Assembly (NCBI GenBank): GCA_014860455.1
Contig: JACZJQ010000293.1
Coordinates: 1 to 53,008, forward strand
Direction of reading: 5' to 3'
DNA: 53,008 nt
Source of the DNA: Bryobacteraceae bacterium
GTDB lineage: Bacteria > Acidobacteriota > Terriglobia > Bryobacterales > Bryobacteraceae
Both the position numbers and the translations under genes were made by a program. The first letter of the stretch is position 1, and every line of letters starts with the position of its first letter. The notes below the pieces were generated by a model, which saw nothing but the letters and a program-made list of their open reading frames with translations, had not been told where the DNA came from and ran no database searches. This document shows, piece by piece, positions 1 through 53,008 of the stretch.

Positions 1-1
1 T

Positions 2-226
2 GCTGAAATCGCTCACACCCCCGCCGCCCTCGACGAAATCGCCCGCATCATGAAGCCCGATGCACGACTGGTGCTGGCGCAGTCCAAAGCGCCCGCCAGG
101 GCCGGGTTGACCGCGCTCGAACGCCTCTTCGCAGAGGTTCAAATCCAGACCATGACCGGACACAAAGGCCTGCTGGCCCGCCTGCTCCCCTCCACCGGAC
201 CGGTTGTGATCACTGCCTTGAAATAA
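2..226 (+). CDS. C-terminal fragment of a probable SAM-dependent methyltransferase
   Basis: An open frame enters from the left edge and ends at TAA 224-226, giving 74 residues without a start. The stretch EIARIMKPDARLVLAQ near its beginning resembles the late strand-helix of class I methyltransferases (the usual pattern is a helix, then Arg-x-Leu-Lys-Pro-Gly-Gly and a hydrophobic strand). Here the Gly pair is replaced by Asp-Ala. The rest is a short helical tail. The next gene is on the opposite strand and the two stop codons are only 6 bases apart. The family call rests on one motif, so the substrate cannot be named, and another alpha/beta fold is possible. Confidence 0.5.
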   Translation, partial: AEIAHTPAALDEIARIMKPDARLVLAQSKAPARAGLTALERLFAEVQIQTMTGHKGLLARLLPSTGPVVITALK

Positions 227-232
227 AAGCCT

Positions 233-1888
233 CTAAGGTGCCACGGCAAAGACGGCTGAAGCTGTCACGCTCTCATCTCGCGCATCGGTGCAACGCAGCG
301 CTGCATTCCCGGCGAGACTGATTTGCGGCAGCCTGAATTTCACGCGGTAAAGTCCTTCCTCCCCCTCATACGGGCTCATCCGCGACGAGAGAACTTCGAT
401 CGATGATCCTTGGTTCTGGCCTGAGTGATAGACCTGCCAGTTCATCGCCATCCGCGTCTTTCCCTCGGCGTCCACTGCACCCAGTCCTGCCAGCAGCGCT
501 TCGATCACTTCGCCGCTCCGTGCCGGGCTGGCCTCATATACCGCCGTGCCTCCCTCGTCGTGCCAGACCTGAGGAATCGTGTTCCAAAACTGGAACGAAG
601 GCGAGTAGTCGCGCGCAGTGGCCTGGAGTTTGAATGGCTGGAATGGCGATCCCTCGTAGCTGAGTTCCAATTCATGCTGTCCAATCGCCAGACTGTCGGG
701 GGCAATGAACTCCACCTGCCAGGGCGCCACCTTGACGATGCGCAACTCGACCCCATCTAGTGTCAATGTCGGTTGCCGGTTGCCCTGCACGGAAATGACC
801 CCCCTTGAGCCGGGGACTATGGAGGTCAGCCCAATGGAATTGGGCGCTGCCGGCACGATCTCCAGACTCTGGCCGGCTTCGATGTCGACAAAGAGGATGG
901 AGCCGTCTTCGTGCCGCGTATACGCTGTCCGGCCGTCGCCGCTAATGGCAACCAGCACAACAGTGTTCGTTCCCTTCGTGAGCTGGGTTAGCTCGCCCGT
1001 GTTCAGGTCCATCATGTATGCCTGCATCGTGCGCGAGTTGTTCGTGGTCAGCCAATTGGCCGTCGAAAGGAAGGCCATCCGGGAACCGTCCGTGCTCAAG
1101 ACCGGCCACCGGCAATGGTCCTCGTCAGAGGCTACCGCCTGGATCATCTGCCTGGAGGAGAAGTCGGCGATCCAGATCTGGCCCTTGGTTGAAGGGGGGG
1201 CAGACCGTGCCATGAGCACCGCGAAGTTACCCGAATCCGCAATCGCCGCCGACTCTGTCCCAAAAGGGGTCTCATGCGCCTCTGATGCCAAACCGGGCCG
1301 CTTGAGAAAGAGCCAAGGATTCCATTTCGCGAGGGCGACGGTGCCATCGTTGGCCACAGCTCTCGAAAACAGTGCTGTGTTGAATGGATCCACGTAAACG
1401 AACGTCTCTTGGAATCCTGTCTCCAGATCCGTCAGCCCGTACGAATTTCCGGTTCTGAACAAAGCCCAACGGCCATTGGCACTCATCCGTATCGAGCCCT
1501 TTTCGGAGTGAATCAGTTCGCCAGTATCTCGCCGGACCTCTCCGATCGTCGACATCATGCAAAGGTCATGGCCCGTCCACGAAGCTGTATATGAATAACG
1601 CGTCCCGTCCATGCTCATTTCAGGTTGAGTCAAGTTTGGATGGTTCGTAACGCAACCAGCGACAGGATCGCGCTCCGGCAGTACCGACCGGAGTGTCCGC
1701 AATTGCCCTGCCCGATAGTGAATCAGCTTCGAATACGGATTGTATGGTTCGCCCTTCAACGTCCAAGTTGTGGAGAAGATCAGATCCGTGCCGGTCAGGT
1801 TCGTCGTCATGGCCCGCCAGTCATACTGGCCCATCAGCGGCGCGGCCAGCAAGGCGAGCGGGAGCAGACCCCAGGCTGTGTGTCTCAT
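233..1888 (-). CDS. secreted TolB/WD40-like beta-propeller protein
   Basis: 551 residues, probably exported: a basic start (MRHTAW), a hydrophobic run LLPLALLAAPLMG and a cleavage-like Gln follow the ATG at 1886-1888. I chose this start because a purine-rich AGAGAG lies 5 bases upstream and because the longer reading puts 11 unlikely residues before the signal peptide. Residues about 50-370 contain repeated blades of the type S.DG.R.A(Y/F), such as STDGSRMAFLS and SGDGRTAYTR, typical of TolB-like or PD40 propellers. The C-terminal 180 residues look like beta-sandwich modules resembling the secreted C-terminal domains common in Solibacter relatives. No enzyme motif is visible. It probably binds a ligand or partner outside the cytoplasm. 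It is monocistronic. Confidence 0.7.
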   Translation of the reverse strand: MRHTAWGLLPLALLAAPLMGQYDWRAMTTNLTGTDLIFSTTWTLKGEPYNPYSKLIHYRAGQLRTLRSVLPERDPVAGCVTNHPNLTQPEMSMDGTRYSYTASWTGHDLCMMSTIGEVRRDTGELIHSEKGSIRMSANGRWALFRTGNSYGLTDLETGFQETFVYVDPFNTALFSRAVANDGTVALAKWNPWLFLKRPGLASEAHETPFGTESAAIADSGNFAVLMARSAPPSTKGQIWIADFSSRQMIQAVASDEDHCRWPVLSTDGSRMAFLSTANWLTTNNSRTMQAYMMDLNTGELTQLTKGTNTVVLVAISGDGRTAYTRHEDGSILFVDIEAGQSLEIVPAAPNSIGLTSIVPGSRGVISVQGNRQPTLTLDGVELRIVKVAPWQVEFIAPDSLAIGQHELELSYEGSPFQPFKLQATARDYSPSFQFWNTIPQVWHDEGGTAVYEASPARSGEVIEALLAGLGAVDAEGKTRMAMNWQVYHSGQNQGSSIEVLSSRMSPYEGEEGLYRVKFRLPQISLAGNAALRCTDARDESVTASAVFAVAP

Positions 1889-2074
1889 CACGCTCTCTTT
1901 CAAGCACGAATGATGCCACATGAACGATTCGAAACAACACCCATTATTTCATCCAATTGAGGGCGAAAATCCACCATCTGACTTCAAACGGCGATGTTCG
2001 ACCGGAACCCAACTGTCACGGTGCTCCTCAGACCGTGGGTCACCCTGACACAGCGTTTTCGTGTTCGAAGAGGC

Positions 2075-2446
2075 TCAGTCCTTCTCCACAGGCAGCCCGG
2101 CTTTGTTCCAACCCGTCCAGCCGCCGTCCATCGAGATGACATCCTGATACCCCATCTTCATCAGGTTGTCCCCCGCCAGGGCCGAGCGGAATCCGCCCCC
2201 GCAATACAGCACCAGCGTGGTGGACTTGTCCGGAACCTTCGATACGATGTCCCGCTCGATGATGCCTTTGCCCAGATGAATCGCCCCCGGCAGGTGGCCG
2301 CGCCCCCATTCGCTCTCTTCCCGCGTGTCGATGAGAATGTGTGGTGTGCCAGCTTCCTTGAGCGCCACATAGCCCTGAATGTCGATCTCTTTCACACGCG
2401 TCTTGGCATCGTTCACCAGCGCGAGGAATTCATTGACATGTTGCAT
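2075..2446 (-). CDS. single-domain rhodanese-like protein
   Basis: 123 residues, the size of a one-domain rhodanese. The active-site loop reads YCGGGFRSA with the persulfide-forming Cys at about residue 82; DTREESEW (40-47) and GHLPGAIHL (50-58) are the usual CH2A/CH2B-like signatures. Such proteins move sulfane sulfur or sense it; the true acceptor is unknown. AGGGAGAG stands 5 bases before the ATG. It is the last gene of a minus-strand operon after the DegT-type aminotransferase and murQ, 19 bases behind murQ. That position has no obvious sulfur chemistry, so the functional link may be only transcriptional. Confidence 0.9.
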   Translation of the reverse strand: MQHVNEFLALVNDAKTRVKEIDIQGYVALKEAGTPHILIDTREESEWGRGHLPGAIHLGKGIIERDIVSKVPDKSTTLVLYCGGGFRSALAGDNLMKMGYQDVISMDGGWTGWNKAGLPVEKD

Positions 2447-2465
2447 CTATCTCTCCCTCATTCAA

Positions 2466-3377
2466 CTAGACCGATTCGCCAAACACGGCCCGCAGCCGGC
2501 CACCCGCCGCTGCCAGCCGCTCCATCGCCTCGTCCCGCGTCACGCCCAGACGTGCCATCACGCTCGCAATTCTCACGTCGCGGCCCGACGACTCGAACGC
2601 AAACGACGCCGCATGACGGTCCACCCGCGCCACGGCCATGATGATCCGCTGCGCCCGGTCGATCAGCTTGTCGTTTTTCGGCTGGACGTTGATCATCAGG
2701 TTCGAATATACATAGCCCAGCCGCACCAGCGCGCCTGTGGTCAGCATATTCAAAACCATCTTGGTCGCCGTGCCGGCCTTCATCCGCGTCGATCCGGTCA
2801 CCACCTCAGGGCCGGGAAACGGCTCGATCGGAAAATCCACCACCTTGCCGATGGCCGAATCCGGCACGCACGCCAGCCCGATCGTCTTCGCGCCGACATG
2901 CTTGGCGAAATCGATCGATCCCATCACGTACGGCGTTCGGCCCGAGGCCGCGATGCCGCACAGAATGTCGTCCTTCGTGAATCCGGCTACTTCCAATTCC
3001 GCGCTGCCGTGCGCGAAGCTGTCCTCGGCGCCCTCGACGGCGTTTCTCAGCGCATAATCGCCGCCGGCGATCATGCCCTGAATCATCTCCGGGGGCACGT
3101 TGAACGTCGGCGGGCATTCCGACGCGTCCAGCACGCCCAACCGGCCCGACGTGCCCGCGCCCGTGTAAAACAGCCTCCCGCCGATCGACAGCGATTCGAA
3201 AATCGCGTCCACCGCCGCGGCGATTCGCGGCAACTCCCTCTCCACCGCCAGCGCCACCTTCTTGTCTTCGCTGTTGATGATGGCGAGCATCTGCTCCGTA
3301 GGCAGGCGGTCAAAATCGACTGACGCCGGGTTGATCTGCTCGGTCGCCAGTGAACTTAGGTCCAACTCCGTAGACAT
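2466..3377 (-). CDS. murQ: N-acetylmuramic acid 6-phosphate etherase
   Basis: 303 residues, full length for MurQ. The enzyme cleaves the lactyl ether of MurNAc-6-phosphate to give GlcNAc-6-phosphate and D-lactate in cell-wall recycling. The family signatures are present: LATEQINP near the N-terminus, the SIS sugar-phosphate loop YTGAGTSGRLGVLDASECPP, IAASGRTPYV, and TGSTRMKAGTATKMVLNM. It lies 6 bases after the aminotransferase stop, so the two are translationally close. The product of MurQ is the substrate of NagA, which is encoded 40 kb away in this window. I do not see anmK, nagZ or a MurNAc kinase here; the ROK-like gene at 12763 is a possible but unproven kinase partner. Confidence 0.97.
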   Translation of the reverse strand: MSTELDLSSLATEQINPASVDFDRLPTEQMLAIINSEDKKVALAVERELPRIAAAVDAIFESLSIGGRLFYTGAGTSGRLGVLDASECPPTFNVPPEMIQGMIAGGDYALRNAVEGAEDSFAHGSAELEVAGFTKDDILCGIAASGRTPYVMGSIDFAKHVGAKTIGLACVPDSAIGKVVDFPIEPFPGPEVVTGSTRMKAGTATKMVLNMLTTGALVRLGYVYSNLMINVQPKNDKLIDRAQRIIMAVARVDRHAASFAFESSGRDVRIASVMARLGVTRDEAMERLAAAGGRLRAVFGESV

Positions 3378-3383
3378 ATGGGT

Positions 3384-4700
3384 TTAGTAGTTCTTCTTCT
3401 CGATCTTAGGACGTTCGGCCCGGCTCATGCCCTTCACCCCGGCCAGCTTCGGGTCGGCCGTGGCAAGTTCCGGCAGCGCCCGTGAAACCTTCTCGATCGC
3501 CGCGGCGATCTCATCCACGTCGGCCTCTGTCCCCAAAAGGGTGAATTGCGGCAGCCACAGCGCTTCATTGTATGCTGCCCTGACGGCCACCGGGCAATCG
3601 AAATCCTCGCGATAGTCCACCGGCTTGGCCCGGTTCAAGGCCAGTTGCGGGAACGCTTCGGCCGTGGGTAGGAACAGGTCGCTTCTGTAAACAGGCTCGT
3701 AGAACCGGCCGTCGGTCGGAATCCCTTCGGCGTCCAGCGCCGCGGCCACCAGATCCCGGCCCGGCGCGTCCGCCATCTCCGGACGGTACTGGAAGACGAA
3801 GCAATAGACCGGCTCGGTCGTAATCGCCTCCTGCTTGGGTAGAGCGCGGAAGTGCGGAATCTTCTCAATCGCCGCCGACAGCCGGGCGGCGTTTTTCGCT
3901 CGGATGGCGGTCAACTCAGGCAAAGTCTCAAGCTGGCCCAGCAGCATCGCCGCCTGGAACTCGGTGATGCGGTAGTTGCAGCCCGTCAGCCGCCTGCCAA
4001 ATTCGTCGGTTTCCGACGCCCGGCCGCAGTTCACCTGCGTCTGAACCAGTTCCAGCACATCCAGCCGCGATGTGATCACTGCGCCACCCTCGCCCGACGT
4101 CATCAGCTTGGACGATTGCATCGAAAACGTCCCTGCGTCGCCCATCGACCCCGCGCCCCGGCCCTTGTAGAACCCGCCGTGCACGTGCGCGCAGTCCTCG
4201 ACAACCGCCAGTCCGTGCTCTTTCGCGAGCGCCATCAGAGCGTCCATGTCGGCGAACCGCATCGCAAGGTGCACCGGCACGATCGCCTTTGTCCTGGGCG
4301 TGATCAGCCTGCGGACCGATTCGACGTCGATGCAATAGGTATCCGGGTCGATGTCGGCGAACACTGCCACCGCACCCGCATCCAGAATCGCCGTCGCCGT
4401 GCCGTCCCAGGTGTAGGCCGTCGTAATCACTTCGTCGCCGAAGCCCACCCCGCAGGCCCGCAGCGCCACCGTGATGGCCACGGTCCCGTTCACCACCGTG
4501 CAGCCGTATTTCGCGCCATGGTGGGCCGAAAACCTCTCGGAAAACTCTCTGGCGAAGCGGTTCTCAAACGGGAATCCGCCCCAGTTCCTCGATTCCAGGA
4601 CCTCGACTAATCTCGTCCTGTCGCTTTCGGAAAACTGCGGCCAGGGTGAAAATGGAACATTGCGCGTCTTTGCGCCTCCGAGGATTGCGAGCCCAGACAT
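3384..4700 (-). CDS. DegT/DnrJ/EryC1/StrS-family PLP aminotransferase
   Basis: 438 residues with a fold type I aminotransferase layout: GTVAITVALRACGVGFGDEVI, then EDCAHVHGG with the PLP-binding Asp at about 169, and the Schiff-base Lys in QSSKLMTSGEGG at about 198. The C-terminal part carries the small domain. Family members usually aminate a keto-sugar or related ring (sugar nucleotide, inosose or free keto-sugar). The substrate is not evident, and no sugar-nucleotide gene is nearby. The ATG shares two bases with the ATG of the divergent glycoside hydrolase (CATG at 4698-4701), so its promoter must lie inside that gene's 5' coding region. It leads the operon with murQ and the rhodanese, which suggests amino-sugar metabolism. 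Confidence 0.9.
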   Translation of the reverse strand: MSGLAILGGAKTRNVPFSPWPQFSESDRTRLVEVLESRNWGGFPFENRFAREFSERFSAHHGAKYGCTVVNGTVAITVALRACGVGFGDEVITTAYTWDGTATAILDAGAVAVFADIDPDTYCIDVESVRRLITPRTKAIVPVHLAMRFADMDALMALAKEHGLAVVEDCAHVHGGFYKGRGAGSMGDAGTFSMQSSKLMTSGEGGAVITSRLDVLELVQTQVNCGRASETDEFGRRLTGCNYRITEFQAAMLLGQLETLPELTAIRAKNAARLSAAIEKIPHFRALPKQEAITTEPVYCFVFQYRPEMADAPGRDLVAAALDAEGIPTDGRFYEPVYRSDLFLPTAEAFPQLALNRAKPVDYREDFDCPVAVRAAYNEALWLPQFTLLGTEADVDEIAAAIEKVSRALPELATADPKLAGVKGMSRAERPKIEKKNY

Positions 4701-7700
4701 GACCTTCCCAGTTTACCCGACCCTCCTTCTGACCATCTGCGCCACCGCCGCCCAGGCCGCCCAGATCTGGACCGTCCGCCTGGAGGAGCCCACCGGCATC
4801 GAGCGCCGCACCGGCGAATTGGTCCGCGTCCCGCTGTCGAAACTCGTCGGCCACAAATCCGGATTCCGCGTTGCCGCGCCGGGGGGCAGGGAAGTGCCCG
4901 TCCAGGTCGATGGCGATTACCTGCTGTTCCCCGCGGACGTCATGGGCGCGCAGCTTGTTGAATACACCATCTCCTGCTGCACCAAACCTCGCACGCCGGA
5001 ACCGGCCGTCACCGTCCGCCGCATGGCCTCGGGCCTCATCGAGATGGCCAACGGCAGAGTTCGTTTGGTCGTGGACGCTCAAAAGGCCGCCATCGTCGAA
5101 GCCTACAACCTCACCGCCGGTCCGCAGCGAGCCGTCAATCTGGTCGAAACTACCCCCGACGAACGCGACCGCAACGACATCCACGACACCTCGCAGCGCG
5201 CCACCGGCCCTGCCTCGCCAGTCTCAGGACCCAACTCCGGTTGGACGGCCCTCTCCGCGCCCGCCGGCGAATGGATCCTCAAAAGCGGCGTCCTCGAAGG
5301 CAAACTCACCCGCGGCGACTTCGAACTCCGCCTTGCCGCCGGCTCCGGCACCGTCGTCTGGACCGGCCCCGGAGGATTTCGTTTCGCCAGCGTCAGCGCC
5401 CTGCCGCACATGCCCTTCGACCGCTGCTCGGACGGCAACGAATACGCCTGGCCCACCGGACCCGGCTCCGGCCAGCCGCCCAACCCTGAAATCGGTGTTA
5501 AGAAATGGTCCAAGGCCCCCGGCGGCGTCTTCACCTACTACAACCGCCAGGAAAACTACGCCGCACTGGGCATCGCAGCCCTCGACGCGACGCTCCAGTT
5601 CACCGGCGCCTGCACCTCCCGCTTCGAGGCCAAATCCGAGAAACCCGTCTCCCGCATCGGTCTCCTCTTCCATGAATGGCGCGGCGACGACACCACGCTC
5701 GCCGCCCGCGCCGAGGCCCGCCGCCTCCGCGAACCCCTCCTCATCGAGGTCAGCGAAGCCAGGGAAGGCGACATCTCCATCCAGATGGCTTTGCCCGAAC
5801 CGCCCGTTCCCGTCCAGGAGGTGGCCGCTGCCCTGCCGCCCCCTTTTGAACCCGAGCGCCTCAGCCTCAACGGTGAATGGGAACTCTCCTGGGGCGAAAA
5901 GGGCCAGGGTCCGTCGAGCGAATGGCGCAAGGTCCAGGTGCCCGGGTCGGTCCATCTCCAGTGGCTGCCCAAAGACCAGATTTACTCCCGCGACGCCGCC
6001 TGGGTGAGCCGCAAGGAATGGTGGTACAGGACCACCCTCCGCGTCCCGCTGTCGATGAAAGGCAAGAGCCTGCTCCTTGAGTTCGGCGCCACTGACTACT
6101 TCGCCGAAATCTACATCGACGGCCGCCGCATCGCCCGCCATGAAGGCTACATCGACCCCCATTCGCACGACGTCAGCGATTCCATAAAAGCCGGTTCAGA
6201 CCACGAACTGAGACTCCGCATCTGGACCCCCGTCCACTACTACTGGAAGCACCGCCCCTACACCGTCAAAGGGGCCTACGGCGGCGTCGACCAGAAACCC
6301 GACGACATCACCGCCCTCGGCATCACCCGCGGCGTCTCGCTCACTGCCTGGCAGGAAGCGCGCCTCACCGATCTCGCCGTCGATACCCGCATCGAAAACG
6401 GCCGCGGCATCGTCGATGTCACCGCCGAGGCCGAGGGCGACGCCGAAGATGTCACCTGGGAGGCGTATCTCGCGCCGGCCAACTTCACCGGCGGTGCCGT
6501 CCAGCGCATCACGCTCCCGGCCACTCGAGCCACGGAGCGCTTCGTCTTCACCGTCGACAACCCCCAACTCTGGTGGACCTGGGACCACGGCAAGCCCAAC
6601 CTCTACACCCTCGACCTTCGCCTCCGCAACGCCGCCGGCCAGGTGCTCTCGGCCAAACGAATCAATGTCGGCATCCGCACCATCGCCCGCCACGGCGACA
6701 AGTTCTACTTGAACGGCAAGCCCGTCTTCATCCGCGGGACCAACATCTACGCCAACCTCTGGCTCTCGGAGTTCGGCCGGAAAGAGTACGAGCGGGACCT
6801 GGCCATCATCCGCCAGATGAACGTCAACGCCATCCGCGTCCACTGCCACTTCGAAAACCCTGAATTCTACGAACTGGCCGACGAGCAGGGCTACCTCGTC
6901 TGGCAGGACTATCTCGAAGCCTGGTATCCCCACGACACCGAATTTTCCCGCCGGGCAGCCGAACTGTTCGACAACCACATCCGCATGGTCCGCAACCATG
7001 CCTCGGTCCTGGCTTGGGCGCCCTCTGACGAAGAGGACCTGGAAAACTACCGCGACCTCACCAAACACCTCGCCGCCCGCGCCTCGCTGCTCGATCCGCA
7101 GCACCGCTGGGTCCAGCGCTCAACCGGCCGCTGGGGCGATGCCCACCTGTATTACGGCTGGTACGGCGGCTCGATCTACAACTACGCCCGCATGACCGCC
7201 AACCTCGTCACCGAACTCGGCTCCACGGCCCTGCCCAACAAGGAGTCCATCGAACGCTTTATGAAGGGCAAATGGCCCATTCCGGACTACGCTGAGGACT
7301 GGCACTACCACCGCCTCCAACTCCCCGAGGCCGAACGCGCCTGGGGCAACCTCCGGAAGCTGTCCATCGAAGACGCCGTCAAGATCTCGCAGAACTACGC
7401 CTCGCGCCTGTTCCAGATCGCCCTCGAACGCGCCCGCCGCCGCAAAGATGAAGGCGCGGGCGGCATCTTCCACTTCTTCGCCATCGACTTCTGGCCCTCG
7501 GTCACCATGGCCGCTGTCGATTTCTACCGCGTCCCCACCAAGGTTCATGCCACCGTCGGCCGCAGTTTTTCGCCCGTCCTGGCGTCGATCGAATACAGCC
7601 GTGACGTCTACAAGCCCGGCGAATCGGTCATCCTGCCTGTTTGGGCCATCAACGACCTGCATGAGGACCTCGGCCAGTGCGAAATCCGCTGGTCGACAAG

Positions 7701-7869
7701 CGAGGCGAAAGGCGTGATCCGCCACCACCTCGCGCCCGACTCCAGCCGTGAGGCCGGCGACATCACCTGGACGCCCCAGTCGCCCGGCAACCACACCTTC
7801 ACGCTCGATGTCTGGGCTGGAGGAAAGCGCCTCTCGACCAACCTCGTCGAGTTTACCGTCAAGCCTTAA
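4699..7869 (+). CDS. secreted glycoside hydrolase family 2 protein
   Basis: 1056 residues from ATG 4699, chosen because it opens a clean signal peptide (MTFPVYPTLLLTICATAAQA); the frame also stays open for 76 codons upstream. Residues about 20-370 form an all-beta region not usual for GH2, perhaps a RIFT-barrel like that of YetA-type proteins (weak guess). From about 388 comes a GH2 jelly roll (NGEWELSW, VPGSVHLQW), then an Ig-like domain, a TIM barrel from about 675 (FIRGTNIYANLW, NAIRVHCHFENPEFYELADEQGYLVWQD split by the usual spacing) and a C-terminal beta domain. The probable nucleophile is E839 in VTELGS. At the acid/base site the usual Asn-Glu is Asp777-Glu778 in WAPSDEED. It likely trims beta-linked plant or microbial glycans outside the cytoplasm; galactosidase, mannosidase and glucuronidase cannot be told apart here. 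Confidence 0.85.
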   Translation: MTFPVYPTLLLTICATAAQAAQIWTVRLEEPTGIERRTGELVRVPLSKLVGHKSGFRVAAPGGREVPVQVDGDYLLFPADVMGAQLVEYTISCCTKPRTPEPAVTVRRMASGLIEMANGRVRLVVDAQKAAIVEAYNLTAGPQRAVNLVETTPDERDRNDIHDTSQRATGPASPVSGPNSGWTALSAPAGEWILKSGVLEGKLTRGDFELRLAAGSGTVVWTGPGGFRFASVSALPHMPFDRCSDGNEYAWPTGPGSGQPPNPEIGVKKWSKAPGGVFTYYNRQENYAALGIAALDATLQFTGACTSRFEAKSEKPVSRIGLLFHEWRGDDTTLAARAEARRLREPLLIEVSEAREGDISIQMALPEPPVPVQEVAAALPPPFEPERLSLNGEWELSWGEKGQGPSSEWRKVQVPGSVHLQWLPKDQIYSRDAAWVSRKEWWYRTTLRVPLSMKGKSLLLEFGATDYFAEIYIDGRRIARHEGYIDPHSHDVSDSIKAGSDHELRLRIWTPVHYYWKHRPYTVKGAYGGVDQKPDDITALGITRGVSLTAWQEARLTDLAVDTRIENGRGIVDVTAEAEGDAEDVTWEAYLAPANFTGGAVQRITLPATRATERFVFTVDNPQLWWTWDHGKPNLYTLDLRLRNAAGQVLSAKRINVGIRTIARHGDKFYLNGKPVFIRGTNIYANLWLSEFGRKEYERDLAIIRQMNVNAIRVHCHFENPEFYELADEQGYLVWQDYLEAWYPHDTEFSRRAAELFDNHIRMVRNHASVLAWAPSDEEDLENYRDLTKHLAARASLLDPQHRWVQRSTGRWGDAHLYYGWYGGSIYNYARMTANLVTELGSTALPNKESIERFMKGKWPIPDYAEDWHYHRLQLPEAERAWGNLRKLSIEDAVKISQNYASRLFQIALERARRRKDEGAGGIFHFFAIDFWPSVTMAAVDFYRVPTKVHATVGRSFSPVLASIEYSRDVYKPGESVILPVWAINDLHEDLGQCEIRWSTSEAKGVIRHHLAPDSSREAGDITWTPQSPGNHTFTLDVWAGGKRLSTNLVEFTVKP

Positions 7870-8201
7870 ATCGCCCGCCGCCCCGGTTTTTTTCACCCAC
7901 GGGCAACTCGCTCAGTTCGGATTCGCCTCTTCTTCGCCCAATTTTAGCGCTTCTCGGCCCATTTTTGCCCTTCCGCCGAGCTCTTTCGCCCATCCGCAAG
8001 CCGCTCCATCAACGGTACTTGCCCAAAGCCTGGCAACCGTACTGGAACTCCAGGCGCTGCAACCGCTCCCGTTGTCCGGACCCCTGTACCCTTACAACCG
8101 CCCTCAGTACCGTACCCAACACGCCATTGGCCCATACATGCCCGGTACCTAACCTGAATTCAGGCCAAGCCAAAGCAGATCTCAGGAAACCACACTCAAC
8201 C
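7870..8201. other. intergenic region with six GTAC motifs
   Basis: 332 bases between the hydrolase and the PEP-CTERM gene. The left half is pyrimidine-rich with repeated CGCCCAATTTT / GGCCCATTTTT-like runs and no convincing terminator hairpin. The right half has GTAC at 8015, 8039, 8086, 8107, 8112 and 8145, mostly inside C(C/G)GTAC(C/T). At this base composition I would expect about one by chance in 134 bases or fewer. This may be a regulator-binding array for the downstream gene. I saw no clear -35/-10 pair. Confidence 0.45.
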
Positions 8202-8957
8202 ATGAACACGAAGCGCCTCATCGTCATGTTGATCGCCCTTGTCGCCCTGTCGGCGACCGCGTCAGCAACCGTAATCATTTGCCAGCCTCCCTATTGCGAG
8301 GCGCCAACGAACGTCCTGTTCAACCTGTCGGGCAATGGCGGCTACGGATCCTACGGCAACACGCGGACGTTCATCAACGAGGGCCTGACGTTGACGGTCA
8401 CCTCTTTCGGGCTGACCGGTAATTCAGCCACCACCTTCCAGACCGCCGCCACGGGTCAGTGGAGCGGCGGCTTGGGCGTCAGCGATCAGATTGAAGGATT
8501 CTCCGCCAGCAGCTACAAGCACACGGTCGACAACAACGGCTACTACAACTTTGTACTCTTCCAGTTCGACAAGCCGGTTGACCCGCTGTCGCTCTCGCTC
8601 ACCCAGTTCAACGGCGACAGCGACGTCTCCTACTGGACCGGCAACCTCACCGGCTCGCTCATCGGCCAGACTCTCGCCGGCCTGCCCGGCCTTGGCTTGG
8701 GCAGCATGTACACAAATACCGCCGGCGGCAGCCGTACCTTTTCGCTCACTAGCCCCACTGTCAACGCCCTGCTGGTTGCCGCCAAGATCGGCAACAACAA
8801 CGACTACTTCAAGATCGAGGACATCTGCGTCGACTACATCAGGACCCCGCCTCCTCCTCCCGGCGAGATCCCTGAGCCATCCACCTACGCCACCATGGGC
8901 GGCGCGTTGCTCGGTATCGGCGTCTTCATCGCCCGCCGCCGCAAACAGCAGGCATAA
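8202..8957 (+). CDS. PEP-CTERM sorting-signal protein
   Basis: 251 residues. It begins with a signal peptide (MNTKRLIVMLIALVALSATASA) and ends with the tripartite PEP-CTERM signal: PEP at about 224-226, the hydrophobic run MGGALLGIGVFIA, then RRRKQQA. Such proteins are exported, processed by an exosortase and released to or held at the surface, often with exopolysaccharide. The body is Gly/Asn/Ser/Thr-rich and beta-like with no catalytic motif. ATG 8202 is preferred over upstream in-frame starts because it opens the signal peptide; AGGA 14 bases upstream is a poor ribosome site. No exosortase gene is in the window, so the machinery must be elsewhere. It is followed by a strong terminator. Confidence 0.9.
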   Translation: MNTKRLIVMLIALVALSATASATVIICQPPYCEAPTNVLFNLSGNGGYGSYGNTRTFINEGLTLTVTSFGLTGNSATTFQTAATGQWSGGLGVSDQIEGFSASSYKHTVDNNGYYNFVLFQFDKPVDPLSLSLTQFNGDSDVSYWTGNLTGSLIGQTLAGLPGLGLGSMYTNTAGGSRTFSLTSPTVNALLVAAKIGNNNDYFKIEDICVDYIRTPPPPPGEIPEPSTYATMGGALLGIGVFIARRRKQQA

Positions 8958-9010
8958 CGGATCCGCGCAACGACCCTTCGCTGCGCCTCATTCCGAACCC
9001 TAGTCCTGAC

Positions 9011-9033
9011 AAGGCCCGGCACTGCCGGGCTTT
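9011..9033 (+). terminator. rho-independent terminator after the PEP-CTERM gene
   Basis: A perfect 7-bp stem, GCCCGGC (9014-9020) and GCCGGGC (9024-9030), encloses the loop ACT. It is flanked by AAG on the left and TTT on the right, which extend the pairing, and is followed by T-rich sequence. It lies 54 bases after the stop codon. Confidence 0.85.
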
Positions 9034-9218
9034 CGTCATTTCCGGCCCTCTTCGCAGGCTGCCGCCGCAGACTGGCCATCCGCGCCGGGTGCTGTAAAAC
9101 ATCGCGCCCCCACACGATTCCGTTGGAACAAACGGCAGCCGATTCCGTCCTCTCAGGCGATCCCGGTTCTATTGGTGCGGCCTGATCGCCCTGCCCGGTC
9201 CGGGGAGAAGGGACACAG

Positions 9219-11720
9219 ATGCCGGACTTCCTGCGCGATCTCCGTTTCGCGGTTCGATCACTTTCCCGCGCGCCCTTGTTCACCACCGTCGCCGTGCTCT
9301 CCCTGGCTCTCGGCATCGGCGCCAATACCTCGATCTTTTCCATCTTTGACCAGGTCCTCCTGCGCCTGCTGCCGGTGAAGGACCCCGAATCGCTTGTCCT
9401 CATTGCGACCAAAGGAGCCCACCCTGGCAGCAACCGCGGGAGGAACTCCCTCTCCTATCCGATGTATAAGGACTACCGCGAGAGAAACGAAGTCTTCTCC
9501 GGAGTTCTGTGCCGCAGAGGCGAGGAAGTCAACCTCAGTATCGAAGGATCGACTGAGAGAGTTGGGGCGGAGCTGGTCTCGGGCAACTACTTCGAAGTGC
9601 TGGGCGTACTCCCCGCCGAAGGACGCGTCTTTTCTACATCCGATGAGACTTCTGTTGGATCGAACCCCGTTGTCGTCCTCAATCACGACTACTGGCGAAC
9701 GCGCCACAAAGCGGATCCATCCATCGTGGGCAAGGTGGTGCGGATCAACAACTACCCGATGACCGTGGTGGGTGTCGCAGCTCCAGGATTCAACGGCGTC
9801 ACGCTCGGCTTCCGGCCCAGTGTTCATATCCCGGTCACCATGAAGAGGCAGGTCACCCCGTCCTGGGACGATTTCGACAATCGCCGCACCCGCTGGGTGC
9901 AGGTGCTGGCGAGGCTCAAGCCCGGCATCACCATGGAGAGGGCCGAAGCGTCGATCCGGCCGCTCCACAAGCAGATCATCCAGGGCGAGGCGCAAGAAGC
10001 CGAGTTCGTCGTGAATGTCCCGAAATACATGCGTGACCAGTTTTTGAGCTCTTATGCCGTGGTACTGCCGGGCGGCCAGGGCGACTCTGCCATGCGCCGC
10101 CACATGGAAACGCCGATGCGCGTGATGATGGGCTTGGTCGGGCTGGTGCTCCTCATCTCCTGCGCCAACGTGTCAAACCTGTTGGTTGCCAGGGCGACAG
10201 GCAGGCAGAAGGAGATTTCAGTTCGCTTGGCCATCGGCGCCGGACGCGCGAGGATCGTCGGCCAGTTGCTGGTCGAGAGCATGTTGCTTTCGCTGGCCGG
10301 GGGAGCGTTCGGACTCCTTGTGGCCCGCTGGACCACTCACTACCTGCTCCGCTTCGCCCCCGACGAGCAGGCGCGCCTGGCCATTTCGCCCGAAATTGAC
10401 CCTCGTGTCCTTGGGTTCACCATCGTCCTATCGCTGGCTGCCGCCTTCATCTTCGGGCTGATCCCGGCGCTGCAGGTTTCGCGAACCGACTTGGCGAAGA
10501 CCCTAAAGGAGCAGTCTGGAGCGGCCGGCGCAGGCCACGGCGGCAGACTCCGCCGGGCGTTGGTTGTCGCCCAGGTCGCCCTATCGTTTATGCTGCTCGC
10601 CGGAGCCGGACTCTTCGTCCAGAGCCTCCAGAAACTCAAAGTAACCGATCCCGGATTCCAGGCCTCGAACCTCATTCGCTTCAGACTGGATCCCACCCTC
10701 AGCGGCTACGACGTCATGCAGACCAAACAGTTCTACCGCCAGATGCGGGCTCGCCTGTCTGCGATCCCCGGCGCGACCGGCGTGGGCCTGGCAGTGGTTC
10801 CCATCCTTGACAGAGCGGACTGGAGTTCCACCGTCTCGGTGGAAGGCTACCGTTCCAAGGACGGCGAGGACATGAACCCGCATTTCAACTCCATCTCGCC
10901 GGGCTATTTCAAAACCATGGGGATCCATGTGGTGGCAGGCCGTGAATTCGACGAACGCGACGGTGCGGGGGCTCCCCGCAAAGGCATCGTCAACGAGAGG
11001 TTCGCCAAGCTCTACTTCGCCGGCCGCAGCCCGCTCGGATTCCATTTCGGAATCGGCGGAGGAGCCAACGCCAAGCCTGACATCGAAATTGTCGGCGTGG
11101 TCAAGGATGTGAAGTACGAATCCTTGAACGAGGACCCGTACCGGCAGATTTTCGTCGCAAACGACCAGGACGAATGGAGTTCGTCGATCACCACTTATGT
11201 CCGCACGGCGCTGCCCTCGTCGCAGATGTTTCCCCTGATCCGCCGTGAGATGGCCCAGATGGATCCGAACATCCCACTGTTCGACATGATCACGATGGAG
11301 GACCAGTTGGACGTCTCGTTGTCGATCGAGCGCTTCATCGCTTTCCTGTCGAGCGTCTTCGGCTTCCTGGCCACTGCGCTGGCCATCATCGGACTCTATG
11401 GCGTCACATCATTCAACGTCACCCGCCGGGCCAAGGAGATCGGCATCCGCATGGCGCTCGGGTCGGACCGCAGGCGCGTCGTGCTGATGGTGCTCAAAGA
11501 GGTTCTCACCCTTTCCTTCATCGGCATCGTGATCGCGCTGCCGCTGACGCTCTGGCTCGGAAAATTCCTGGAGAGCCAGTTGTATGGCGTGCAGGCCCGC
11601 GATCCGATGACGATGCTCGCGGCCACTGTGGGTTTGACTGCTATCTCGGTGCTTGCAGGCCTCGGACCGGCATTGAGGGCCAGCCGGACCGATCCAATGA
11701 ACGTCCTGCGCTTCGAATGA
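9219..11720 (+). CDS. ADOP-type MacB-like ABC transporter permease
   Basis: 833 residues. It starts DLRFAVRSLSRAPLFTTVAV, the usual opening of acidobacterial duplicated orphan permeases, with the first membrane helix at about 20-43. A long periplasmic MacB-core-like domain follows. The first FtsX unit (about 290-420) contains ARATGRQKEISVRLAIGAGR; a second periplasmic segment and a second FtsX unit at the C-terminus contain RRAKEIGIRMALGSDRRR. The duplication packs two MacB-like halves into one chain. No ATPase gene is adjacent, hence orphan; it must borrow one or have another role. GGGAGAAGGGA lies just upstream of the ATG. Transported substrates of this family are not established. Confidence 0.92.
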   Translation: MPDFLRDLRFAVRSLSRAPLFTTVAVLSLALGIGANTSIFSIFDQVLLRLLPVKDPESLVLIATKGAHPGSNRGRNSLSYPMYKDYRERNEVFSGVLCRRGEEVNLSIEGSTERVGAELVSGNYFEVLGVLPAEGRVFSTSDETSVGSNPVVVLNHDYWRTRHKADPSIVGKVVRINNYPMTVVGVAAPGFNGVTLGFRPSVHIPVTMKRQVTPSWDDFDNRRTRWVQVLARLKPGITMERAEASIRPLHKQIIQGEAQEAEFVVNVPKYMRDQFLSSYAVVLPGGQGDSAMRRHMETPMRVMMGLVGLVLLISCANVSNLLVARATGRQKEISVRLAIGAGRARIVGQLLVESMLLSLAGGAFGLLVARWTTHYLLRFAPDEQARLAISPEIDPRVLGFTIVLSLAAAFIFGLIPALQVSRTDLAKTLKEQSGAAGAGHGGRLRRALVVAQVALSFMLLAGAGLFVQSLQKLKVTDPGFQASNLIRFRLDPTLSGYDVMQTKQFYRQMRARLSAIPGATGVGLAVVPILDRADWSSTVSVEGYRSKDGEDMNPHFNSISPGYFKTMGIHVVAGREFDERDGAGAPRKGIVNERFAKLYFAGRSPLGFHFGIGGGANAKPDIEIVGVVKDVKYESLNEDPYRQIFVANDQDEWSSSITTYVRTALPSSQMFPLIRREMAQMDPNIPLFDMITMEDQLDVSLSIERFIAFLSSVFGFLATALAIIGLYGVTSFNVTRRAKEIGIRMALGSDRRRVVLMVLKEVLTLSFIGIVIALPLTLWLGKFLESQLYGVQARDPMTMLAATVGLTAISVLAGLGPALRASRTDPMNVLRFE

Positions 11721-11724
11721 GATG

Positions 11725-11756
11725 GCGGGGCAATAAGGCAGGGAACAACGCCCCGC
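11725..11756 (+). terminator. weak hairpin after the ADOP gene
   Basis: GCGGGGC (11725-11731) and GCCCCGC (11750-11756) form a perfect 7-bp stem with an 18-base loop, five bases after the ADOP stop. There is no T run directly after it, so it may be a weak terminator, an RNA-stabilising structure or chance. Confidence 0.35.
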
Positions 11757-11819
11757 ATGATTCCGTCTTTCAAGATGCAAGCCGGGCCGGCCCAAAAAGA
11801 GACAACGAGGGAGGCAACC

Positions 11820-12140
11820 ATGTACTGCACCGATTGCGGCCACCAAATGCAGCCGACTGACCAGTTCTGCGCCCAATGCGGCCACCGCACCGCCTCCGGC
11901 GCGGCATCGTCGGCTCTCCCGCCGCCGCGGCATCGCCTGATGCGTTCCATGGCGGACAAGAAAATCGCCGGCGTCTGCTCGGGCATCGCCCGCCAGTACG
12001 ACTGGGACGTCACCCTGGTCCGCGTTGCCTTCCTGCTCGGCATCGTCTTCCACGGCGTCGGACTGCTGGTCTACTTCCTGGCCTGGATCACCATGCCGCG
12101 CGACGACATGGCCACTTCCAATCTCAGCTACGGCGCTTAA
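11820..12140 (+). CDS. zinc-ribbon plus PspC-domain membrane protein
   Basis: 106 residues. The N-terminus is a zinc ribbon with two CxxC pairs (CTDCGH and CAQCGH, residues about 3-22). A short Pro/Ala linker leads to a PspC domain from about 40: MRSMADKKIAGVCSGIARQYDWDVTLVRVAFLL, with one membrane helix ending in AWITMPRD. PspC domains are associated with membrane-stress sensing; the ribbon may bind a partner or metal. ATG 11820 is favoured by GAGGGAGGCAACC directly upstream; the longer frame adds an unlikely N-terminus. It converges on the next gene with only 6 bases between stops. Confidence 0.85.
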   Translation: MYCTDCGHQMQPTDQFCAQCGHRTASGAASSALPPPRHRLMRSMADKKIAGVCSGIARQYDWDVTLVRVAFLLGIVFHGVGLLVYFLAWITMPRDDMATSNLSYGA

Positions 12141-12146
12141 CGCCCG

Positions 12147-12587
12147 TCAGACGGCGGTCTTCCGCCAAGGCTTCGGCGACGGGCCTTGGTCGCGGCCCTC
12201 CACTCTGTCGTAGATGTGCTTCCCGTTTGTCGTGCCCAACCCGTCGTTGTAGAAACGCGTCTCGCCCAGCACCAGTTGAATCGACTCCACAAACCCGTGC
12301 AGCCCTTTCAGGTGCTCCGCCAGGGCCGGCGTCTTCCTGCCGTGCGGAGTCAGGAAGATCTTCTGGAAGCCCAGATCTGTCAGCACCGCGATCTCGTCGC
12401 CCACCGCCAGTCCAGACTCCGCCACCACCGCCGCACCCTCGGCGTTCTCCCTTAACAGCGCAGCGAAGCCGCCTTTGCTGACAACTGTGCCTTGCCCGGC
12501 CGGACGCGTATTGAATCCGGCAGCGCAGAGTTGCTCGATCTGTTCGCCGATGCGGGGGACTTTGGTTTGTTCACGTTTGAAGAACAT
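12147..12587 (-). CDS. conserved-looking protein of unknown function
   Basis: 146 residues from ATG 12585-12587 (MFFKREQTKVPRIGEQIEQL). I do not recognise the family. It has no signal peptide and no membrane helix. The first 40 residues look helical and the middle alternates short strands and helices (VVAESGLAVGDEIAVLTDLGFQKIFLTP), suggesting a small soluble alpha/beta protein. The open frame extends upstream to 12710, but the later start fits a TATAAT-like element at 12610-12615. A start at 12611 (MEERFLIAMFF) is a second option. The C-terminus is basic and Pro-rich. Confidence 0.6.
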   Translation of the reverse strand: MFFKREQTKVPRIGEQIEQLCAAGFNTRPAGQGTVVSKGGFAALLRENAEGAAVVAESGLAVGDEIAVLTDLGFQKIFLTPHGRKTPALAEHLKGLHGFVESIQLVLGETRFYNDGLGTTNGKHIYDRVEGRDQGPSPKPWRKTAV

Positions 12588-12609
12588 GGCAATGAGGAAT
12601 CTCTCTTCC

Positions 12610-12637
12610 ATTATAGGGCTGCTAAAATGGGGACCAA
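12610..12637 (-). promoter_or_regulatory. candidate sigma-70-like promoter for the 12147-12587 gene
   Basis: On the minus strand TATAAT (12610-12615) is preceded after 16 bases by TTGGTC (12632-12637). The -10 hexamer is perfect and the -35 matches only TTG. Transcription would begin near 12603, leaving a short leader with GAGAG before the ATG at 12587. Confidence 0.4.
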
Positions 12638-12762
12638 ACCGTGGCGCGTCCGTTATGCGCCGCACCGAAGGCCCCGTGTCCGCGCCTGATGCGCCAATCC
12701 GATTCGACACGCTCCGCTGACGAACACCGGAGTCCGGGCCTCATAAACGAAAGGATGGCCCG

Positions 12763-14166
12763 ATGGCCCTGACGATCGCCGGGATTGAGATCAATCCCAA
12801 ATTTACCCCCACGCATGACCCCGATTTCGCCGCCGCCTCTCTCTTCGAGCGTGCCTACCTTGAGTTGTCCGCCAAACTCGGCAGCGAACCTCTCGTCCTC
12901 TCGCTCGAACGCACAGGCGGATCGGTTTCGCGTTTCGAGACCGTAGTCATCCCCCCCGCCGCCGGATACATCGAAGCCACGCTGCTCCGCATTGAGCGCA
13001 TCGTCAAGTTCCTGCTCTGGCAACGCGGCGGCCATACGGTCTACTGCGGCGGGCCCGCCGTGATCGGCTCGCACCTCGCAGCGCAGTACTCCCCCTCAGG
13101 CGAGCGCGCCTTTGACTACGAATTCATGACCGGCGTCTACGAACAGCCGTTCGCCGTCAAATCCTGCACCGCCGCCGAGGCCCCCCAGGCCAAGGAAACC
13201 GGCATCGCCCTGGGCCGCCATCTCGATGGCTGCCGCGTCGGCTTCGACCTCGGCGCCAGTGACCGCAAGGCCAGCGCCGTCATCGACGGCGAAGCTGTGT
13301 TCAGCGAGGAAGTCGTCTGGGATCCCCGCAACGCAACCGACCCCGAATACCACTATCAGGGCGTCATGGACTCCATCCGCCGCGCCGCCAGCCATCTGCC
13401 TCGCCTCGATGCCGTCGGCGGCAGCGCCGCAGGCGTCTACATCAACAACCGTCCCCGCGTCGCCTCGCTCTACCGCGGCGTGCCCAAAGACCAGTTCGAG
13501 GCCAAAATCGCCCCCATGTTCGAACGCATGGGCAAGGAACTCGGCGTCCCCTTCGAAGTCGTCAACGACGGCGAAGTCACCGCCCTGGCCGGTTCCATGT
13601 CATTGGGTGAAAACCCCGTCCTCGGGCTCGCTTTCGGATCCAGTCTCGCCGCCGGCTACGTCAACCGCGAAGGTAACATCACCGGCTGGCTCAACGAGCT
13701 GGCTTTTGTTCCGGTGGACTACCGCCCCGGCGCTCCCAAGGACGAATGGTCCGGCGACGGCGGCTGCGGAGTCCAGTACTTCAACCAGGTCGGCGCCAAC
13801 CGCATCTCAACAGAAGCAGGCATCACCTATGCCGAGGGCCAGCCGTTGCCCGAACGCCTCGTCGAACTGCAGAAACTGATGGCTGCCGGCAATGAAGTCG
13901 CCGCCGAGGTCTACGACACCATCGGAATCATGCTCGGTTACGGCATCGCCCACTATGCGAACTTCTACGACCTGAAGAACATCCTTGTCCTCGGCCGTGT
14001 CACCACCGGCAAGGGCGGCGATATCCTGCTTGATACCGCGCATAAGGTTCTCCAAGCCGAGTTCCCTGAACTCGCCGCCCAGATCAGCGTCGCCCTGCCC
14101 GACGAAAAGAGCCGCCGCGTCGGCCAGTCGATCGCCGCCGCCAGCCTGCCCGCACTGAAAGCATAA
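12763..14166 (+). CDS. ROK-like sugar kinase-fold protein
   Basis: 467 residues. An actin-like ATPase/sugar-kinase core begins late, at about 158: GFDLGASDRKASAVIDGE is the phosphate-1-like strand turn, VVNDGEVTAL (about 267-276) matches the ROK catalytic Asp region, and FGSSLAAGYV is phosphate-2-like. The first 155 residues are an extra domain that is not an obvious helix-turn-helix. The ROK zinc motif CxCGxxGC is reduced to one Cys in SGDGGCGVQYF (330-340). The family phosphorylates hexoses or N-acetylated sugars; the degenerate zinc site makes activity uncertain. AAAGGA precedes the ATG. It leads a three-gene operon with a deacetylase and an isomerase, 20 bases ahead of the next ATG. Confidence 0.75.
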   Translation: MALTIAGIEINPKFTPTHDPDFAAASLFERAYLELSAKLGSEPLVLSLERTGGSVSRFETVVIPPAAGYIEATLLRIERIVKFLLWQRGGHTVYCGGPAVIGSHLAAQYSPSGERAFDYEFMTGVYEQPFAVKSCTAAEAPQAKETGIALGRHLDGCRVGFDLGASDRKASAVIDGEAVFSEEVVWDPRNATDPEYHYQGVMDSIRRAASHLPRLDAVGGSAAGVYINNRPRVASLYRGVPKDQFEAKIAPMFERMGKELGVPFEVVNDGEVTALAGSMSLGENPVLGLAFGSSLAAGYVNREGNITGWLNELAFVPVDYRPGAPKDEWSGDGGCGVQYFNQVGANRISTEAGITYAEGQPLPERLVELQKLMAAGNEVAAEVYDTIGIMLGYGIAHYANFYDLKNILVLGRVTTGKGGDILLDTAHKVLQAEFPELAAQISVALPDEKSRRVGQSIAAASLPALKA

Positions 14167-14186
14167 CTTAAGAGGAGTCATCGGAA

Positions 14187-15038
14187 ATGATTGAACTGAA
14201 AGCACCTACGGCTGAACTCTGGGTCCCTGACGGCTCGTCAATCGACGCCGCGCTCAGCCGCACCACCCATATGTCGATCGCCGCCCACCAGGACGACGTC
14301 GAAATCATGGCGCTGGACGGCATCCTCAAGTGCTTCGGCCTCGACGACAAGTGGTTTGCCGCCGCCATCGTCACCAACGGCGCGGGTTCGCCGCGCGACG
14401 GCATCTATGGCCGCTACACCGACGCCGAGATGATGACCGTCCGCCACCTCGAACAGAAAAAGGCCGCCTATGTCGGCGAATACTCTTACGTCGCCTTCCT
14501 CGACCATCCCAGTTCGGTGGTCAAAAACGGCTCGCACCCCGACCCCGCCGCCGACATCAAGGCCCTGCTCGAAGCCTCGAAACCCGAAATCGTCTACACC
14601 CACAACCTTGCCGACAAGCACGACACCCACGTCGGCGTCATGCTGCACACCCTGCGCGCCATCCGCTCCATGGATGCCGCCTCAAGGCCGAAGAAGCTCT
14701 ACGGCTGCGAAGTCTGGCGCGACCTCGATTGGATGATCGATGCCGATAAAATCGCCTTCGCCCTCGACGAGCGCGAGAATATCGCCATGTCGTTGGTCGG
14801 CGTCTTCGACTCGCAAATCGCCGGAGGCAAGCGTTACGACCTGGCCACGATGGCCCGCCGCCGCGCCCACGCGACATATCACCAGTCCCATTCCGTCGAC
14901 GCCGCCCAGATGCTGAACTTCGCCATGGACCTGACGCCCCTGATTGAAAACGACGATCTCGACCCCACCGTCTACGTCGAAGGCTACCTCGCCCGCTTCC
15001 TCGACGAAGTCCGCGCCCGCATCAGCAAGTTGTCCTGA
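14187..15038 (+). CDS. PIG-L/LmbE-family deacetylase
   Basis: 283 residues. The zinc motif AHQDD (33-37) replaces the usual AHPDD, and the distal His ligand is in THNLADKHDTH (about 138-148). The family removes N-acetyl groups from GlcNAc-containing substrates such as GlcNAc-inositol, or from free and conjugated N-acetyl sugars. No signal peptide is present, so it acts in the cytoplasm. AGAGGAG stands upstream of the ATG. It sits between a ROK-like kinase gene and a sugar isomerase/epimerase gene, so a phosphorylated or free N-acetylated sugar is a reasonable substrate guess. Pro-to-Gln in the motif is the only oddity. Confidence 0.88.
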   Translation: MIELKAPTAELWVPDGSSIDAALSRTTHMSIAAHQDDVEIMALDGILKCFGLDDKWFAAAIVTNGAGSPRDGIYGRYTDAEMMTVRHLEQKKAAYVGEYSYVAFLDHPSSVVKNGSHPDPAADIKALLEASKPEIVYTHNLADKHDTHVGVMLHTLRAIRSMDAASRPKKLYGCEVWRDLDWMIDADKIAFALDERENIAMSLVGVFDSQIAGGKRYDLATMARRRAHATYHQSHSVDAAQMLNFAMDLTPLIENDDLDPTVYVEGYLARFLDEVRARISKLS

Positions 15039-15056
15039 TCGAAGGAGTATAGACCC

Positions 15057-15917
15057 ATGCAACCCAAACTCGAACTCGCCGCCATCACCGACGAATTCAC
15101 CCCCGAACTTGAACGCGCCCTCGACGCCATGGCCGCCATCGGCATGACCGGCGCCGAACTGCGTGTCGTCTGGGGCAAGAACATCATGGACCTCACCGAC
15201 GACGAGGTCGCTCGCGCAGTCGATGCCGTCAAGTCCCGCGGCATGCACGTGCTCGGCATCTCTTCGCCGATCCTCAAATGCATCCTGCCCGGCGACCATG
15301 TCCTCGACACCCGCTTCCAGCAGGACATCTTCGCCTCCAAGCACACCTTCGACGACCAGCCCCGCCTCGCCGACCGCGCCTTCAGGCTCTGCGAGATGAC
15401 CGGCGCCAAAATCATCCGCGTCTTCTCCTACTGGCGGACCATGGAGCCCGAAAAGTGCCACGACGCCATCTGTGAAGCCGTCGCCAATCTCGCCGATCAG
15501 GCCAAGTCCCACGGCGTCATCATCGGCATCGAAAATGAGCACGCCTGCAACATCGGCACCGCCTCCGAGGCGCTCAAGATCCTCGACGCCGTCCAGCACC
15601 CGAACCTGAAACTGGTCTGGGACCCGGCCAACATGCTGGTCGGCGGCGAAGACCCATACCCGGCCGGCTACGACCTTCTGCCCATCGACCGCATCGCCCA
15701 CGTCCATGCCAAGGACTGCCACATGGAGGGCCACAAGCCCGTCTGGGGCCCCCTCGGTACCCGCCACGTCGACTGGAAAGGCCAGATCTCGGCCCTGCTC
15801 CGCGACGGCTACACCGGCGCCGTCAGCCTCGAAACCCACTGGCCCGGACCCAATAACAACAAGTTCGAAGCCAGCGTCATTTGCGGCTGGAACCTCCGCG
15901 GTCTGCTCGCCTCGTAA
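15057..15917 (+). CDS. sugar phosphate isomerase/epimerase (TIM barrel)
   Basis: 286 residues of the xylose-isomerase-like TIM-barrel family. Likely metal ligands lie in GIENEHACN, WDPANM, HVHAKDCH and the terminal SLETHW, in the usual order. The start LAAITDEFTPELERALDAM is typical of the family. The members interconvert keto-sugars or act on inosose-like rings, so the reaction cannot be fixed from sequence. AAGGAG lies 12 bases before the ATG. It closes the operon with the ROK-like and PIG-L genes; an imperfect inverted repeat follows 24 bases after its stop. Confidence 0.88.
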   Translation: MQPKLELAAITDEFTPELERALDAMAAIGMTGAELRVVWGKNIMDLTDDEVARAVDAVKSRGMHVLGISSPILKCILPGDHVLDTRFQQDIFASKHTFDDQPRLADRAFRLCEMTGAKIIRVFSYWRTMEPEKCHDAICEAVANLADQAKSHGVIIGIENEHACNIGTASEALKILDAVQHPNLKLVWDPANMLVGGEDPYPAGYDLLPIDRIAHVHAKDCHMEGHKPVWGPLGTRHVDWKGQISALLRDGYTGAVSLETHWPGPNNNKFEASVICGWNLRGLLAS

Positions 15918-15928
15918 ACACATCCATA

Positions 15929-15990
15929 GTTTCTGTTACCCGGACCCCTGTTTGCGGCGTCAAATAGGGGTCCACTGGTTTCTGGTATCC
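15929..15990. repeat. inverted repeat flanked by direct repeats
   Basis: GGACCCCTGTTTG (15942-15954) and CAAATAGGGGTCC (15961-15973) pair at 12 of 13 positions around the loop CGGCGT. GTTTCTGTTACC (15929-15940) and GTTTCTGGTATCC (15978-15990) flank it as near-identical direct repeats. No T run follows, so it is a poor terminator. It sits between the sugar operon and the long vWA/MoxR operon and could be an operator. Confidence 0.6.
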
Positions 15991-15998
15991 TGAACCGC

Positions 15999-16006
15999 TA
16001 TATAAG
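15999..16006 (+). promoter_or_regulatory. possible -10 element of the DUF4159/MoxR operon
   Basis: TATATAAG lies 30 bases before the GTG at 16037 and just after the inverted repeat. No good -35 hexamer is found at normal spacing. If used, the inverted repeat would overlap the -35 region, a natural place for a repressor or activator. Confidence 0.3.
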
Positions 16007-16036
16007 GTCTGTCAGGGGACCTCTGGGAAGGATGAT

Positions 16037-16852
16037 GTGAAGCTTCGACATGCCATAGCTGCAGTTGTCCTCATCGCATTCGCTGCGACGGCCGTATTCG
16101 CTTTCCAGCGCGGCGGCGGACGCCGTGGTTTCCGCATCTTCCAGGACTCCGATGAACCACTGGTCCTGCCCTCCGATGCCAGCGAGAAGAACGAATTCAA
16201 CTTCGCCCGCCTGCGTTACTCGAATGTCCGCGCCTCCGGCATGTGGGCCGCCCGCGGGTCGTGGTCTGTCGATTACCCCAAAGCCGACCGCCAGTTCCTC
16301 ATGGGCGTCCGCCGCCTGACACGCCTGAACACCCACTCCATTGAAACCGTCGTCGACCTTCACTCCGACGAGATCTTCAACCACCCCTGGGTCTATGTCG
16401 TCGAGCCCGGACACTGGAACTTGTCGGCCCAGGAGGCCGCCAAACTCCGCGAGTACGTCGAACGTGGCGGATTCCTGATGACCGACGACTTCCACGGAAC
16501 TTACTCCTGGGGCAACTTCATGGCCAGCCTCTCGCGCGCTTTCCCGGATAAGTCCGTCACCGACATCCCCGACGACGACCCCATCTTCCACGTCGTCTAC
16601 GACCTCCAGGATCGCTTCCAGGTTCCCGGCATCGTCAACTATCCCTTCCAGCAGACACATGAGTACGACGGCTTCGAGTCCCGCTGGCGCGCCGTCCGCG
16701 ATTCCAAAGGCCGCATCGTCGTCGCCATCTGCCACAACATGGACCTCGGCGACGCCTGGGAATGGGCCGACCATCCCGAATACCCCGAAAAGTACGCCTC
16801 GCTCGCCTACCGTATCGGCATCAACTATATTCTCTACGCTATGACCCACTAG
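16037..16852 (+). CDS. DUF4159-domain secreted protein
   Basis: 271 residues from GTG 16037, chosen because GGAAGGA lies close upstream and the signal peptide follows at once (MKLRHAIAAVVLIAFAATAVFA). The rest matches DUF4159: FNFARLRYSNV near residue 55, VYVVEPGHWNLSAQEAAKLREYVERGG in two overlapping parts, then FLMTDDFHG and NMDLGDAWEW near the C-terminus. The fold is thought to resemble glutamine-amidotransferase domains but lacks the catalytic residues, and no enzyme activity is known. It is the first gene of an eight-gene operon and is 7 bases ahead of the vWA gene. DUF4159 proteins are often neighbours of MoxR/DUF58 genes. Confidence 0.88.
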   Translation: MKLRHAIAAVVLIAFAATAVFAFQRGGGRRGFRIFQDSDEPLVLPSDASEKNEFNFARLRYSNVRASGMWAARGSWSVDYPKADRQFLMGVRRLTRLNTHSIETVVDLHSDEIFNHPWVYVVEPGHWNLSAQEAAKLREYVERGGFLMTDDFHGTYSWGNFMASLSRAFPDKSVTDIPDDDPIFHVVYDLQDRFQVPGIVNYPFQQTHEYDGFESRWRAVRDSKGRIVVAICHNMDLGDAWEWADHPEYPEKYASLAYRIGINYILYAMTH

Positions 16853-16859
16853 AGCCACG

Positions 16860-19133
16860 ATGTTCGAACTCCTCTTCAAGTACCCGGCCGTGATGTTCCA
16901 GAAGGGCGAGTTTGTCTTCGGCCGCTCCTGGCCCGTCTGGCTACTCATCGCCGCCGCGCTCGCTGCCGCCGCCTATGCCGGCACGGTCGCCTGGCGCGCC
17001 CGCACCCGCTGGTCCGTTGCGCCTTACACGCCCGTCCAGCGCTGGCTCCGGCCCGCCATACTCGGCGCACTCGGCTGGGCGTCGATCGCCGTTTTGCTGC
17101 TCATGCTCTGGCAGCCCGCGCTCAGCGTTTCCAGCCTCAAGCCGCGCCAGAACGTCGTCGCCGTCGTCATTGATTCCTCAAAGTCCATGGCGCTGCCGGG
17201 GCAGGGAACCACTCGCATCGCCCAAGCCCGAAACCTGCTCGATTCCGGACTCCTCGCTGACCTGAAAGCCCGCTACCCGGTCCGGATCTATGCCGCCGGC
17301 GCCGACGCCACCCGCGTCGAAACCCCATCCGCCATCGACCCCGTCGCACCCGTTACCCGCCTCGGAAACTCGCTTGCCCAGGTCGCCGGCGAATCCGCCA
17401 CCCTGCCCATCGGCGCCGTCGTCCTGTTGACCGACGGTTCTGACAACTCCCGAGGCTTCGACCGCTCCGCCCTTTCGGCTCTGAAACAAGCCCGCATCCC
17501 CGTCCACGCCATCGGCTTCGGACCCGAGACCCTTCCCACTGATATCGAAATGCTCAACGCCGGCGCACCTGCCCGCGCGCTGCCCAGTTCCCGCATCCCC
17601 ATCGTGGTGCGCATCCGCCATTCGGGCTTCGATCAGCGCCAGGCGAAGCTCACCGCCTCCTCTGAAGGCCAGACGCTCGCCACCCGCCAGATCACCCTGC
17701 CCGCTTCGGGCCAGCTTGCCGCTGAAAACATCACCATCACCGCCGGCAAGGCCGGTGCGATGAATGTCCAGCTCAGCGTCGAGCCCTTGGGCGGCGAACT
17801 CTCCCCGGCCAACAACTCGCAGTCGGTCCTGGTTCAGGTGGAGGACCGCAAGCCCCGGATCCTCTACTTTGAAGGCGAACCTCGCTGGGAGCTGAAATTC
17901 GTCCGCCGCGCGGCCGGAGAGGACAAGACCCTCGAACTCGCCAGCCTCCTGCGCACCACCCAGAACAAGTTCTACCGCCAGGGCATCGCCTCGCCCGCCG
18001 AACTCGTCAACGGTTTCCCCTCCACTGTCGAAGAGATCTTCTCTTACGACGGATTGATCATTGGCGCGGTCGAAGCAGGCGCCTTCACGCCCTCGCAGCT
18101 ATCGCTCATCAAGGCCTTCGCTGACCGCCGCGGCGGTGGCGTCCTATTCCTCGGCGGCCGCACGGCTCTCTCCGAAGGCGCGTGGCACACCACCGATGTC
18201 GCCGAAATGCTGCCCGTTTCGCTCTCCGGCCGCAAAGACACCTTCTCGCGCAACCCCGTCAAAGCCGAACTCACCCAGCAGGGTGTCCTGCACGACCTCA
18301 CCCGTCTCGACGACTCGCCGCAAGCCAACGCCGCCCGCTGGCGCGCTCTCCCCCCCATCGCCGATTTCCAGCAATCCGGCCCGCCCAAGCCCGCCGCCCT
18401 CGTCCTTCTCGAAGCCGCCTCTGCGCAAGGCCGCCAGCCGCTTCTCGCCGTCCAGCCCTTCGGCCGCGGCCGCGTAGCCATGCTCTCCACCGGCGGGACC
18501 TGGAAATGGCAGATGCTGATGGATGCCCGCGACCAGTCCCACGAATCGTTCTGGAAACAGATGCTGCGCTGGCTGGTCTCCGAATCCCGGCCCCGCATCG
18601 CCGCCCGCGTCTCTGAATCGGTGCTCAACGACGCCGAATCCGTACGCATCGACGCCGAGGTCTTCGATCCCAACTTCCTGCCCACCTCCGAAGCCACCGT
18701 CGAAGCCCGCATCACCCAACCCGGAGGCGAAACCGCCCTAGCCACCCTCCAGCCCGATCCCGTCCGCCCAGGCCGGTACACAGCCGACTTCAAAGCCCTC
18801 GCCCCCGGCGCCTACGTCGCCCAACTCTCCGCCCGTCTAGGCGACGCCGAATTCGCCCGCGACGAGCTCATGTTCCGCCGCCAGGACGGCGTCGCCGAGG
18901 CCTTCCATCCAGAGCAGGACCGCCCGCTTCTCGAACACCTCGCATCCCAAACAGGCGGCAAATACTGGACGCCTGAGTCAGCCCGCGACCTGCCCAAGGA
19001 GATCGAATTCAGCGAAGCCGGACTCTCGGTCCGCGAACTCCACGACCTCTGGGATTCGCCCTTCGCCTTCCTGCTTCTCATCGGCCTCAAGGCCGCCGAA
19101 TGGCTTCTGCGCCGCCGCTGGGGGGCCGTCTAA
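16860..19133 (+). CDS. membrane protein with vWA domain and GATase-like domain
   Basis: 757 residues. Two membrane helices (about 22-45 and 60-82) precede a vWA domain from about 98 whose MIDAS reads VVIDSSKSM (DxSxS intact) with LLTDGSDNS later. A beta-sandwich region follows, then a glutamine-amidotransferase-like fold (about 325-560: RILYFEGEPRWE, GVLFLGGRTALSEG). The last helix at about 733-750 returns to the membrane, with LLRRRW at the cytoplasmic side. This arrangement is that of large BatA/BatB-like envelope proteins beside MoxR ATPases. It overlaps the next gene by one base (TAATG), so co-translation is likely. Confidence 0.85.
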   Translation: MFELLFKYPAVMFQKGEFVFGRSWPVWLLIAAALAAAAYAGTVAWRARTRWSVAPYTPVQRWLRPAILGALGWASIAVLLLMLWQPALSVSSLKPRQNVVAVVIDSSKSMALPGQGTTRIAQARNLLDSGLLADLKARYPVRIYAAGADATRVETPSAIDPVAPVTRLGNSLAQVAGESATLPIGAVVLLTDGSDNSRGFDRSALSALKQARIPVHAIGFGPETLPTDIEMLNAGAPARALPSSRIPIVVRIRHSGFDQRQAKLTASSEGQTLATRQITLPASGQLAAENITITAGKAGAMNVQLSVEPLGGELSPANNSQSVLVQVEDRKPRILYFEGEPRWELKFVRRAAGEDKTLELASLLRTTQNKFYRQGIASPAELVNGFPSTVEEIFSYDGLIIGAVEAGAFTPSQLSLIKAFADRRGGGVLFLGGRTALSEGAWHTTDVAEMLPVSLSGRKDTFSRNPVKAELTQQGVLHDLTRLDDSPQANAARWRALPPIADFQQSGPPKPAALVLLEAASAQGRQPLLAVQPFGRGRVAMLSTGGTWKWQMLMDARDQSHESFWKQMLRWLVSESRPRIAARVSESVLNDAESVRIDAEVFDPNFLPTSEATVEARITQPGGETALATLQPDPVRPGRYTADFKALAPGAYVAQLSARLGDAEFARDELMFRRQDGVAEAFHPEQDRPLLEHLASQTGGKYWTPESARDLPKEIEFSEAGLSVRELHDLWDSPFAFLLLIGLKAAEWLLRRRWGAV

Positions 19134-20050
19134 TGCGTAACTCGATCCTCGCCCTGCTGCTCACCGCCGGTCTCACGCAGGCCGCCACCCACCACATCCT
19201 CTGCGCAGGCCTCGGCGGCGAACCCGACTACGACACCCGCTTCACCTCGCTCGTCACTGACGCCCAAAAACTGCTCGTCTCGCCCGGCGACACCGTCACC
19301 GCCCTCACCGGAGCACAGTCATCGAAGGACTCGCTCCGCGCCGCCATTGCCAAAGCTATCGCCGCCGCCTCGCCTGACGATACCCTCGTCATCACCCTAA
19401 TCGGCCACGGCACATTCGACGGAACCGAATACCGCTTCAACATCCCCGGCCCAGATCTCACCGCCGCCGAACTCGACCAGTGGCTCGCTCCCGCGCGCGC
19501 CCGCATTGTCGTCGTCCTCGCAACTTCGGCCTCTGGCGGCGCCATCGCCACGCTGCGCCACCCCAACCGCGTCATCATCTCGGCCACCCGTTCCGGCACC
19601 GAGAAGAACGCAGTCGTCTTCTCCCGCTTCTGGGTCGACGCCCTGCGCGACGCCGCCGCCGACTCGGACAAAAACGAATCCGTCAGCGCCCTGGAAGCCT
19701 TCCGCTTCGCCGCCCTCAAGACTACCCGTTACTACGAAACCCTCAAACGTCTGGCCACCGAGCACCCGGTGATCGAGGACACCGGCAAAGCCGACGCTGT
19801 CGCCGACCCCTCGCCTCAGAACGGCCAGGGCCTGCTCGCCTCCCGCACCCCTATCGCCCGCTTCGGCTCGGTCCAGAAAGCACTCGCCGACCCCGCCAAA
19901 CAGGCCCTGCTCAAGCGCAAGGAGACCGTCGAACAGGCCATCGACAAGCTCAAATACGAAAAGGCGGCCCTGCCCATCGCCGACTACCGCAAGCAACTCG
20001 CAGCCCTGCTCCTGCAACTCGCCCAGATCCAGGAGGAGATCGAAAAGTGA
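19133..20050 (+). CDS. secreted caspase/legumain-like protein lacking the catalytic Cys
   Basis: 305 residues from ATG 19133, which overlaps the previous stop and opens a signal peptide (MRNSILALLLTAGLTQA). The body resembles clan CD peptidases: strand TLVITLIGHG with the His at 92, then after a spacer IVVVLATSASGGA, where caspase-like enzymes read D-A-C-H-S-G-G, so the nucleophile position is Ser132 (TCG). VIISATRSGTEKNAV follows as in C13-like proteins. The C-terminal 60 residues are a predicted helical pair. As read it is either a pseudoenzyme that binds peptides or an unusual Ser variant. It overlaps the next gene by 4 bases (GTGA). Homology is inferred from motif order only. Confidence 0.65.
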   Translation: MRNSILALLLTAGLTQAATHHILCAGLGGEPDYDTRFTSLVTDAQKLLVSPGDTVTALTGAQSSKDSLRAAIAKAIAAASPDDTLVITLIGHGTFDGTEYRFNIPGPDLTAAELDQWLAPARARIVVVLATSASGGAIATLRHPNRVIISATRSGTEKNAVVFSRFWVDALRDAAADSDKNESVSALEAFRFAALKTTRYYETLKRLATEHPVIEDTGKADAVADPSPQNGQGLLASRTPIARFGSVQKALADPAKQALLKRKETVEQAIDKLKYEKAALPIADYRKQLAALLLQLAQIQEEIEK

Positions 20051-22262
20051 TCCTCCGCCTCAGCCTCGCCCTGCTACCCGTGATGCTCTCAGCCGCACCG
20101 GCCGAGGATTGCTGGCAACACGCCAAGTCCGGCCGCCGCGACCAGGCGCTCTCCTGCTTCCTCATCGCAACCCGCTCCAACGACGCCTGGGCCCAGGCCG
20201 AGGGCTTCTGGTATCTCGGCGACTTCAAAGCCTCCAACGAAGCCTTCCGCGCCGCTGTGAAGAGCCGCGACAAAGACCCGGAAATCCGCGTCCGCTGGGG
20301 CCGCATGTTCCTCGAACGCGGCAACACCTCCGACTCCGCTGACCTGTTCAACGAAGCCCTTGCACTCAAGCCCGCCTACCCGCCAGCCCTGCTCGGCATC
20401 GCCCTCACCGCCGCCGAATCCTACGACCGCCGCGCCCTGGACTACGCCGCCCAGGCGTTGAAGGCCGACCCCAACCTCGTTGAAGTCCGCGAACTCCTCG
20501 CCGCCCTCCACCTCGAAGACGTCAACCACTCAAAGGCCCGTGAGGAAGCCGAAGCCGCCCTCAAACTCTCGCCCAGCGCCCTCGACGCACACGCCCTCCT
20601 CGCCACCATCGAAATCCTCAACGACCGCGCCTCGCTCGACCCCGCCTCGAATCCGCCGCTGGCCAAGATGCTCGCCGCCAACCCGGTCTACGGCCATGGA
20701 TTCGCCCGCATCGCCCACTGGCTGGTCCTCAACCGCCGCTACTCCGACGCCATCGCGGCCTACCGCCAAGCCCTGGCCCTGGACCCCTCGCTCGACCGCG
20801 CCAAATCCCAGCTCGCCATCAACCTCATGCGCATCGGCGAAGACGCCGAAGCGCGCAAGCTGCTCGTCGAATGCTACGAAAACGGGCTCCGTAACGCCGC
20901 CACCGTCAACACTCTGCGCCTGCTCGACTCCTACCCGCGCTTCAGGACCATCAAGACCCCCCGCGCCATCATCAAGCTCCACTCCTCCGAAGCCGACCTG
21001 CTCGAACCCTACGTCGTCCGCGAAACCGAACGCGCCATCACCACTTACGAAAAGAAGTACGGTCTCACTCTCCCCGGACCCGTCCAACTCGAGTTCTACC
21101 CCGACCACGAAGACTTCGCCGTCCGCACCATGGGCATGCCCGGTCTCGGCGCTCTCGGCGTCACCTTCGGCCTCGCCGTCGCCATGGATTCGCCCTCTGG
21201 CCGCCCGCCCGGCGAATTCCACTGGGCCAGCACCCTCTGGCACGAACTCAGCCACGTCTTCGCCCTCGTCGCCACCAACCACCGCGTCCCCCGCTGGTTT
21301 ACCGAGGGCCTCGCCGTCCACGAAGAAACCGCCACCAACCCCGAATGGGGCGACCGCCTCGCTCCGCCCATCGTCCAGGCGATGAAGGAAAAGAAACTGC
21401 TGCCCATCGCCACCCTGGACCGCGGCTTCATCCGCCCGGCCTATCCGCAGCAGGTGATCGTCAGTTACTTCCAGGCCGGACGTATCTGCGACTACATCCA
21501 GCAGCGCTGGGGCTGGGCTAAGCTCCGCGAGATGCTGGACCTCTTCAAACAGGTCCGCCCCACGTCCGAAGTCGTCCAGACCGCCCTGAGCATGACGGCT
21601 GAGGACTTCGACAAACAGTTCCTCGCCTGGCTCGAAAAGGAACATGCCACTCCGCTGGCCGGCTACGACGCCTTCATGAAGGGCCTCAAACAGCTCAAGC
21701 AGGACCTCGCCTCCAAAGACGACGCCGCCCTTCTCAAAACCGCCGCCGCCATGGAAGCCGCTTACCCCGAATACGTCGAATCCGGCAACCCCTACGAAAC
21801 CGCCGCCGATGCCCTCATCCGCACCGGCGACAAACCCAAAGCCCGCGAATGGCTCTGGAAATACGTCCGCCGCGGTGGCCGCTCACCCGAAGCCATCCAA
21901 CTCCTCTCCAAACTCGAAGAGGAGGCCGGCAACGTCGAAAAGGCCGTCGAAGTCCTCGAACGCCAGCTCTGGATCTACCCGGTCAAGGACGAAGCTCTCC
22001 ACAGCCGCCTCGGCGAAATGCGCGCCACTCTTGGCCGCTGGCCCGGCGCCGCCGAAGAGTTCGCCGCCGTCGTCGCCATGAAGCCGGCAGACCCGGCCCA
22101 GGCCCACTTCCGCCTCGCCAACGCATATAAGAACACCGGCCGCCTCGACGCCGCCCAGGAACACGTCCTGCTGGCGCTCGAAGCCGCGCCCGGCTACCGT
22201 CCGGCGCAAAAACTGCTGCTCGAATTGAATTCATTGGGCGACAAGCCCCAGGGAAGGCAACC

Positions 22263-22266
<4 letters not shown>
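20047..22266 (+). CDS. secreted TPR protein with MA-clan peptidase domain
   Basis: 739 residues from GTG 20047, within the previous stop (GTGA) and opening a signal peptide (MILRLSLALLPVMLSAAPA). An upstream extension of this frame is only the shadow of the previous gene. TPR-like helices fill about 25-300 (for example AEGFWYLGDFKASNEAFRAA in part) and again 560-739. Between them is a gluzincin domain: STLWHELSHVF has HEXXH at 399-403, and Glu420 in RWFTEGLAVHEE is the third ligand. The layout is that of peptidase-MA-like proteins with TPR arms. It is probably periplasmic and may act on envelope proteins. It overlaps the MoxR gene by ATGA. Confidence 0.85.
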
Positions 22267-23282
<1,016 letters not shown>

Positions 23283-23288
23283 CCATCC

Positions 23289-24176
23289 ATGCACCAGCGG
23301 TTCCTCGACCCGCAGATTCTGGCCGGCATCGCCAACCTCGAGTTGACGGCGCGCACGGTTGTTGACGGCTTCATCGCCGGCCTGCACCGTTCGCCCGACT
23401 TCGGCTTCTCGCAGGAGTTTGCCGAATACCGCCAGTATGTCCCCGGCGACGATCTGCGCTACGTCGATTGGAACGTCTACGCCCGCTCCGGCCGGCTCTA
23501 CCTGAAGCGCTACCACGGCGAAACCAATACCCGGCTTACCGTCCTGCTCGACCGTTCGAACTCGATGGAGTTCGCCTCCCAGGGCATCCGCAAAATCGAC
23601 TACGCCCGCTACCTCGCCGCTTCCATGGCCTACCTGGCCCACCACCAGCGCGACGCCGTTGGCCTGATTACCTTCGACGACGACATCCGCGACTTTATCC
23701 CGCCGTCCTCGCGCCAGGGCCAGTGGATGAAGGTCCTGCATGCCATCGACCGCGCCGAACCCGGCCACCGCACTGACTTCGCCAAACCGTTCCTGCAGTT
23801 CCAGGAAGTCCTCCGCTCGCGCGGCATCGTCCTGGTGGTCTCAGACTTCTACGCCGACCCCGAAACCGTCGCCCGCACCGTCGCTCCGCTGCGCCACCGC
23901 GGCAACGACGTCATCCTGTTCCATGTCCTCGACCCCATGGAGGTCGCCCCCGTCTTCAACGAGCCCAAGATCCTCATCGACCTTGAAACCGGCCAGGAGA
24001 TGGAAGTCTCGCCCGAATACGCTGTGGGCCCTTACCGCCGCAAGATCGACTCCCACCTCGCCGCCATGAAAAGCGAAGCCGAAGCCGCCGGGCTCACCTA
24101 CCTGCTCGCCGAAACCAACAAGCCGCTGGACCGCGCCCTGCGCGAATACCTTTCCATCCGTCAGGGGAGGCTCTAA
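23289..24176 (+). CDS. DUF58-domain protein
   Basis: 295 residues. The DUF58 signature is clear: EFAEYRQYVPGDDLRYVDWN at about 40-60, ARSGRLYLKRY after it, then a vWA-like strand with LLDRSNSM (DxSxS intact) and later GIVLVVSDFYADPE. DUF58 proteins associate with MoxR ATPases and are taken to be the soluble vWA partner. No signal peptide. It ends in TAAATG, directly abutting the BatA-like gene. Confidence 0.95.
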   Translation: MHQRFLDPQILAGIANLELTARTVVDGFIAGLHRSPDFGFSQEFAEYRQYVPGDDLRYVDWNVYARSGRLYLKRYHGETNTRLTVLLDRSNSMEFASQGIRKIDYARYLAASMAYLAHHQRDAVGLITFDDDIRDFIPPSSRQGQWMKVLHAIDRAEPGHRTDFAKPFLQFQEVLRSRGIVLVVSDFYADPETVARTVAPLRHRGNDVILFHVLDPMEVAPVFNEPKILIDLETGQEMEVSPEYAVGPYRRKIDSHLAAMKSEAEAAGLTYLLAETNKPLDRALREYLSIRQGRL

Positions 24177-26159
24177 ATGGGACTCCTCGCGCCCCTCTTC
24201 CTCACCGGCCTCGGCCTTCTCGCGTTGCCCCTCTGGCTCCACCTGCTTAAGCGCCACCGCTCGACGCCGCAGAAGTTCAGCTCGCTCATGTTCTTCGAGC
24301 GATCGACTTCGGCCAGCGTCAAGCAGCGCCAACTCGACTACATCCTGCTCCTGCTGCTGCGCCTGGCCCTGCTCGCCCTGGCCATCTTCGCCTTCACCCG
24401 GCCCTACGTCCTCAGCGCTCTGCTGCCCGCTGAAAAGGCCGGACTGACGATCATCGCCATCGACGAATCGGCCAGCATGGGCGCTGAAGACAAGCTCGAA
24501 CGCGCTAAGAACGGCGCCGTCGGCGTCATCGACTCTCTGCCCGACGGCGCCCGCGCCCGCATCCTTGCCTTCGGCGCATCCACCCATCTGCTCACCGATG
24601 CCATCTCTGAGAAGGACCAACTGAAAGCCGCCATCCGGTCAGTGAAAGTGACCGCATCGCGCAGCAGCCTTGGCGATCTCGCCGCGTCGCTCCGCAACAT
24701 CGGGCGTTTGACAGCCGAGGCCAAAACCGTCCACCTGTTCAGTGACCTGCAACGCTCGTCGATGCCGGCGGCGTTCAACGAACTCCGCCTCGACTCGGGC
24801 ATGGCGCTCACCGTTCACCCGATTGAGGGCAAGCAGAAGGAGAACTGGACGGTCGAATCCGTCAACGCCCCCACGCGCCTGCTCGACGCCTCCACCGCCC
24901 GCATCGAAGCCGTCCTGGCCGGCTACCATACCCCCGCCGCCACCCGCACGGCCGTGCTCCGCGCCGCTGGCCGCGAAGTGGCCCGCAAGCCCGTTGCCGT
25001 GCCCGCCGCCGGCAAGGCGACGGTGGTTTTTGAAGGCGGCCTGAACATCCCTTACGGTTTCGCCCAATGCGAAGTGGCTCTGCTCGAATCCGATGCCCTG
25101 GACTCGGACAACGCCTTCCTGTTCGCCGTCAACCGCGCCGACCCGGAGCGCATCCTGCTGTTGGATAGCACTTCAAGTAATGCCAGTTATCTGTATGTAA
25201 GTACGGCACTTGCCTCTGCCGCCGGAACATTGTTCAAGGTCGAACGGTCAGGCCCCACGCCCTCGTTCACCGGCGTTTCGGCCGTCGTCCTGTCAAACCC
25301 AGCCGCACTGAACCCGGCCGCCGAGGAGAGCCTGCGCAGCTATATCCGCTCGGGTGGCGGCGCGTTGATCGCCGTCGGACCGGCCACCGCCGCCGCTGGC
25401 CGAGTCCCTGTAGCCGGGCTGAAGATCTCCGGCAGCCGCTATGCTGACCGCTCAGGCGAACGCTTCGAAAGCGTTAGTTCCGCCGACCAGGCCCATCCCG
25501 CCATGGAGGGCTCCGGCCGCTGGGAATCTGTGCGCTTCTACCAGACCTTCCAGATCGAACCCGGCGAAGCCCGTGTCATCGCCCGGTTGAGCGACTCTTC
25601 GCCGCTGCTGCTCGAAGCCCGCCTCGGCGAGGGCCGAATCCTGATCCTGGCTTCGACTATCGACGGCCTGGCCAACGACCTGCCGCTGCAACCGGCGTTT
25701 CTCCAGTTCGCCGAGAAGTCCATGCGCTATCTCAGCAGCGCCGGCGAACGTGTCCGTTCGGTCGCCGTCGATTCGAATTACGAACTGCGCCAGGCAGGCA
25801 CGGCAGCCACAGTTGATGTCATTTCGCCATCGGGCCAGCGCGCACTGTCGGTTTCCGAGGCCGCCGAGGCGCGGTCGATCCTGCTCGACGAAAAGGGCTT
25901 CTGGACCATTCGCCGGGCCGGCGGCCGGGCTGAAATGCTGGCCGCCAACATAGACCGCCGCGAATCGGATCTTGAAGCCATGCCCGCCGAATCGGCCGAA
26001 CTTTGGCAAGGCGCGGCAGGCTCGGGCGTGGCTGCGGGCACAGTGGAATCCGATCGCGGCACGCGCCAGTTCTGGCCGTGGCTGCTGGCCCTGGCGCTCG
26101 TCGCCGGGCTGGCTGAATCGTGGGTGGCATCGAAGCATCTAAGGAGGGAGGCGGCATGA
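24177..26159 (+). CDS. BatA-like membrane protein with vWA domain
   Basis: 660 residues. The N-terminal aerotolerance-regulator domain is present: a membrane helix (about 4-20), LKRHRSTPQKFSSLMFFE, then a second helix DYILLLLLRLALLALAIFAF at about 58-77. A vWA domain starts near 95 with AIDESASM (DxSxS intact). A large extracytoplasmic beta region and a GATase-like segment follow (about 320-500), and a last helix near the C-terminus. A stretch around 25160-25220 is AT-richer with uncommon codons. Its stop overlaps the next ATG (ATGA), and AAGGAGGGAGG within its end is the next gene's ribosome site. Confidence 0.9.
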   Translation: MGLLAPLFLTGLGLLALPLWLHLLKRHRSTPQKFSSLMFFERSTSASVKQRQLDYILLLLLRLALLALAIFAFTRPYVLSALLPAEKAGLTIIAIDESASMGAEDKLERAKNGAVGVIDSLPDGARARILAFGASTHLLTDAISEKDQLKAAIRSVKVTASRSSLGDLAASLRNIGRLTAEAKTVHLFSDLQRSSMPAAFNELRLDSGMALTVHPIEGKQKENWTVESVNAPTRLLDASTARIEAVLAGYHTPAATRTAVLRAAGREVARKPVAVPAAGKATVVFEGGLNIPYGFAQCEVALLESDALDSDNAFLFAVNRADPERILLLDSTSSNASYLYVSTALASAAGTLFKVERSGPTPSFTGVSAVVLSNPAALNPAAEESLRSYIRSGGGALIAVGPATAAAGRVPVAGLKISGSRYADRSGERFESVSSADQAHPAMEGSGRWESVRFYQTFQIEPGEARVIARLSDSSPLLLEARLGEGRILILASTIDGLANDLPLQPAFLQFAEKSMRYLSSAGERVRSVAVDSNYELRQAGTAATVDVISPSGQRALSVSEAAEARSILLDEKGFWTIRRAGGRAEMLAANIDRRESDLEAMPAESAELWQGAAGSGVAAGTVESDRGTRQFWPWLLALALVAGLAESWVASKHLRREAA

Positions 26160-29100
26160 GTTCACTGGAGCTGTTCAGGCACTGGATTGAATCGGTCGAA
26201 CGTCGGTTCCGGCGCCGGGCGCTCATCGCTGGCGTAGCCTCGATCACATGTTCGGCACTGGCCGCAACCCTGTTGGCCGTCTGGGTGGCCAACCGTTACG
26301 CCTTCAGCGACACAAGCCTGTTGTGGGCGCGTCTCGGCGTCTTCCTGGCTATCGCTCTGGCTGTTGCTTTCGGACTGGCAATTCCCCTGGTCCGCTCCAA
26401 CCGCCGCGGCGTCGCCCAGATCGCCGAACGCCGTGACGACGGTTTCAAGGAACGCGTCCTCACCCTGGTGGAAAGCCCTGAAGGCAATCCCTTCCACGAG
26501 ATCGTCGCCGAAGAGACCCTGCGCACCGCCGCCCACTGGCCCGCTGAGCGGTTCGTGCCCGGTCTGGCGCTGGCCAGCCTGGCCTCGGCGGCCGTCGTCT
26601 TCGCCGGTGTTCTGGTCTGGCTCGCAGCCGCGGGGCCTGGCGCATTCGGCCACGGTACGGCGCTGCTGTGGCTCGGCAAGCCGCCCTCCGGCGAAGCGTT
26701 CTATCGCATCGACGTGACGCCTGGGGACACCAAGGTCCGCAAGGGATCCGACCAGGTGGTCGAAGCCCGGCTGATCGGTTTCGAGGCCGTGCAAGTTCGC
26801 CTGATGGTCCGCCTGCCGGGGCAATCAAACTGGGAAGCCGCGCCGATGGAGCCCAAGACCGGCGTCCCCGGCACATATGGTTTCCTGATGGCGTCGTTGA
26901 TGGAAGACACCGAATACCGCGTCGAAGCCGGCCGGCTGCAGAGCACGGTTCACCGGCTGACGGTGGTAGATCTGCCGTCGGTGGAGAAACTCCGCGTCAC
27001 CTATAACTACCCGTCGTGGCTCGGCCTCGCCCGCCAGGTGGACGATCCAGGCGGCGACCTGCGCGCCGTCGAAGGCACCGAAGCGCTGATTGAAGTGATC
27101 ACAAACCGGCCGCTGGCCTCGGGCCAGTTAGTCCTGGACGACGGCCGCACGATCGCGCTCGAGAAGACAGGAGAGAGAACCTCGGCCGCCCGCATCCGCA
27201 TTGAGCGTGAAGCCGTTTATCACGTCGCAGCCATCGATGGAGGCGAATCGGTCCGCATCAGCGAGGATTATTTCATCGAACCGCGGGCCGAAAAGCCGCC
27301 CGAAATCCGTATTGCGCGCCCAGGGCGCGACGCGCGGGTGAGCCCCATCGAAGAGGTGGTGGTTGAGGTTGAAGCCAGCGACGACTACGGACTCACGGGC
27401 CTCGAACTGCGCTATTCGGTCAACGCCGGCCCGGAGAAAGCAGTCGCCTTCCCACAGGGCCGCGGGACCAAGGAGGGCAAGGGCAAGACGCTGATCGCGC
27501 TCGAGGATTACAATCTCCAGCCGGGCGATCTGTTGACGATTTATGCGGTTGGGCGAGACGCGCGGACGTCGGTCCAGACCGATATGTACTTCATCGAAGC
27601 CCAGCCGTTCGAGAAGGAATACCGGCAGGCGCAACAGGCCGGCGGCGGAGGTGGAGGCGGAGGCGGAGGTGAGCAGCAGGAGAACATCACCAAGCGACAG
27701 AAGGAGATCATCGCCGCCACATGGAATGTGATCCGCTCAAAGAAGACGGCCGCTGCGCTGCGCGAGGACGGCGAGTTCCTCACCGGCATCCAGAAAAAAC
27801 TGGGCGAACAGGCGCGCTCGCTGGCCGGGCGCATGCAGAGCCGTGAGCTTTCCGGGACCAACGAAGAGTTCAAGAAGTTCGCCTCGGAGATGCAGTCGGC
27901 GGCGCGGGCGATGGATCAGGCGTCGGACCAGTTGAAGGGGCTGCGTTGGCGCGAGGCTCTGCAGCCGGAGCAGAAGGCGCTGCAGCATCTCTTGCGCGCC
28001 GAGTCCATTTTCAGAGAGATCCAGGTGGCTTTCGGGCAACAGGGCGGCGGAGGCGGAGGCGGCGGACAGAGCCGCGACCTCGAGAGCCTCTTCGACCTCG
28101 AACTGGACACCAACAAAAACCAGTACGAGACCGGCAACTCCTCGCAGCAGAACGCCGGTAACCGGGAACGCCAGGTGGACGAGGCGCTGAAGAAACTGGA
28201 AGAGTTGGCCAAACGCCAGCAGCAGTTGGCCGAGCAGCAACGACGCAACAACCAGCAGAGCTTCCAGCAGCGCTGGGAGCAGGAGATGCTCAGGCGCGAA
28301 GCCGAGCAGTTACGGCGCCAGATGGAAGAGCTTTCCCGGGGCCAGAGCGGCCAACAGGGTCAGCAGCAGGCACAGCAAGGCCAGCAGGGTCAGCAAGGTC
28401 AACAGGGACAGCAAGGTCAACAAGGCCAGCAGGGCCAGAGCGGCCAGCAGGGACAAGCGACAGCGCGGCAACAGGGTCAACAAGGCCAGCAGGGCCAGGC
28501 CGGTCAAGCCGGGCAGCAGCGTTCGCTGGGCGAGATGGCTCGCGGAGGTCAGCAGCCAGACCCGCGCATGAACAGGGCTTTGCAACAGCTGGAGCAGGCC
28601 ATCGAAGACATGCGCCGGGCGCAGCAACAGGGTCCCGCGGATGCGCGCAGGGCCGCCGAACGGATGGCCGATGCCGAACAGTCGCTCGGGCGGATGCGCC
28701 GCCAGCAGACCGGCCAGACGATGGACGATCTCGCCGGCAGGGCCCGGGATCTGGCTGGGCGTCAGGAAGAGCTTGAGAAGCGGATTGCGTCTACGTTTGC
28801 ACCGCGGCCGGACGGCCAGCCGGCAAAGACTTCAGACGAACAAAACAAAGCTCTTGCGGGCGAGAAAGACGCGCTCAAACAGGACTACGAACGGCTTGAA
28901 CGCGACATGCAGTCGGCTTCGCGGGCCATGGCCGGCAGCCAGCCTCAGGCGTCGTCGCAGGTGCGCGGCGCTCTGGGCGAGGCGCAGCAAAACGAACTCC
29001 GGCTGCGCCTGCAGTATGGCGCGGACCTGATCCGCCGGGGTTTGGGCAGTTTCCAGAGCCCGCGCGAGCGTGTGGTTTCGCAGATGATGCGGCTGTTGAG

Positions 29101-29917
29101 CGACCGAATGGAGCGCGCGCGGCAGGCAGCGGCCGGCGAGCGTCCGGGCGACAGTGAGGCCCGGGAATCGATCGAAACGGCGTTGAACCAGATCGAACGC
29201 GCCCGGCGGGCGTTGAACCGGGCCGGGCAGCAGCAGGGTCAAGCTCGTCAACAGGGACAGCAAGGGCAGCGGGGCCAGGCGGGTCAGCAAGGTCGACAGG
29301 GGCAGCAGGGCCAGAACGGACAGCAAGGGCAGATGGGACAGCAAGGACAACAGGGGCAGCAGGGGCAGCAAGGCCAGGGCGGGCAGCAGGGGCAGGGAGG
29401 CGAGCGCGGCCAGGGCGGCAAGCAGGGCGAGCGCGCCGGACAGAGCCAGTATCCCCGCAAGCAGGGCCAGACACCGGGCGGCGGCAGCATGTCGCCGGGC
29501 TATTCGGCGATGAACGATGGGACGAACCAGGGCCAGTGGGGTGGACGGCAGGGCGGGACGCCGTCGAGCGCCGAGGTCGAGCGGGCGTATGCCGAAGCCA
29601 TGCGGCAGTTGGAGGCGATGGAAGACGGCGACGCGGCCGGGATGGAAGGGACGCGGGCCGAAGTGCAGTCGCTGATCGAAGAGATGAACCGGCTGGATCC
29701 GAAGCGTTTTGCCGGTAATCCGAGGCTGTTCGAGATGCTGAGGCAGTCGATTCTGCCCCGGATGGAGCAACTTGAGTTGCGTCTCAGGCAGCAGTTGGGT
29801 GAGGGCGGGGGGGCGGTGAGGGGACTCACCGGGGCGAAAGTGCCGCCGGGCTATGAGAAGGCCACGGCGGAGTACTACCGACGACTGAGCGCGCAGCCCG
29901 CGGCAGGGAAGAAGTGA
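26156..29917 (+). CDS. DUF4175-type membrane protein with Gln/Gly-rich linkers
   Basis: 1253 residues from ATG 26156, fixed by the strong AAGGAGGGAGG upstream and the ATGA overlap. Three membrane helices lie at about 22-45, 58-79 and 135-158; the rest is extracytoplasmic. A beta-rich part (about 170-480) is followed by a Gly run (about 495-506), helical coiled-coil segments, a second Gly run near 630, and two long Gln/Gly tracts (bases about 28340-28515 and 29228-29400) in which QGQ-type units repeat imperfectly. Helical segments rich in Arg/Gln/Glu separate them (EMLRREAEQLRRQMEEL). DUF4175 proteins commonly close MoxR/Bat-type operons. Role unknown; a long elastic or rod-like envelope protein is plausible. 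Confidence 0.82.
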   Translation: MSSLELFRHWIESVERRFRRRALIAGVASITCSALAATLLAVWVANRYAFSDTSLLWARLGVFLAIALAVAFGLAIPLVRSNRRGVAQIAERRDDGFKERVLTLVESPEGNPFHEIVAEETLRTAAHWPAERFVPGLALASLASAAVVFAGVLVWLAAAGPGAFGHGTALLWLGKPPSGEAFYRIDVTPGDTKVRKGSDQVVEARLIGFEAVQVRLMVRLPGQSNWEAAPMEPKTGVPGTYGFLMASLMEDTEYRVEAGRLQSTVHRLTVVDLPSVEKLRVTYNYPSWLGLARQVDDPGGDLRAVEGTEALIEVITNRPLASGQLVLDDGRTIALEKTGERTSAARIRIEREAVYHVAAIDGGESVRISEDYFIEPRAEKPPEIRIARPGRDARVSPIEEVVVEVEASDDYGLTGLELRYSVNAGPEKAVAFPQGRGTKEGKGKTLIALEDYNLQPGDLLTIYAVGRDARTSVQTDMYFIEAQPFEKEYRQAQQAGGGGGGGGGGEQQENITKRQKEIIAATWNVIRSKKTAAALREDGEFLTGIQKKLGEQARSLAGRMQSRELSGTNEEFKKFASEMQSAARAMDQASDQLKGLRWREALQPEQKALQHLLRAESIFREIQVAFGQQGGGGGGGGQSRDLESLFDLELDTNKNQYETGNSSQQNAGNRERQVDEALKKLEELAKRQQQLAEQQRRNNQQSFQQRWEQEMLRREAEQLRRQMEELSRGQSGQQGQQQAQQGQQGQQGQQGQQGQQGQQGQSGQQGQATARQQGQQGQQGQAGQAGQQRSLGEMARGGQQPDPRMNRALQQLEQAIEDMRRAQQQGPADARRAAERMADAEQSLGRMRRQQTGQTMDDLAGRARDLAGRQEELEKRIASTFAPRPDGQPAKTSDEQNKALAGEKDALKQDYERLERDMQSASRAMAGSQPQASSQVRGALGEAQQNELRLRLQYGADLIRRGLGSFQSPRERVVSQMMRLLSDRMERARQAAAGERPGDSEARESIETALNQIERARRALNRAGQQQGQARQQGQQGQRGQAGQQGRQGQQGQNGQQGQMGQQGQQGQQGQQGQGGQQGQGGERGQGGKQGERAGQSQYPRKQGQTPGGGSMSPGYSAMNDGTNQGQWGGRQGGTPSSAEVERAYAEAMRQLEAMEDGDAAGMEGTRAEVQSLIEEMNRLDPKRFAGNPRLFEMLRQSILPRMEQLELRLRQQLGEGGGAVRGLTGAKVPPGYEKATAEYYRRLSAQPAAGKK
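28340..28515 (+). repeat. imperfect Gln-Gly-Gln coding repeat, first tract
   Basis: Tandem imperfect copies of a 9-base unit close to CAGGGTCAG / CAAGGCCAG encode runs of QGQ within the DUF4175 protein. Synonymous changes between units show that it has drifted at DNA level while keeping the protein pattern. A second tract lies at about 29228-29400. Confidence 0.8.
29228..29400 (+). repeat. imperfect Gln-Gly-Gln coding repeat, second tract
   Basis: A second array of units such as CAGCAAGGGCAG, encoding QQGQ-type sequence in the DUF4175 protein, separated from the first by about 240 residues of helical sequence. Confidence 0.8.
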
Positions 29918-30361
29918 GCCGGACGGGGCTTGGCCAAACGAAGCTGGGGGACTGACCGCACCCCTGGAAATCATCCCGGCGACCCGCACTCTTTGTTCGC
30001 GGCCTCCGCGAGTAAGGGGCTGCATTGTCAGCACCTTTGGTGGCCACAGCGGGGCCATTCGGACTCCTTGTAGTCGGAGCTCGTCATGAGGCTTGTATTG
30101 GCTTGGCGGGGTTGACGAAACGAACTCCCGGCAGTGCCGTCCGGGCCGAGGACGGAGAATTGTCTTCGTAGATTCAACAGGATACCAAGATAAGAGGCGT
30201 CGCGGCCGAAGTGCTGTGGCAGGTTTGAGAACGTGGGCGGGGAATCAATCTCCGACCCCTCAGAGCGTTCCCGGACCCGAATACCCCCTCATCCCGCGGA
30301 AACGCGAGAACGGGCAACCGGGAGCGCTTCTGGAGAGCAAGGCAGTGTGCGAGATTTCGAT
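29918..30361. other. long intergenic gap at the strand-composition switch
   Basis: 444 bases between the plus-strand DUF4175 gene and the end of the minus-strand matrixin gene; the longest gap between confident genes in the window. I see no credible ORF (frames here are shadows of the protease gene), no clear terminator, no DnaA-box cluster and no tRNA-like cloverleaf. The only structure found is a short hairpin, TCGCGG-CCT-CCGCGA at 29997-30011. It lies at the right edge of the zone where + strand composition changes from C-rich to G-rich. Confidence 0.5.
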
Positions 30362-32872
30362 CTACCGGACGGTGATCTTTACTATTCCGAGCGGCTTGGA
30401 GTCGAAGACAATCGTGAGAGGAACCTCGGCTCCCACCGCCGTCGATGAAGAAAGCGCCATGGCGATGGCGTATTGGCCGGCTTGCCCGGCAACAGGCATC
30501 ACCGAGACGATGGCGTGTTCCACTGGACCGGAGGCGGCCTGGAAACGCTTGACGTCGGGCGCTGGGCCGAGATCGGGGAGATTGCTCACCAGCACCTGGA
30601 TCAGTTCTCCGGGCTTGGGCGCGTTGGCTCCGGTCGCGTCAGCGCCCATGATGTTCTGAACCTTGGAGATCATCGGCGGCGCAGGTTCAATGGTGACCAG
30701 AGCAGGCAAAGCGGCGTTGCCGCTGAAGGCGAGTTGCAGGAGCGCGGCGCCTGGCTCAACCGCGGCCGGGACGGCGATGTGGACCAGTCCGGACTCGGCT
30801 TCGATGCTCATGACCAGGGCCGGAATGCCGGCGATGGTGGCCGAAGTGACGGCCGGCGAGGCGGATTCGGGCAACTTGCCCACCGGCACGATCAACTCCC
30901 CACCAGGGTAGGGCGCGCCGCTGGAGATCTTCGACATGACCACATAAGGCGTGGAGTTCGCCGGCAGGATGCTGAGTTGTTCGGCGGCGGTAATCCTCTT
31001 CAGTCCAGCCCAGAGCGAAACCGGGACCGCGCCCGCCGGGGCCGACGGCGAAACGGCAACATGCACAAGAACCTTGGATTCGGAGACCGGGATGTAATTG
31101 AGCGCGGTGAGTTCGCCGGAACCGAATGCGGCCTGCAGCGAGCCGGAGGCGAGATCGATGCCCTCGGCGGCGATCTCGACAAGGCCCTCGGCGCCGGCGG
31201 GAATCGACGGGGTCACCAGCCGGATGGTGGGCTCGGCGGCGGATTCGAATGTGTAGGAAGGCGACTTCGCGCCGAGCGACATCAGAGTGCTCTGGCCGTC
31301 GGGATTCAGGACGGCGACAACGGAGACGTGGCCGAACGGCGCTGCGGGCGGCTTCACGACCAGGCGTTCGGGCTCGAAAGCGGTGACCGCTCCGGCGACA
31401 CCGTCGAACAGGACCTTGGAGGCTTCGGCGAAGGGCCCGCCCTCGATGGTGATGGTGGAGTCGGGGTTGGTCGTGAGCGCGGTGATGGTGGGCGCTTGCT
31501 GTGCGAGGATGCGCAGCGAGGAGGGCGCGACGTGGGTTTCGCCATTGAGGGTGAAGATCAGGTGGCGGTGGCCGGCCGGGGCGTCCTGGGACATCTGGAT
31601 GTCGAGTTGGACATACGATGTGGCGTAGGGGTAAGCCTTGACACCGCCTGGGGCGATCGATTCCGGCGCATCAAGCAGCGTGACGCCGAGGCCGGGCATG
31701 GGCGCGTCGCCGGTGGTCATTCCATATCCATAGAGAATGAGTGAGGATATGCCGGCGGAAGCGACCATCGAGGCCGGTTTGACGGCCTCCTGGCCGATGA
31801 AAGTGTAGGTCTGGACCGAGTGCAGATTGACCTTGTCGCGCGATCCGGCAGAGAAGTCGTAGCCGGTAGACTCGCCGGGCTTCTGAAAGTTGATCGGGAT
31901 CTGGGGCGTCGAGGTGTCGCCTGGGTAGAACGCGGTGTTGAAGGCGGGGCCAGGCAGAAGGAGACGCTCGGGGTCGGAGGGATCGACGGCAAAGCTGAGG
32001 TTCACCGGCTGGGGTTCGCCTTGGAGGGCAGGCGGGAGGGGTTGGGCGTAGAGGTAATAAGGACCCGGAGCGAGGCCTTCGATCTTGTAGGAGCCATCGA
32101 GACCGGTGAGCACCGAGACGGCGGGCCCGGCGGGGGTGATGGCGGTGACCGAGGCCAGATGGACGCCGGTGGCGCCGAGAGCGACGCGGCCGGCGATGGT
32201 TACGGTGTTCTGGCGGAAGGTGGCGGATGGATAAAGGACGGAGAGGCCGATGGAGTCGTCGAGGGTGAGCGGCGAGGCTTTCGATGTGGTGCGGGTGATC
32301 TCGGTGGACATGACGCCGCCGCTCCAGGAATGCTGGAGGCCGAGCGCGTGGCCGAGTTCATGGACCAGGGTGAGAAAGAAGCGCTCGGTATAGACGGGCC
32401 GTGCGGTGGGCGGGGCAAGGTTAATGGGCAGGATCACCTGCGAGCGGACGATGGGGACGTAGGCGCCGTAGGCGTCGGAGACAGGATCGAGTTTGTTGGT
32501 CGGGCCGCCCATGGCGATGATGCCGGGCGGCATTTCGTCGAACACGATTTCTACATGCGGCGAGGCGATGGGACGGGATTCCGAGGACAGTCCGCCGAAG
32601 GTGAGCTTCAGCTCCGATGTCGGGATCTGGTTCCAAACCTCTGCGGCGGCCCGGACCTGGCTGACCAGAGAGGTGAAGCTGTCGCCGGGGGCGTATTCCT
32701 GTGCGCCGGTCTCGCGGATGACGATGGGGAGCCTTTTGCCGGGCAGGGCAGCGGGGTCGAAGCGGGCGACCAGGCGTTCGTAAGCGGCTGAATAGGTGAT
32801 GAAGTGGTGGTAGGCGGTGGCGGCAGGGGCCAGAAGGAGCGAACAGGCCAGCAATGCGGAGCGAAGCTTCAT
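30362..32872 (-). CDS. secreted matrixin-like metalloprotease with IPT/beta-sandwich domains
   Basis: 836 residues. A signal peptide (MKLRSALLACSLLLAPAATA) leads to a metzincin domain: HELGHALGLQH at 171-181 is the complete HEXXHXXGXXH zinc site, and SGGVMS after it is the Met-turn. A carboxypeptidase-regulatory-like beta domain follows (about 220-290: GLDGSYKIEGLAPGPYYLYA), then several IPT/TIG-like modules to the C-terminus, the last resembling the C-terminal domains common in Solibacter relatives. It is predicted to be an exported or surface protease. Its ATG overlaps the stop of the upstream small gene by 4 bases, so the two are co-translated. No lipobox or sorting tail is seen. Confidence 0.9.
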   Translation of the reverse strand: MKLRSALLACSLLLAPAATAYHHFITYSAAYERLVARFDPAALPGKRLPIVIRETGAQEYAPGDSFTSLVSQVRAAAEVWNQIPTSELKLTFGGLSSESRPIASPHVEIVFDEMPPGIIAMGGPTNKLDPVSDAYGAYVPIVRSQVILPINLAPPTARPVYTERFFLTLVHELGHALGLQHSWSGGVMSTEITRTTSKASPLTLDDSIGLSVLYPSATFRQNTVTIAGRVALGATGVHLASVTAITPAGPAVSVLTGLDGSYKIEGLAPGPYYLYAQPLPPALQGEPQPVNLSFAVDPSDPERLLLPGPAFNTAFYPGDTSTPQIPINFQKPGESTGYDFSAGSRDKVNLHSVQTYTFIGQEAVKPASMVASAGISSLILYGYGMTTGDAPMPGLGVTLLDAPESIAPGGVKAYPYATSYVQLDIQMSQDAPAGHRHLIFTLNGETHVAPSSLRILAQQAPTITALTTNPDSTITIEGGPFAEASKVLFDGVAGAVTAFEPERLVVKPPAAPFGHVSVVAVLNPDGQSTLMSLGAKSPSYTFESAAEPTIRLVTPSIPAGAEGLVEIAAEGIDLASGSLQAAFGSGELTALNYIPVSESKVLVHVAVSPSAPAGAVPVSLWAGLKRITAAEQLSILPANSTPYVVMSKISSGAPYPGGELIVPVGKLPESASPAVTSATIAGIPALVMSIEAESGLVHIAVPAAVEPGAALLQLAFSGNAALPALVTIEPAPPMISKVQNIMGADATGANAPKPGELIQVLVSNLPDLGPAPDVKRFQAASGPVEHAIVSVMPVAGQAGQYAIAMALSSSTAVGAEVPLTIVFDSKPLGIVKITVR

Positions 32873-33408
32873 CGCACGGCCCCTTCGGTGGAACGGACCA
32901 TGCGACGGAGCCGTTCGAGGGTCAGGGTGAGAGGCGTCGAGGTGACTTCCTTGCCGGATTTGTCGACCAGTTCGGCGTCGATCACGCCGCGGGTGAGGAC
33001 AGCTTCACCGGCGGAGTTGAGCTTGAGGTCGAACAGCCCCTGCGAGAGTCCGATGATGTGAAGGATTCCGCTCCGGCTCTTCCAGATGAAAACGACGTAT
33101 TCGGTGGCGGGCTTGAGGACAGGGCTACCGGCGATGGTCTGGCGGACACCGCCCGCGATGCCGCCGGGGACCGATACGTCGAGCGTCGCGCCGGCTTCGC
33201 CTTTCAGCTTCTCCGAGACGTTGAGCTTGTATACGGTGTAGACCATGGGGCCGCGCTGGACGCTGGACCTGGCGGCGACCGTCGCGCGGACGACGATGTG
33301 GCTCTTGGCGGCCATCTCTTCGAGGGAGAGCTTTTCCAGAGTGGTGGCGGGCGCCTGGAGTGCCAGGGCGGCGAGGGCAACCACGATTCCGGACAGGCGG
33401 AAGAGCAT
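32869..33408 (-). CDS. small secreted protein of unknown function
   Basis: 179 residues from ATG 33406-33408, chosen because it opens a signal peptide (MLFRLSGIVVALAALALQAPA); a TTG start at 33453 is possible but adds 15 basic residues. I do not recognise the family. The sequence alternates strands (VVRATVAARSSV, VYTVYKLNVSEKLKG, YVVFIWKSRSGILHIIG) and looks like a single beta-barrel or sandwich. Four-base overlap with the matrixin gene suggests a functional pair, for example an inhibitor, chaperone or partner of the protease. That is inference from coupling only. Confidence 0.75.
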   Translation of the reverse strand: MLFRLSGIVVALAALALQAPATTLEKLSLEEMAAKSHIVVRATVAARSSVQRGPMVYTVYKLNVSEKLKGEAGATLDVSVPGGIAGGVRQTIAGSPVLKPATEYVVFIWKSRSGILHIIGLSQGLFDLKLNSAGEAVLTRGVIDAELVDKSGKEVTSTPLTLTLERLRRMVRSTEGAVR

Positions 33409-33523
33409 CGCTACACTACTGAGCAATCGGCGCGCCAAACGAATCAGCCGCAAGTGATTGAAAACAGGGCGGCGTTACAGGCGCGATGAGTCAACTGGAC
33501 ACAACCGGTGGGCCAAGGGTGTC

Positions 33524-35404
33524 TCAGGTGGATTCGCGTTCGCGGACAACCAGGACTGGGACGCCGACAGCATGACGTACTTCATTAATAGTAGCCCCGA
33601 AGATCATGTCTTTCAAGCCTTTATGGCCATGGGCGCCCATTACAAGCAGGTCGGCATCGACGGCGAGGGCGGTGCGGACGATCTGTTCGCTGACCTTTCC
33701 GCCGTGGGTGACGATCAATTCGGCGTCGAGGCCGGCGGAGACGAGTTGGAGGCGGAGAGTCTCGAGGTAGGCGTGGCCTTCTTCGACCTCGGCGGTGGAG
33801 GCGTCGCTGCCGTAGATCAGACTGGTGACGCCTTCCTCGACGTGGAGCAGGAAGAGTTTGGCGCCGGGTCCGCGGGCGAGCGAGGCGGCGTGGAGCAGAG
33901 TTTCGGAGTCGAGGCGGGAGTGGTCCAGCGGAACCAGGATGCGGCAGAAGGGAGGTGCGGCGAGTTTGATCTGCAAGCCGGCGGTTTTGGCGAGTGGGAC
34001 GACGGGGACGGTTGGGGCGACGGTCTTGCGCAGCCAGGGTTCGGCGATAAGCCAGAGGAGCAATCCGCCGACGGCGAAGTTGACGGGGAGGAGGATGTAG
34101 GCGAGGGCGGGAGAGGTGGCGAGCCAGCCGGAGATGGTGCTCCAGGCGAGCATCCCGTTGAGGGCGAGGATGATGGAGGCGGCGGTCCAGGCCAGGGATT
34201 TGACCCAGACGGGGCTGGCGAAGGCGCCCATGCGCCTGGCGTCGGAGGTGAAGCGGATGAGCGGGATCACGGCGAAGGGCAGTTGGAGGCTAAGGACGAC
34301 CTGGGAGAAGATGAGCAACTGGTAGACGGCCTGTTCGCCCACATAGAGGATGGTGAGTACGGCGGGAACGACGGCGACAAGGCGGGTGATGAGGCGGCGC
34401 AGCCAAGGCCTCATGCGGATGTCGAGAAAGCCTTCCATGACGATCTGGCCGGCCATGGTGCCGGTGATCGTTGAGCTTTGGCCGGCACAGAGCAGGGCGA
34501 CGGCAAAGGCGACGGCGGCAAGCCCTGAGCCGAGCAGGGGTTCGAGGAGGTGATGGGCCTGTTTGATTTCAGTGACGACGATGCCGTTCTTGAAGAAAGT
34601 GGCGGCGGCGAGGATGAGGATGGCGGCGTTGACGAGCAGGGCGCCATTCAGCGCGATGACGGAATCAATGAGATTGAATTTGCAGGCGTCGCGTTTGGCG
34701 GCGTCGCCGTCCGAAATGCGGCGGGTCTGGACGAGCGAGGAGTGCAGGTAGAGGTTGTGCGGCATGACGGTTGCGCCGAGGATGCCGATGGCGACGTAGA
34801 GGTTGTCGAAGTTGAGGCGGGGAACGAGGCCGCCGGCGACTTCGGACCAGACGGGTTTAGAGAGGAAGATCTCAATAAAGAAGCAGCCGGCAATGATGGT
34901 GATGAAGGCCAGGATGATGGACTCCATGACGCGGATGCCGAAGCGTGTGAACCAGAGGACCAGGAAGGTATCGAGCGTAGTGAGCAGCACGCCGTAGATC
35001 AGCGGGATGCCGAAAAGGAGGTTGAGGCCGATGGCGGCGCCGAGCAATTCGGCGAGGTCGCAGGCGGCGATGGCGAGTTCGCAGAGAAACCAGAGGGCCT
35101 TGGAGACGGCTTTGGGGTAATGAAGGCGGCAGGCCTGCGCCAGGTCGAGACCGGAGGCGATGCCGAGCCTCGCACTGAGGGTCTGGAGCAGGATGGCCAT
35201 GGCGTTGGAAAGCACCAGGACCCAGAGCAGTTGGTAGCCGAAGCGTGCGCCGCCTTCGATGTCGGTGGCCCAGTTGCCAGGGTCCATATAGCCGACCGAG
35301 ACGAGGTAGGCGGGACCGGCGAAGGCGAAGACACGACGCCAGAGCGACGGGTGGGACGTCGAGACCGAGGAGTGGACTTCGGATAGAGAACGATTTTCGT
35401 TCAA
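33524..35404 (-). CDS. mntH: Nramp-family metal transporter fused to a UspA domain
   Basis: 626 residues. The Nramp part spans about 20-460: DPGNW at 41-45 in helix 1 and MPHNLYLHS at 214-222 in helix 6 supply the Mn2+/Fe2+ ligands, so metal transport is expected. From about 487 a universal-stress-protein domain is fused (CRILVPLDHS, then GAHGHKGLKDMIFGATINEV with the G-2x-G-9x-G-T nucleotide loop at about 590-606), facing the cytoplasm after the last helix. The start is TTG at 35402-35404, inside the stop of the YfhO-like gene (TTGA overlap); no ATG is available before helix 1. The fusion may couple transport to ATP or a nucleotide signal (inference). Confidence 0.93.
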   Translation of the reverse strand: MNENRSLSEVHSSVSTSHPSLWRRVFAFAGPAYLVSVGYMDPGNWATDIEGGARFGYQLLWVLVLSNAMAILLQTLSARLGIASGLDLAQACRLHYPKAVSKALWFLCELAIAACDLAELLGAAIGLNLLFGIPLIYGVLLTTLDTFLVLWFTRFGIRVMESIILAFITIIAGCFFIEIFLSKPVWSEVAGGLVPRLNFDNLYVAIGILGATVMPHNLYLHSSLVQTRRISDGDAAKRDACKFNLIDSVIALNGALLVNAAILILAAATFFKNGIVVTEIKQAHHLLEPLLGSGLAAVAFAVALLCAGQSSTITGTMAGQIVMEGFLDIRMRPWLRRLITRLVAVVPAVLTILYVGEQAVYQLLIFSQVVLSLQLPFAVIPLIRFTSDARRMGAFASPVWVKSLAWTAASIILALNGMLAWSTISGWLATSPALAYILLPVNFAVGGLLLWLIAEPWLRKTVAPTVPVVPLAKTAGLQIKLAAPPFCRILVPLDHSRLDSETLLHAASLARGPGAKLFLLHVEEGVTSLIYGSDASTAEVEEGHAYLETLRLQLVSAGLDAELIVTHGGKVSEQIVRTALAVDADLLVMGAHGHKGLKDMIFGATINEVRHAVGVPVLVVREREST

Positions 35405-37641
35405 GCGTCTATGTTAACCGAACGCCGGCGGCGATCGCGGAGCCAGACCGAAGCGGCGGCAAGCAGGGCGAGCAGGGAGAGGGCGGCTCCGGCATAGACC
35501 GAAGCGGGGCGGTAACGGAAGGCGACCTGATGGCGGCCTTGCGGGACGGCGACGGCGCGGAGGCCGCCGTGGGCTTGGAGGATGGGGGCTTCGACGCCGT
35601 CGATATGGGCTTTCCAGCCAGGGAAGAAGGTATCGGAGAGGATGACGAGGCCGCGGCAGCCCATGTCGGCCTGGATGCTGACTTGGGAGGGTAGGTGGGA
35701 GAGAATCCGCACCTGGTCCGGGCGATCCGGGCAGGATTCGACGGTGGGCGCGGAGCCTTCGATGAAGGTTGCCTGGCCGAAACGATCCTTGAAGTGGTCG
35801 TTCATCATCATGGCGTTGTGGCCGGGGAGCCAGGAGAGGATTTCGTGGACGGAGAAGGCGCGGGGCAGGGCGGATGGGTCGCGGAAGACTTTTAGTCCGG
35901 ATTTGCCTTCGAAGGCAAGTTCGGTGTGGTTGCCGGCGGGTTGAGTGCGGACGGCGAAGGCGATGCCGCGCAGGCGTTGCCCTTCGGGGCTTTCCAGGCC
36001 TATTTGCGTGGCGTTGAGGGTGAGGCTGGCCAGATAGCCGGCGCTGGTGGGGACGCCGTGCCAGGCGCCGAAGTTGTAGCGGATCTCGTCGTCGTTCGTG
36101 ACAGTGCGGGGGAAGCCCGGCTGGGCGCGGAGAAAAGCGGCGATGTCGTTGTGTTCGGAGAGGGCGGTGAGGGGGGCGACGCGGTCCTTTTCGGTGAAAG
36201 CGGGCATGAAGTAAGAGTTTTCTATCGAGGCCTCGACGGCGACGATGAGGCAGGCGGAAACGGCGGCGGCGGTGAGCGATAGGGCGCGGCGGCGAGCGGT
36301 GGAGAGCAGGAGGGCGAGGGCGAAGGCGCAGAGGGCGTTGACCAGGACGCGGTCCGAGCCCAAGCCCCTGAAGTCATTGACGATGGCCCAGCCGGCACGA
36401 AGGGCGAAAATCGCGCAGGCAAACCAGCAGAGGAGTTTCGCGGCGCGGGCGGTGGAGGCGGGGTCGCGGCGGAGACGGTCCAGCACCATGGCGGCGAGCA
36501 AGGCGGCGGCGAGTCCGGTTAAGTAGACGGCGGCGGAGGCGTTGCGCGCCTTTTCGACCAGGGGGACGAGGCTATAGATGATGCCGTGCAGCGGCGAGGC
36601 GTCAACCATCGAAAACAGCAGAGCGGCGGCGGCGATCGAGGCCAGCCAGCGGGTTTCGCGGCGGCGGCGGGAGAGCCAGAAACCGAGCAGAGCAAGGGTG
36701 AGGGTGGCGGCGCCGAGGTAGGGCGAGGCATGGGTGTGCATGCCGGGCAGGACGATGCCGAGCAGGTCGGCGGGGCTGGTGCGCCAATCGCGGTGGAGGT
36801 GCCAGGGGACTTTTTGGTCCCAGCCGATGGGGTCAGGCAGTCCGACCCAGCGGACCGAATGTTTGCCATATTCGTAAGCCGGCAGGATCTGGACGGCTCC
36901 GGCGCAGAGGGCGACGGCGAACAACAGGGCCGAGGCGGCGAGAAGTTTCCAGCGTTTCCGGCTGATTGCGTTCCAGGCCAGGATCGAGCCGGCCGCGAGC
37001 GAGAGAAAAATGGGGGCCTGGTGGTGGCCGCTGAGCCAGGACATGCCGAGCGCGATGCCGCCATAAAGGGCCGAATGCCAGATGCGGATGCCGCGGCAGA
37101 TGCGGAAAGCGAACATCAACACCAGCGGAGCCCAGACGGCACCGTTGAGCATCTGGGGCCATTCGGTGTCGCCCATCCAGCCGAGCAGGGTGAAGGCCGT
37201 TCCGGCAAACACGGCGGCGGCGCGGCTGAGGCGGAGATCTCGAGCGAGCAGGTAGGCGAACCAAGCCCCCATGAGGTGGATGGCGATGAAGTACCAGTTC
37301 AGCCAGCCGGTCTTGATGAAACCGTCGCGCAGCGGCATGGCGTAGAGCAGCCAGTTCAAGGGGTAAGCGACGCCGGGTTGGGCCTGTCCGATGAGGGGCT
37401 GGCCGTGCCAGGAGTATGGGTCCCAGAGCGGGATGCGGCCGGCGTGCCATTCGCGGGCCTGGAGTTGGAGCCAGGGCAGGACCTGGGAGGTGGTGTCGGA
37501 GCCGGTGAGCCAGGTGAATTTGGCGGAGACGGTGAGCTTCCAGTAGAAGCCGCAGACGAGCAGGACAAGAAAGAGGGCGGCGGCCCAGTGCGAGAGGCCC
37601 GATGGTGGTTGAATGCGTCCGGGGTGGTGGATTTCGGCCAT
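35401..37641 (-). CDS. YfhO-like polytopic membrane protein
   Basis: 746 residues from ATG 37639-37641, fixed by GGAG 7 bases upstream; a TTG 45 bases earlier has no support. About 12-14 hydrophobic helices are spread along the chain. The first periplasmic loop reads GSDTTSQVLPWLQLQAREW and then IPLWDPYSWHGQPL, typical of YfhO/GT-C-like proteins. The C-terminal third is a soluble beta domain with ILSDTFFPGWKAHIDG and a last helix ending in RDRRRR. YfhO proteins are proposed to glycosylate cell-wall polymers with lipid-linked sugars. It shares a four-base overlap with the Nramp-UspA gene, which is unexpected. It is divergent from the FecR gene over 102 bases. Confidence 0.85.
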   Translation of the reverse strand: MAEIHHPGRIQPPSGLSHWAAALFLVLLVCGFYWKLTVSAKFTWLTGSDTTSQVLPWLQLQAREWHAGRIPLWDPYSWHGQPLIGQAQPGVAYPLNWLLYAMPLRDGFIKTGWLNWYFIAIHLMGAWFAYLLARDLRLSRAAAVFAGTAFTLLGWMGDTEWPQMLNGAVWAPLVLMFAFRICRGIRIWHSALYGGIALGMSWLSGHHQAPIFLSLAAGSILAWNAISRKRWKLLAASALLFAVALCAGAVQILPAYEYGKHSVRWVGLPDPIGWDQKVPWHLHRDWRTSPADLLGIVLPGMHTHASPYLGAATLTLALLGFWLSRRRRETRWLASIAAAALLFSMVDASPLHGIIYSLVPLVEKARNASAAVYLTGLAAALLAAMVLDRLRRDPASTARAAKLLCWFACAIFALRAGWAIVNDFRGLGSDRVLVNALCAFALALLLSTARRRALSLTAAAVSACLIVAVEASIENSYFMPAFTEKDRVAPLTALSEHNDIAAFLRAQPGFPRTVTNDDEIRYNFGAWHGVPTSAGYLASLTLNATQIGLESPEGQRLRGIAFAVRTQPAGNHTELAFEGKSGLKVFRDPSALPRAFSVHEILSWLPGHNAMMMNDHFKDRFGQATFIEGSAPTVESCPDRPDQVRILSHLPSQVSIQADMGCRGLVILSDTFFPGWKAHIDGVEAPILQAHGGLRAVAVPQGRHQVAFRYRPASVYAGAALSLLALLAAASVWLRDRRRRSVNIDA

Positions 37642-37726
37642 GCCAGACTCCGATGGTGTGAGTAAAAGCTTAGCAGAATCAATCAAATGAGGGATGGCAG
37701 GCGGATTGCAGTGGATATGGCTGAAG

Positions 37727-37736
37727 AAAGGAGGTG
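37727..37736 (+). promoter_or_regulatory. strong Shine-Dalgarno deciding the FecR start
   Basis: AAAGGAGGTG matches the anti-Shine-Dalgarno almost completely. It is spaced 7-8 bases from ATG 37744 but only one base from ATG 37738, so the later codon is the likely start. Confidence 0.75.
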
Positions 37737-37743
37737 GATGGCC

Positions 37744-40461
37744 ATGAAACGCCGCACACTCACAATCCCGGCTCTGCTCGCCCCTGCTCTGATCGCGACG
37801 ATGCTGGCTGGAGCCGTTCCTCCGATGAATGCACAGACGGTGAGCGATGTGTCCGATGAAGAAGGACGCGCGGTTGCTCGGCTGAGTTTGATGAACGGAG
37901 AGGTCTCAGTCCGCCGGGGCGACTCGGGCGACTGGGTTGCAGGAGCGATCAACGCACCGCTGATGACCGAGGACCGCATCTTTGCGGGACCGCGTTCACG
38001 CGCCGAAGTGCAGTTTGACTACTATCACAGGATCCGTCTGGCCGAGGACACCGAGGTCCGTCTGGCCGACATTGAGAAGGGCCGTTACCTGCTGCAACTG
38101 GCGCGCGGGACGGCGACGTTCGCGGCCCTGAAGGGCGGCGATGCGCAGGTGGAGATTTCGACGCCGGCGGCGGCGGTGAGGCCGGTGGCCTATGGCAGCT
38201 ACCGCGTGACGGTGGGGCCGGATGGCACGGCCGAAATCACGGTGCGCAGCGGCGAGGTGGAGATCTACACGCCGAGCGGGACGCAGCGGCTGAAGGCCGG
38301 GCGGACGATGCTGGTGCGCAACGGCGAGAATGGCGAGCCGGCGTTCCAGTTGGTTGCCGCGATCGGCAAGGACGAGTGGGACCGTTTCAATGACGAGCGG
38401 GACAGGGAGCTGAGGCGGGGTCTGGACACCTACCGTTACGTCAGCCGTGACATTTATGGAGCCGAGGACCTTTACGGCCACGGCACCTGGGTGGATGTGG
38501 CGCCTTACGGGCACGTTTGGCAGCCGGCGGTGGCGATCGGCTGGGCGCCGTACCGCTATGGACGCTGGTCGTGGGTGGACTGGTATGGCTGGACGTGGGT
38601 GAGCTACGACCCGTGGGGTTGGGCTCCTTACCACTATGGCCGCTGGTTCCATCATGGAGGCCGGTGGTGCTGGTATCCGGGCGGAGGCATTGGCATGAGG
38701 CACCGCTGGAGCCCGGCGCTGGTGGCGTGGTTTGGCTGGGGCGGCGGCGGAGTGGGCATCGGCATCGGCGGCGGCTGGGGCCGCATGGGCTGGGTGCCGC
38801 TGGCGCCTTACGATCCGTTCCACCGCTGGTGGGGCCGCGATCACTATCGCGGATACCGCAACGGCAACATCCGGAACAACGTGATTGTGGTGAACAACGT
38901 GAACATCACGAATGTCTACCGCAATGCGCGGGTGAGGAATTCGATTTCGATCCACGACGGCGACTACAGCCGCGGCATGAGAGGCCAGGCGTTCCGTGGC
39001 AGCACGGATGAACTGGGCCGGGCGAGCGTGATGCGCGGGGCGCTGCCGGTGACGCCGGGCCGCGAGAGCGTGCGGTTTGCCGACCGCGATGCGCGAGTGA
39101 TGCCGGTGGCCCGGAATGCGAGCAACGGCAATGCGAACCAGGGCAGTGAGAGATTCATCGCCAGGACGGCGGCCAGGAATGTGGACCGGGTGCCGTTCGA
39201 GCGGCAGAGAGAGGCGTTCACCGGCGGCGACCGCCGTACGCAGGACGAGCCGAGAGGCGTGACTGCCGGGCGTACGGGCAATGTCCGCGGCGGCACGGAA
39301 GGCCAGAGCGGCAGAGTGGTTGGCACGGAAGCGGGCCGTTCGGCCAGAGGCGGCGACGAGAGCCGTGGAGGCTGGCGGACCGTCGGCGAAGGCTCGACCG
39401 GACGGGAGCGCACCGGCGAGGCCGGCCGAGTTGAAGGACGCACGGGCACGCCGAGAACGGGCGACGATGGTGCGACGACCCGCAGCGGATGGCGCGGGTT
39501 TGGCAATCCGTCGAGCGCCAGGACCGGAAGCGAGGCCGTGAGCCCGCGGACGGGCAGGACGGCCGACAGCGACCGGGGCGGGGAAGCGACAGCTTCTGAA
39601 CCCCGCAACGGTTGGCGTGGATTCGGTGACCCGGCGCGAGGCACGCGTGGCGAGGCTACGTCGAGAGGCGCAGAGTCGCCGAGAAGCCGCGAGGCCGGCG
39701 ACAGCGGACGAGGGATCTGGTCCACTCGTGGTGGGTCAGAGAGGACTTCTGATGCGCCGTCGAGGAGCGAATCGCCGAGAATGGAGTCGCCCAGGAGCGA
39801 GTCTCCGCGCAGCGAATCGCCGAGAATGGAGTCGCCCAGGAGTGAGTCTCCGCGCAGCGAATCGCCGAGGATTGAGAGCAGCCCGAGGTCCGAACCTTCG
39901 CGGCGGGAGGCCGCTCCAGCCAGGAGCGAGTCGCCGCGGACCAGCGGACGCGGCAACAATGACGACATGGCAGGCGCGCGCACAAGCGCGCCTGCTTCCA
40001 CAGGCAGAGGCTTCGTGTCGGGCGGCGGAGAGCGCTGGTCGACTGGTGGCGGAAGCGGGGTAGAGGCGGGCAGCCGCAACTTCGGGTCCGCTTCAGGGGC
40101 TTCTCCGAGGTCGTCGGAAAACCGCGGGGTGTGGTCGACTGGTGCTGCTAGCCGGAGCTATGACGGCGCCTCCGGTAGATCAGCGGCGCGAAGCGAGCCG
40201 AGATCGATGCCGTCGACACGGAGCATGGAGAGCCGGAGCTATGGCGGCGGGATGAGCGCGCCAAGGTCAGCCCCGTCGACACGGAGCATGGAGAGCCGCA
40301 GCTATGGCGGCGGGTCGAGTGGACGGTCAGTGAGCCCGCGCAGTTCTGGAGGATTTGGCGGTGGCGGCGGGATCAGTGCTGGCGGTCGCAGCAGCGGAGG
40401 CAGCTCGGGTGGCGGAGGGCGCAGCAGTGGGGGTGGCGGCGGCCGCGGAGGCCGGCGATAA
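37744..40461 (+). CDS. FecR-domain / DUF6600-like surface protein with Arg-Ser-Pro tail
   Basis: 905 residues. Signal peptide MKRRTLTIPALLAPALIATM ends near residue 30. A FecR-like beta domain at about 40-190 has GEVSVRRGDSGDW and ISTPAAAVRPVAYGSYRVTV. Next is an aromatic module with repeated Trp-Tyr-Gly-Arg (WAPYRYGRWSWVDWYGWTW; WGWAPYHYGRW), as in DUF6600. The C-terminal 450 residues are disordered and rich in Arg/Ser/Gly, with tandem SPRSE-type units and a Gly-Ser end. With no TonB or sigma partner nearby, this is not a classic FecR sensor; a secreted wall-, DNA- or glycan-binding protein is more likely. A strong terminator follows 36 bases after its stop. Confidence 0.85.
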   Translation: MKRRTLTIPALLAPALIATMLAGAVPPMNAQTVSDVSDEEGRAVARLSLMNGEVSVRRGDSGDWVAGAINAPLMTEDRIFAGPRSRAEVQFDYYHRIRLAEDTEVRLADIEKGRYLLQLARGTATFAALKGGDAQVEISTPAAAVRPVAYGSYRVTVGPDGTAEITVRSGEVEIYTPSGTQRLKAGRTMLVRNGENGEPAFQLVAAIGKDEWDRFNDERDRELRRGLDTYRYVSRDIYGAEDLYGHGTWVDVAPYGHVWQPAVAIGWAPYRYGRWSWVDWYGWTWVSYDPWGWAPYHYGRWFHHGGRWCWYPGGGIGMRHRWSPALVAWFGWGGGGVGIGIGGGWGRMGWVPLAPYDPFHRWWGRDHYRGYRNGNIRNNVIVVNNVNITNVYRNARVRNSISIHDGDYSRGMRGQAFRGSTDELGRASVMRGALPVTPGRESVRFADRDARVMPVARNASNGNANQGSERFIARTAARNVDRVPFERQREAFTGGDRRTQDEPRGVTAGRTGNVRGGTEGQSGRVVGTEAGRSARGGDESRGGWRTVGEGSTGRERTGEAGRVEGRTGTPRTGDDGATTRSGWRGFGNPSSARTGSEAVSPRTGRTADSDRGGEATASEPRNGWRGFGDPARGTRGEATSRGAESPRSREAGDSGRGIWSTRGGSERTSDAPSRSESPRMESPRSESPRSESPRMESPRSESPRSESPRIESSPRSEPSRREAAPARSESPRTSGRGNNDDMAGARTSAPASTGRGFVSGGGERWSTGGGSGVEAGSRNFGSASGASPRSSENRGVWSTGAASRSYDGASGRSAARSEPRSMPSTRSMESRSYGGGMSAPRSAPSTRSMESRSYGGGSSGRSVSPRSSGGFGGGGGISAGGRSSGGSSGGGGRSSGGGGGRGGRR
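39769..39876 (+). repeat. 45-bp tandem repeat in the FecR-protein tail
   Basis: A 45-base unit beginning GAATCGCCGAGAATGGAG occurs at 39769-39813 and again, nearly identical, at 39814-39858, with a third partial copy after it. It encodes ESPRMESPRSESPRS. Being a multiple of three, copy-number change would keep the frame. Confidence 0.85.
40211..40314 (+). repeat. 63-bp-period repeat in the FecR-protein tail
   Basis: About 41 bases starting CGTCGACACGGAGCATGG occur at 40211 and again at 40274, encoding STRSMESRSYGGG twice. The intervening bases differ slightly. The period is in frame. Confidence 0.8.
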
Positions 40462-40497
40462 CGTAGTCGATCCTGACATCCAAACGAACTTCCCCTG

Positions 40498-40540
40498 GGC
40501 CCGGTTGGGAGACGGCTTACTCCCAGCCGGGCCTCTTTTT
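40498..40540 (+). terminator. strong rho-independent terminator after the FecR gene
   Basis: A 14-bp stem, left arm GGCCCGGTTGGGAG (40498-40511) and right arm CTCCCAGCCGGGCC (40520-40533), has one G-T wobble and an 8-base loop. TCTTTTT follows at once. Confidence 0.93.
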
Positions 40541-40654
40541 GGCTTTGGGGAGGCTTGACCAAGCGGACGGCTGGGTGATTCTGATCGTGTAGTAGACATA
40601 ATATTGATTATCGGTACTACCCACTGGACCAACTTCTGTATACTTCAACCTGAC

Positions 40655-40795
40655 GTGAACCCACACCGACGGTATGAGCGGCGGCAGGCCATCTGGCTTT
40701 TCATCTCCTTTTGCCTGCTCGGGCTGATGACGCTCGCCGTGGTTGTCTACGCGGCGCTGCAGGCAGGGTTGCTGCGGAATTGGCGCCGAAGGTAG
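40655..40795 (+). CDS. possible 46-residue single-helix membrane protein
   Basis: From GTG 40655 the frame encodes 46 residues: a basic N-terminus (VNPHRRYERRQ), one membrane helix (AIWLFISFCLLGLMTLAVVV) and a basic tail ending NWRRR. The arrangement is that of real small membrane proteins rather than chance sequence. No ribosome site is visible; a TATACT -10-like box at 40639-40644 would put the transcript start just before the GTG, so a near-leaderless mRNA is possible. The frame is open back to a TTG at 40604. No neighbour suggests a role. Confidence 0.45.
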   Translation: MNPHRRYERRQAIWLFISFCLLGLMTLAVVVYAALQAGLLRNWRRR

Positions 40796-40848
40796 TCGGC
40801 CTTGAATGGTGGAGTCACACGTTGAGTTACCGCATCCAGGAGGGCGCA

Positions 40849-40884
40849 GTTTGTGCCGCAATGGCGGTTTGTGCCGCAATGGCG
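40849..40884 (+). repeat. perfect 18-bp tandem duplication
   Basis: GTTTGTGCCGCAATGGCG occurs twice in direct contact (40849-40866 and 40867-40884) in the short gap before the end of the HAD gene. It looks like a recent slippage event and carries no evident signal. Confidence 0.9.
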
Positions 40885-40903
40885 GCGAGCCCCTCCGCCA
40901 GGG

Positions 40904-41545
40904 TTAGCGGGATGGATGGAGGCGGACGACGCTTCGGATGAGTTCAGGTAGCTCTGAGGCGTGGCGGACGATGACGACTTCGCAGCCGGCGGCCGTAGCG
41001 CTGGCGATGCCGGCGTCTGAATCCTCGAAGGCGATGGCTCGGGTGGCGCCAAGGCGTTCCATTGCTGTGCGATACGGCTCCGGGTCGGGTTTCAGGGCTT
41101 TCACCTCATTGCCGTAGACGGCGGCTCCCATCAGGGTTAAAATATTTTCCCTCAACAAGATGGGCTCAATTTCCGTTCTACCACTTGAAGTAACGACGGC
41201 CATCTTATAGGGAGATAAAATAGTTAGCTGCCGTCTGAGTTCGTCTGAGATGAGCGCGGATTGAGCGCACAACTCTGCAAATGCCTGCTTTTTCAATGGG
41301 TAGAGCGGCAGCAGCTCATCTATTGAATGAACAATCGGCCCAATCTTACCCAAGGCACTTAGCATATCCCGATCAGAGATGCCGATGCACTTGGTCTCGT
41401 AGTAGTCCCAGTCAAGGGCAATTCCCTTCCCGGCGAGCAACTGTTTCCAGCAGGCGAAATGCAGGGGTTCGGTGTCTGCCAGGACGCCGTCGAAGTCGAA
41501 CAGCAGCGCCGGCAGTGAGTTGGGCAGCGATTTGGTCTGGGTCAC
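40904..41545 (-). CDS. HAD-superfamily phosphatase, beta-phosphoglucomutase-like
   Basis: 213 residues. Motif I is LLFDFDGVLADTEPLH (both Asp present) at about 15-30, motif II is VVTSSGR, motif III Lys is in EVKALKPDPEPY, and motif IV is AFEDSDAGIASATAAG. The helical cap after motif I fits the subfamily of beta-phosphoglucomutase and sugar-phosphate phosphatases. Bases about 41130-41430, in the middle of the gene, are clearly AT-richer than the flanks, suggesting a mosaic origin. The ATG overlaps the stop of the M48 gene by four bases. Confidence 0.9.
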   Translation of the reverse strand: MTQTKSLPNSLPALLFDFDGVLADTEPLHFACWKQLLAGKGIALDWDYYETKCIGISDRDMLSALGKIGPIVHSIDELLPLYPLKKQAFAELCAQSALISDELRRQLTILSPYKMAVVTSSGRTEIEPILLRENILTLMGAAVYGNEVKALKPDPEPYRTAMERLGATRAIAFEDSDAGIASATAAGCEVVIVRHASELPELIRSVVRLHPSR

Positions 41546-42915
41546 TGGGTAAATTGGATGCTCCGCGCCGAGGCCTGATAGAGGGACTCGAAGCGCTGGT
41601 AGTCGTTTTGGGGCGAGATGTAGATGAAATAGTACATCATCGAGCCGCGGTCCACAGTGATGACGACATCGACCTCGCGGGTGTTCGGGAACGGCGACTC
41701 AGAGGAAAGCGTTGTGACGTAGGCGTTGGACCCGCCGATGGTGATTTTCTGGGGCTGGGCCTCGACCTTGACGCCCTGGTTGGACTGGGTCACCTGTTGC
41801 AGGAACGCCTGGGTATCGCGTTCGAGGTTGACTTTGCCGCCCTGGACCTGGGAGGTGCCGGCGATGATGCCGTAGCCGATGGCGGTGGCTCCGTTCTGGC
41901 CCTGGATGACGCCGGCCTTGGGGGCGAGGGTGACGCCGTTTTGCCCGTTGCCCTGTTGTTCGAAGCCTTCGGGATAGGAGAAAGAGACTCCCCCGCCCTG
42001 GTAGGTCTGGCTGCGGCCGGAGAGCGCGATTTTCGGTTGAGAGGTTGCTTTCGGCGTGGGCGCGGCCTGGCCCTGGACGGGTTTGGGGGTGGCAGGCAGT
42101 TTGGCGATGGACTGCTTCATGGCGGAGAGGTTGCCTTCGGTCTGGCCGTAGGTGCGTTTGGGGAGGTAGGGGATCTCCTTCTCGACGGCCTTGACGCGGT
42201 TGCCGGGGTTGGGGTGGGAGGAGAAGAACTCGACGAGCTTGTTGTTGCCGCGGCCGGCTTCGGCCTGGAGTTTTTCGAAGAAGCGGGCCATCTCTAGTGG
42301 GTCGTAACCGGCCTTGGCCATGGTGTGCATGCCGAGCAGGTCGGCGTCGCTTTCGGCGCCGCGAGAGTATTTCATCAGGACAGAATTGGCGCCGAGACCG
42401 ATGCCGAGCTGGGCGAGGTTACCGAGCATCGAGCCGCCGCCGCCGGCCAAGGCGCCGCCGAGGGTGGCGATGATGGCGATGCCTTGAGATTTGGATGCCT
42501 GGTTGGTGCCGTGGCGCAGAACGACATGGGCGAGTTCGTGGGCCAGGACGCCGGCGAGCTGGCCTTCGTTCTCAGCGGCGGTGACGAGGCCGGTGTGGAC
42601 GTACATGGGACCGCCGGGCAGAGCGAAGGCGTTGATGGAGTCTTCCTTCACAACCTTGAAGGAGAAGGGGTATTTTTCGAGTTCGCCGCGGGTGACAAGG
42701 CGGTTGCCGATGCGGTTGACGTAATCGGTCAAAGCCCTATCCTGGACGACGACGAGCTGCTTTTCCATTTCGGCGGCGGCCTGGCGGCCAAGTTCGATGT
42801 CCTGGTCTTTGCTGAACAGATTCCAGCCGGGTTTGGGGAGTTTCCGTGCGCCGGCGGCGAACAGCAGCATAGCGCCGGCAAGAAGGCCGGCGGCAACCCT
42901 TCTGCGTATCGTCAT
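41542..42915 (-). CDS. M48-family zinc metalloprotease
   Basis: 457 residues. After a signal peptide-like start ([20 protein letters not shown]) the M48 domain has [10 protein letters not shown] with HEXXH at 126-130, and the third ligand Glu in [12 protein letters not shown]. The BepA/LoiP type of exported protease with outer-membrane quality control is the closest pattern. From about 260 comes a Pro/Gln/Ala-rich linker and a C-terminal 170-residue beta domain ([13 protein letters not shown]). TTAGGAGGATGCA before the ATG is a strong ribosome site. It leads the pair with the HAD gene, and its start is 29 bases from the divergent ilvE start. Confidence 0.92.
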
Positions 42916-42944
42916 TGCATCCTCCTAACTGTCATAATGCCAGT

Positions 42945-43862
42945 ATGACGCCTACAGACAAAATTTGGCACAACGGTCGATTCATCGGGTGGGACGATGC
43001 GAAGATCCATGTGCTCTCCCATGTTGTCAGTTACGGCAGTAGCGTCTTTGAGGGCGTCCGCTGCTACGAGACGGTTTCGGGGCCGGCAGTCTTCCGGTTG
43101 AGGGAGCATACGCGGCGGCTGCTGGATTCGGCGAAGATCTACCGCATTGATGTGGACTATACGCTGGACCAGTTGGTTGAGGCGCAGGTGGAACTGGTGA
43201 AGCTGAACGGGCTGCGGTCATGCTACATCCGTCCGATTGTGCTGCGCGGGTATGGCGGGGTGGGCGTGTTGCCGGTGAACAATCCGACAGAGATCTTCCT
43301 GGCCTGCTGGGCGTGGGGCAAGTATCTGGGCGAAGAGGCGCTGGGCGAGGGCGTCGACGTCTGCATATCGTCATGGACGCGGATGGCGCCCAACACGTTG
43401 CCGGCGCTGGCCAAGGCGGGCGCCAATTACATGAACTCGCAACTGATCCGCATGGAAGCCGACCGCAACGGCTATGCCGAAGGCATCGCGTTGGATGCGA
43501 ACGGGACGATCAGCGAAGGCTCTGGCGAAAACATTTTCGTGGTCCGGGACGGCAGGATCCATACGCCGCCGCTGAGTTCGAGTGTGCTGCCGGGCATCAC
43601 GCGCGATACGGTGGTGACGCTGGCCGGCGAACTGGGGATTCCGGTGGTTGAGACAGTGATCCCGCGGGAGTTTCTGTATATCGCCGATGAGATCTTCTTC
43701 ACTGGGACGGCGGCGGAAGTGACGCCGATCCGAACGGTGGACAAGATGCAGATCGGCAGCGGGCGGCGGGGTCCGATCACGGAGAAGTTGCAGAAAGCGT
43801 TTTTCGATATCGTCGAAGGCCGGGCAGTGGACAAGCACGGCTGGCTGACGCCGGTGAGCTAA
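42945..43862 (+). CDS. ilvE: branched-chain amino acid aminotransferase
   Basis: 305 residues, full length for the fold IV PLP aminotransferase that interconverts Val/Leu/Ile and their 2-keto acids. Family marks are [12 protein letters not shown] at about 32-43, the PLP Lys157 in [22 protein letters not shown] at about 191-200, and [11 protein letters not shown] near the end. ATG 42945 is preferred to an in-frame GTG/ATG upstream that lies inside the M48 leader. No Shine-Dalgarno is visible; CATAAT ends 6 bases before the ATG, so a leaderless transcript is possible. A strong terminator follows. Confidence 0.95.
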
Positions 43863-43970
43863 GAGAAACGGAACGGGCCGCCGAGCCGCTCCCGATGTCT
43901 TCACCTCCCCCGAGATTGAACAAGCTGGAGCGGCCCAAGCGGCCCGAACTCTTAAGACTGTACAGGAAGA

Positions 43971-44015
43971 CGGGCCGGGGTGGAAGAGATATCCACCCCG
44001 GCCCGAGCGGTTTTT
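43971..44015 (+). terminator. strong rho-independent terminator after ilvE
   Basis: CGGGCCGGGGTGGA (43971-43984) and TCCACCCCGGCCCG (43992-44005) form a perfect 14-bp stem with a 7-base loop; AGCGGTTTTT follows. It isolates ilvE from nagA. Confidence 0.95.
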
Positions 44016-44071
44016 GACAGATATAAGCTACCTGGAATGAGTAGCTTAGCAACGAGTGGCTGTGAGCAAGT

Positions 44072-44080
44072 TGTGGATAA
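44072..44080 (-). other. perfect DnaA-box sequence upstream of nagA
   Basis: TGTGGATAA is the exact complement of the DnaA box TTATCCACA. It lies 6 bases before the nagA ATG. A 7/9 match (TGTGAGCAA) lies just upstream at 44061-44069. There is no further cluster, so it may be a DnaA-regulated promoter site or chance. Confidence 0.5.
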
Positions 44081-44086
44081 AACAGT

Positions 44087-45241
44087 ATGCCTGTGAAATG
44101 TTCCGGTTTTGACGCGCTGAGCGGCTTCTATGTGGAGCTGAGCTTCGGCAGGACGATTGAAGCGGTGGACACGCCGATCACGGCGCCCGGCGCGGGGCGG
44201 TGGCTTGCGCCGGGGTTCATCGATATACAGGTGAACGGGTTCAGGGGGGTGGATTTCTGCGCCCCAGGGGCGACGCTGAATGAGATCGCGATGGCGATTG
44301 ACGCGATCCTGGCAACGGGGACGACGCGGTTTTTCCCGACGGTGATTACGGGTCAGCCGGAGACGATGATCGGGTCGATCCGGATGCTGACGAAAGCGAG
44401 GAAAGAACTGGCGCGGGGCCGGGCGATGGAGGGGTTGCATATAGAGGGTCCGCATATTTCGCCGAATGATGGGCCGAGGGGCGCGCATCCCAAGGATGCG
44501 GTGAGGCCGCCGTCGATTGAAGAGTTTGAGCTGTGGCAGGAAGCGGCCGAAGGCAGCATCAAGATTGTGACGCTGGCCGCGGAGTGGGAAGGCGCGCCGG
44601 CCTATATCGAGCACATCACGGGCCGCGGCGTGGTGGCGGCGATCGGGCATATGGACGCGACCGAAGCGCAGATTGACGCGGCGGTGAAGGCGGGGGCGAC
44701 GCTGTCGACGCATCTGGGCAACGGATCGAACGCTTCCCTGCCCCGGCATCCGAACTACTTGTGGAAACAACTGGCCGAGGACCGGCTGGCGGCGAGCCTG
44801 ATCGTAGACGGGATTCATTTGGGGGCATCGTTTCTGAACGTGGCGGTGAGGGCGAAGGGGCTGGAGCGGGTTGTTGCGATCACGGACGCGGTGGCGCCGG
44901 CGGGGTGTGAGCCGGGTCCGTACAATTTGGGCGAGGTGGATGTGATCCTGCACGAAGGGGGCAAGGTGACGTTGACCGACGGGCAGAGGCTGGCCGGGTC
45001 GAGTCTGCACATGGACCGGGGTGTCGAGAATTTGATGCGGATCTGCGGGCTGACGCTGGCCGAGGCCGTTGCGCTGGCGACGCGGAATCCGGCGCGTGTG
45101 GGGCGCGTGGCGGGCCGGCAGCGCGGGCTGGCGGCGGGCGAGCGGGCCGATATTGTCGAGTTCGACTATGACCGGGACGCCAAGCGGATCGCGGTGAGGC
45201 GGACGTGGTTGGACGGGGAACTGGTGTACGAGACGGCGTAG
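44087..45241 (+). CDS. nagA: N-acetylglucosamine-6-phosphate deacetylase
   Basis: 384 residues of the amidohydrolase superfamily. The NagA pattern is intact: GFIDIQVNGFRGVDF at about 43-57, metal Glu120 in HIEGPHISP, His188 in IGHMDA, His209 in STHLGNGSN, VDGIHLG at 240-246, and catalytic Asp267 in AITDAVAP. It hydrolyses GlcNAc-6-P to GlcN-6-P and acetate, the step after MurQ in cell-wall recycling. NagB is not in the window. Start ATG 44087 lacks a clear Shine-Dalgarno but no better start is near. Monocistronic. Confidence 0.94.
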   Translation: MPVKCSGFDALSGFYVELSFGRTIEAVDTPITAPGAGRWLAPGFIDIQVNGFRGVDFCAPGATLNEIAMAIDAILATGTTRFFPTVITGQPETMIGSIRMLTKARKELARGRAMEGLHIEGPHISPNDGPRGAHPKDAVRPPSIEEFELWQEAAEGSIKIVTLAAEWEGAPAYIEHITGRGVVAAIGHMDATEAQIDAAVKAGATLSTHLGNGSNASLPRHPNYLWKQLAEDRLAASLIVDGIHLGASFLNVAVRAKGLERVVAITDAVAPAGCEPGPYNLGEVDVILHEGGKVTLTDGQRLAGSSLHMDRGVENLMRICGLTLAEAVALATRNPARVGRVAGRQRGLAAGERADIVEFDYDRDAKRIAVRRTWLDGELVYETA

Positions 45242-45334
45242 ACGATTAATGTGTCTCGCCACTTCACCCATTTGCGTGCAACAATAGCGGGCGGTTCTCT
45301 GTAGAGCCAAGTTCCTGACAAGGGAAAGAGGCCG

Positions 45335-45805
45335 ATGCCAAATCACCCGCGTGCTTGGATTGACGAGTTTCTGTCATACAAACGGATCGCGATTGCAGGA
45401 GCGAGCCGCGATGGGAAGCACTTCAGCAGGATGGTAATGGATGAGTTCGTCAAGCGCGGCTATGATGTTGTGCCGGTGAACCCGAATGCCGATGAGATTG
45501 CGGGGCTGAAGTGCGCGCGGAGCCTGGAGGGGGTGGATCCGGCGCCGGAGGGCGTGCTGGTGATGACGTCGTCGAAGGAAAGCTGCGCGTTGATCCGACT
45601 CAGCGCCGAGCGTGGGGTGAAGATGGTTTGGCTGTATAAGGCGGTGGGCGGCGGGGCTGTGTCGCCGGATGCGGTGGAGACGTGCGACAAGTTGGGGATG
45701 AGGGTGATCGCGGGCGAGTGCCCGTTTATGTTTTTCCCGGACACGGCGTGGTTCCATAAGCTCCACGCGGGGTGGCGGACGCTTACCGGGACGATGCCGC
45801 GGTAG
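45335..45805 (+). CDS. CoA-binding-domain protein
   Basis: 156 residues, one Rossmann domain of the CoA_binding_2 type: RIAIAGASRDGKHFSR at about 17-32 is the dinucleotide-like loop, with GYDVVPVNP and GVLVMTSS following. Such proteins bind CoA or similar; no catalysis is known for the single domain. GGGAAAGAGG lies before the ATG. Its last 23 bases overlap the end of the dipeptidase gene on the other strand. Confidence 0.9.
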   Translation: MPNHPRAWIDEFLSYKRIAIAGASRDGKHFSRMVMDEFVKRGYDVVPVNPNADEIAGLKCARSLEGVDPAPEGVLVMTSSKESCALIRLSAERGVKMVWLYKAVGGGAVSPDAVETCDKLGMRVIAGECPFMFFPDTAWFHKLHAGWRTLTGTMPR

Positions 45806-46976
45806 TTTCGACGGCCCGCATAAAGCGCAGCAGGTTGTCGCCGTAGATTTTGCGGATTTCGGCGGGGGTGAAGCCGGCTTCGAGGAGTTTGCGCGTCAGG
45901 GCGGGCCATTTGGAGACGTCTTCGAGGCCTTTGGGGACGCAGGTGATGCCGTCGAAGTCGCTGCCGAGGCCGATGTGGTCGACACCGGCGACGGCGCGGA
46001 TATGGACGATGTGGGCGACGACGTCGTCGATGGAGGCCTGGTGGAGGCGGGCATCGAGGAAGGCGTCGATGGCTTTCTGGCGGGCTTTGGGGTCGGAGAT
46101 GTGGGCGGTGGCGGTGCGGGCGGCTTCAGCGATGGCGGGATTGAGCCAGGCGGAGGTGTCGGCGGATTTCTGGGAGAGGAACTCGCAGCAGAAGTTGACC
46201 ATGACGAGGCCGCCGGATTTGGCGACGGCGCGGAGCATGTCGTCAGACAGGTTGCGGGCGACGTTGGAAATGGCGCGGGCCGAGGAGTGGGAACTGAAGA
46301 CCGGAGCGCGGGAGGCGGCGATGACGTCCCAGAAGGTTTTGTCCGAGACGTGGGCGATGTCGATCATCATGCCGAGGCGGTTCATCTCGGCGATGACCTG
46401 GCGGCCGAAATCGGTGAGGCCGGTGTTGGCGGGATCGGCACTGGAGCCGGCCCAGCCGACATCCTTGGTGTGGGTGAGAGTCATATAGCGGACGCCGAGG
46501 TCGTAGTAGGCGCGCAGAAGACCGAGGTCGTTTTCGATTGCGTGGCCGCCTTCGATGGCGATGAGGGCGGCGATGCGGCCGGATTTGCGGGCGCGGAGGA
46601 TATCGGCGGCTGTGGTGGCGAGGGTGAACGTTTCGGGGTGGCGGGCGATGATGGAGGTGCGGATGGAGTCGATCATCTGAAGGGCGCGGTGGGCGGAGGT
46701 TCCTTTGTTGATATGGGTGGGGGCGACGTAGGCGACGAAGAACTGGGCAGCCACGCCGCCTTGCTTCATTCGTGGGATGTCAGTATGTCCTGAAGCGCGG
46801 CGGGGACCGAGGTCGAGGCCGTCGACCGTGTCGCTGGGGACGTCGTTGTGGCCGTCGATCAGCAGGGCGGAGTTGTGGATTTTCATGACCTCGGCGTCGG
46901 TCCAGGTGCGTTTGGTTTGGGCGGCGAGGGGCAGGAGGATGCAGAGCAGCGCGACGAGGGCGCGGGCGAGGGACAT
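45783..46976 (-). CDS. membrane dipeptidase, M19 family
   Basis: 397 residues with a signal peptide (MSLARALVALLCILLPLAAQ). Binuclear zinc ligands are His43 and Asp45 in DGHNDVP, Glu142 in IEGGHAIEN, and later His in DIAHVSD and SSHSSARA; GLGSDFDGI is the final Asp region. Renal-dipeptidase relatives cleave dipeptides, including D-amino-acid ones. Exported, so it probably processes peptides outside the cytoplasm. It overlaps the CoA-binding gene tail to tail by 23 bases and is divergent from the DUF1175 gene over 33 bases. Confidence 0.95.
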   Translation of the reverse strand: MSLARALVALLCILLPLAAQTKRTWTDAEVMKIHNSALLIDGHNDVPSDTVDGLDLGPRRASGHTDIPRMKQGGVAAQFFVAYVAPTHINKGTSAHRALQMIDSIRTSIIARHPETFTLATTAADILRARKSGRIAALIAIEGGHAIENDLGLLRAYYDLGVRYMTLTHTKDVGWAGSSADPANTGLTDFGRQVIAEMNRLGMMIDIAHVSDKTFWDVIAASRAPVFSSHSSARAISNVARNLSDDMLRAVAKSGGLVMVNFCCEFLSQKSADTSAWLNPAIAEAARTATAHISDPKARQKAIDAFLDARLHQASIDDVVAHIVHIRAVAGVDHIGLGSDFDGITCVPKGLEDVSKWPALTRKLLEAGFTPAEIRKIYGDNLLRFMRAVETTAASSR

Positions 46977-47009
46977 GGAGAGTATTGTCGCATTGATACA
47001 CTCGGATTC

Positions 47010-47696
47010 GTGGTGTTGAGCCGGAGGGATTGGCTGGCGTTGATGCCGTTGGCGGCGGCCGGGCAGGGTGCGTTAAGACTGGGGCTTGAGGGGCAGGCGG
47101 CGGAGAAGGCGTTCAGGCGGTGGATGGCGTGGCTGGCCGAGGCGTTGTATGCGGTGCAGCCCGATCTGCCGGATGACGTGAAGGACTGCTCGGGGCTGGT
47201 GCGATTCTGTTACCGGGAGGCGCTGAGGCGGCATGACCGGGAGTGGGCCGAGCAGGTGGGGCTGGACGGGATTCCGGCGATGCCGGATGCGGCGGGTGGG
47301 GCGAGGATCCATGCGGTATTGGGCGGGGCGGTGTTCCGGGTGAAGCCGGGGGCGTACAGGCCGGGAGATGAGCGCAATGGGAGCTACAGGCACTTTGCGG
47401 ACGCGGAACATTTGATGAGATTCAATTGCCGGAGAGTGTCGGGGGAGTTGGATGCGGCGCGTGAGGCGGACGTGTTGTTCTACAGGCAATTGGAGCCGAA
47501 GCAGCCGTTTCACGCCATGGTGGTGACGGGGCGGAGAGTGGTGTACCATACGGGTCCGGAGGGCGGATGGGCGGGCGAGGTGAGGCGGTTGGAGTTTGAC
47601 GAGTTGCGGAGGCACCGGCAGGCGAGGTGGCGGCCTGTTGGGGGTAATGCAAACTATCTGGGCGTGTTCCGGTGGGACATACTCGAACGGGGATAA
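47010..47696 (+). CDS. DUF1175 (YfaT-like) protein with Tat-type leader
   Basis: 228 residues from GTG 47010; GTG 47013 and TTG 47016 are alternatives and no Shine-Dalgarno decides. The start LSRRDWLALMPLAAAGQGA fits a twin-arginine signal (S-R-R-x-W-L then a hydrophobic run). DUF1175 features include CSGLVRFCYREALRRHD at about 54-70, DVLFYRQLEPKQPFHAMVV and VVYHTGPEGG, an arrangement that suggests an NlpC/P60-like Cys...His fold (C54, H169 candidates). In E. coli yfaT stands beside the alpha-2-macroglobulin gene yfaS, as here. It ends 3 bases before the A2M ATG. Confidence 0.85.
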   Translation: MVLSRRDWLALMPLAAAGQGALRLGLEGQAAEKAFRRWMAWLAEALYAVQPDLPDDVKDCSGLVRFCYREALRRHDREWAEQVGLDGIPAMPDAAGGARIHAVLGGAVFRVKPGAYRPGDERNGSYRHFADAEHLMRFNCRRVSGELDAAREADVLFYRQLEPKQPFHAMVVTGRRVVYHTGPEGGWAGEVRRLEFDELRRHRQARWRPVGGNANYLGVFRWDILERG

Positions 47697-47699
47697 GCG

Positions 47700-50600
47700 A
47701 TGCGACTGAGACCTGTAGTGACGGCGGCTGTGATGCTGGCGGCGTTGAGCGCGCCGGCCCAGGTGGATGAGTCGAGGCGATATTTCTCGCTGTCGACCGA
47801 GGGTCCGGTGCGCAAGGGCGGGACTGTGCCGGTGAGGGTGTCGGCACAGGGGGTGGACACGCTGGAGTTCAGGCTGTACAGGGTGAACGATCCGGTGAAG
47901 TTTTTCGAGCAGTTGAGCGATCCGCATTCGGCGGGGCGGGCGGCGAGGCGGCGGCCGAAGGCGGTGACGCCTATTGAGAAGTTCGACGAATGGCGGCGGG
48001 AGACGCGGGCGTGGATGCGGGACCTGGTGAGGATGCAGTTTGGGGCCGAGGAGCGGGGGGCGATCCGGGCGTGGGTGAATCCGCCGGTGAAGGCTCCGGC
48101 GAAAGGGCCGGGGGCGAAGGGGGTGGCGACGGAGTATGCCGAGACGCCGCTGTTGAACCCGCAGCAGGTGGTGCGGGTGTGGAAGCAGCCGGTGAAGGCG
48201 AAAAACCGTTGGGAGAGCGTGACGGTGCCGGTGGAGTTGAGCGAGAAGGGGCTGTATCTGCTGGAGGCGACCGACGGTCGGTTGCAGGCGTATACGGTGC
48301 TGTCGGCGACGGATCTGGCGCTGTTGACGAAGGCAGAGCCGGGGCGGGTGCATGTGAGGGTGGTGGACCGGGACAAGGGCGCGGCGGTGGACGGGGTGAC
48401 GCTGCGGTTGTTTGATGGGTCACGCAGCGAGGTGGCGGTGGAGCATGTGACGGCGAAGGGCGAGGGGCTGGAGTGGTCGAGCAAGCTGCACATGCCGGAA
48501 GGGCTGCTGGTGACGGCGCGCAAAGGCGAAGAATTCGCCGTGACGACGATTGACTCATGGGCGCTGGGCGGGGACCGCGAGGAGATGACGGGCTATGTCT
48601 ACACGGACCGTCCGGTGTACAGGCCGGGGCATCCGGTGCATACGCGGGCGATTCTGCGCAGGCCGGTCTTGCAGGGCTATGAACTGCCAGCGGATTCAGA
48701 AGCCGAGATCGAGATCACGAATCCCGACGACGGGACTGTGCTGAAAAGGAAAGCAAGGCTGACGGCGGCGGGGGCAGTGTCGGCGGATGTGGATCTGCCG
48801 AATGATGCGCCGCTGGGCTACTACTCGGTGAAGGTGACGAGCGGGGAGGCGACCACCTACGGGGGCTTCCATGTGGAGGAGTACCGAAAGCCGGAGTATG
48901 AGGTGCGGGTGCGGGCCGAGCAGGGACGGATTTTGCAGGGGCAGCAGGCGGCGTTCCATGTGACGGCGAAGTATTACTACGGCGAGCCGGTGACGAACGC
49001 GAAGGTGGATTGGACTTTGTACCGGAGCCGGTCGTGGCCACCGTGGTTTGACGCGGATGAGGACGATATGGCGGGCGAGGGGGATGAGGGCGAGGGCGAC
49101 GGGATTTCGTATGGGTCAGAGACGGTCGAAGAGGGCAAGGGGGCGTTGGACGCACAAGGGCGGTTGACGGTGCGTGTGCCGGCGGCGCGGGGGCGGACGG
49201 ATCTGCGGTACGGGTTGCAAGTGAATGTGACGGATGCGTCGGGGAGGGAGATCTCGGGCGCGGCGTCGGTGGTGGCGACGCGGGGCGAGTTCTTTGTGAG
49301 CGTGGAGCCGGTGAGCTATGTGACGGCCGAGGGCAGCGCGGCAAAGCTGATCGTAAGGACGAGAGACTACGACGGCAAGCCGGTGGCGGGCGTAGCGTTC
49401 CAGGTGGGCGTTTCAGAGTATGAGTGGCGCAAACCGGCGAAACCGGCGTTTGTGACACTCGCCGGGACGACGGGCGCCGATGGCAGCGGGACGGTCGAGT
49501 TTGTGCCGCGGAAGGGCGGAGTGGTGCGGGCGCGGGTGACGGCGGCGGCGCAGGGCGGGACTGTGCTGGATGACGACTGCCACGTCTGGGTCAGCGGCGC
49601 GGGGTTCAGCCGGCGAGGCGATGAGAGGATTCAGATTGTCCCGGACAAGAAGTCGTACAAGGCGGGCGAGACGGCGAAGTTGCTGGTGGTGACGGGCGGG
49701 CCGGCGCATGTGTGGCTGTCGGCCGAGGCGCGCGGGGTATTGTGGCAGAGGTGGGTGAAGGTGGACGGGGACGCGGCGACGGTGGACGTAAAGGTTGAAT
49801 CGAATTGGGAGCCGAACGTCTATGTCGAAGCCGTGTTTGTGAGGGAAGACGTGCTGCATCGCGGCAGCAAGATGCTGAAAGTTCCGCCGGAGGCGAGGTT
49901 GCTGAAGGTGGATGTGGCGCCGGATAAGCCGACGTATGAGCCGGGCGAGCCGGCGGTGTTTCGGGTGAAGGCGAGCGACCACCAGGGCAAGCCGGTGGCG
50001 GCGGAGTTCAGCGTGGGGGTGGTGGATGAGTCGATTTACGCGGTGAAGCGGGAAGCGGTCAGGGACATCAAGGATGTCTTCTACGGCCAGCAGTGGAACA
50101 GGGTGGGGACCGATTCGTCGTTGTCGTTCTACTTTGGCGGGTCAGCGGGCAAGACGCGGATGCAGTTGGCCGCGGCGCGGGCGCAGGGGCAGGTGCGGTA
50201 TGGGCAGTTGAAAGAAGAACGGCTGGCCGAGCCGAAGATCCGCAAGGAGTTTCCGGATACGGCGTATTGGACGCCGGCGCTGGAGACGGGCGCGGACGGG
50301 CGGGGCGAGGTGAAGTTCTCGTTCCCGGATTCGTTGACGACGTGGCGGGCGACCGCGCGGGGCGTGACGGCGGATACGAAAGTGGGCCAGGCGATTGCGC
50401 GGACGATTGTGAGGAAGAACCTGATTGTGTCGATTGCGGCTCCGCGGTTCTTTACCGAGGGCGATGAGGTGGTGCTGCCGGTGGTTGTGCGCAGTTCCCT
50501 GCCCTCGACGGTGCAGGTGAAGGTGAGCCTGGATGCGACGGGGTTGGAGTTTATTGAGGGCGAGACGAGGCAGGTGAAGGTGGAGCCGAAGGGCGAGGCG

Positions 50601-52337
50601 GTGGTGGATTACCGGGTATGGGTGAAGCCGGGCAAAGAGGTGACGCTGCTGGCAAAGGCGCTGACCGGGCAGGAGTCAGACGCGTTGGAACTGCGGCTGC
50701 CGGTGGAGCCTCCAGGGCTGGACTATGTGACGTCGAAGACGGGCACGGTGGACGCAGGTGCGCCGGACCGGGCGCAGATGCAGTTTGATGCGCGGTCGAT
50801 TGCGCACACACGGACGCTGGAGATTGAGGTGACGCCGTCGGTGGCCGGGACGCTGTTTTCGGCGCTGGATTATCTGACGTCGTATCCATATGGATGCACG
50901 GAACAGACGATGTCGAGTTTCATGCCGAACGTAGTGGTGGCGCAGGCGATGCGGTCGTTGAACCTGCCGGAGGCGATCGATAAGAGGGAGTTGGACAGGA
51001 AGGTGAAAGCGGGGTTTGAGAGGCTGTCGGAATTGCAGCACCAGGATGGCGGATGGGGTTGGTGGGAGTCGGACGCGTCGGATGCGTTCATGACGGCGTA
51101 TGTGGCGTGGGGGCTGAAAGAGGCGCGGGACGGCGGGTATACGGGGTATGACTACATGGCCGGGCGGGCGGCGGCGGCGGTGCGCAGACAGTTTGAGCGA
51201 CCCGCGGCCAAGCAGGCTGCCGATATCCGGGCGTGGCAGTTGCACGCGCTGGCGCTGGCCGGGGAGGCGAAGACGCGGGACATGGACTTGGTGTGGGAGA
51301 AGAGGGCGGATCTGACGAGCCTGGGCTGGGCATTGATGGGCTTGGCGGCGCAGGAGATGAAAGACGCGCGGACACAGCAGATCGGGTTGCAGATCGATCT
51401 GCTGGCCAAGCGGGAGGGTCCGTATGTGTGGTGGCCGGCGGAGCGGGACTTGATGCTGGACTTCGTGACGGACGCGTCGGTGGAAGCGACGAGTTTCGCG
51501 TTGAAGTTTCTGGCGAGGGATACGGCGGAGTCGCAACTGGCGCCAGGCGCGGCGCGATGGCTGCTGGCAAAACGCAGCCGGGGCGCGCGGTGGCAGAGTA
51601 CGAAACAGACGGCGTTCGCGATTCTGGGGCTGACGGGTCATTTGAAGCGATCAAAGGAGTTGGAACCGGACTTCACGGCACGGGTGACGCTGAACGGGAA
51701 GGAGATTCTCAAACGTCGGTTTGGCGCCGATGATGTGTTTGCCAAGCCGGTGAAGGTGACGTTGAGCGGCGCCGAGACGGGCTCGGCGTTTGACTTGCAG
51801 GTGGAGAAGACGGGCGCAGGCAGGCTGTATTGGACAGCGAAAGCGGAGATGCGGCTGCTGGCCGGGGCGGTGAGCGAGCCTGCGGATTCGAAGCTGGCGG
51901 TGAGGCGGGAGTACTTCAGGATGTCGCCGGTGGGGGAGGGCGGGCGGATTTTGTATCAGCTGGTTCCATTCGATGGCGTGGCGAAGCAGGGCGAGTTGAT
52001 CGCGTGCAGGCTGAAGGTGGACGGGGCGGATCACCGGTATGTTTTGATTGAAGATCCGCTGCCGTCGGGGGCGGAGATTGTGCCGAGGGACGATCTGTAT
52101 CAGGTGAAAGGCGCGCCGCCGTGGTGGCGGGCGGGTTGGGTGCGGAGACAGGCGAGGGATTCGAAGATGGGATTCCTGGAGGCTTGGCTGCCGAAGGCGG
52201 GGGCGGAGTTCATGTACATGTTCAGGGTGACGACGGCGGGGACGATTCAAGCGCCGCCGGCGCGGGTGGAACCGATGTATCAGCCCGAGGTATTCAGTTC
52301 GACCGAGGCAGCGAAGTTTGAGGTGCAGAGGCCATGA
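47700..52337 (+). CDS. bacterial alpha-2-macroglobulin (YfaS-like)
   Basis: 1545 residues. Signal peptide MRLRPVVTAAVMLAALSAPAQ has no lipobox, so it is periplasmic rather than a lipoprotein. MG beta-sandwich domains fill about 30-900; the A2M domain has TAYWTPALETGADGRGEVKF around 860. The thioester motif GCTEQ has Cys1066 and Gln1069, followed by the helical barrel (GWGWWESDASDAFMTAYVAWG in part) and a C-terminal receptor-type domain. The family traps proteases. An acidic loop (about 450-465, DEDDMAGEGDEGEGDG) lies mid-chain. Third positions are strongly G-rich. It overlaps the next gene by ATGA. Confidence 0.96.
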   Translation: MRLRPVVTAAVMLAALSAPAQVDESRRYFSLSTEGPVRKGGTVPVRVSAQGVDTLEFRLYRVNDPVKFFEQLSDPHSAGRAARRRPKAVTPIEKFDEWRRETRAWMRDLVRMQFGAEERGAIRAWVNPPVKAPAKGPGAKGVATEYAETPLLNPQQVVRVWKQPVKAKNRWESVTVPVELSEKGLYLLEATDGRLQAYTVLSATDLALLTKAEPGRVHVRVVDRDKGAAVDGVTLRLFDGSRSEVAVEHVTAKGEGLEWSSKLHMPEGLLVTARKGEEFAVTTIDSWALGGDREEMTGYVYTDRPVYRPGHPVHTRAILRRPVLQGYELPADSEAEIEITNPDDGTVLKRKARLTAAGAVSADVDLPNDAPLGYYSVKVTSGEATTYGGFHVEEYRKPEYEVRVRAEQGRILQGQQAAFHVTAKYYYGEPVTNAKVDWTLYRSRSWPPWFDADEDDMAGEGDEGEGDGISYGSETVEEGKGALDAQGRLTVRVPAARGRTDLRYGLQVNVTDASGREISGAASVVATRGEFFVSVEPVSYVTAEGSAAKLIVRTRDYDGKPVAGVAFQVGVSEYEWRKPAKPAFVTLAGTTGADGSGTVEFVPRKGGVVRARVTAAAQGGTVLDDDCHVWVSGAGFSRRGDERIQIVPDKKSYKAGETAKLLVVTGGPAHVWLSAEARGVLWQRWVKVDGDAATVDVKVESNWEPNVYVEAVFVREDVLHRGSKMLKVPPEARLLKVDVAPDKPTYEPGEPAVFRVKASDHQGKPVAAEFSVGVVDESIYAVKREAVRDIKDVFYGQQWNRVGTDSSLSFYFGGSAGKTRMQLAAARAQGQVRYGQLKEERLAEPKIRKEFPDTAYWTPALETGADGRGEVKFSFPDSLTTWRATARGVTADTKVGQAIARTIVRKNLIVSIAAPRFFTEGDEVVLPVVVRSSLPSTVQVKVSLDATGLEFIEGETRQVKVEPKGEAVVDYRVWVKPGKEVTLLAKALTGQESDALELRLPVEPPGLDYVTSKTGTVDAGAPDRAQMQFDARSIAHTRTLEIEVTPSVAGTLFSALDYLTSYPYGCTEQTMSSFMPNVVVAQAMRSLNLPEAIDKRELDRKVKAGFERLSELQHQDGGWGWWESDASDAFMTAYVAWGLKEARDGGYTGYDYMAGRAAAAVRRQFERPAAKQAADIRAWQLHALALAGEAKTRDMDLVWEKRADLTSLGWALMGLAAQEMKDARTQQIGLQIDLLAKREGPYVWWPAERDLMLDFVTDASVEATSFALKFLARDTAESQLAPGAARWLLAKRSRGARWQSTKQTAFAILGLTGHLKRSKELEPDFTARVTLNGKEILKRRFGADDVFAKPVKVTLSGAETGSAFDLQVEKTGAGRLYWTAKAEMRLLAGAVSEPADSKLAVRREYFRMSPVGEGGRILYQLVPFDGVAKQGELIACRLKVDGADHRYVLIEDPLPSGAEIVPRDDLYQVKGAPPWWRAGWVRRQARDSKMGFLEAWLPKAGAEFMYMFRVTTAGTIQAPPARVEPMYQPEVFSSTEAAKFEVQRP

Positions 52338-52840
52338 CAATGAAGGAAACGCTCAAAGCGGCGGCAGACGATTTCAGGTTGCATAGGTGGGCGCCGGTGA
52401 TAGGCGTGGCGGCGGTGGCGGCCTGGGTGGGCCTGTTTTATTACTGGCTAGGGTTGCCGATGGGCAGTTTCTGGCCGTTTGTGGTGGTGGTGGCGCTGGG
52501 GATGGTGCTGACGGGCGGCTTGGGGGCGATGGTGCAGCAGTCGTTGACGGTTTACAAGCTGGATGACGGCAAGGTGGGGAGGCTGTTTGGGTCGGGGGCG
52601 TTCTGGGTGGCGCTGATTGGGTTTGGCGTGGTGGGATGCTGGGCGCCGTGGGTATTGGTGAACTGGACGCCGGCAGTGACGGGGGTTGCGATGCAGGCGG
52701 TGAGCGCGGGGGTGAGGTTTGGGTTGGCGGTGGTTTTGTTTGTGGTGACGTGGCTGATGCTGTGTGCTGTGGTGAGGCGGGTGATGGAGCACATGCGGGA
52801 AGGCGAAGTGGCGCCGTGGACGGGGGGGATTACCGGTTGA
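52334..52840 (+). CDS. four-helix membrane protein of unknown function
   Basis: 168 residues, not recognised. Four hydrophobic helices lie at about 21-40, 47-66, 93-113 and 128-150, with basic or acidic ends. ATG 52334 overlaps the A2M stop (ATGA), so it is probably translated with it. It may anchor or aid the A2M system; that is inference from coupling. Its last 11 bases overlap a minus-strand gene end. Confidence 0.75.
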   Translation: MTMKETLKAAADDFRLHRWAPVIGVAAVAAWVGLFYYWLGLPMGSFWPFVVVVALGMVLTGGLGAMVQQSLTVYKLDDGKVGRLFGSGAFWVALIGFGVVGCWAPWVLVNWTPAVTGVAMQAVSAGVRFGLAVVLFVVTWLMLCAVVRRVMEHMREGEVAPWTGGITG

Positions 52841-53008
52841 CGGCGGCGGGCAGGCCGGTTGAGAGCCAACCGATGACGGCGGCGCGGCCGTGTTTTTTGA
52901 TGAGGGCGGCGACGGCGGCCTGGGCGTTTGTGTAGGCGGCGCGGAGGCGTGGTTCGGAGCGGGGACGGAAGAGGTCCATTTCGGTTGTTGGGGCGAGGGG
53001 GGCTGGGG
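52830..53008 (-). CDS. C-terminal fragment of a minus-strand gene, peptidase-MA-like tail
   Basis: Reading inward from the right edge on the minus strand, a frame open from the edge ends at TAA 52830-52832, giving 58 residues. The end, AYTNAQAAVAALIKKHGRAA then VIGWLSTGLPAAVNR, looks like the final helices of gluzincin/peptidase-MA-like proteins (Tyr, Ala-rich helix, Lys-His-Gly, then a helix). The sequence is C-rich on the coding strand as is usual for minus genes here. The call is weak because the catalytic part is outside the window. Confidence 0.55.
   Translation of the reverse strand, partial: PAPLAPTTEMDLFRPRSEPRLRAAYTNAQAAVAALIKKHGRAAVIGWLSTGLPAAVNR

What the first reader, a model, noticed from the sequence alone, without database searches (positions are those of the whole stretch)
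25000..30400. Strand-composition switch: C-rich + strand to G-rich + strand, independent of coding strand
Sampled 60-base lines left of the zone: 3121-3180 (minus gene) G16/C28; 12241-12300 (minus gene) G13/C22; 20521-20580 (plus gene) G14/C25. Right of it: 34141-34200 (minus gene) G26/C14; 46081-46140 (minus gene) G33/C11; 48361-48420 (plus gene) G31/C10. Because genes on both strands follow the local bias, coding alone does not explain it. A negative-to-positive GC-skew change on the + strand is the classical sign of a replication origin; an inversion or assembly junction is the alternative. CCCTGCCC on the left and GGGCAGGG on the right (KOPS-like, pointing outward) agree with this, though skew itself favours them.
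Basis: partly seen in the sequence, partly recalled or inferred. Interest (0 to 1): 0.62.

Follow-up and report, generated by a model that had tools for sequence, protein, structure and literature searches.

The report
Rearrangement junction in patchwork-skew bacterial chromosome
The abrupt change from a C-rich to a G-rich DNA strand is real, but it is most likely not the chromosome's replication origin: it is one of many such flips in this bacterium's genus, and it sits where two pieces of chromosome that lie apart in its closest held relative are joined.

Summary
In detail: 25 of 25 one-kb blocks left of 25 kb are C-rich and 22 of 22 right of 31 kb G-rich, whatever strand the genes are on. 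The classical-origin reading fails. The best dnaA and parB matches are on other contigs; in the relative G003 their homologues lie in a G-rich stretch without a flip. The window has no DnaA-box cluster, and skew steps of 0.45 or more occur about 20 times per Mb in the genus. The switch coincides with a synteny break: the two halves lie on different G003 contigs at 85-91.5% identity, and the left half's neighbour there stays C-rich for 20 kb. Best reading: a rearrangement junction (less likely a chimeric contig) between blocks of opposite polarity. The unusual thing is the background: three genomes of this genus, probably Bryobacteraceae, show skew domains of 10-100 kb independent of gene strand (weaker in G002). 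Samples of two sister genera and of E. coli do not. Rises are somewhat sharper than falls in pooled data, so many local initiation sites are not excluded.

The parts
1706..29898 (+). Left block, C-rich + strand (fourfold skew about -0.6 in most genes from 4.5 to 23.3 kb); genes mostly on +, including a MoxR - DUF58 - BatA - DUF4175-like run at 22,263-29,917
   Evidence: Collinear with G003:C1:126,225-151,760 at 88-91% identity, except window 8,945-11,741 (a MacB/FtsX-like gene), which has no match at that place in G003; skew; Pfam
24177..29917 (+). Transition zone of weakened skew: BatA-like gene (24,177-26,159) and DUF4175/collagen-like gene (26,120-29,917; weak Pfam matches)
   Evidence: Fourfold skew -0.29 and -0.03; G003 copies -0.39 and -0.25 at aligned sites; G000 has G where G003 has C at 85 aligned fourfold sites, the reverse at 32
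29899..30360 (.). Junction: the synteny break between left and right blocks, in the convergent intergenic stretch 29,918-30,361
   Evidence: Alignment to G003 stops at 29,898 (C1:151,760) and resumes at 30,361 on another contig (C21:2,848)
29955..30084 (+). Dispersed intergenic repeat inside the junction
   Evidence: 12 further pieces in the own genome at 78-94% identity and one in G003; aligned; no Rfam family at gathering score in 25,000-32,000
30361..53008 (+). Right block, G-rich + strand (fourfold skew +0.35 to +0.81 in all but two of its called genes); genes on both strands
   Evidence: Collinear with G003:C21:2,848-28,313, four pieces at 85-91.5% identity; skew; Pfam

Best explanation
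The switch is a rearrangement junction, at 29,899-30,360, that puts side by side two blocks with opposite, long-standing strand polarity. It lies in a chromosome whose GC skew, where sampled, is not organised into two replichores but into a patchwork of 10-100 kb domains. Shown: the skew, its independence of coding strand, the synteny break with G003, the patchwork in sampled parts of three genomes of the genus, and that the best dnaA and parB matches lie elsewhere. Inferred: that the join is a real genomic rearrangement in one of the two lineages rather than an assembly chimera, and that most sharp flips elsewhere arose in the same way. The polarity itself is most likely laid down by strand-asymmetric mutation during replication over long residence in one orientation, then shuffled by frequent rearrangement. 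That last step is inferred and does not explain every feature.
For: Left and right blocks lie on different contigs of G003, and in G002 their homologues also lie on different contigs (C32 and C38). In G003 the sequence after the left block stays negative to about 175 kb. In the 185 kb of G003 compared with G000, 4 of 5 skew edges of 0.6 or more lie within 1 kb of a synteny break, while 24% of the compared length does; the fifth is 1.3 kb away (breaks entered by hand). Rising and falling edges are both among the four. Orthologue sense-strand skew is r=0.98 for G000-G003 (42 pairs) but r=0.09 for G003-G002 (41 pairs) and -0.70 for G000-G002 (9 pairs), so polarity is not fixed by gene within the genus. 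Skew correlation is near zero by 20-30 kb in G002 and 30 kb in G003, and a 400-kb stretch of G002 averages -0.0008. In G003, dnaA-dnaN-gyrB sits where all 2.5-kb blocks from about 22 to 62.6 kb of C28 are positive, a stretch that also holds the homologue of the parB contig.
Against: The right block also starts with a rising flip in G003, against a different 2.8-kb neighbour with only short weak matches in G000, which a single rearrangement does not explain. Pooled, rises are sharper and more numerous than falls (27 v 12 without the window; irreversibility), whereas inversions should give equal numbers. Long declines in G003 (C4 from about 45 to 150 kb, C3 from 0 to 95 kb) are not expected of a random patchwork. 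At 100 kb the skew correlation is +0.23 in G003 and -0.29 in G002. Some of the 'breaks' are ends of contigs in a fragmented draft, and searches were aimed at edges.
Confidence: 0.66

Rival explanations
1. Many local initiation sites: the chromosome starts strand-asymmetric synthesis at many places. Each gives a sharp C-rich to G-rich jump and a gradual return across tens of kb, like the N-shaped skew domains of mammals; such sites would also be fragile and attract breaks.
For: In the pooled three genomes without the window, rising edges outnumber falling ones in 20 of 20 threshold/window settings, p<0.05 in 8 of 20. Increment asymmetry is positive in 18 of 18 settings for G003 and G002 apart; pooled, surrogate p<=0.03 in 9 of 9 and block-flip p<0.05 in 4 of 9 (0.003-0.165). 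In G003, 80-kb windows with r<-0.8 (declines) are 16.0%, with r>0.8 (rises) 4.9%. Jump-and-decline shapes, by eye, in G002:C41 and G003:C3 and C4. The right block's left edge is a rising jump in both G000 and G003 with different neighbours. In G002, 42 of 62 genes in strongly skewed surroundings lie on the G-rich strand.
Against: The asymmetry is modest: in the single genomes G003 and G002, 0 of 40 settings reach p<0.05. With genes of one strand only it is weak for minus genes (p 0.24-0.29), stronger for plus genes (p 0.011-0.187). Falling sharp edges exist (9 in G003). A long rise also exists (r=0.87 over 80 kb, G003:C2), and G002 has no 80-kb trend with |r|>0.7. Orthologues of G003 and G002 do not share polarity. 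No DnaA boxes at the window switch. In G003 genes are not aligned with the supposed forks (210 of 447 on the G-rich strand). A dnaA-dnaN-gyrB locus exists in G003.
Confidence: 0.17
2. Assembly chimera: the 53-kb contig was wrongly joined in or near the repeat at 29,955-30,084; the two halves are not neighbours in the cell.
For: The two halves are not adjacent in G003. The G003 neighbour of the left block is found in G000 on contig C142, whose end corresponds to a place 1.15 kb beyond the left block in G003. A repeat sits in the junction.
Against: The longer other copies of the repeat are 79-85% identical over about 85-120 bases, and no exact 20-mer of 29,601-30,700 recurs in the other 277 kb of G000 held, so I found no exact overlap that could mislead an assembler; most of G000 was not held. 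Flips occur in other, more contiguous assemblies.
Confidence: 0.14
3. Classical oriC at 25-30 kb.
For: The sign change has the right polarity and is strong.
Against: The best dnaA and parB matches lie on other contigs, whose homologue in G003 carries dnaA-dnaN-gyrB in a row. The densest DnaA-box kilobase of G003:C28 is at 45-46 kb, dnaA-dnaN (3 of 9 near-matches), not at a flip. None of the 5 near-matches in the window lies in 25-30.4 kb. The homologous M10-Nramp genes of G002 have no such flip.
Confidence: 0.03

Closest known systems
Replichore GC skew with one origin, as in E. coli K-12
   Same: Rising sign change of + strand GC skew, independent of single genes; my detector finds a 0.30 step at 3,926,201 in E. 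coli (oriC annotated at 3,925,744-3,925,975)
   Different: In 200 kb of E. coli no step reaches 0.45 (one other of 0.3 or more, -0.31 at 3,939,801); here about 20 steps of 0.45 or more per Mb, and the window's is 0.91
Irregular GC skew of cyanobacteria that replicate from multiple sites without DnaA (Synechocystis PCC 6803, Nostoc PCC 7120; PMC7198777, abstract and passages seen)
   Same: No simple two-replichore skew in a bacterium
   Different: Here a strong, locally coherent skew with sharp flips and, in G003, a dnaA-dnaN-gyrB locus; no replication data; the strength of cyanobacterial local skew was not compared
Skew N-domains of mammals (PMC3320577 and PMC4319821 seen in a search listing only; their shape and size are recalled; on breakpoints, PMC2722678 abstract and section list)
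   Same: Sharp rises, gradual declines, breaks near edges
   Different: Bacterial and much shorter (N-domain size recalled); sharp falls also present; no measured replication programme
Anomalous skew graphs ascribed to inversions, assembly problems or several origins (SkewDB, PMC8941118, passages seen)
   Same: The same three explanations are named there for a multi-peaked Salmonella chromosome
   Different: Here a pattern in three separate assemblies of one genus, with synteny breaks at several edges

Membership tests
Bacterial chromosomal origin (oriC) | dnaA, dnaN, parAB or gidA nearby | tested here: not met
   Best DnaA match on contig C61, best ParB match on C44; none among Pfam hits of the 35 window ORFs scanned
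Bacterial chromosomal origin (oriC) | Cluster of DnaA boxes | tested here: not met
   5 matches at up to 1 mismatch in 53 kb, 8.2 expected, none in 25-30.4 kb
Bacterial chromosomal origin (oriC) | Genome-wide skew minimum | tested here: inconclusive
   Draft of 356 contigs; 5 of the other 39 steps listed in the genus are stronger
Rearrangement junction | Synteny with a close relative breaks at the flip | tested here: met
   G003:C1:151,760 against C21:2,848
Rearrangement junction | Reads span the join | not testable with these tools
   No reads held
Multiple initiation sites (N-domain-like) | Rises sharper than falls | tested here: inconclusive
   Positive when pooled, but modest; 0 of 40 single-genome settings at p<0.05
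Multiple initiation sites (N-domain-like) | Measured initiation at the rises | not testable with these tools
   No replication data

The most novel reading that the evidence does not exclude
In this Bryobacteraceae-like genus, strand asymmetry is laid down from many discrete chromosomal sites every 40-100 kb, so that skew forms a sawtooth. This would be a bacterium with many fixed or semi-fixed initiation zones, which also serve as rearrangement hot spots, alongside a conventional dnaA locus.
Probability: 0.15. Interest if true: 0.88.

Novelty: new variant of a known kind. Interest (0 to 1): 0.42.

Why it matters
GC skew is used routinely to place origins and to judge assemblies. In this genus a strong flip is not by itself a sign of an origin or of a faulty assembly: about 20 steps of 0.45 or more per Mb occur. 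Whether they are scars of rapid rearrangement or marks of many initiation sites is a clean, testable question about how bacterial strand asymmetry arises.

Tried and rejected
Coding-strand effect: rejected as the driver. Gene skew follows the flanking skew with slope 0.93-1.01; own strand adds only -0.07 in G003 and G002 and -0.12 in G000. Neighbouring genes on opposite strands correlate r=0.75 in G003 (227 pairs), 0.41 in G002 (161), 0.32 in G000 (33).

Rises at convergent gene pairs: at first 12 of 24 rises in G003+G002. Steps planted at random give 64 of 254, and after removing the strand effect the count is 8 of 23, so mostly an artefact of placement.

Drift of the genes next to the junction as proof that skew follows position: G/C differences are 85 v 32 next to the junction and 94 v 94 in the rest of the left half. 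But 4 blocks elsewhere also deviate at p<0.01 (6 of 41 in all), so this is not specific.

KOPS-like motif: follows composition. The repeat as a mark of flips: of the three contigs read around a copy, C299 rises, C79 rises at one of two places, C115 has no sign change; on C162 the stretch fetched did not reach the copy; not pursued. One search aligned an unrelated stretch by mistake and is not used. An all-site version of the rise/fall test, pooled and with the window, was weak (p 0.05-0.29). An earlier count with 6-kb windows and threshold 0.6 gave 17 rises and 5 falls, window included.

Full report
What the window is. The window is the whole of contig C58 (53,008 bases) of a 5.29-Mb, 356-contig draft genome (G000). 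The best named relatives of its Nramp-Usp protein are Acidobacteria, several titled Bryobacteraceae or Bryobacterales, at up to 66% identity. The organism itself is unnamed, so the family is an inference.

The observation. Fourfold sites show -0.15 to -0.74 in genes that end left of 24.2 kb and +0.08 to +0.81 right of 30.36 kb, for genes on both strands. The cumulative minimum is at 25,831.

Not the origin. DnaA's best match is on contig C61 and ParB's on C44 (weaker matches of both families lie on other contigs, none in the window). C61 and C44 map next to each other on G003:C28, where dnaA, dnaN and gyrB lie in a row at 44.4-49.6 kb. The 2.5-kb blocks there are positive from about 22 kb to the contig end at 62.6 kb, without a sign change at dnaA; one gene at 49.8-50.8 kb is slightly negative at fourfold sites. 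The densest DnaA-box kilobase of that contig is at 45-46 kb, 3 of 9 near-matches. In the window, 5 near-matches were found where 8.2 are expected, none in 25-30.4 kb.

A synteny break. Window 1,706-8,944 and 11,742-29,898 match G003:C1:126,225-133,469 and 133,603-151,760; window 30,361-53,008 matches G003:C21:2,848-28,313 in four pieces. In G003 the sequence beyond C1:151,760 stays negative to about 175 kb; its homologue in G000 is contig C142, whose end corresponds to a place 1.15 kb beyond the left block. G003:C21:1-2,847 has only short weak matches in G000 and G002. In G002 the M10-u194-Nramp genes keep the same order but have skew of opposite sign (-0.28 to -0.11 against +0.31 to +0.75 in G003), with no flip. 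A real rearrangement is likelier than a chimera, because the longer copies of the junction repeat are only 79-85% alike and no exact 20-mer recurs in the other 277 kb of G000 held. Without reads this cannot be settled.

The patchwork. In contigs of 20 kb or more of G003 (1,019 kb), G002 (789 kb) and G000 (153 kb), 5-kb fourfold skew has a standard deviation of 0.44, 0.25 and 0.42, with 21, 15 and 4 steps of 0.45 or more, about 20 per Mb. Of the other 39 steps, 5 are stronger than the window's 0.91. Samples of two other genera of the family (G011, 120 kb; G028, 100 kb) have 0.09 and 0.05 and no such step. 200 kb of E. coli around oriC has 0.13 and none; the detector shows a 0.30 step at oriC and one other of -0.31 (fetched). 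Correlation along the chromosome is near zero by 20-30 kb, though +0.23 (G003) and -0.29 (G002) at 100 kb, and the 400-kb stretch of G002:C41 averages -0.0008. The G-rich strand is also the A-richer one (TA skew against GC skew r=-0.33 to -0.52 in the three genomes). SkewDB gives a typical bacterial skew of about 2.5% (PMC8941118, abstract and passages). Three other Acidobacteria/Bryobacterales MAG loci also have strong local skew (L060, L062, L064), so the trait may not be confined to one genus.

What makes the patchwork. Shuffling of old polarity by rearrangement is supported by breaks within 1 kb of 4 of 5 strong edges in the 185 kb compared (24% expected by length), a falling edge among them, and by loss of orthologue correlation toward G002 (r=0.09 in 41 pairs with G003, -0.70 in 9 pairs with G000). 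It is not sufficient. Pooled, rises outnumber falls (27 v 12 without the window; 20 of 20 settings, 8 of 20 at p<0.05, but 0 of 40 for the single genomes G003 and G002), and the profile is irreversible in both genomes, though weakly for minus-strand genes alone. Some declines in G003 span about 100 kb (C3, C4), and G002:C41 shows, by eye, repeated jump-and-decline of about 40 kb; against this, G003:C2 has an 80-kb rise and G002 no 80-kb trend with |r|>0.7. In a bacterium a sawtooth would suggest many initiation zones. Cyanobacteria that replicate from multiple sites have irregular skew (PMC7198777, abstract and passages). I rate this reading at about one in six. Gene orientation is divided: 210 of 447 genes in strongly skewed surroundings of G003 lie on the G-rich strand, but 42 of 62 in G002.

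Changes at checking. On re-reading the calls I added the results against both readings that the first version left out (single-genome settings, G002 gene orientation, the long rise in G003:C2, the correlations at 100 kb, the second E. coli step, the 9-pair comparison) and corrected the place of C142's end.

Literature. The listings of searches (top rows only where more papers matched) showed no paper that I recognised as describing such sawtooth or patchwork skew in Acidobacteria. The Solibacter genome paper (PMC3174227, passages) mentions cumulative skew, in the passages seen, only in connection with GC content. Most subscription papers are not held.

Noticed in passing
window 29,955-30,084; G000 C162, C115, C299, C79, C25, C331, C121, C26; G003:C54: Dispersed intergenic repeat of about 110 bases, pieces 78-94% identical to the window copy, with tandem sub-copies on C79 and C115; no Rfam match.
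   Followed up: partly
G003:C28:44,368-62,508: dnaA-dnaN-gyrB, and the homologue of the parB contig within 20 kb, lie in a G-rich + strand; the nearest flip is at about 23.8 kb, between a gene without an NCBIfam match and gnd.
   Followed up: partly
L060, L062, L064: Three other Acidobacteria/Bryobacterales MAG loci with strong local skew (means -0.20, -0.29, -0.17), unlike most of the loci of 12 kb or more in that list.
   Followed up: no
window 33,524-35,404: Nramp transporter fused to a universal stress protein domain; relatives in several phyla.
   Followed up: no
window 9,219-11,720: MacB/FtsX-like permease gene present here and without a match at the same place in G003.
   Followed up: no
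G000:C44 6-9 kb, C64 6-9 kb, C61 3-6 kb, C3 12-15 kb: Blocks in which G and C have exchanged directionally between G000 and G003 at fourfold sites (59 v 9, 15 v 0, 30 v 11, 66 v 35); their distance from breaks was not examined.
   Followed up: no
G002 sampled contigs: Genes in strongly skewed surroundings lie mostly on the G-rich strand in G002 (42 of 62) but not in G003 (210 of 447).
   Followed up: no
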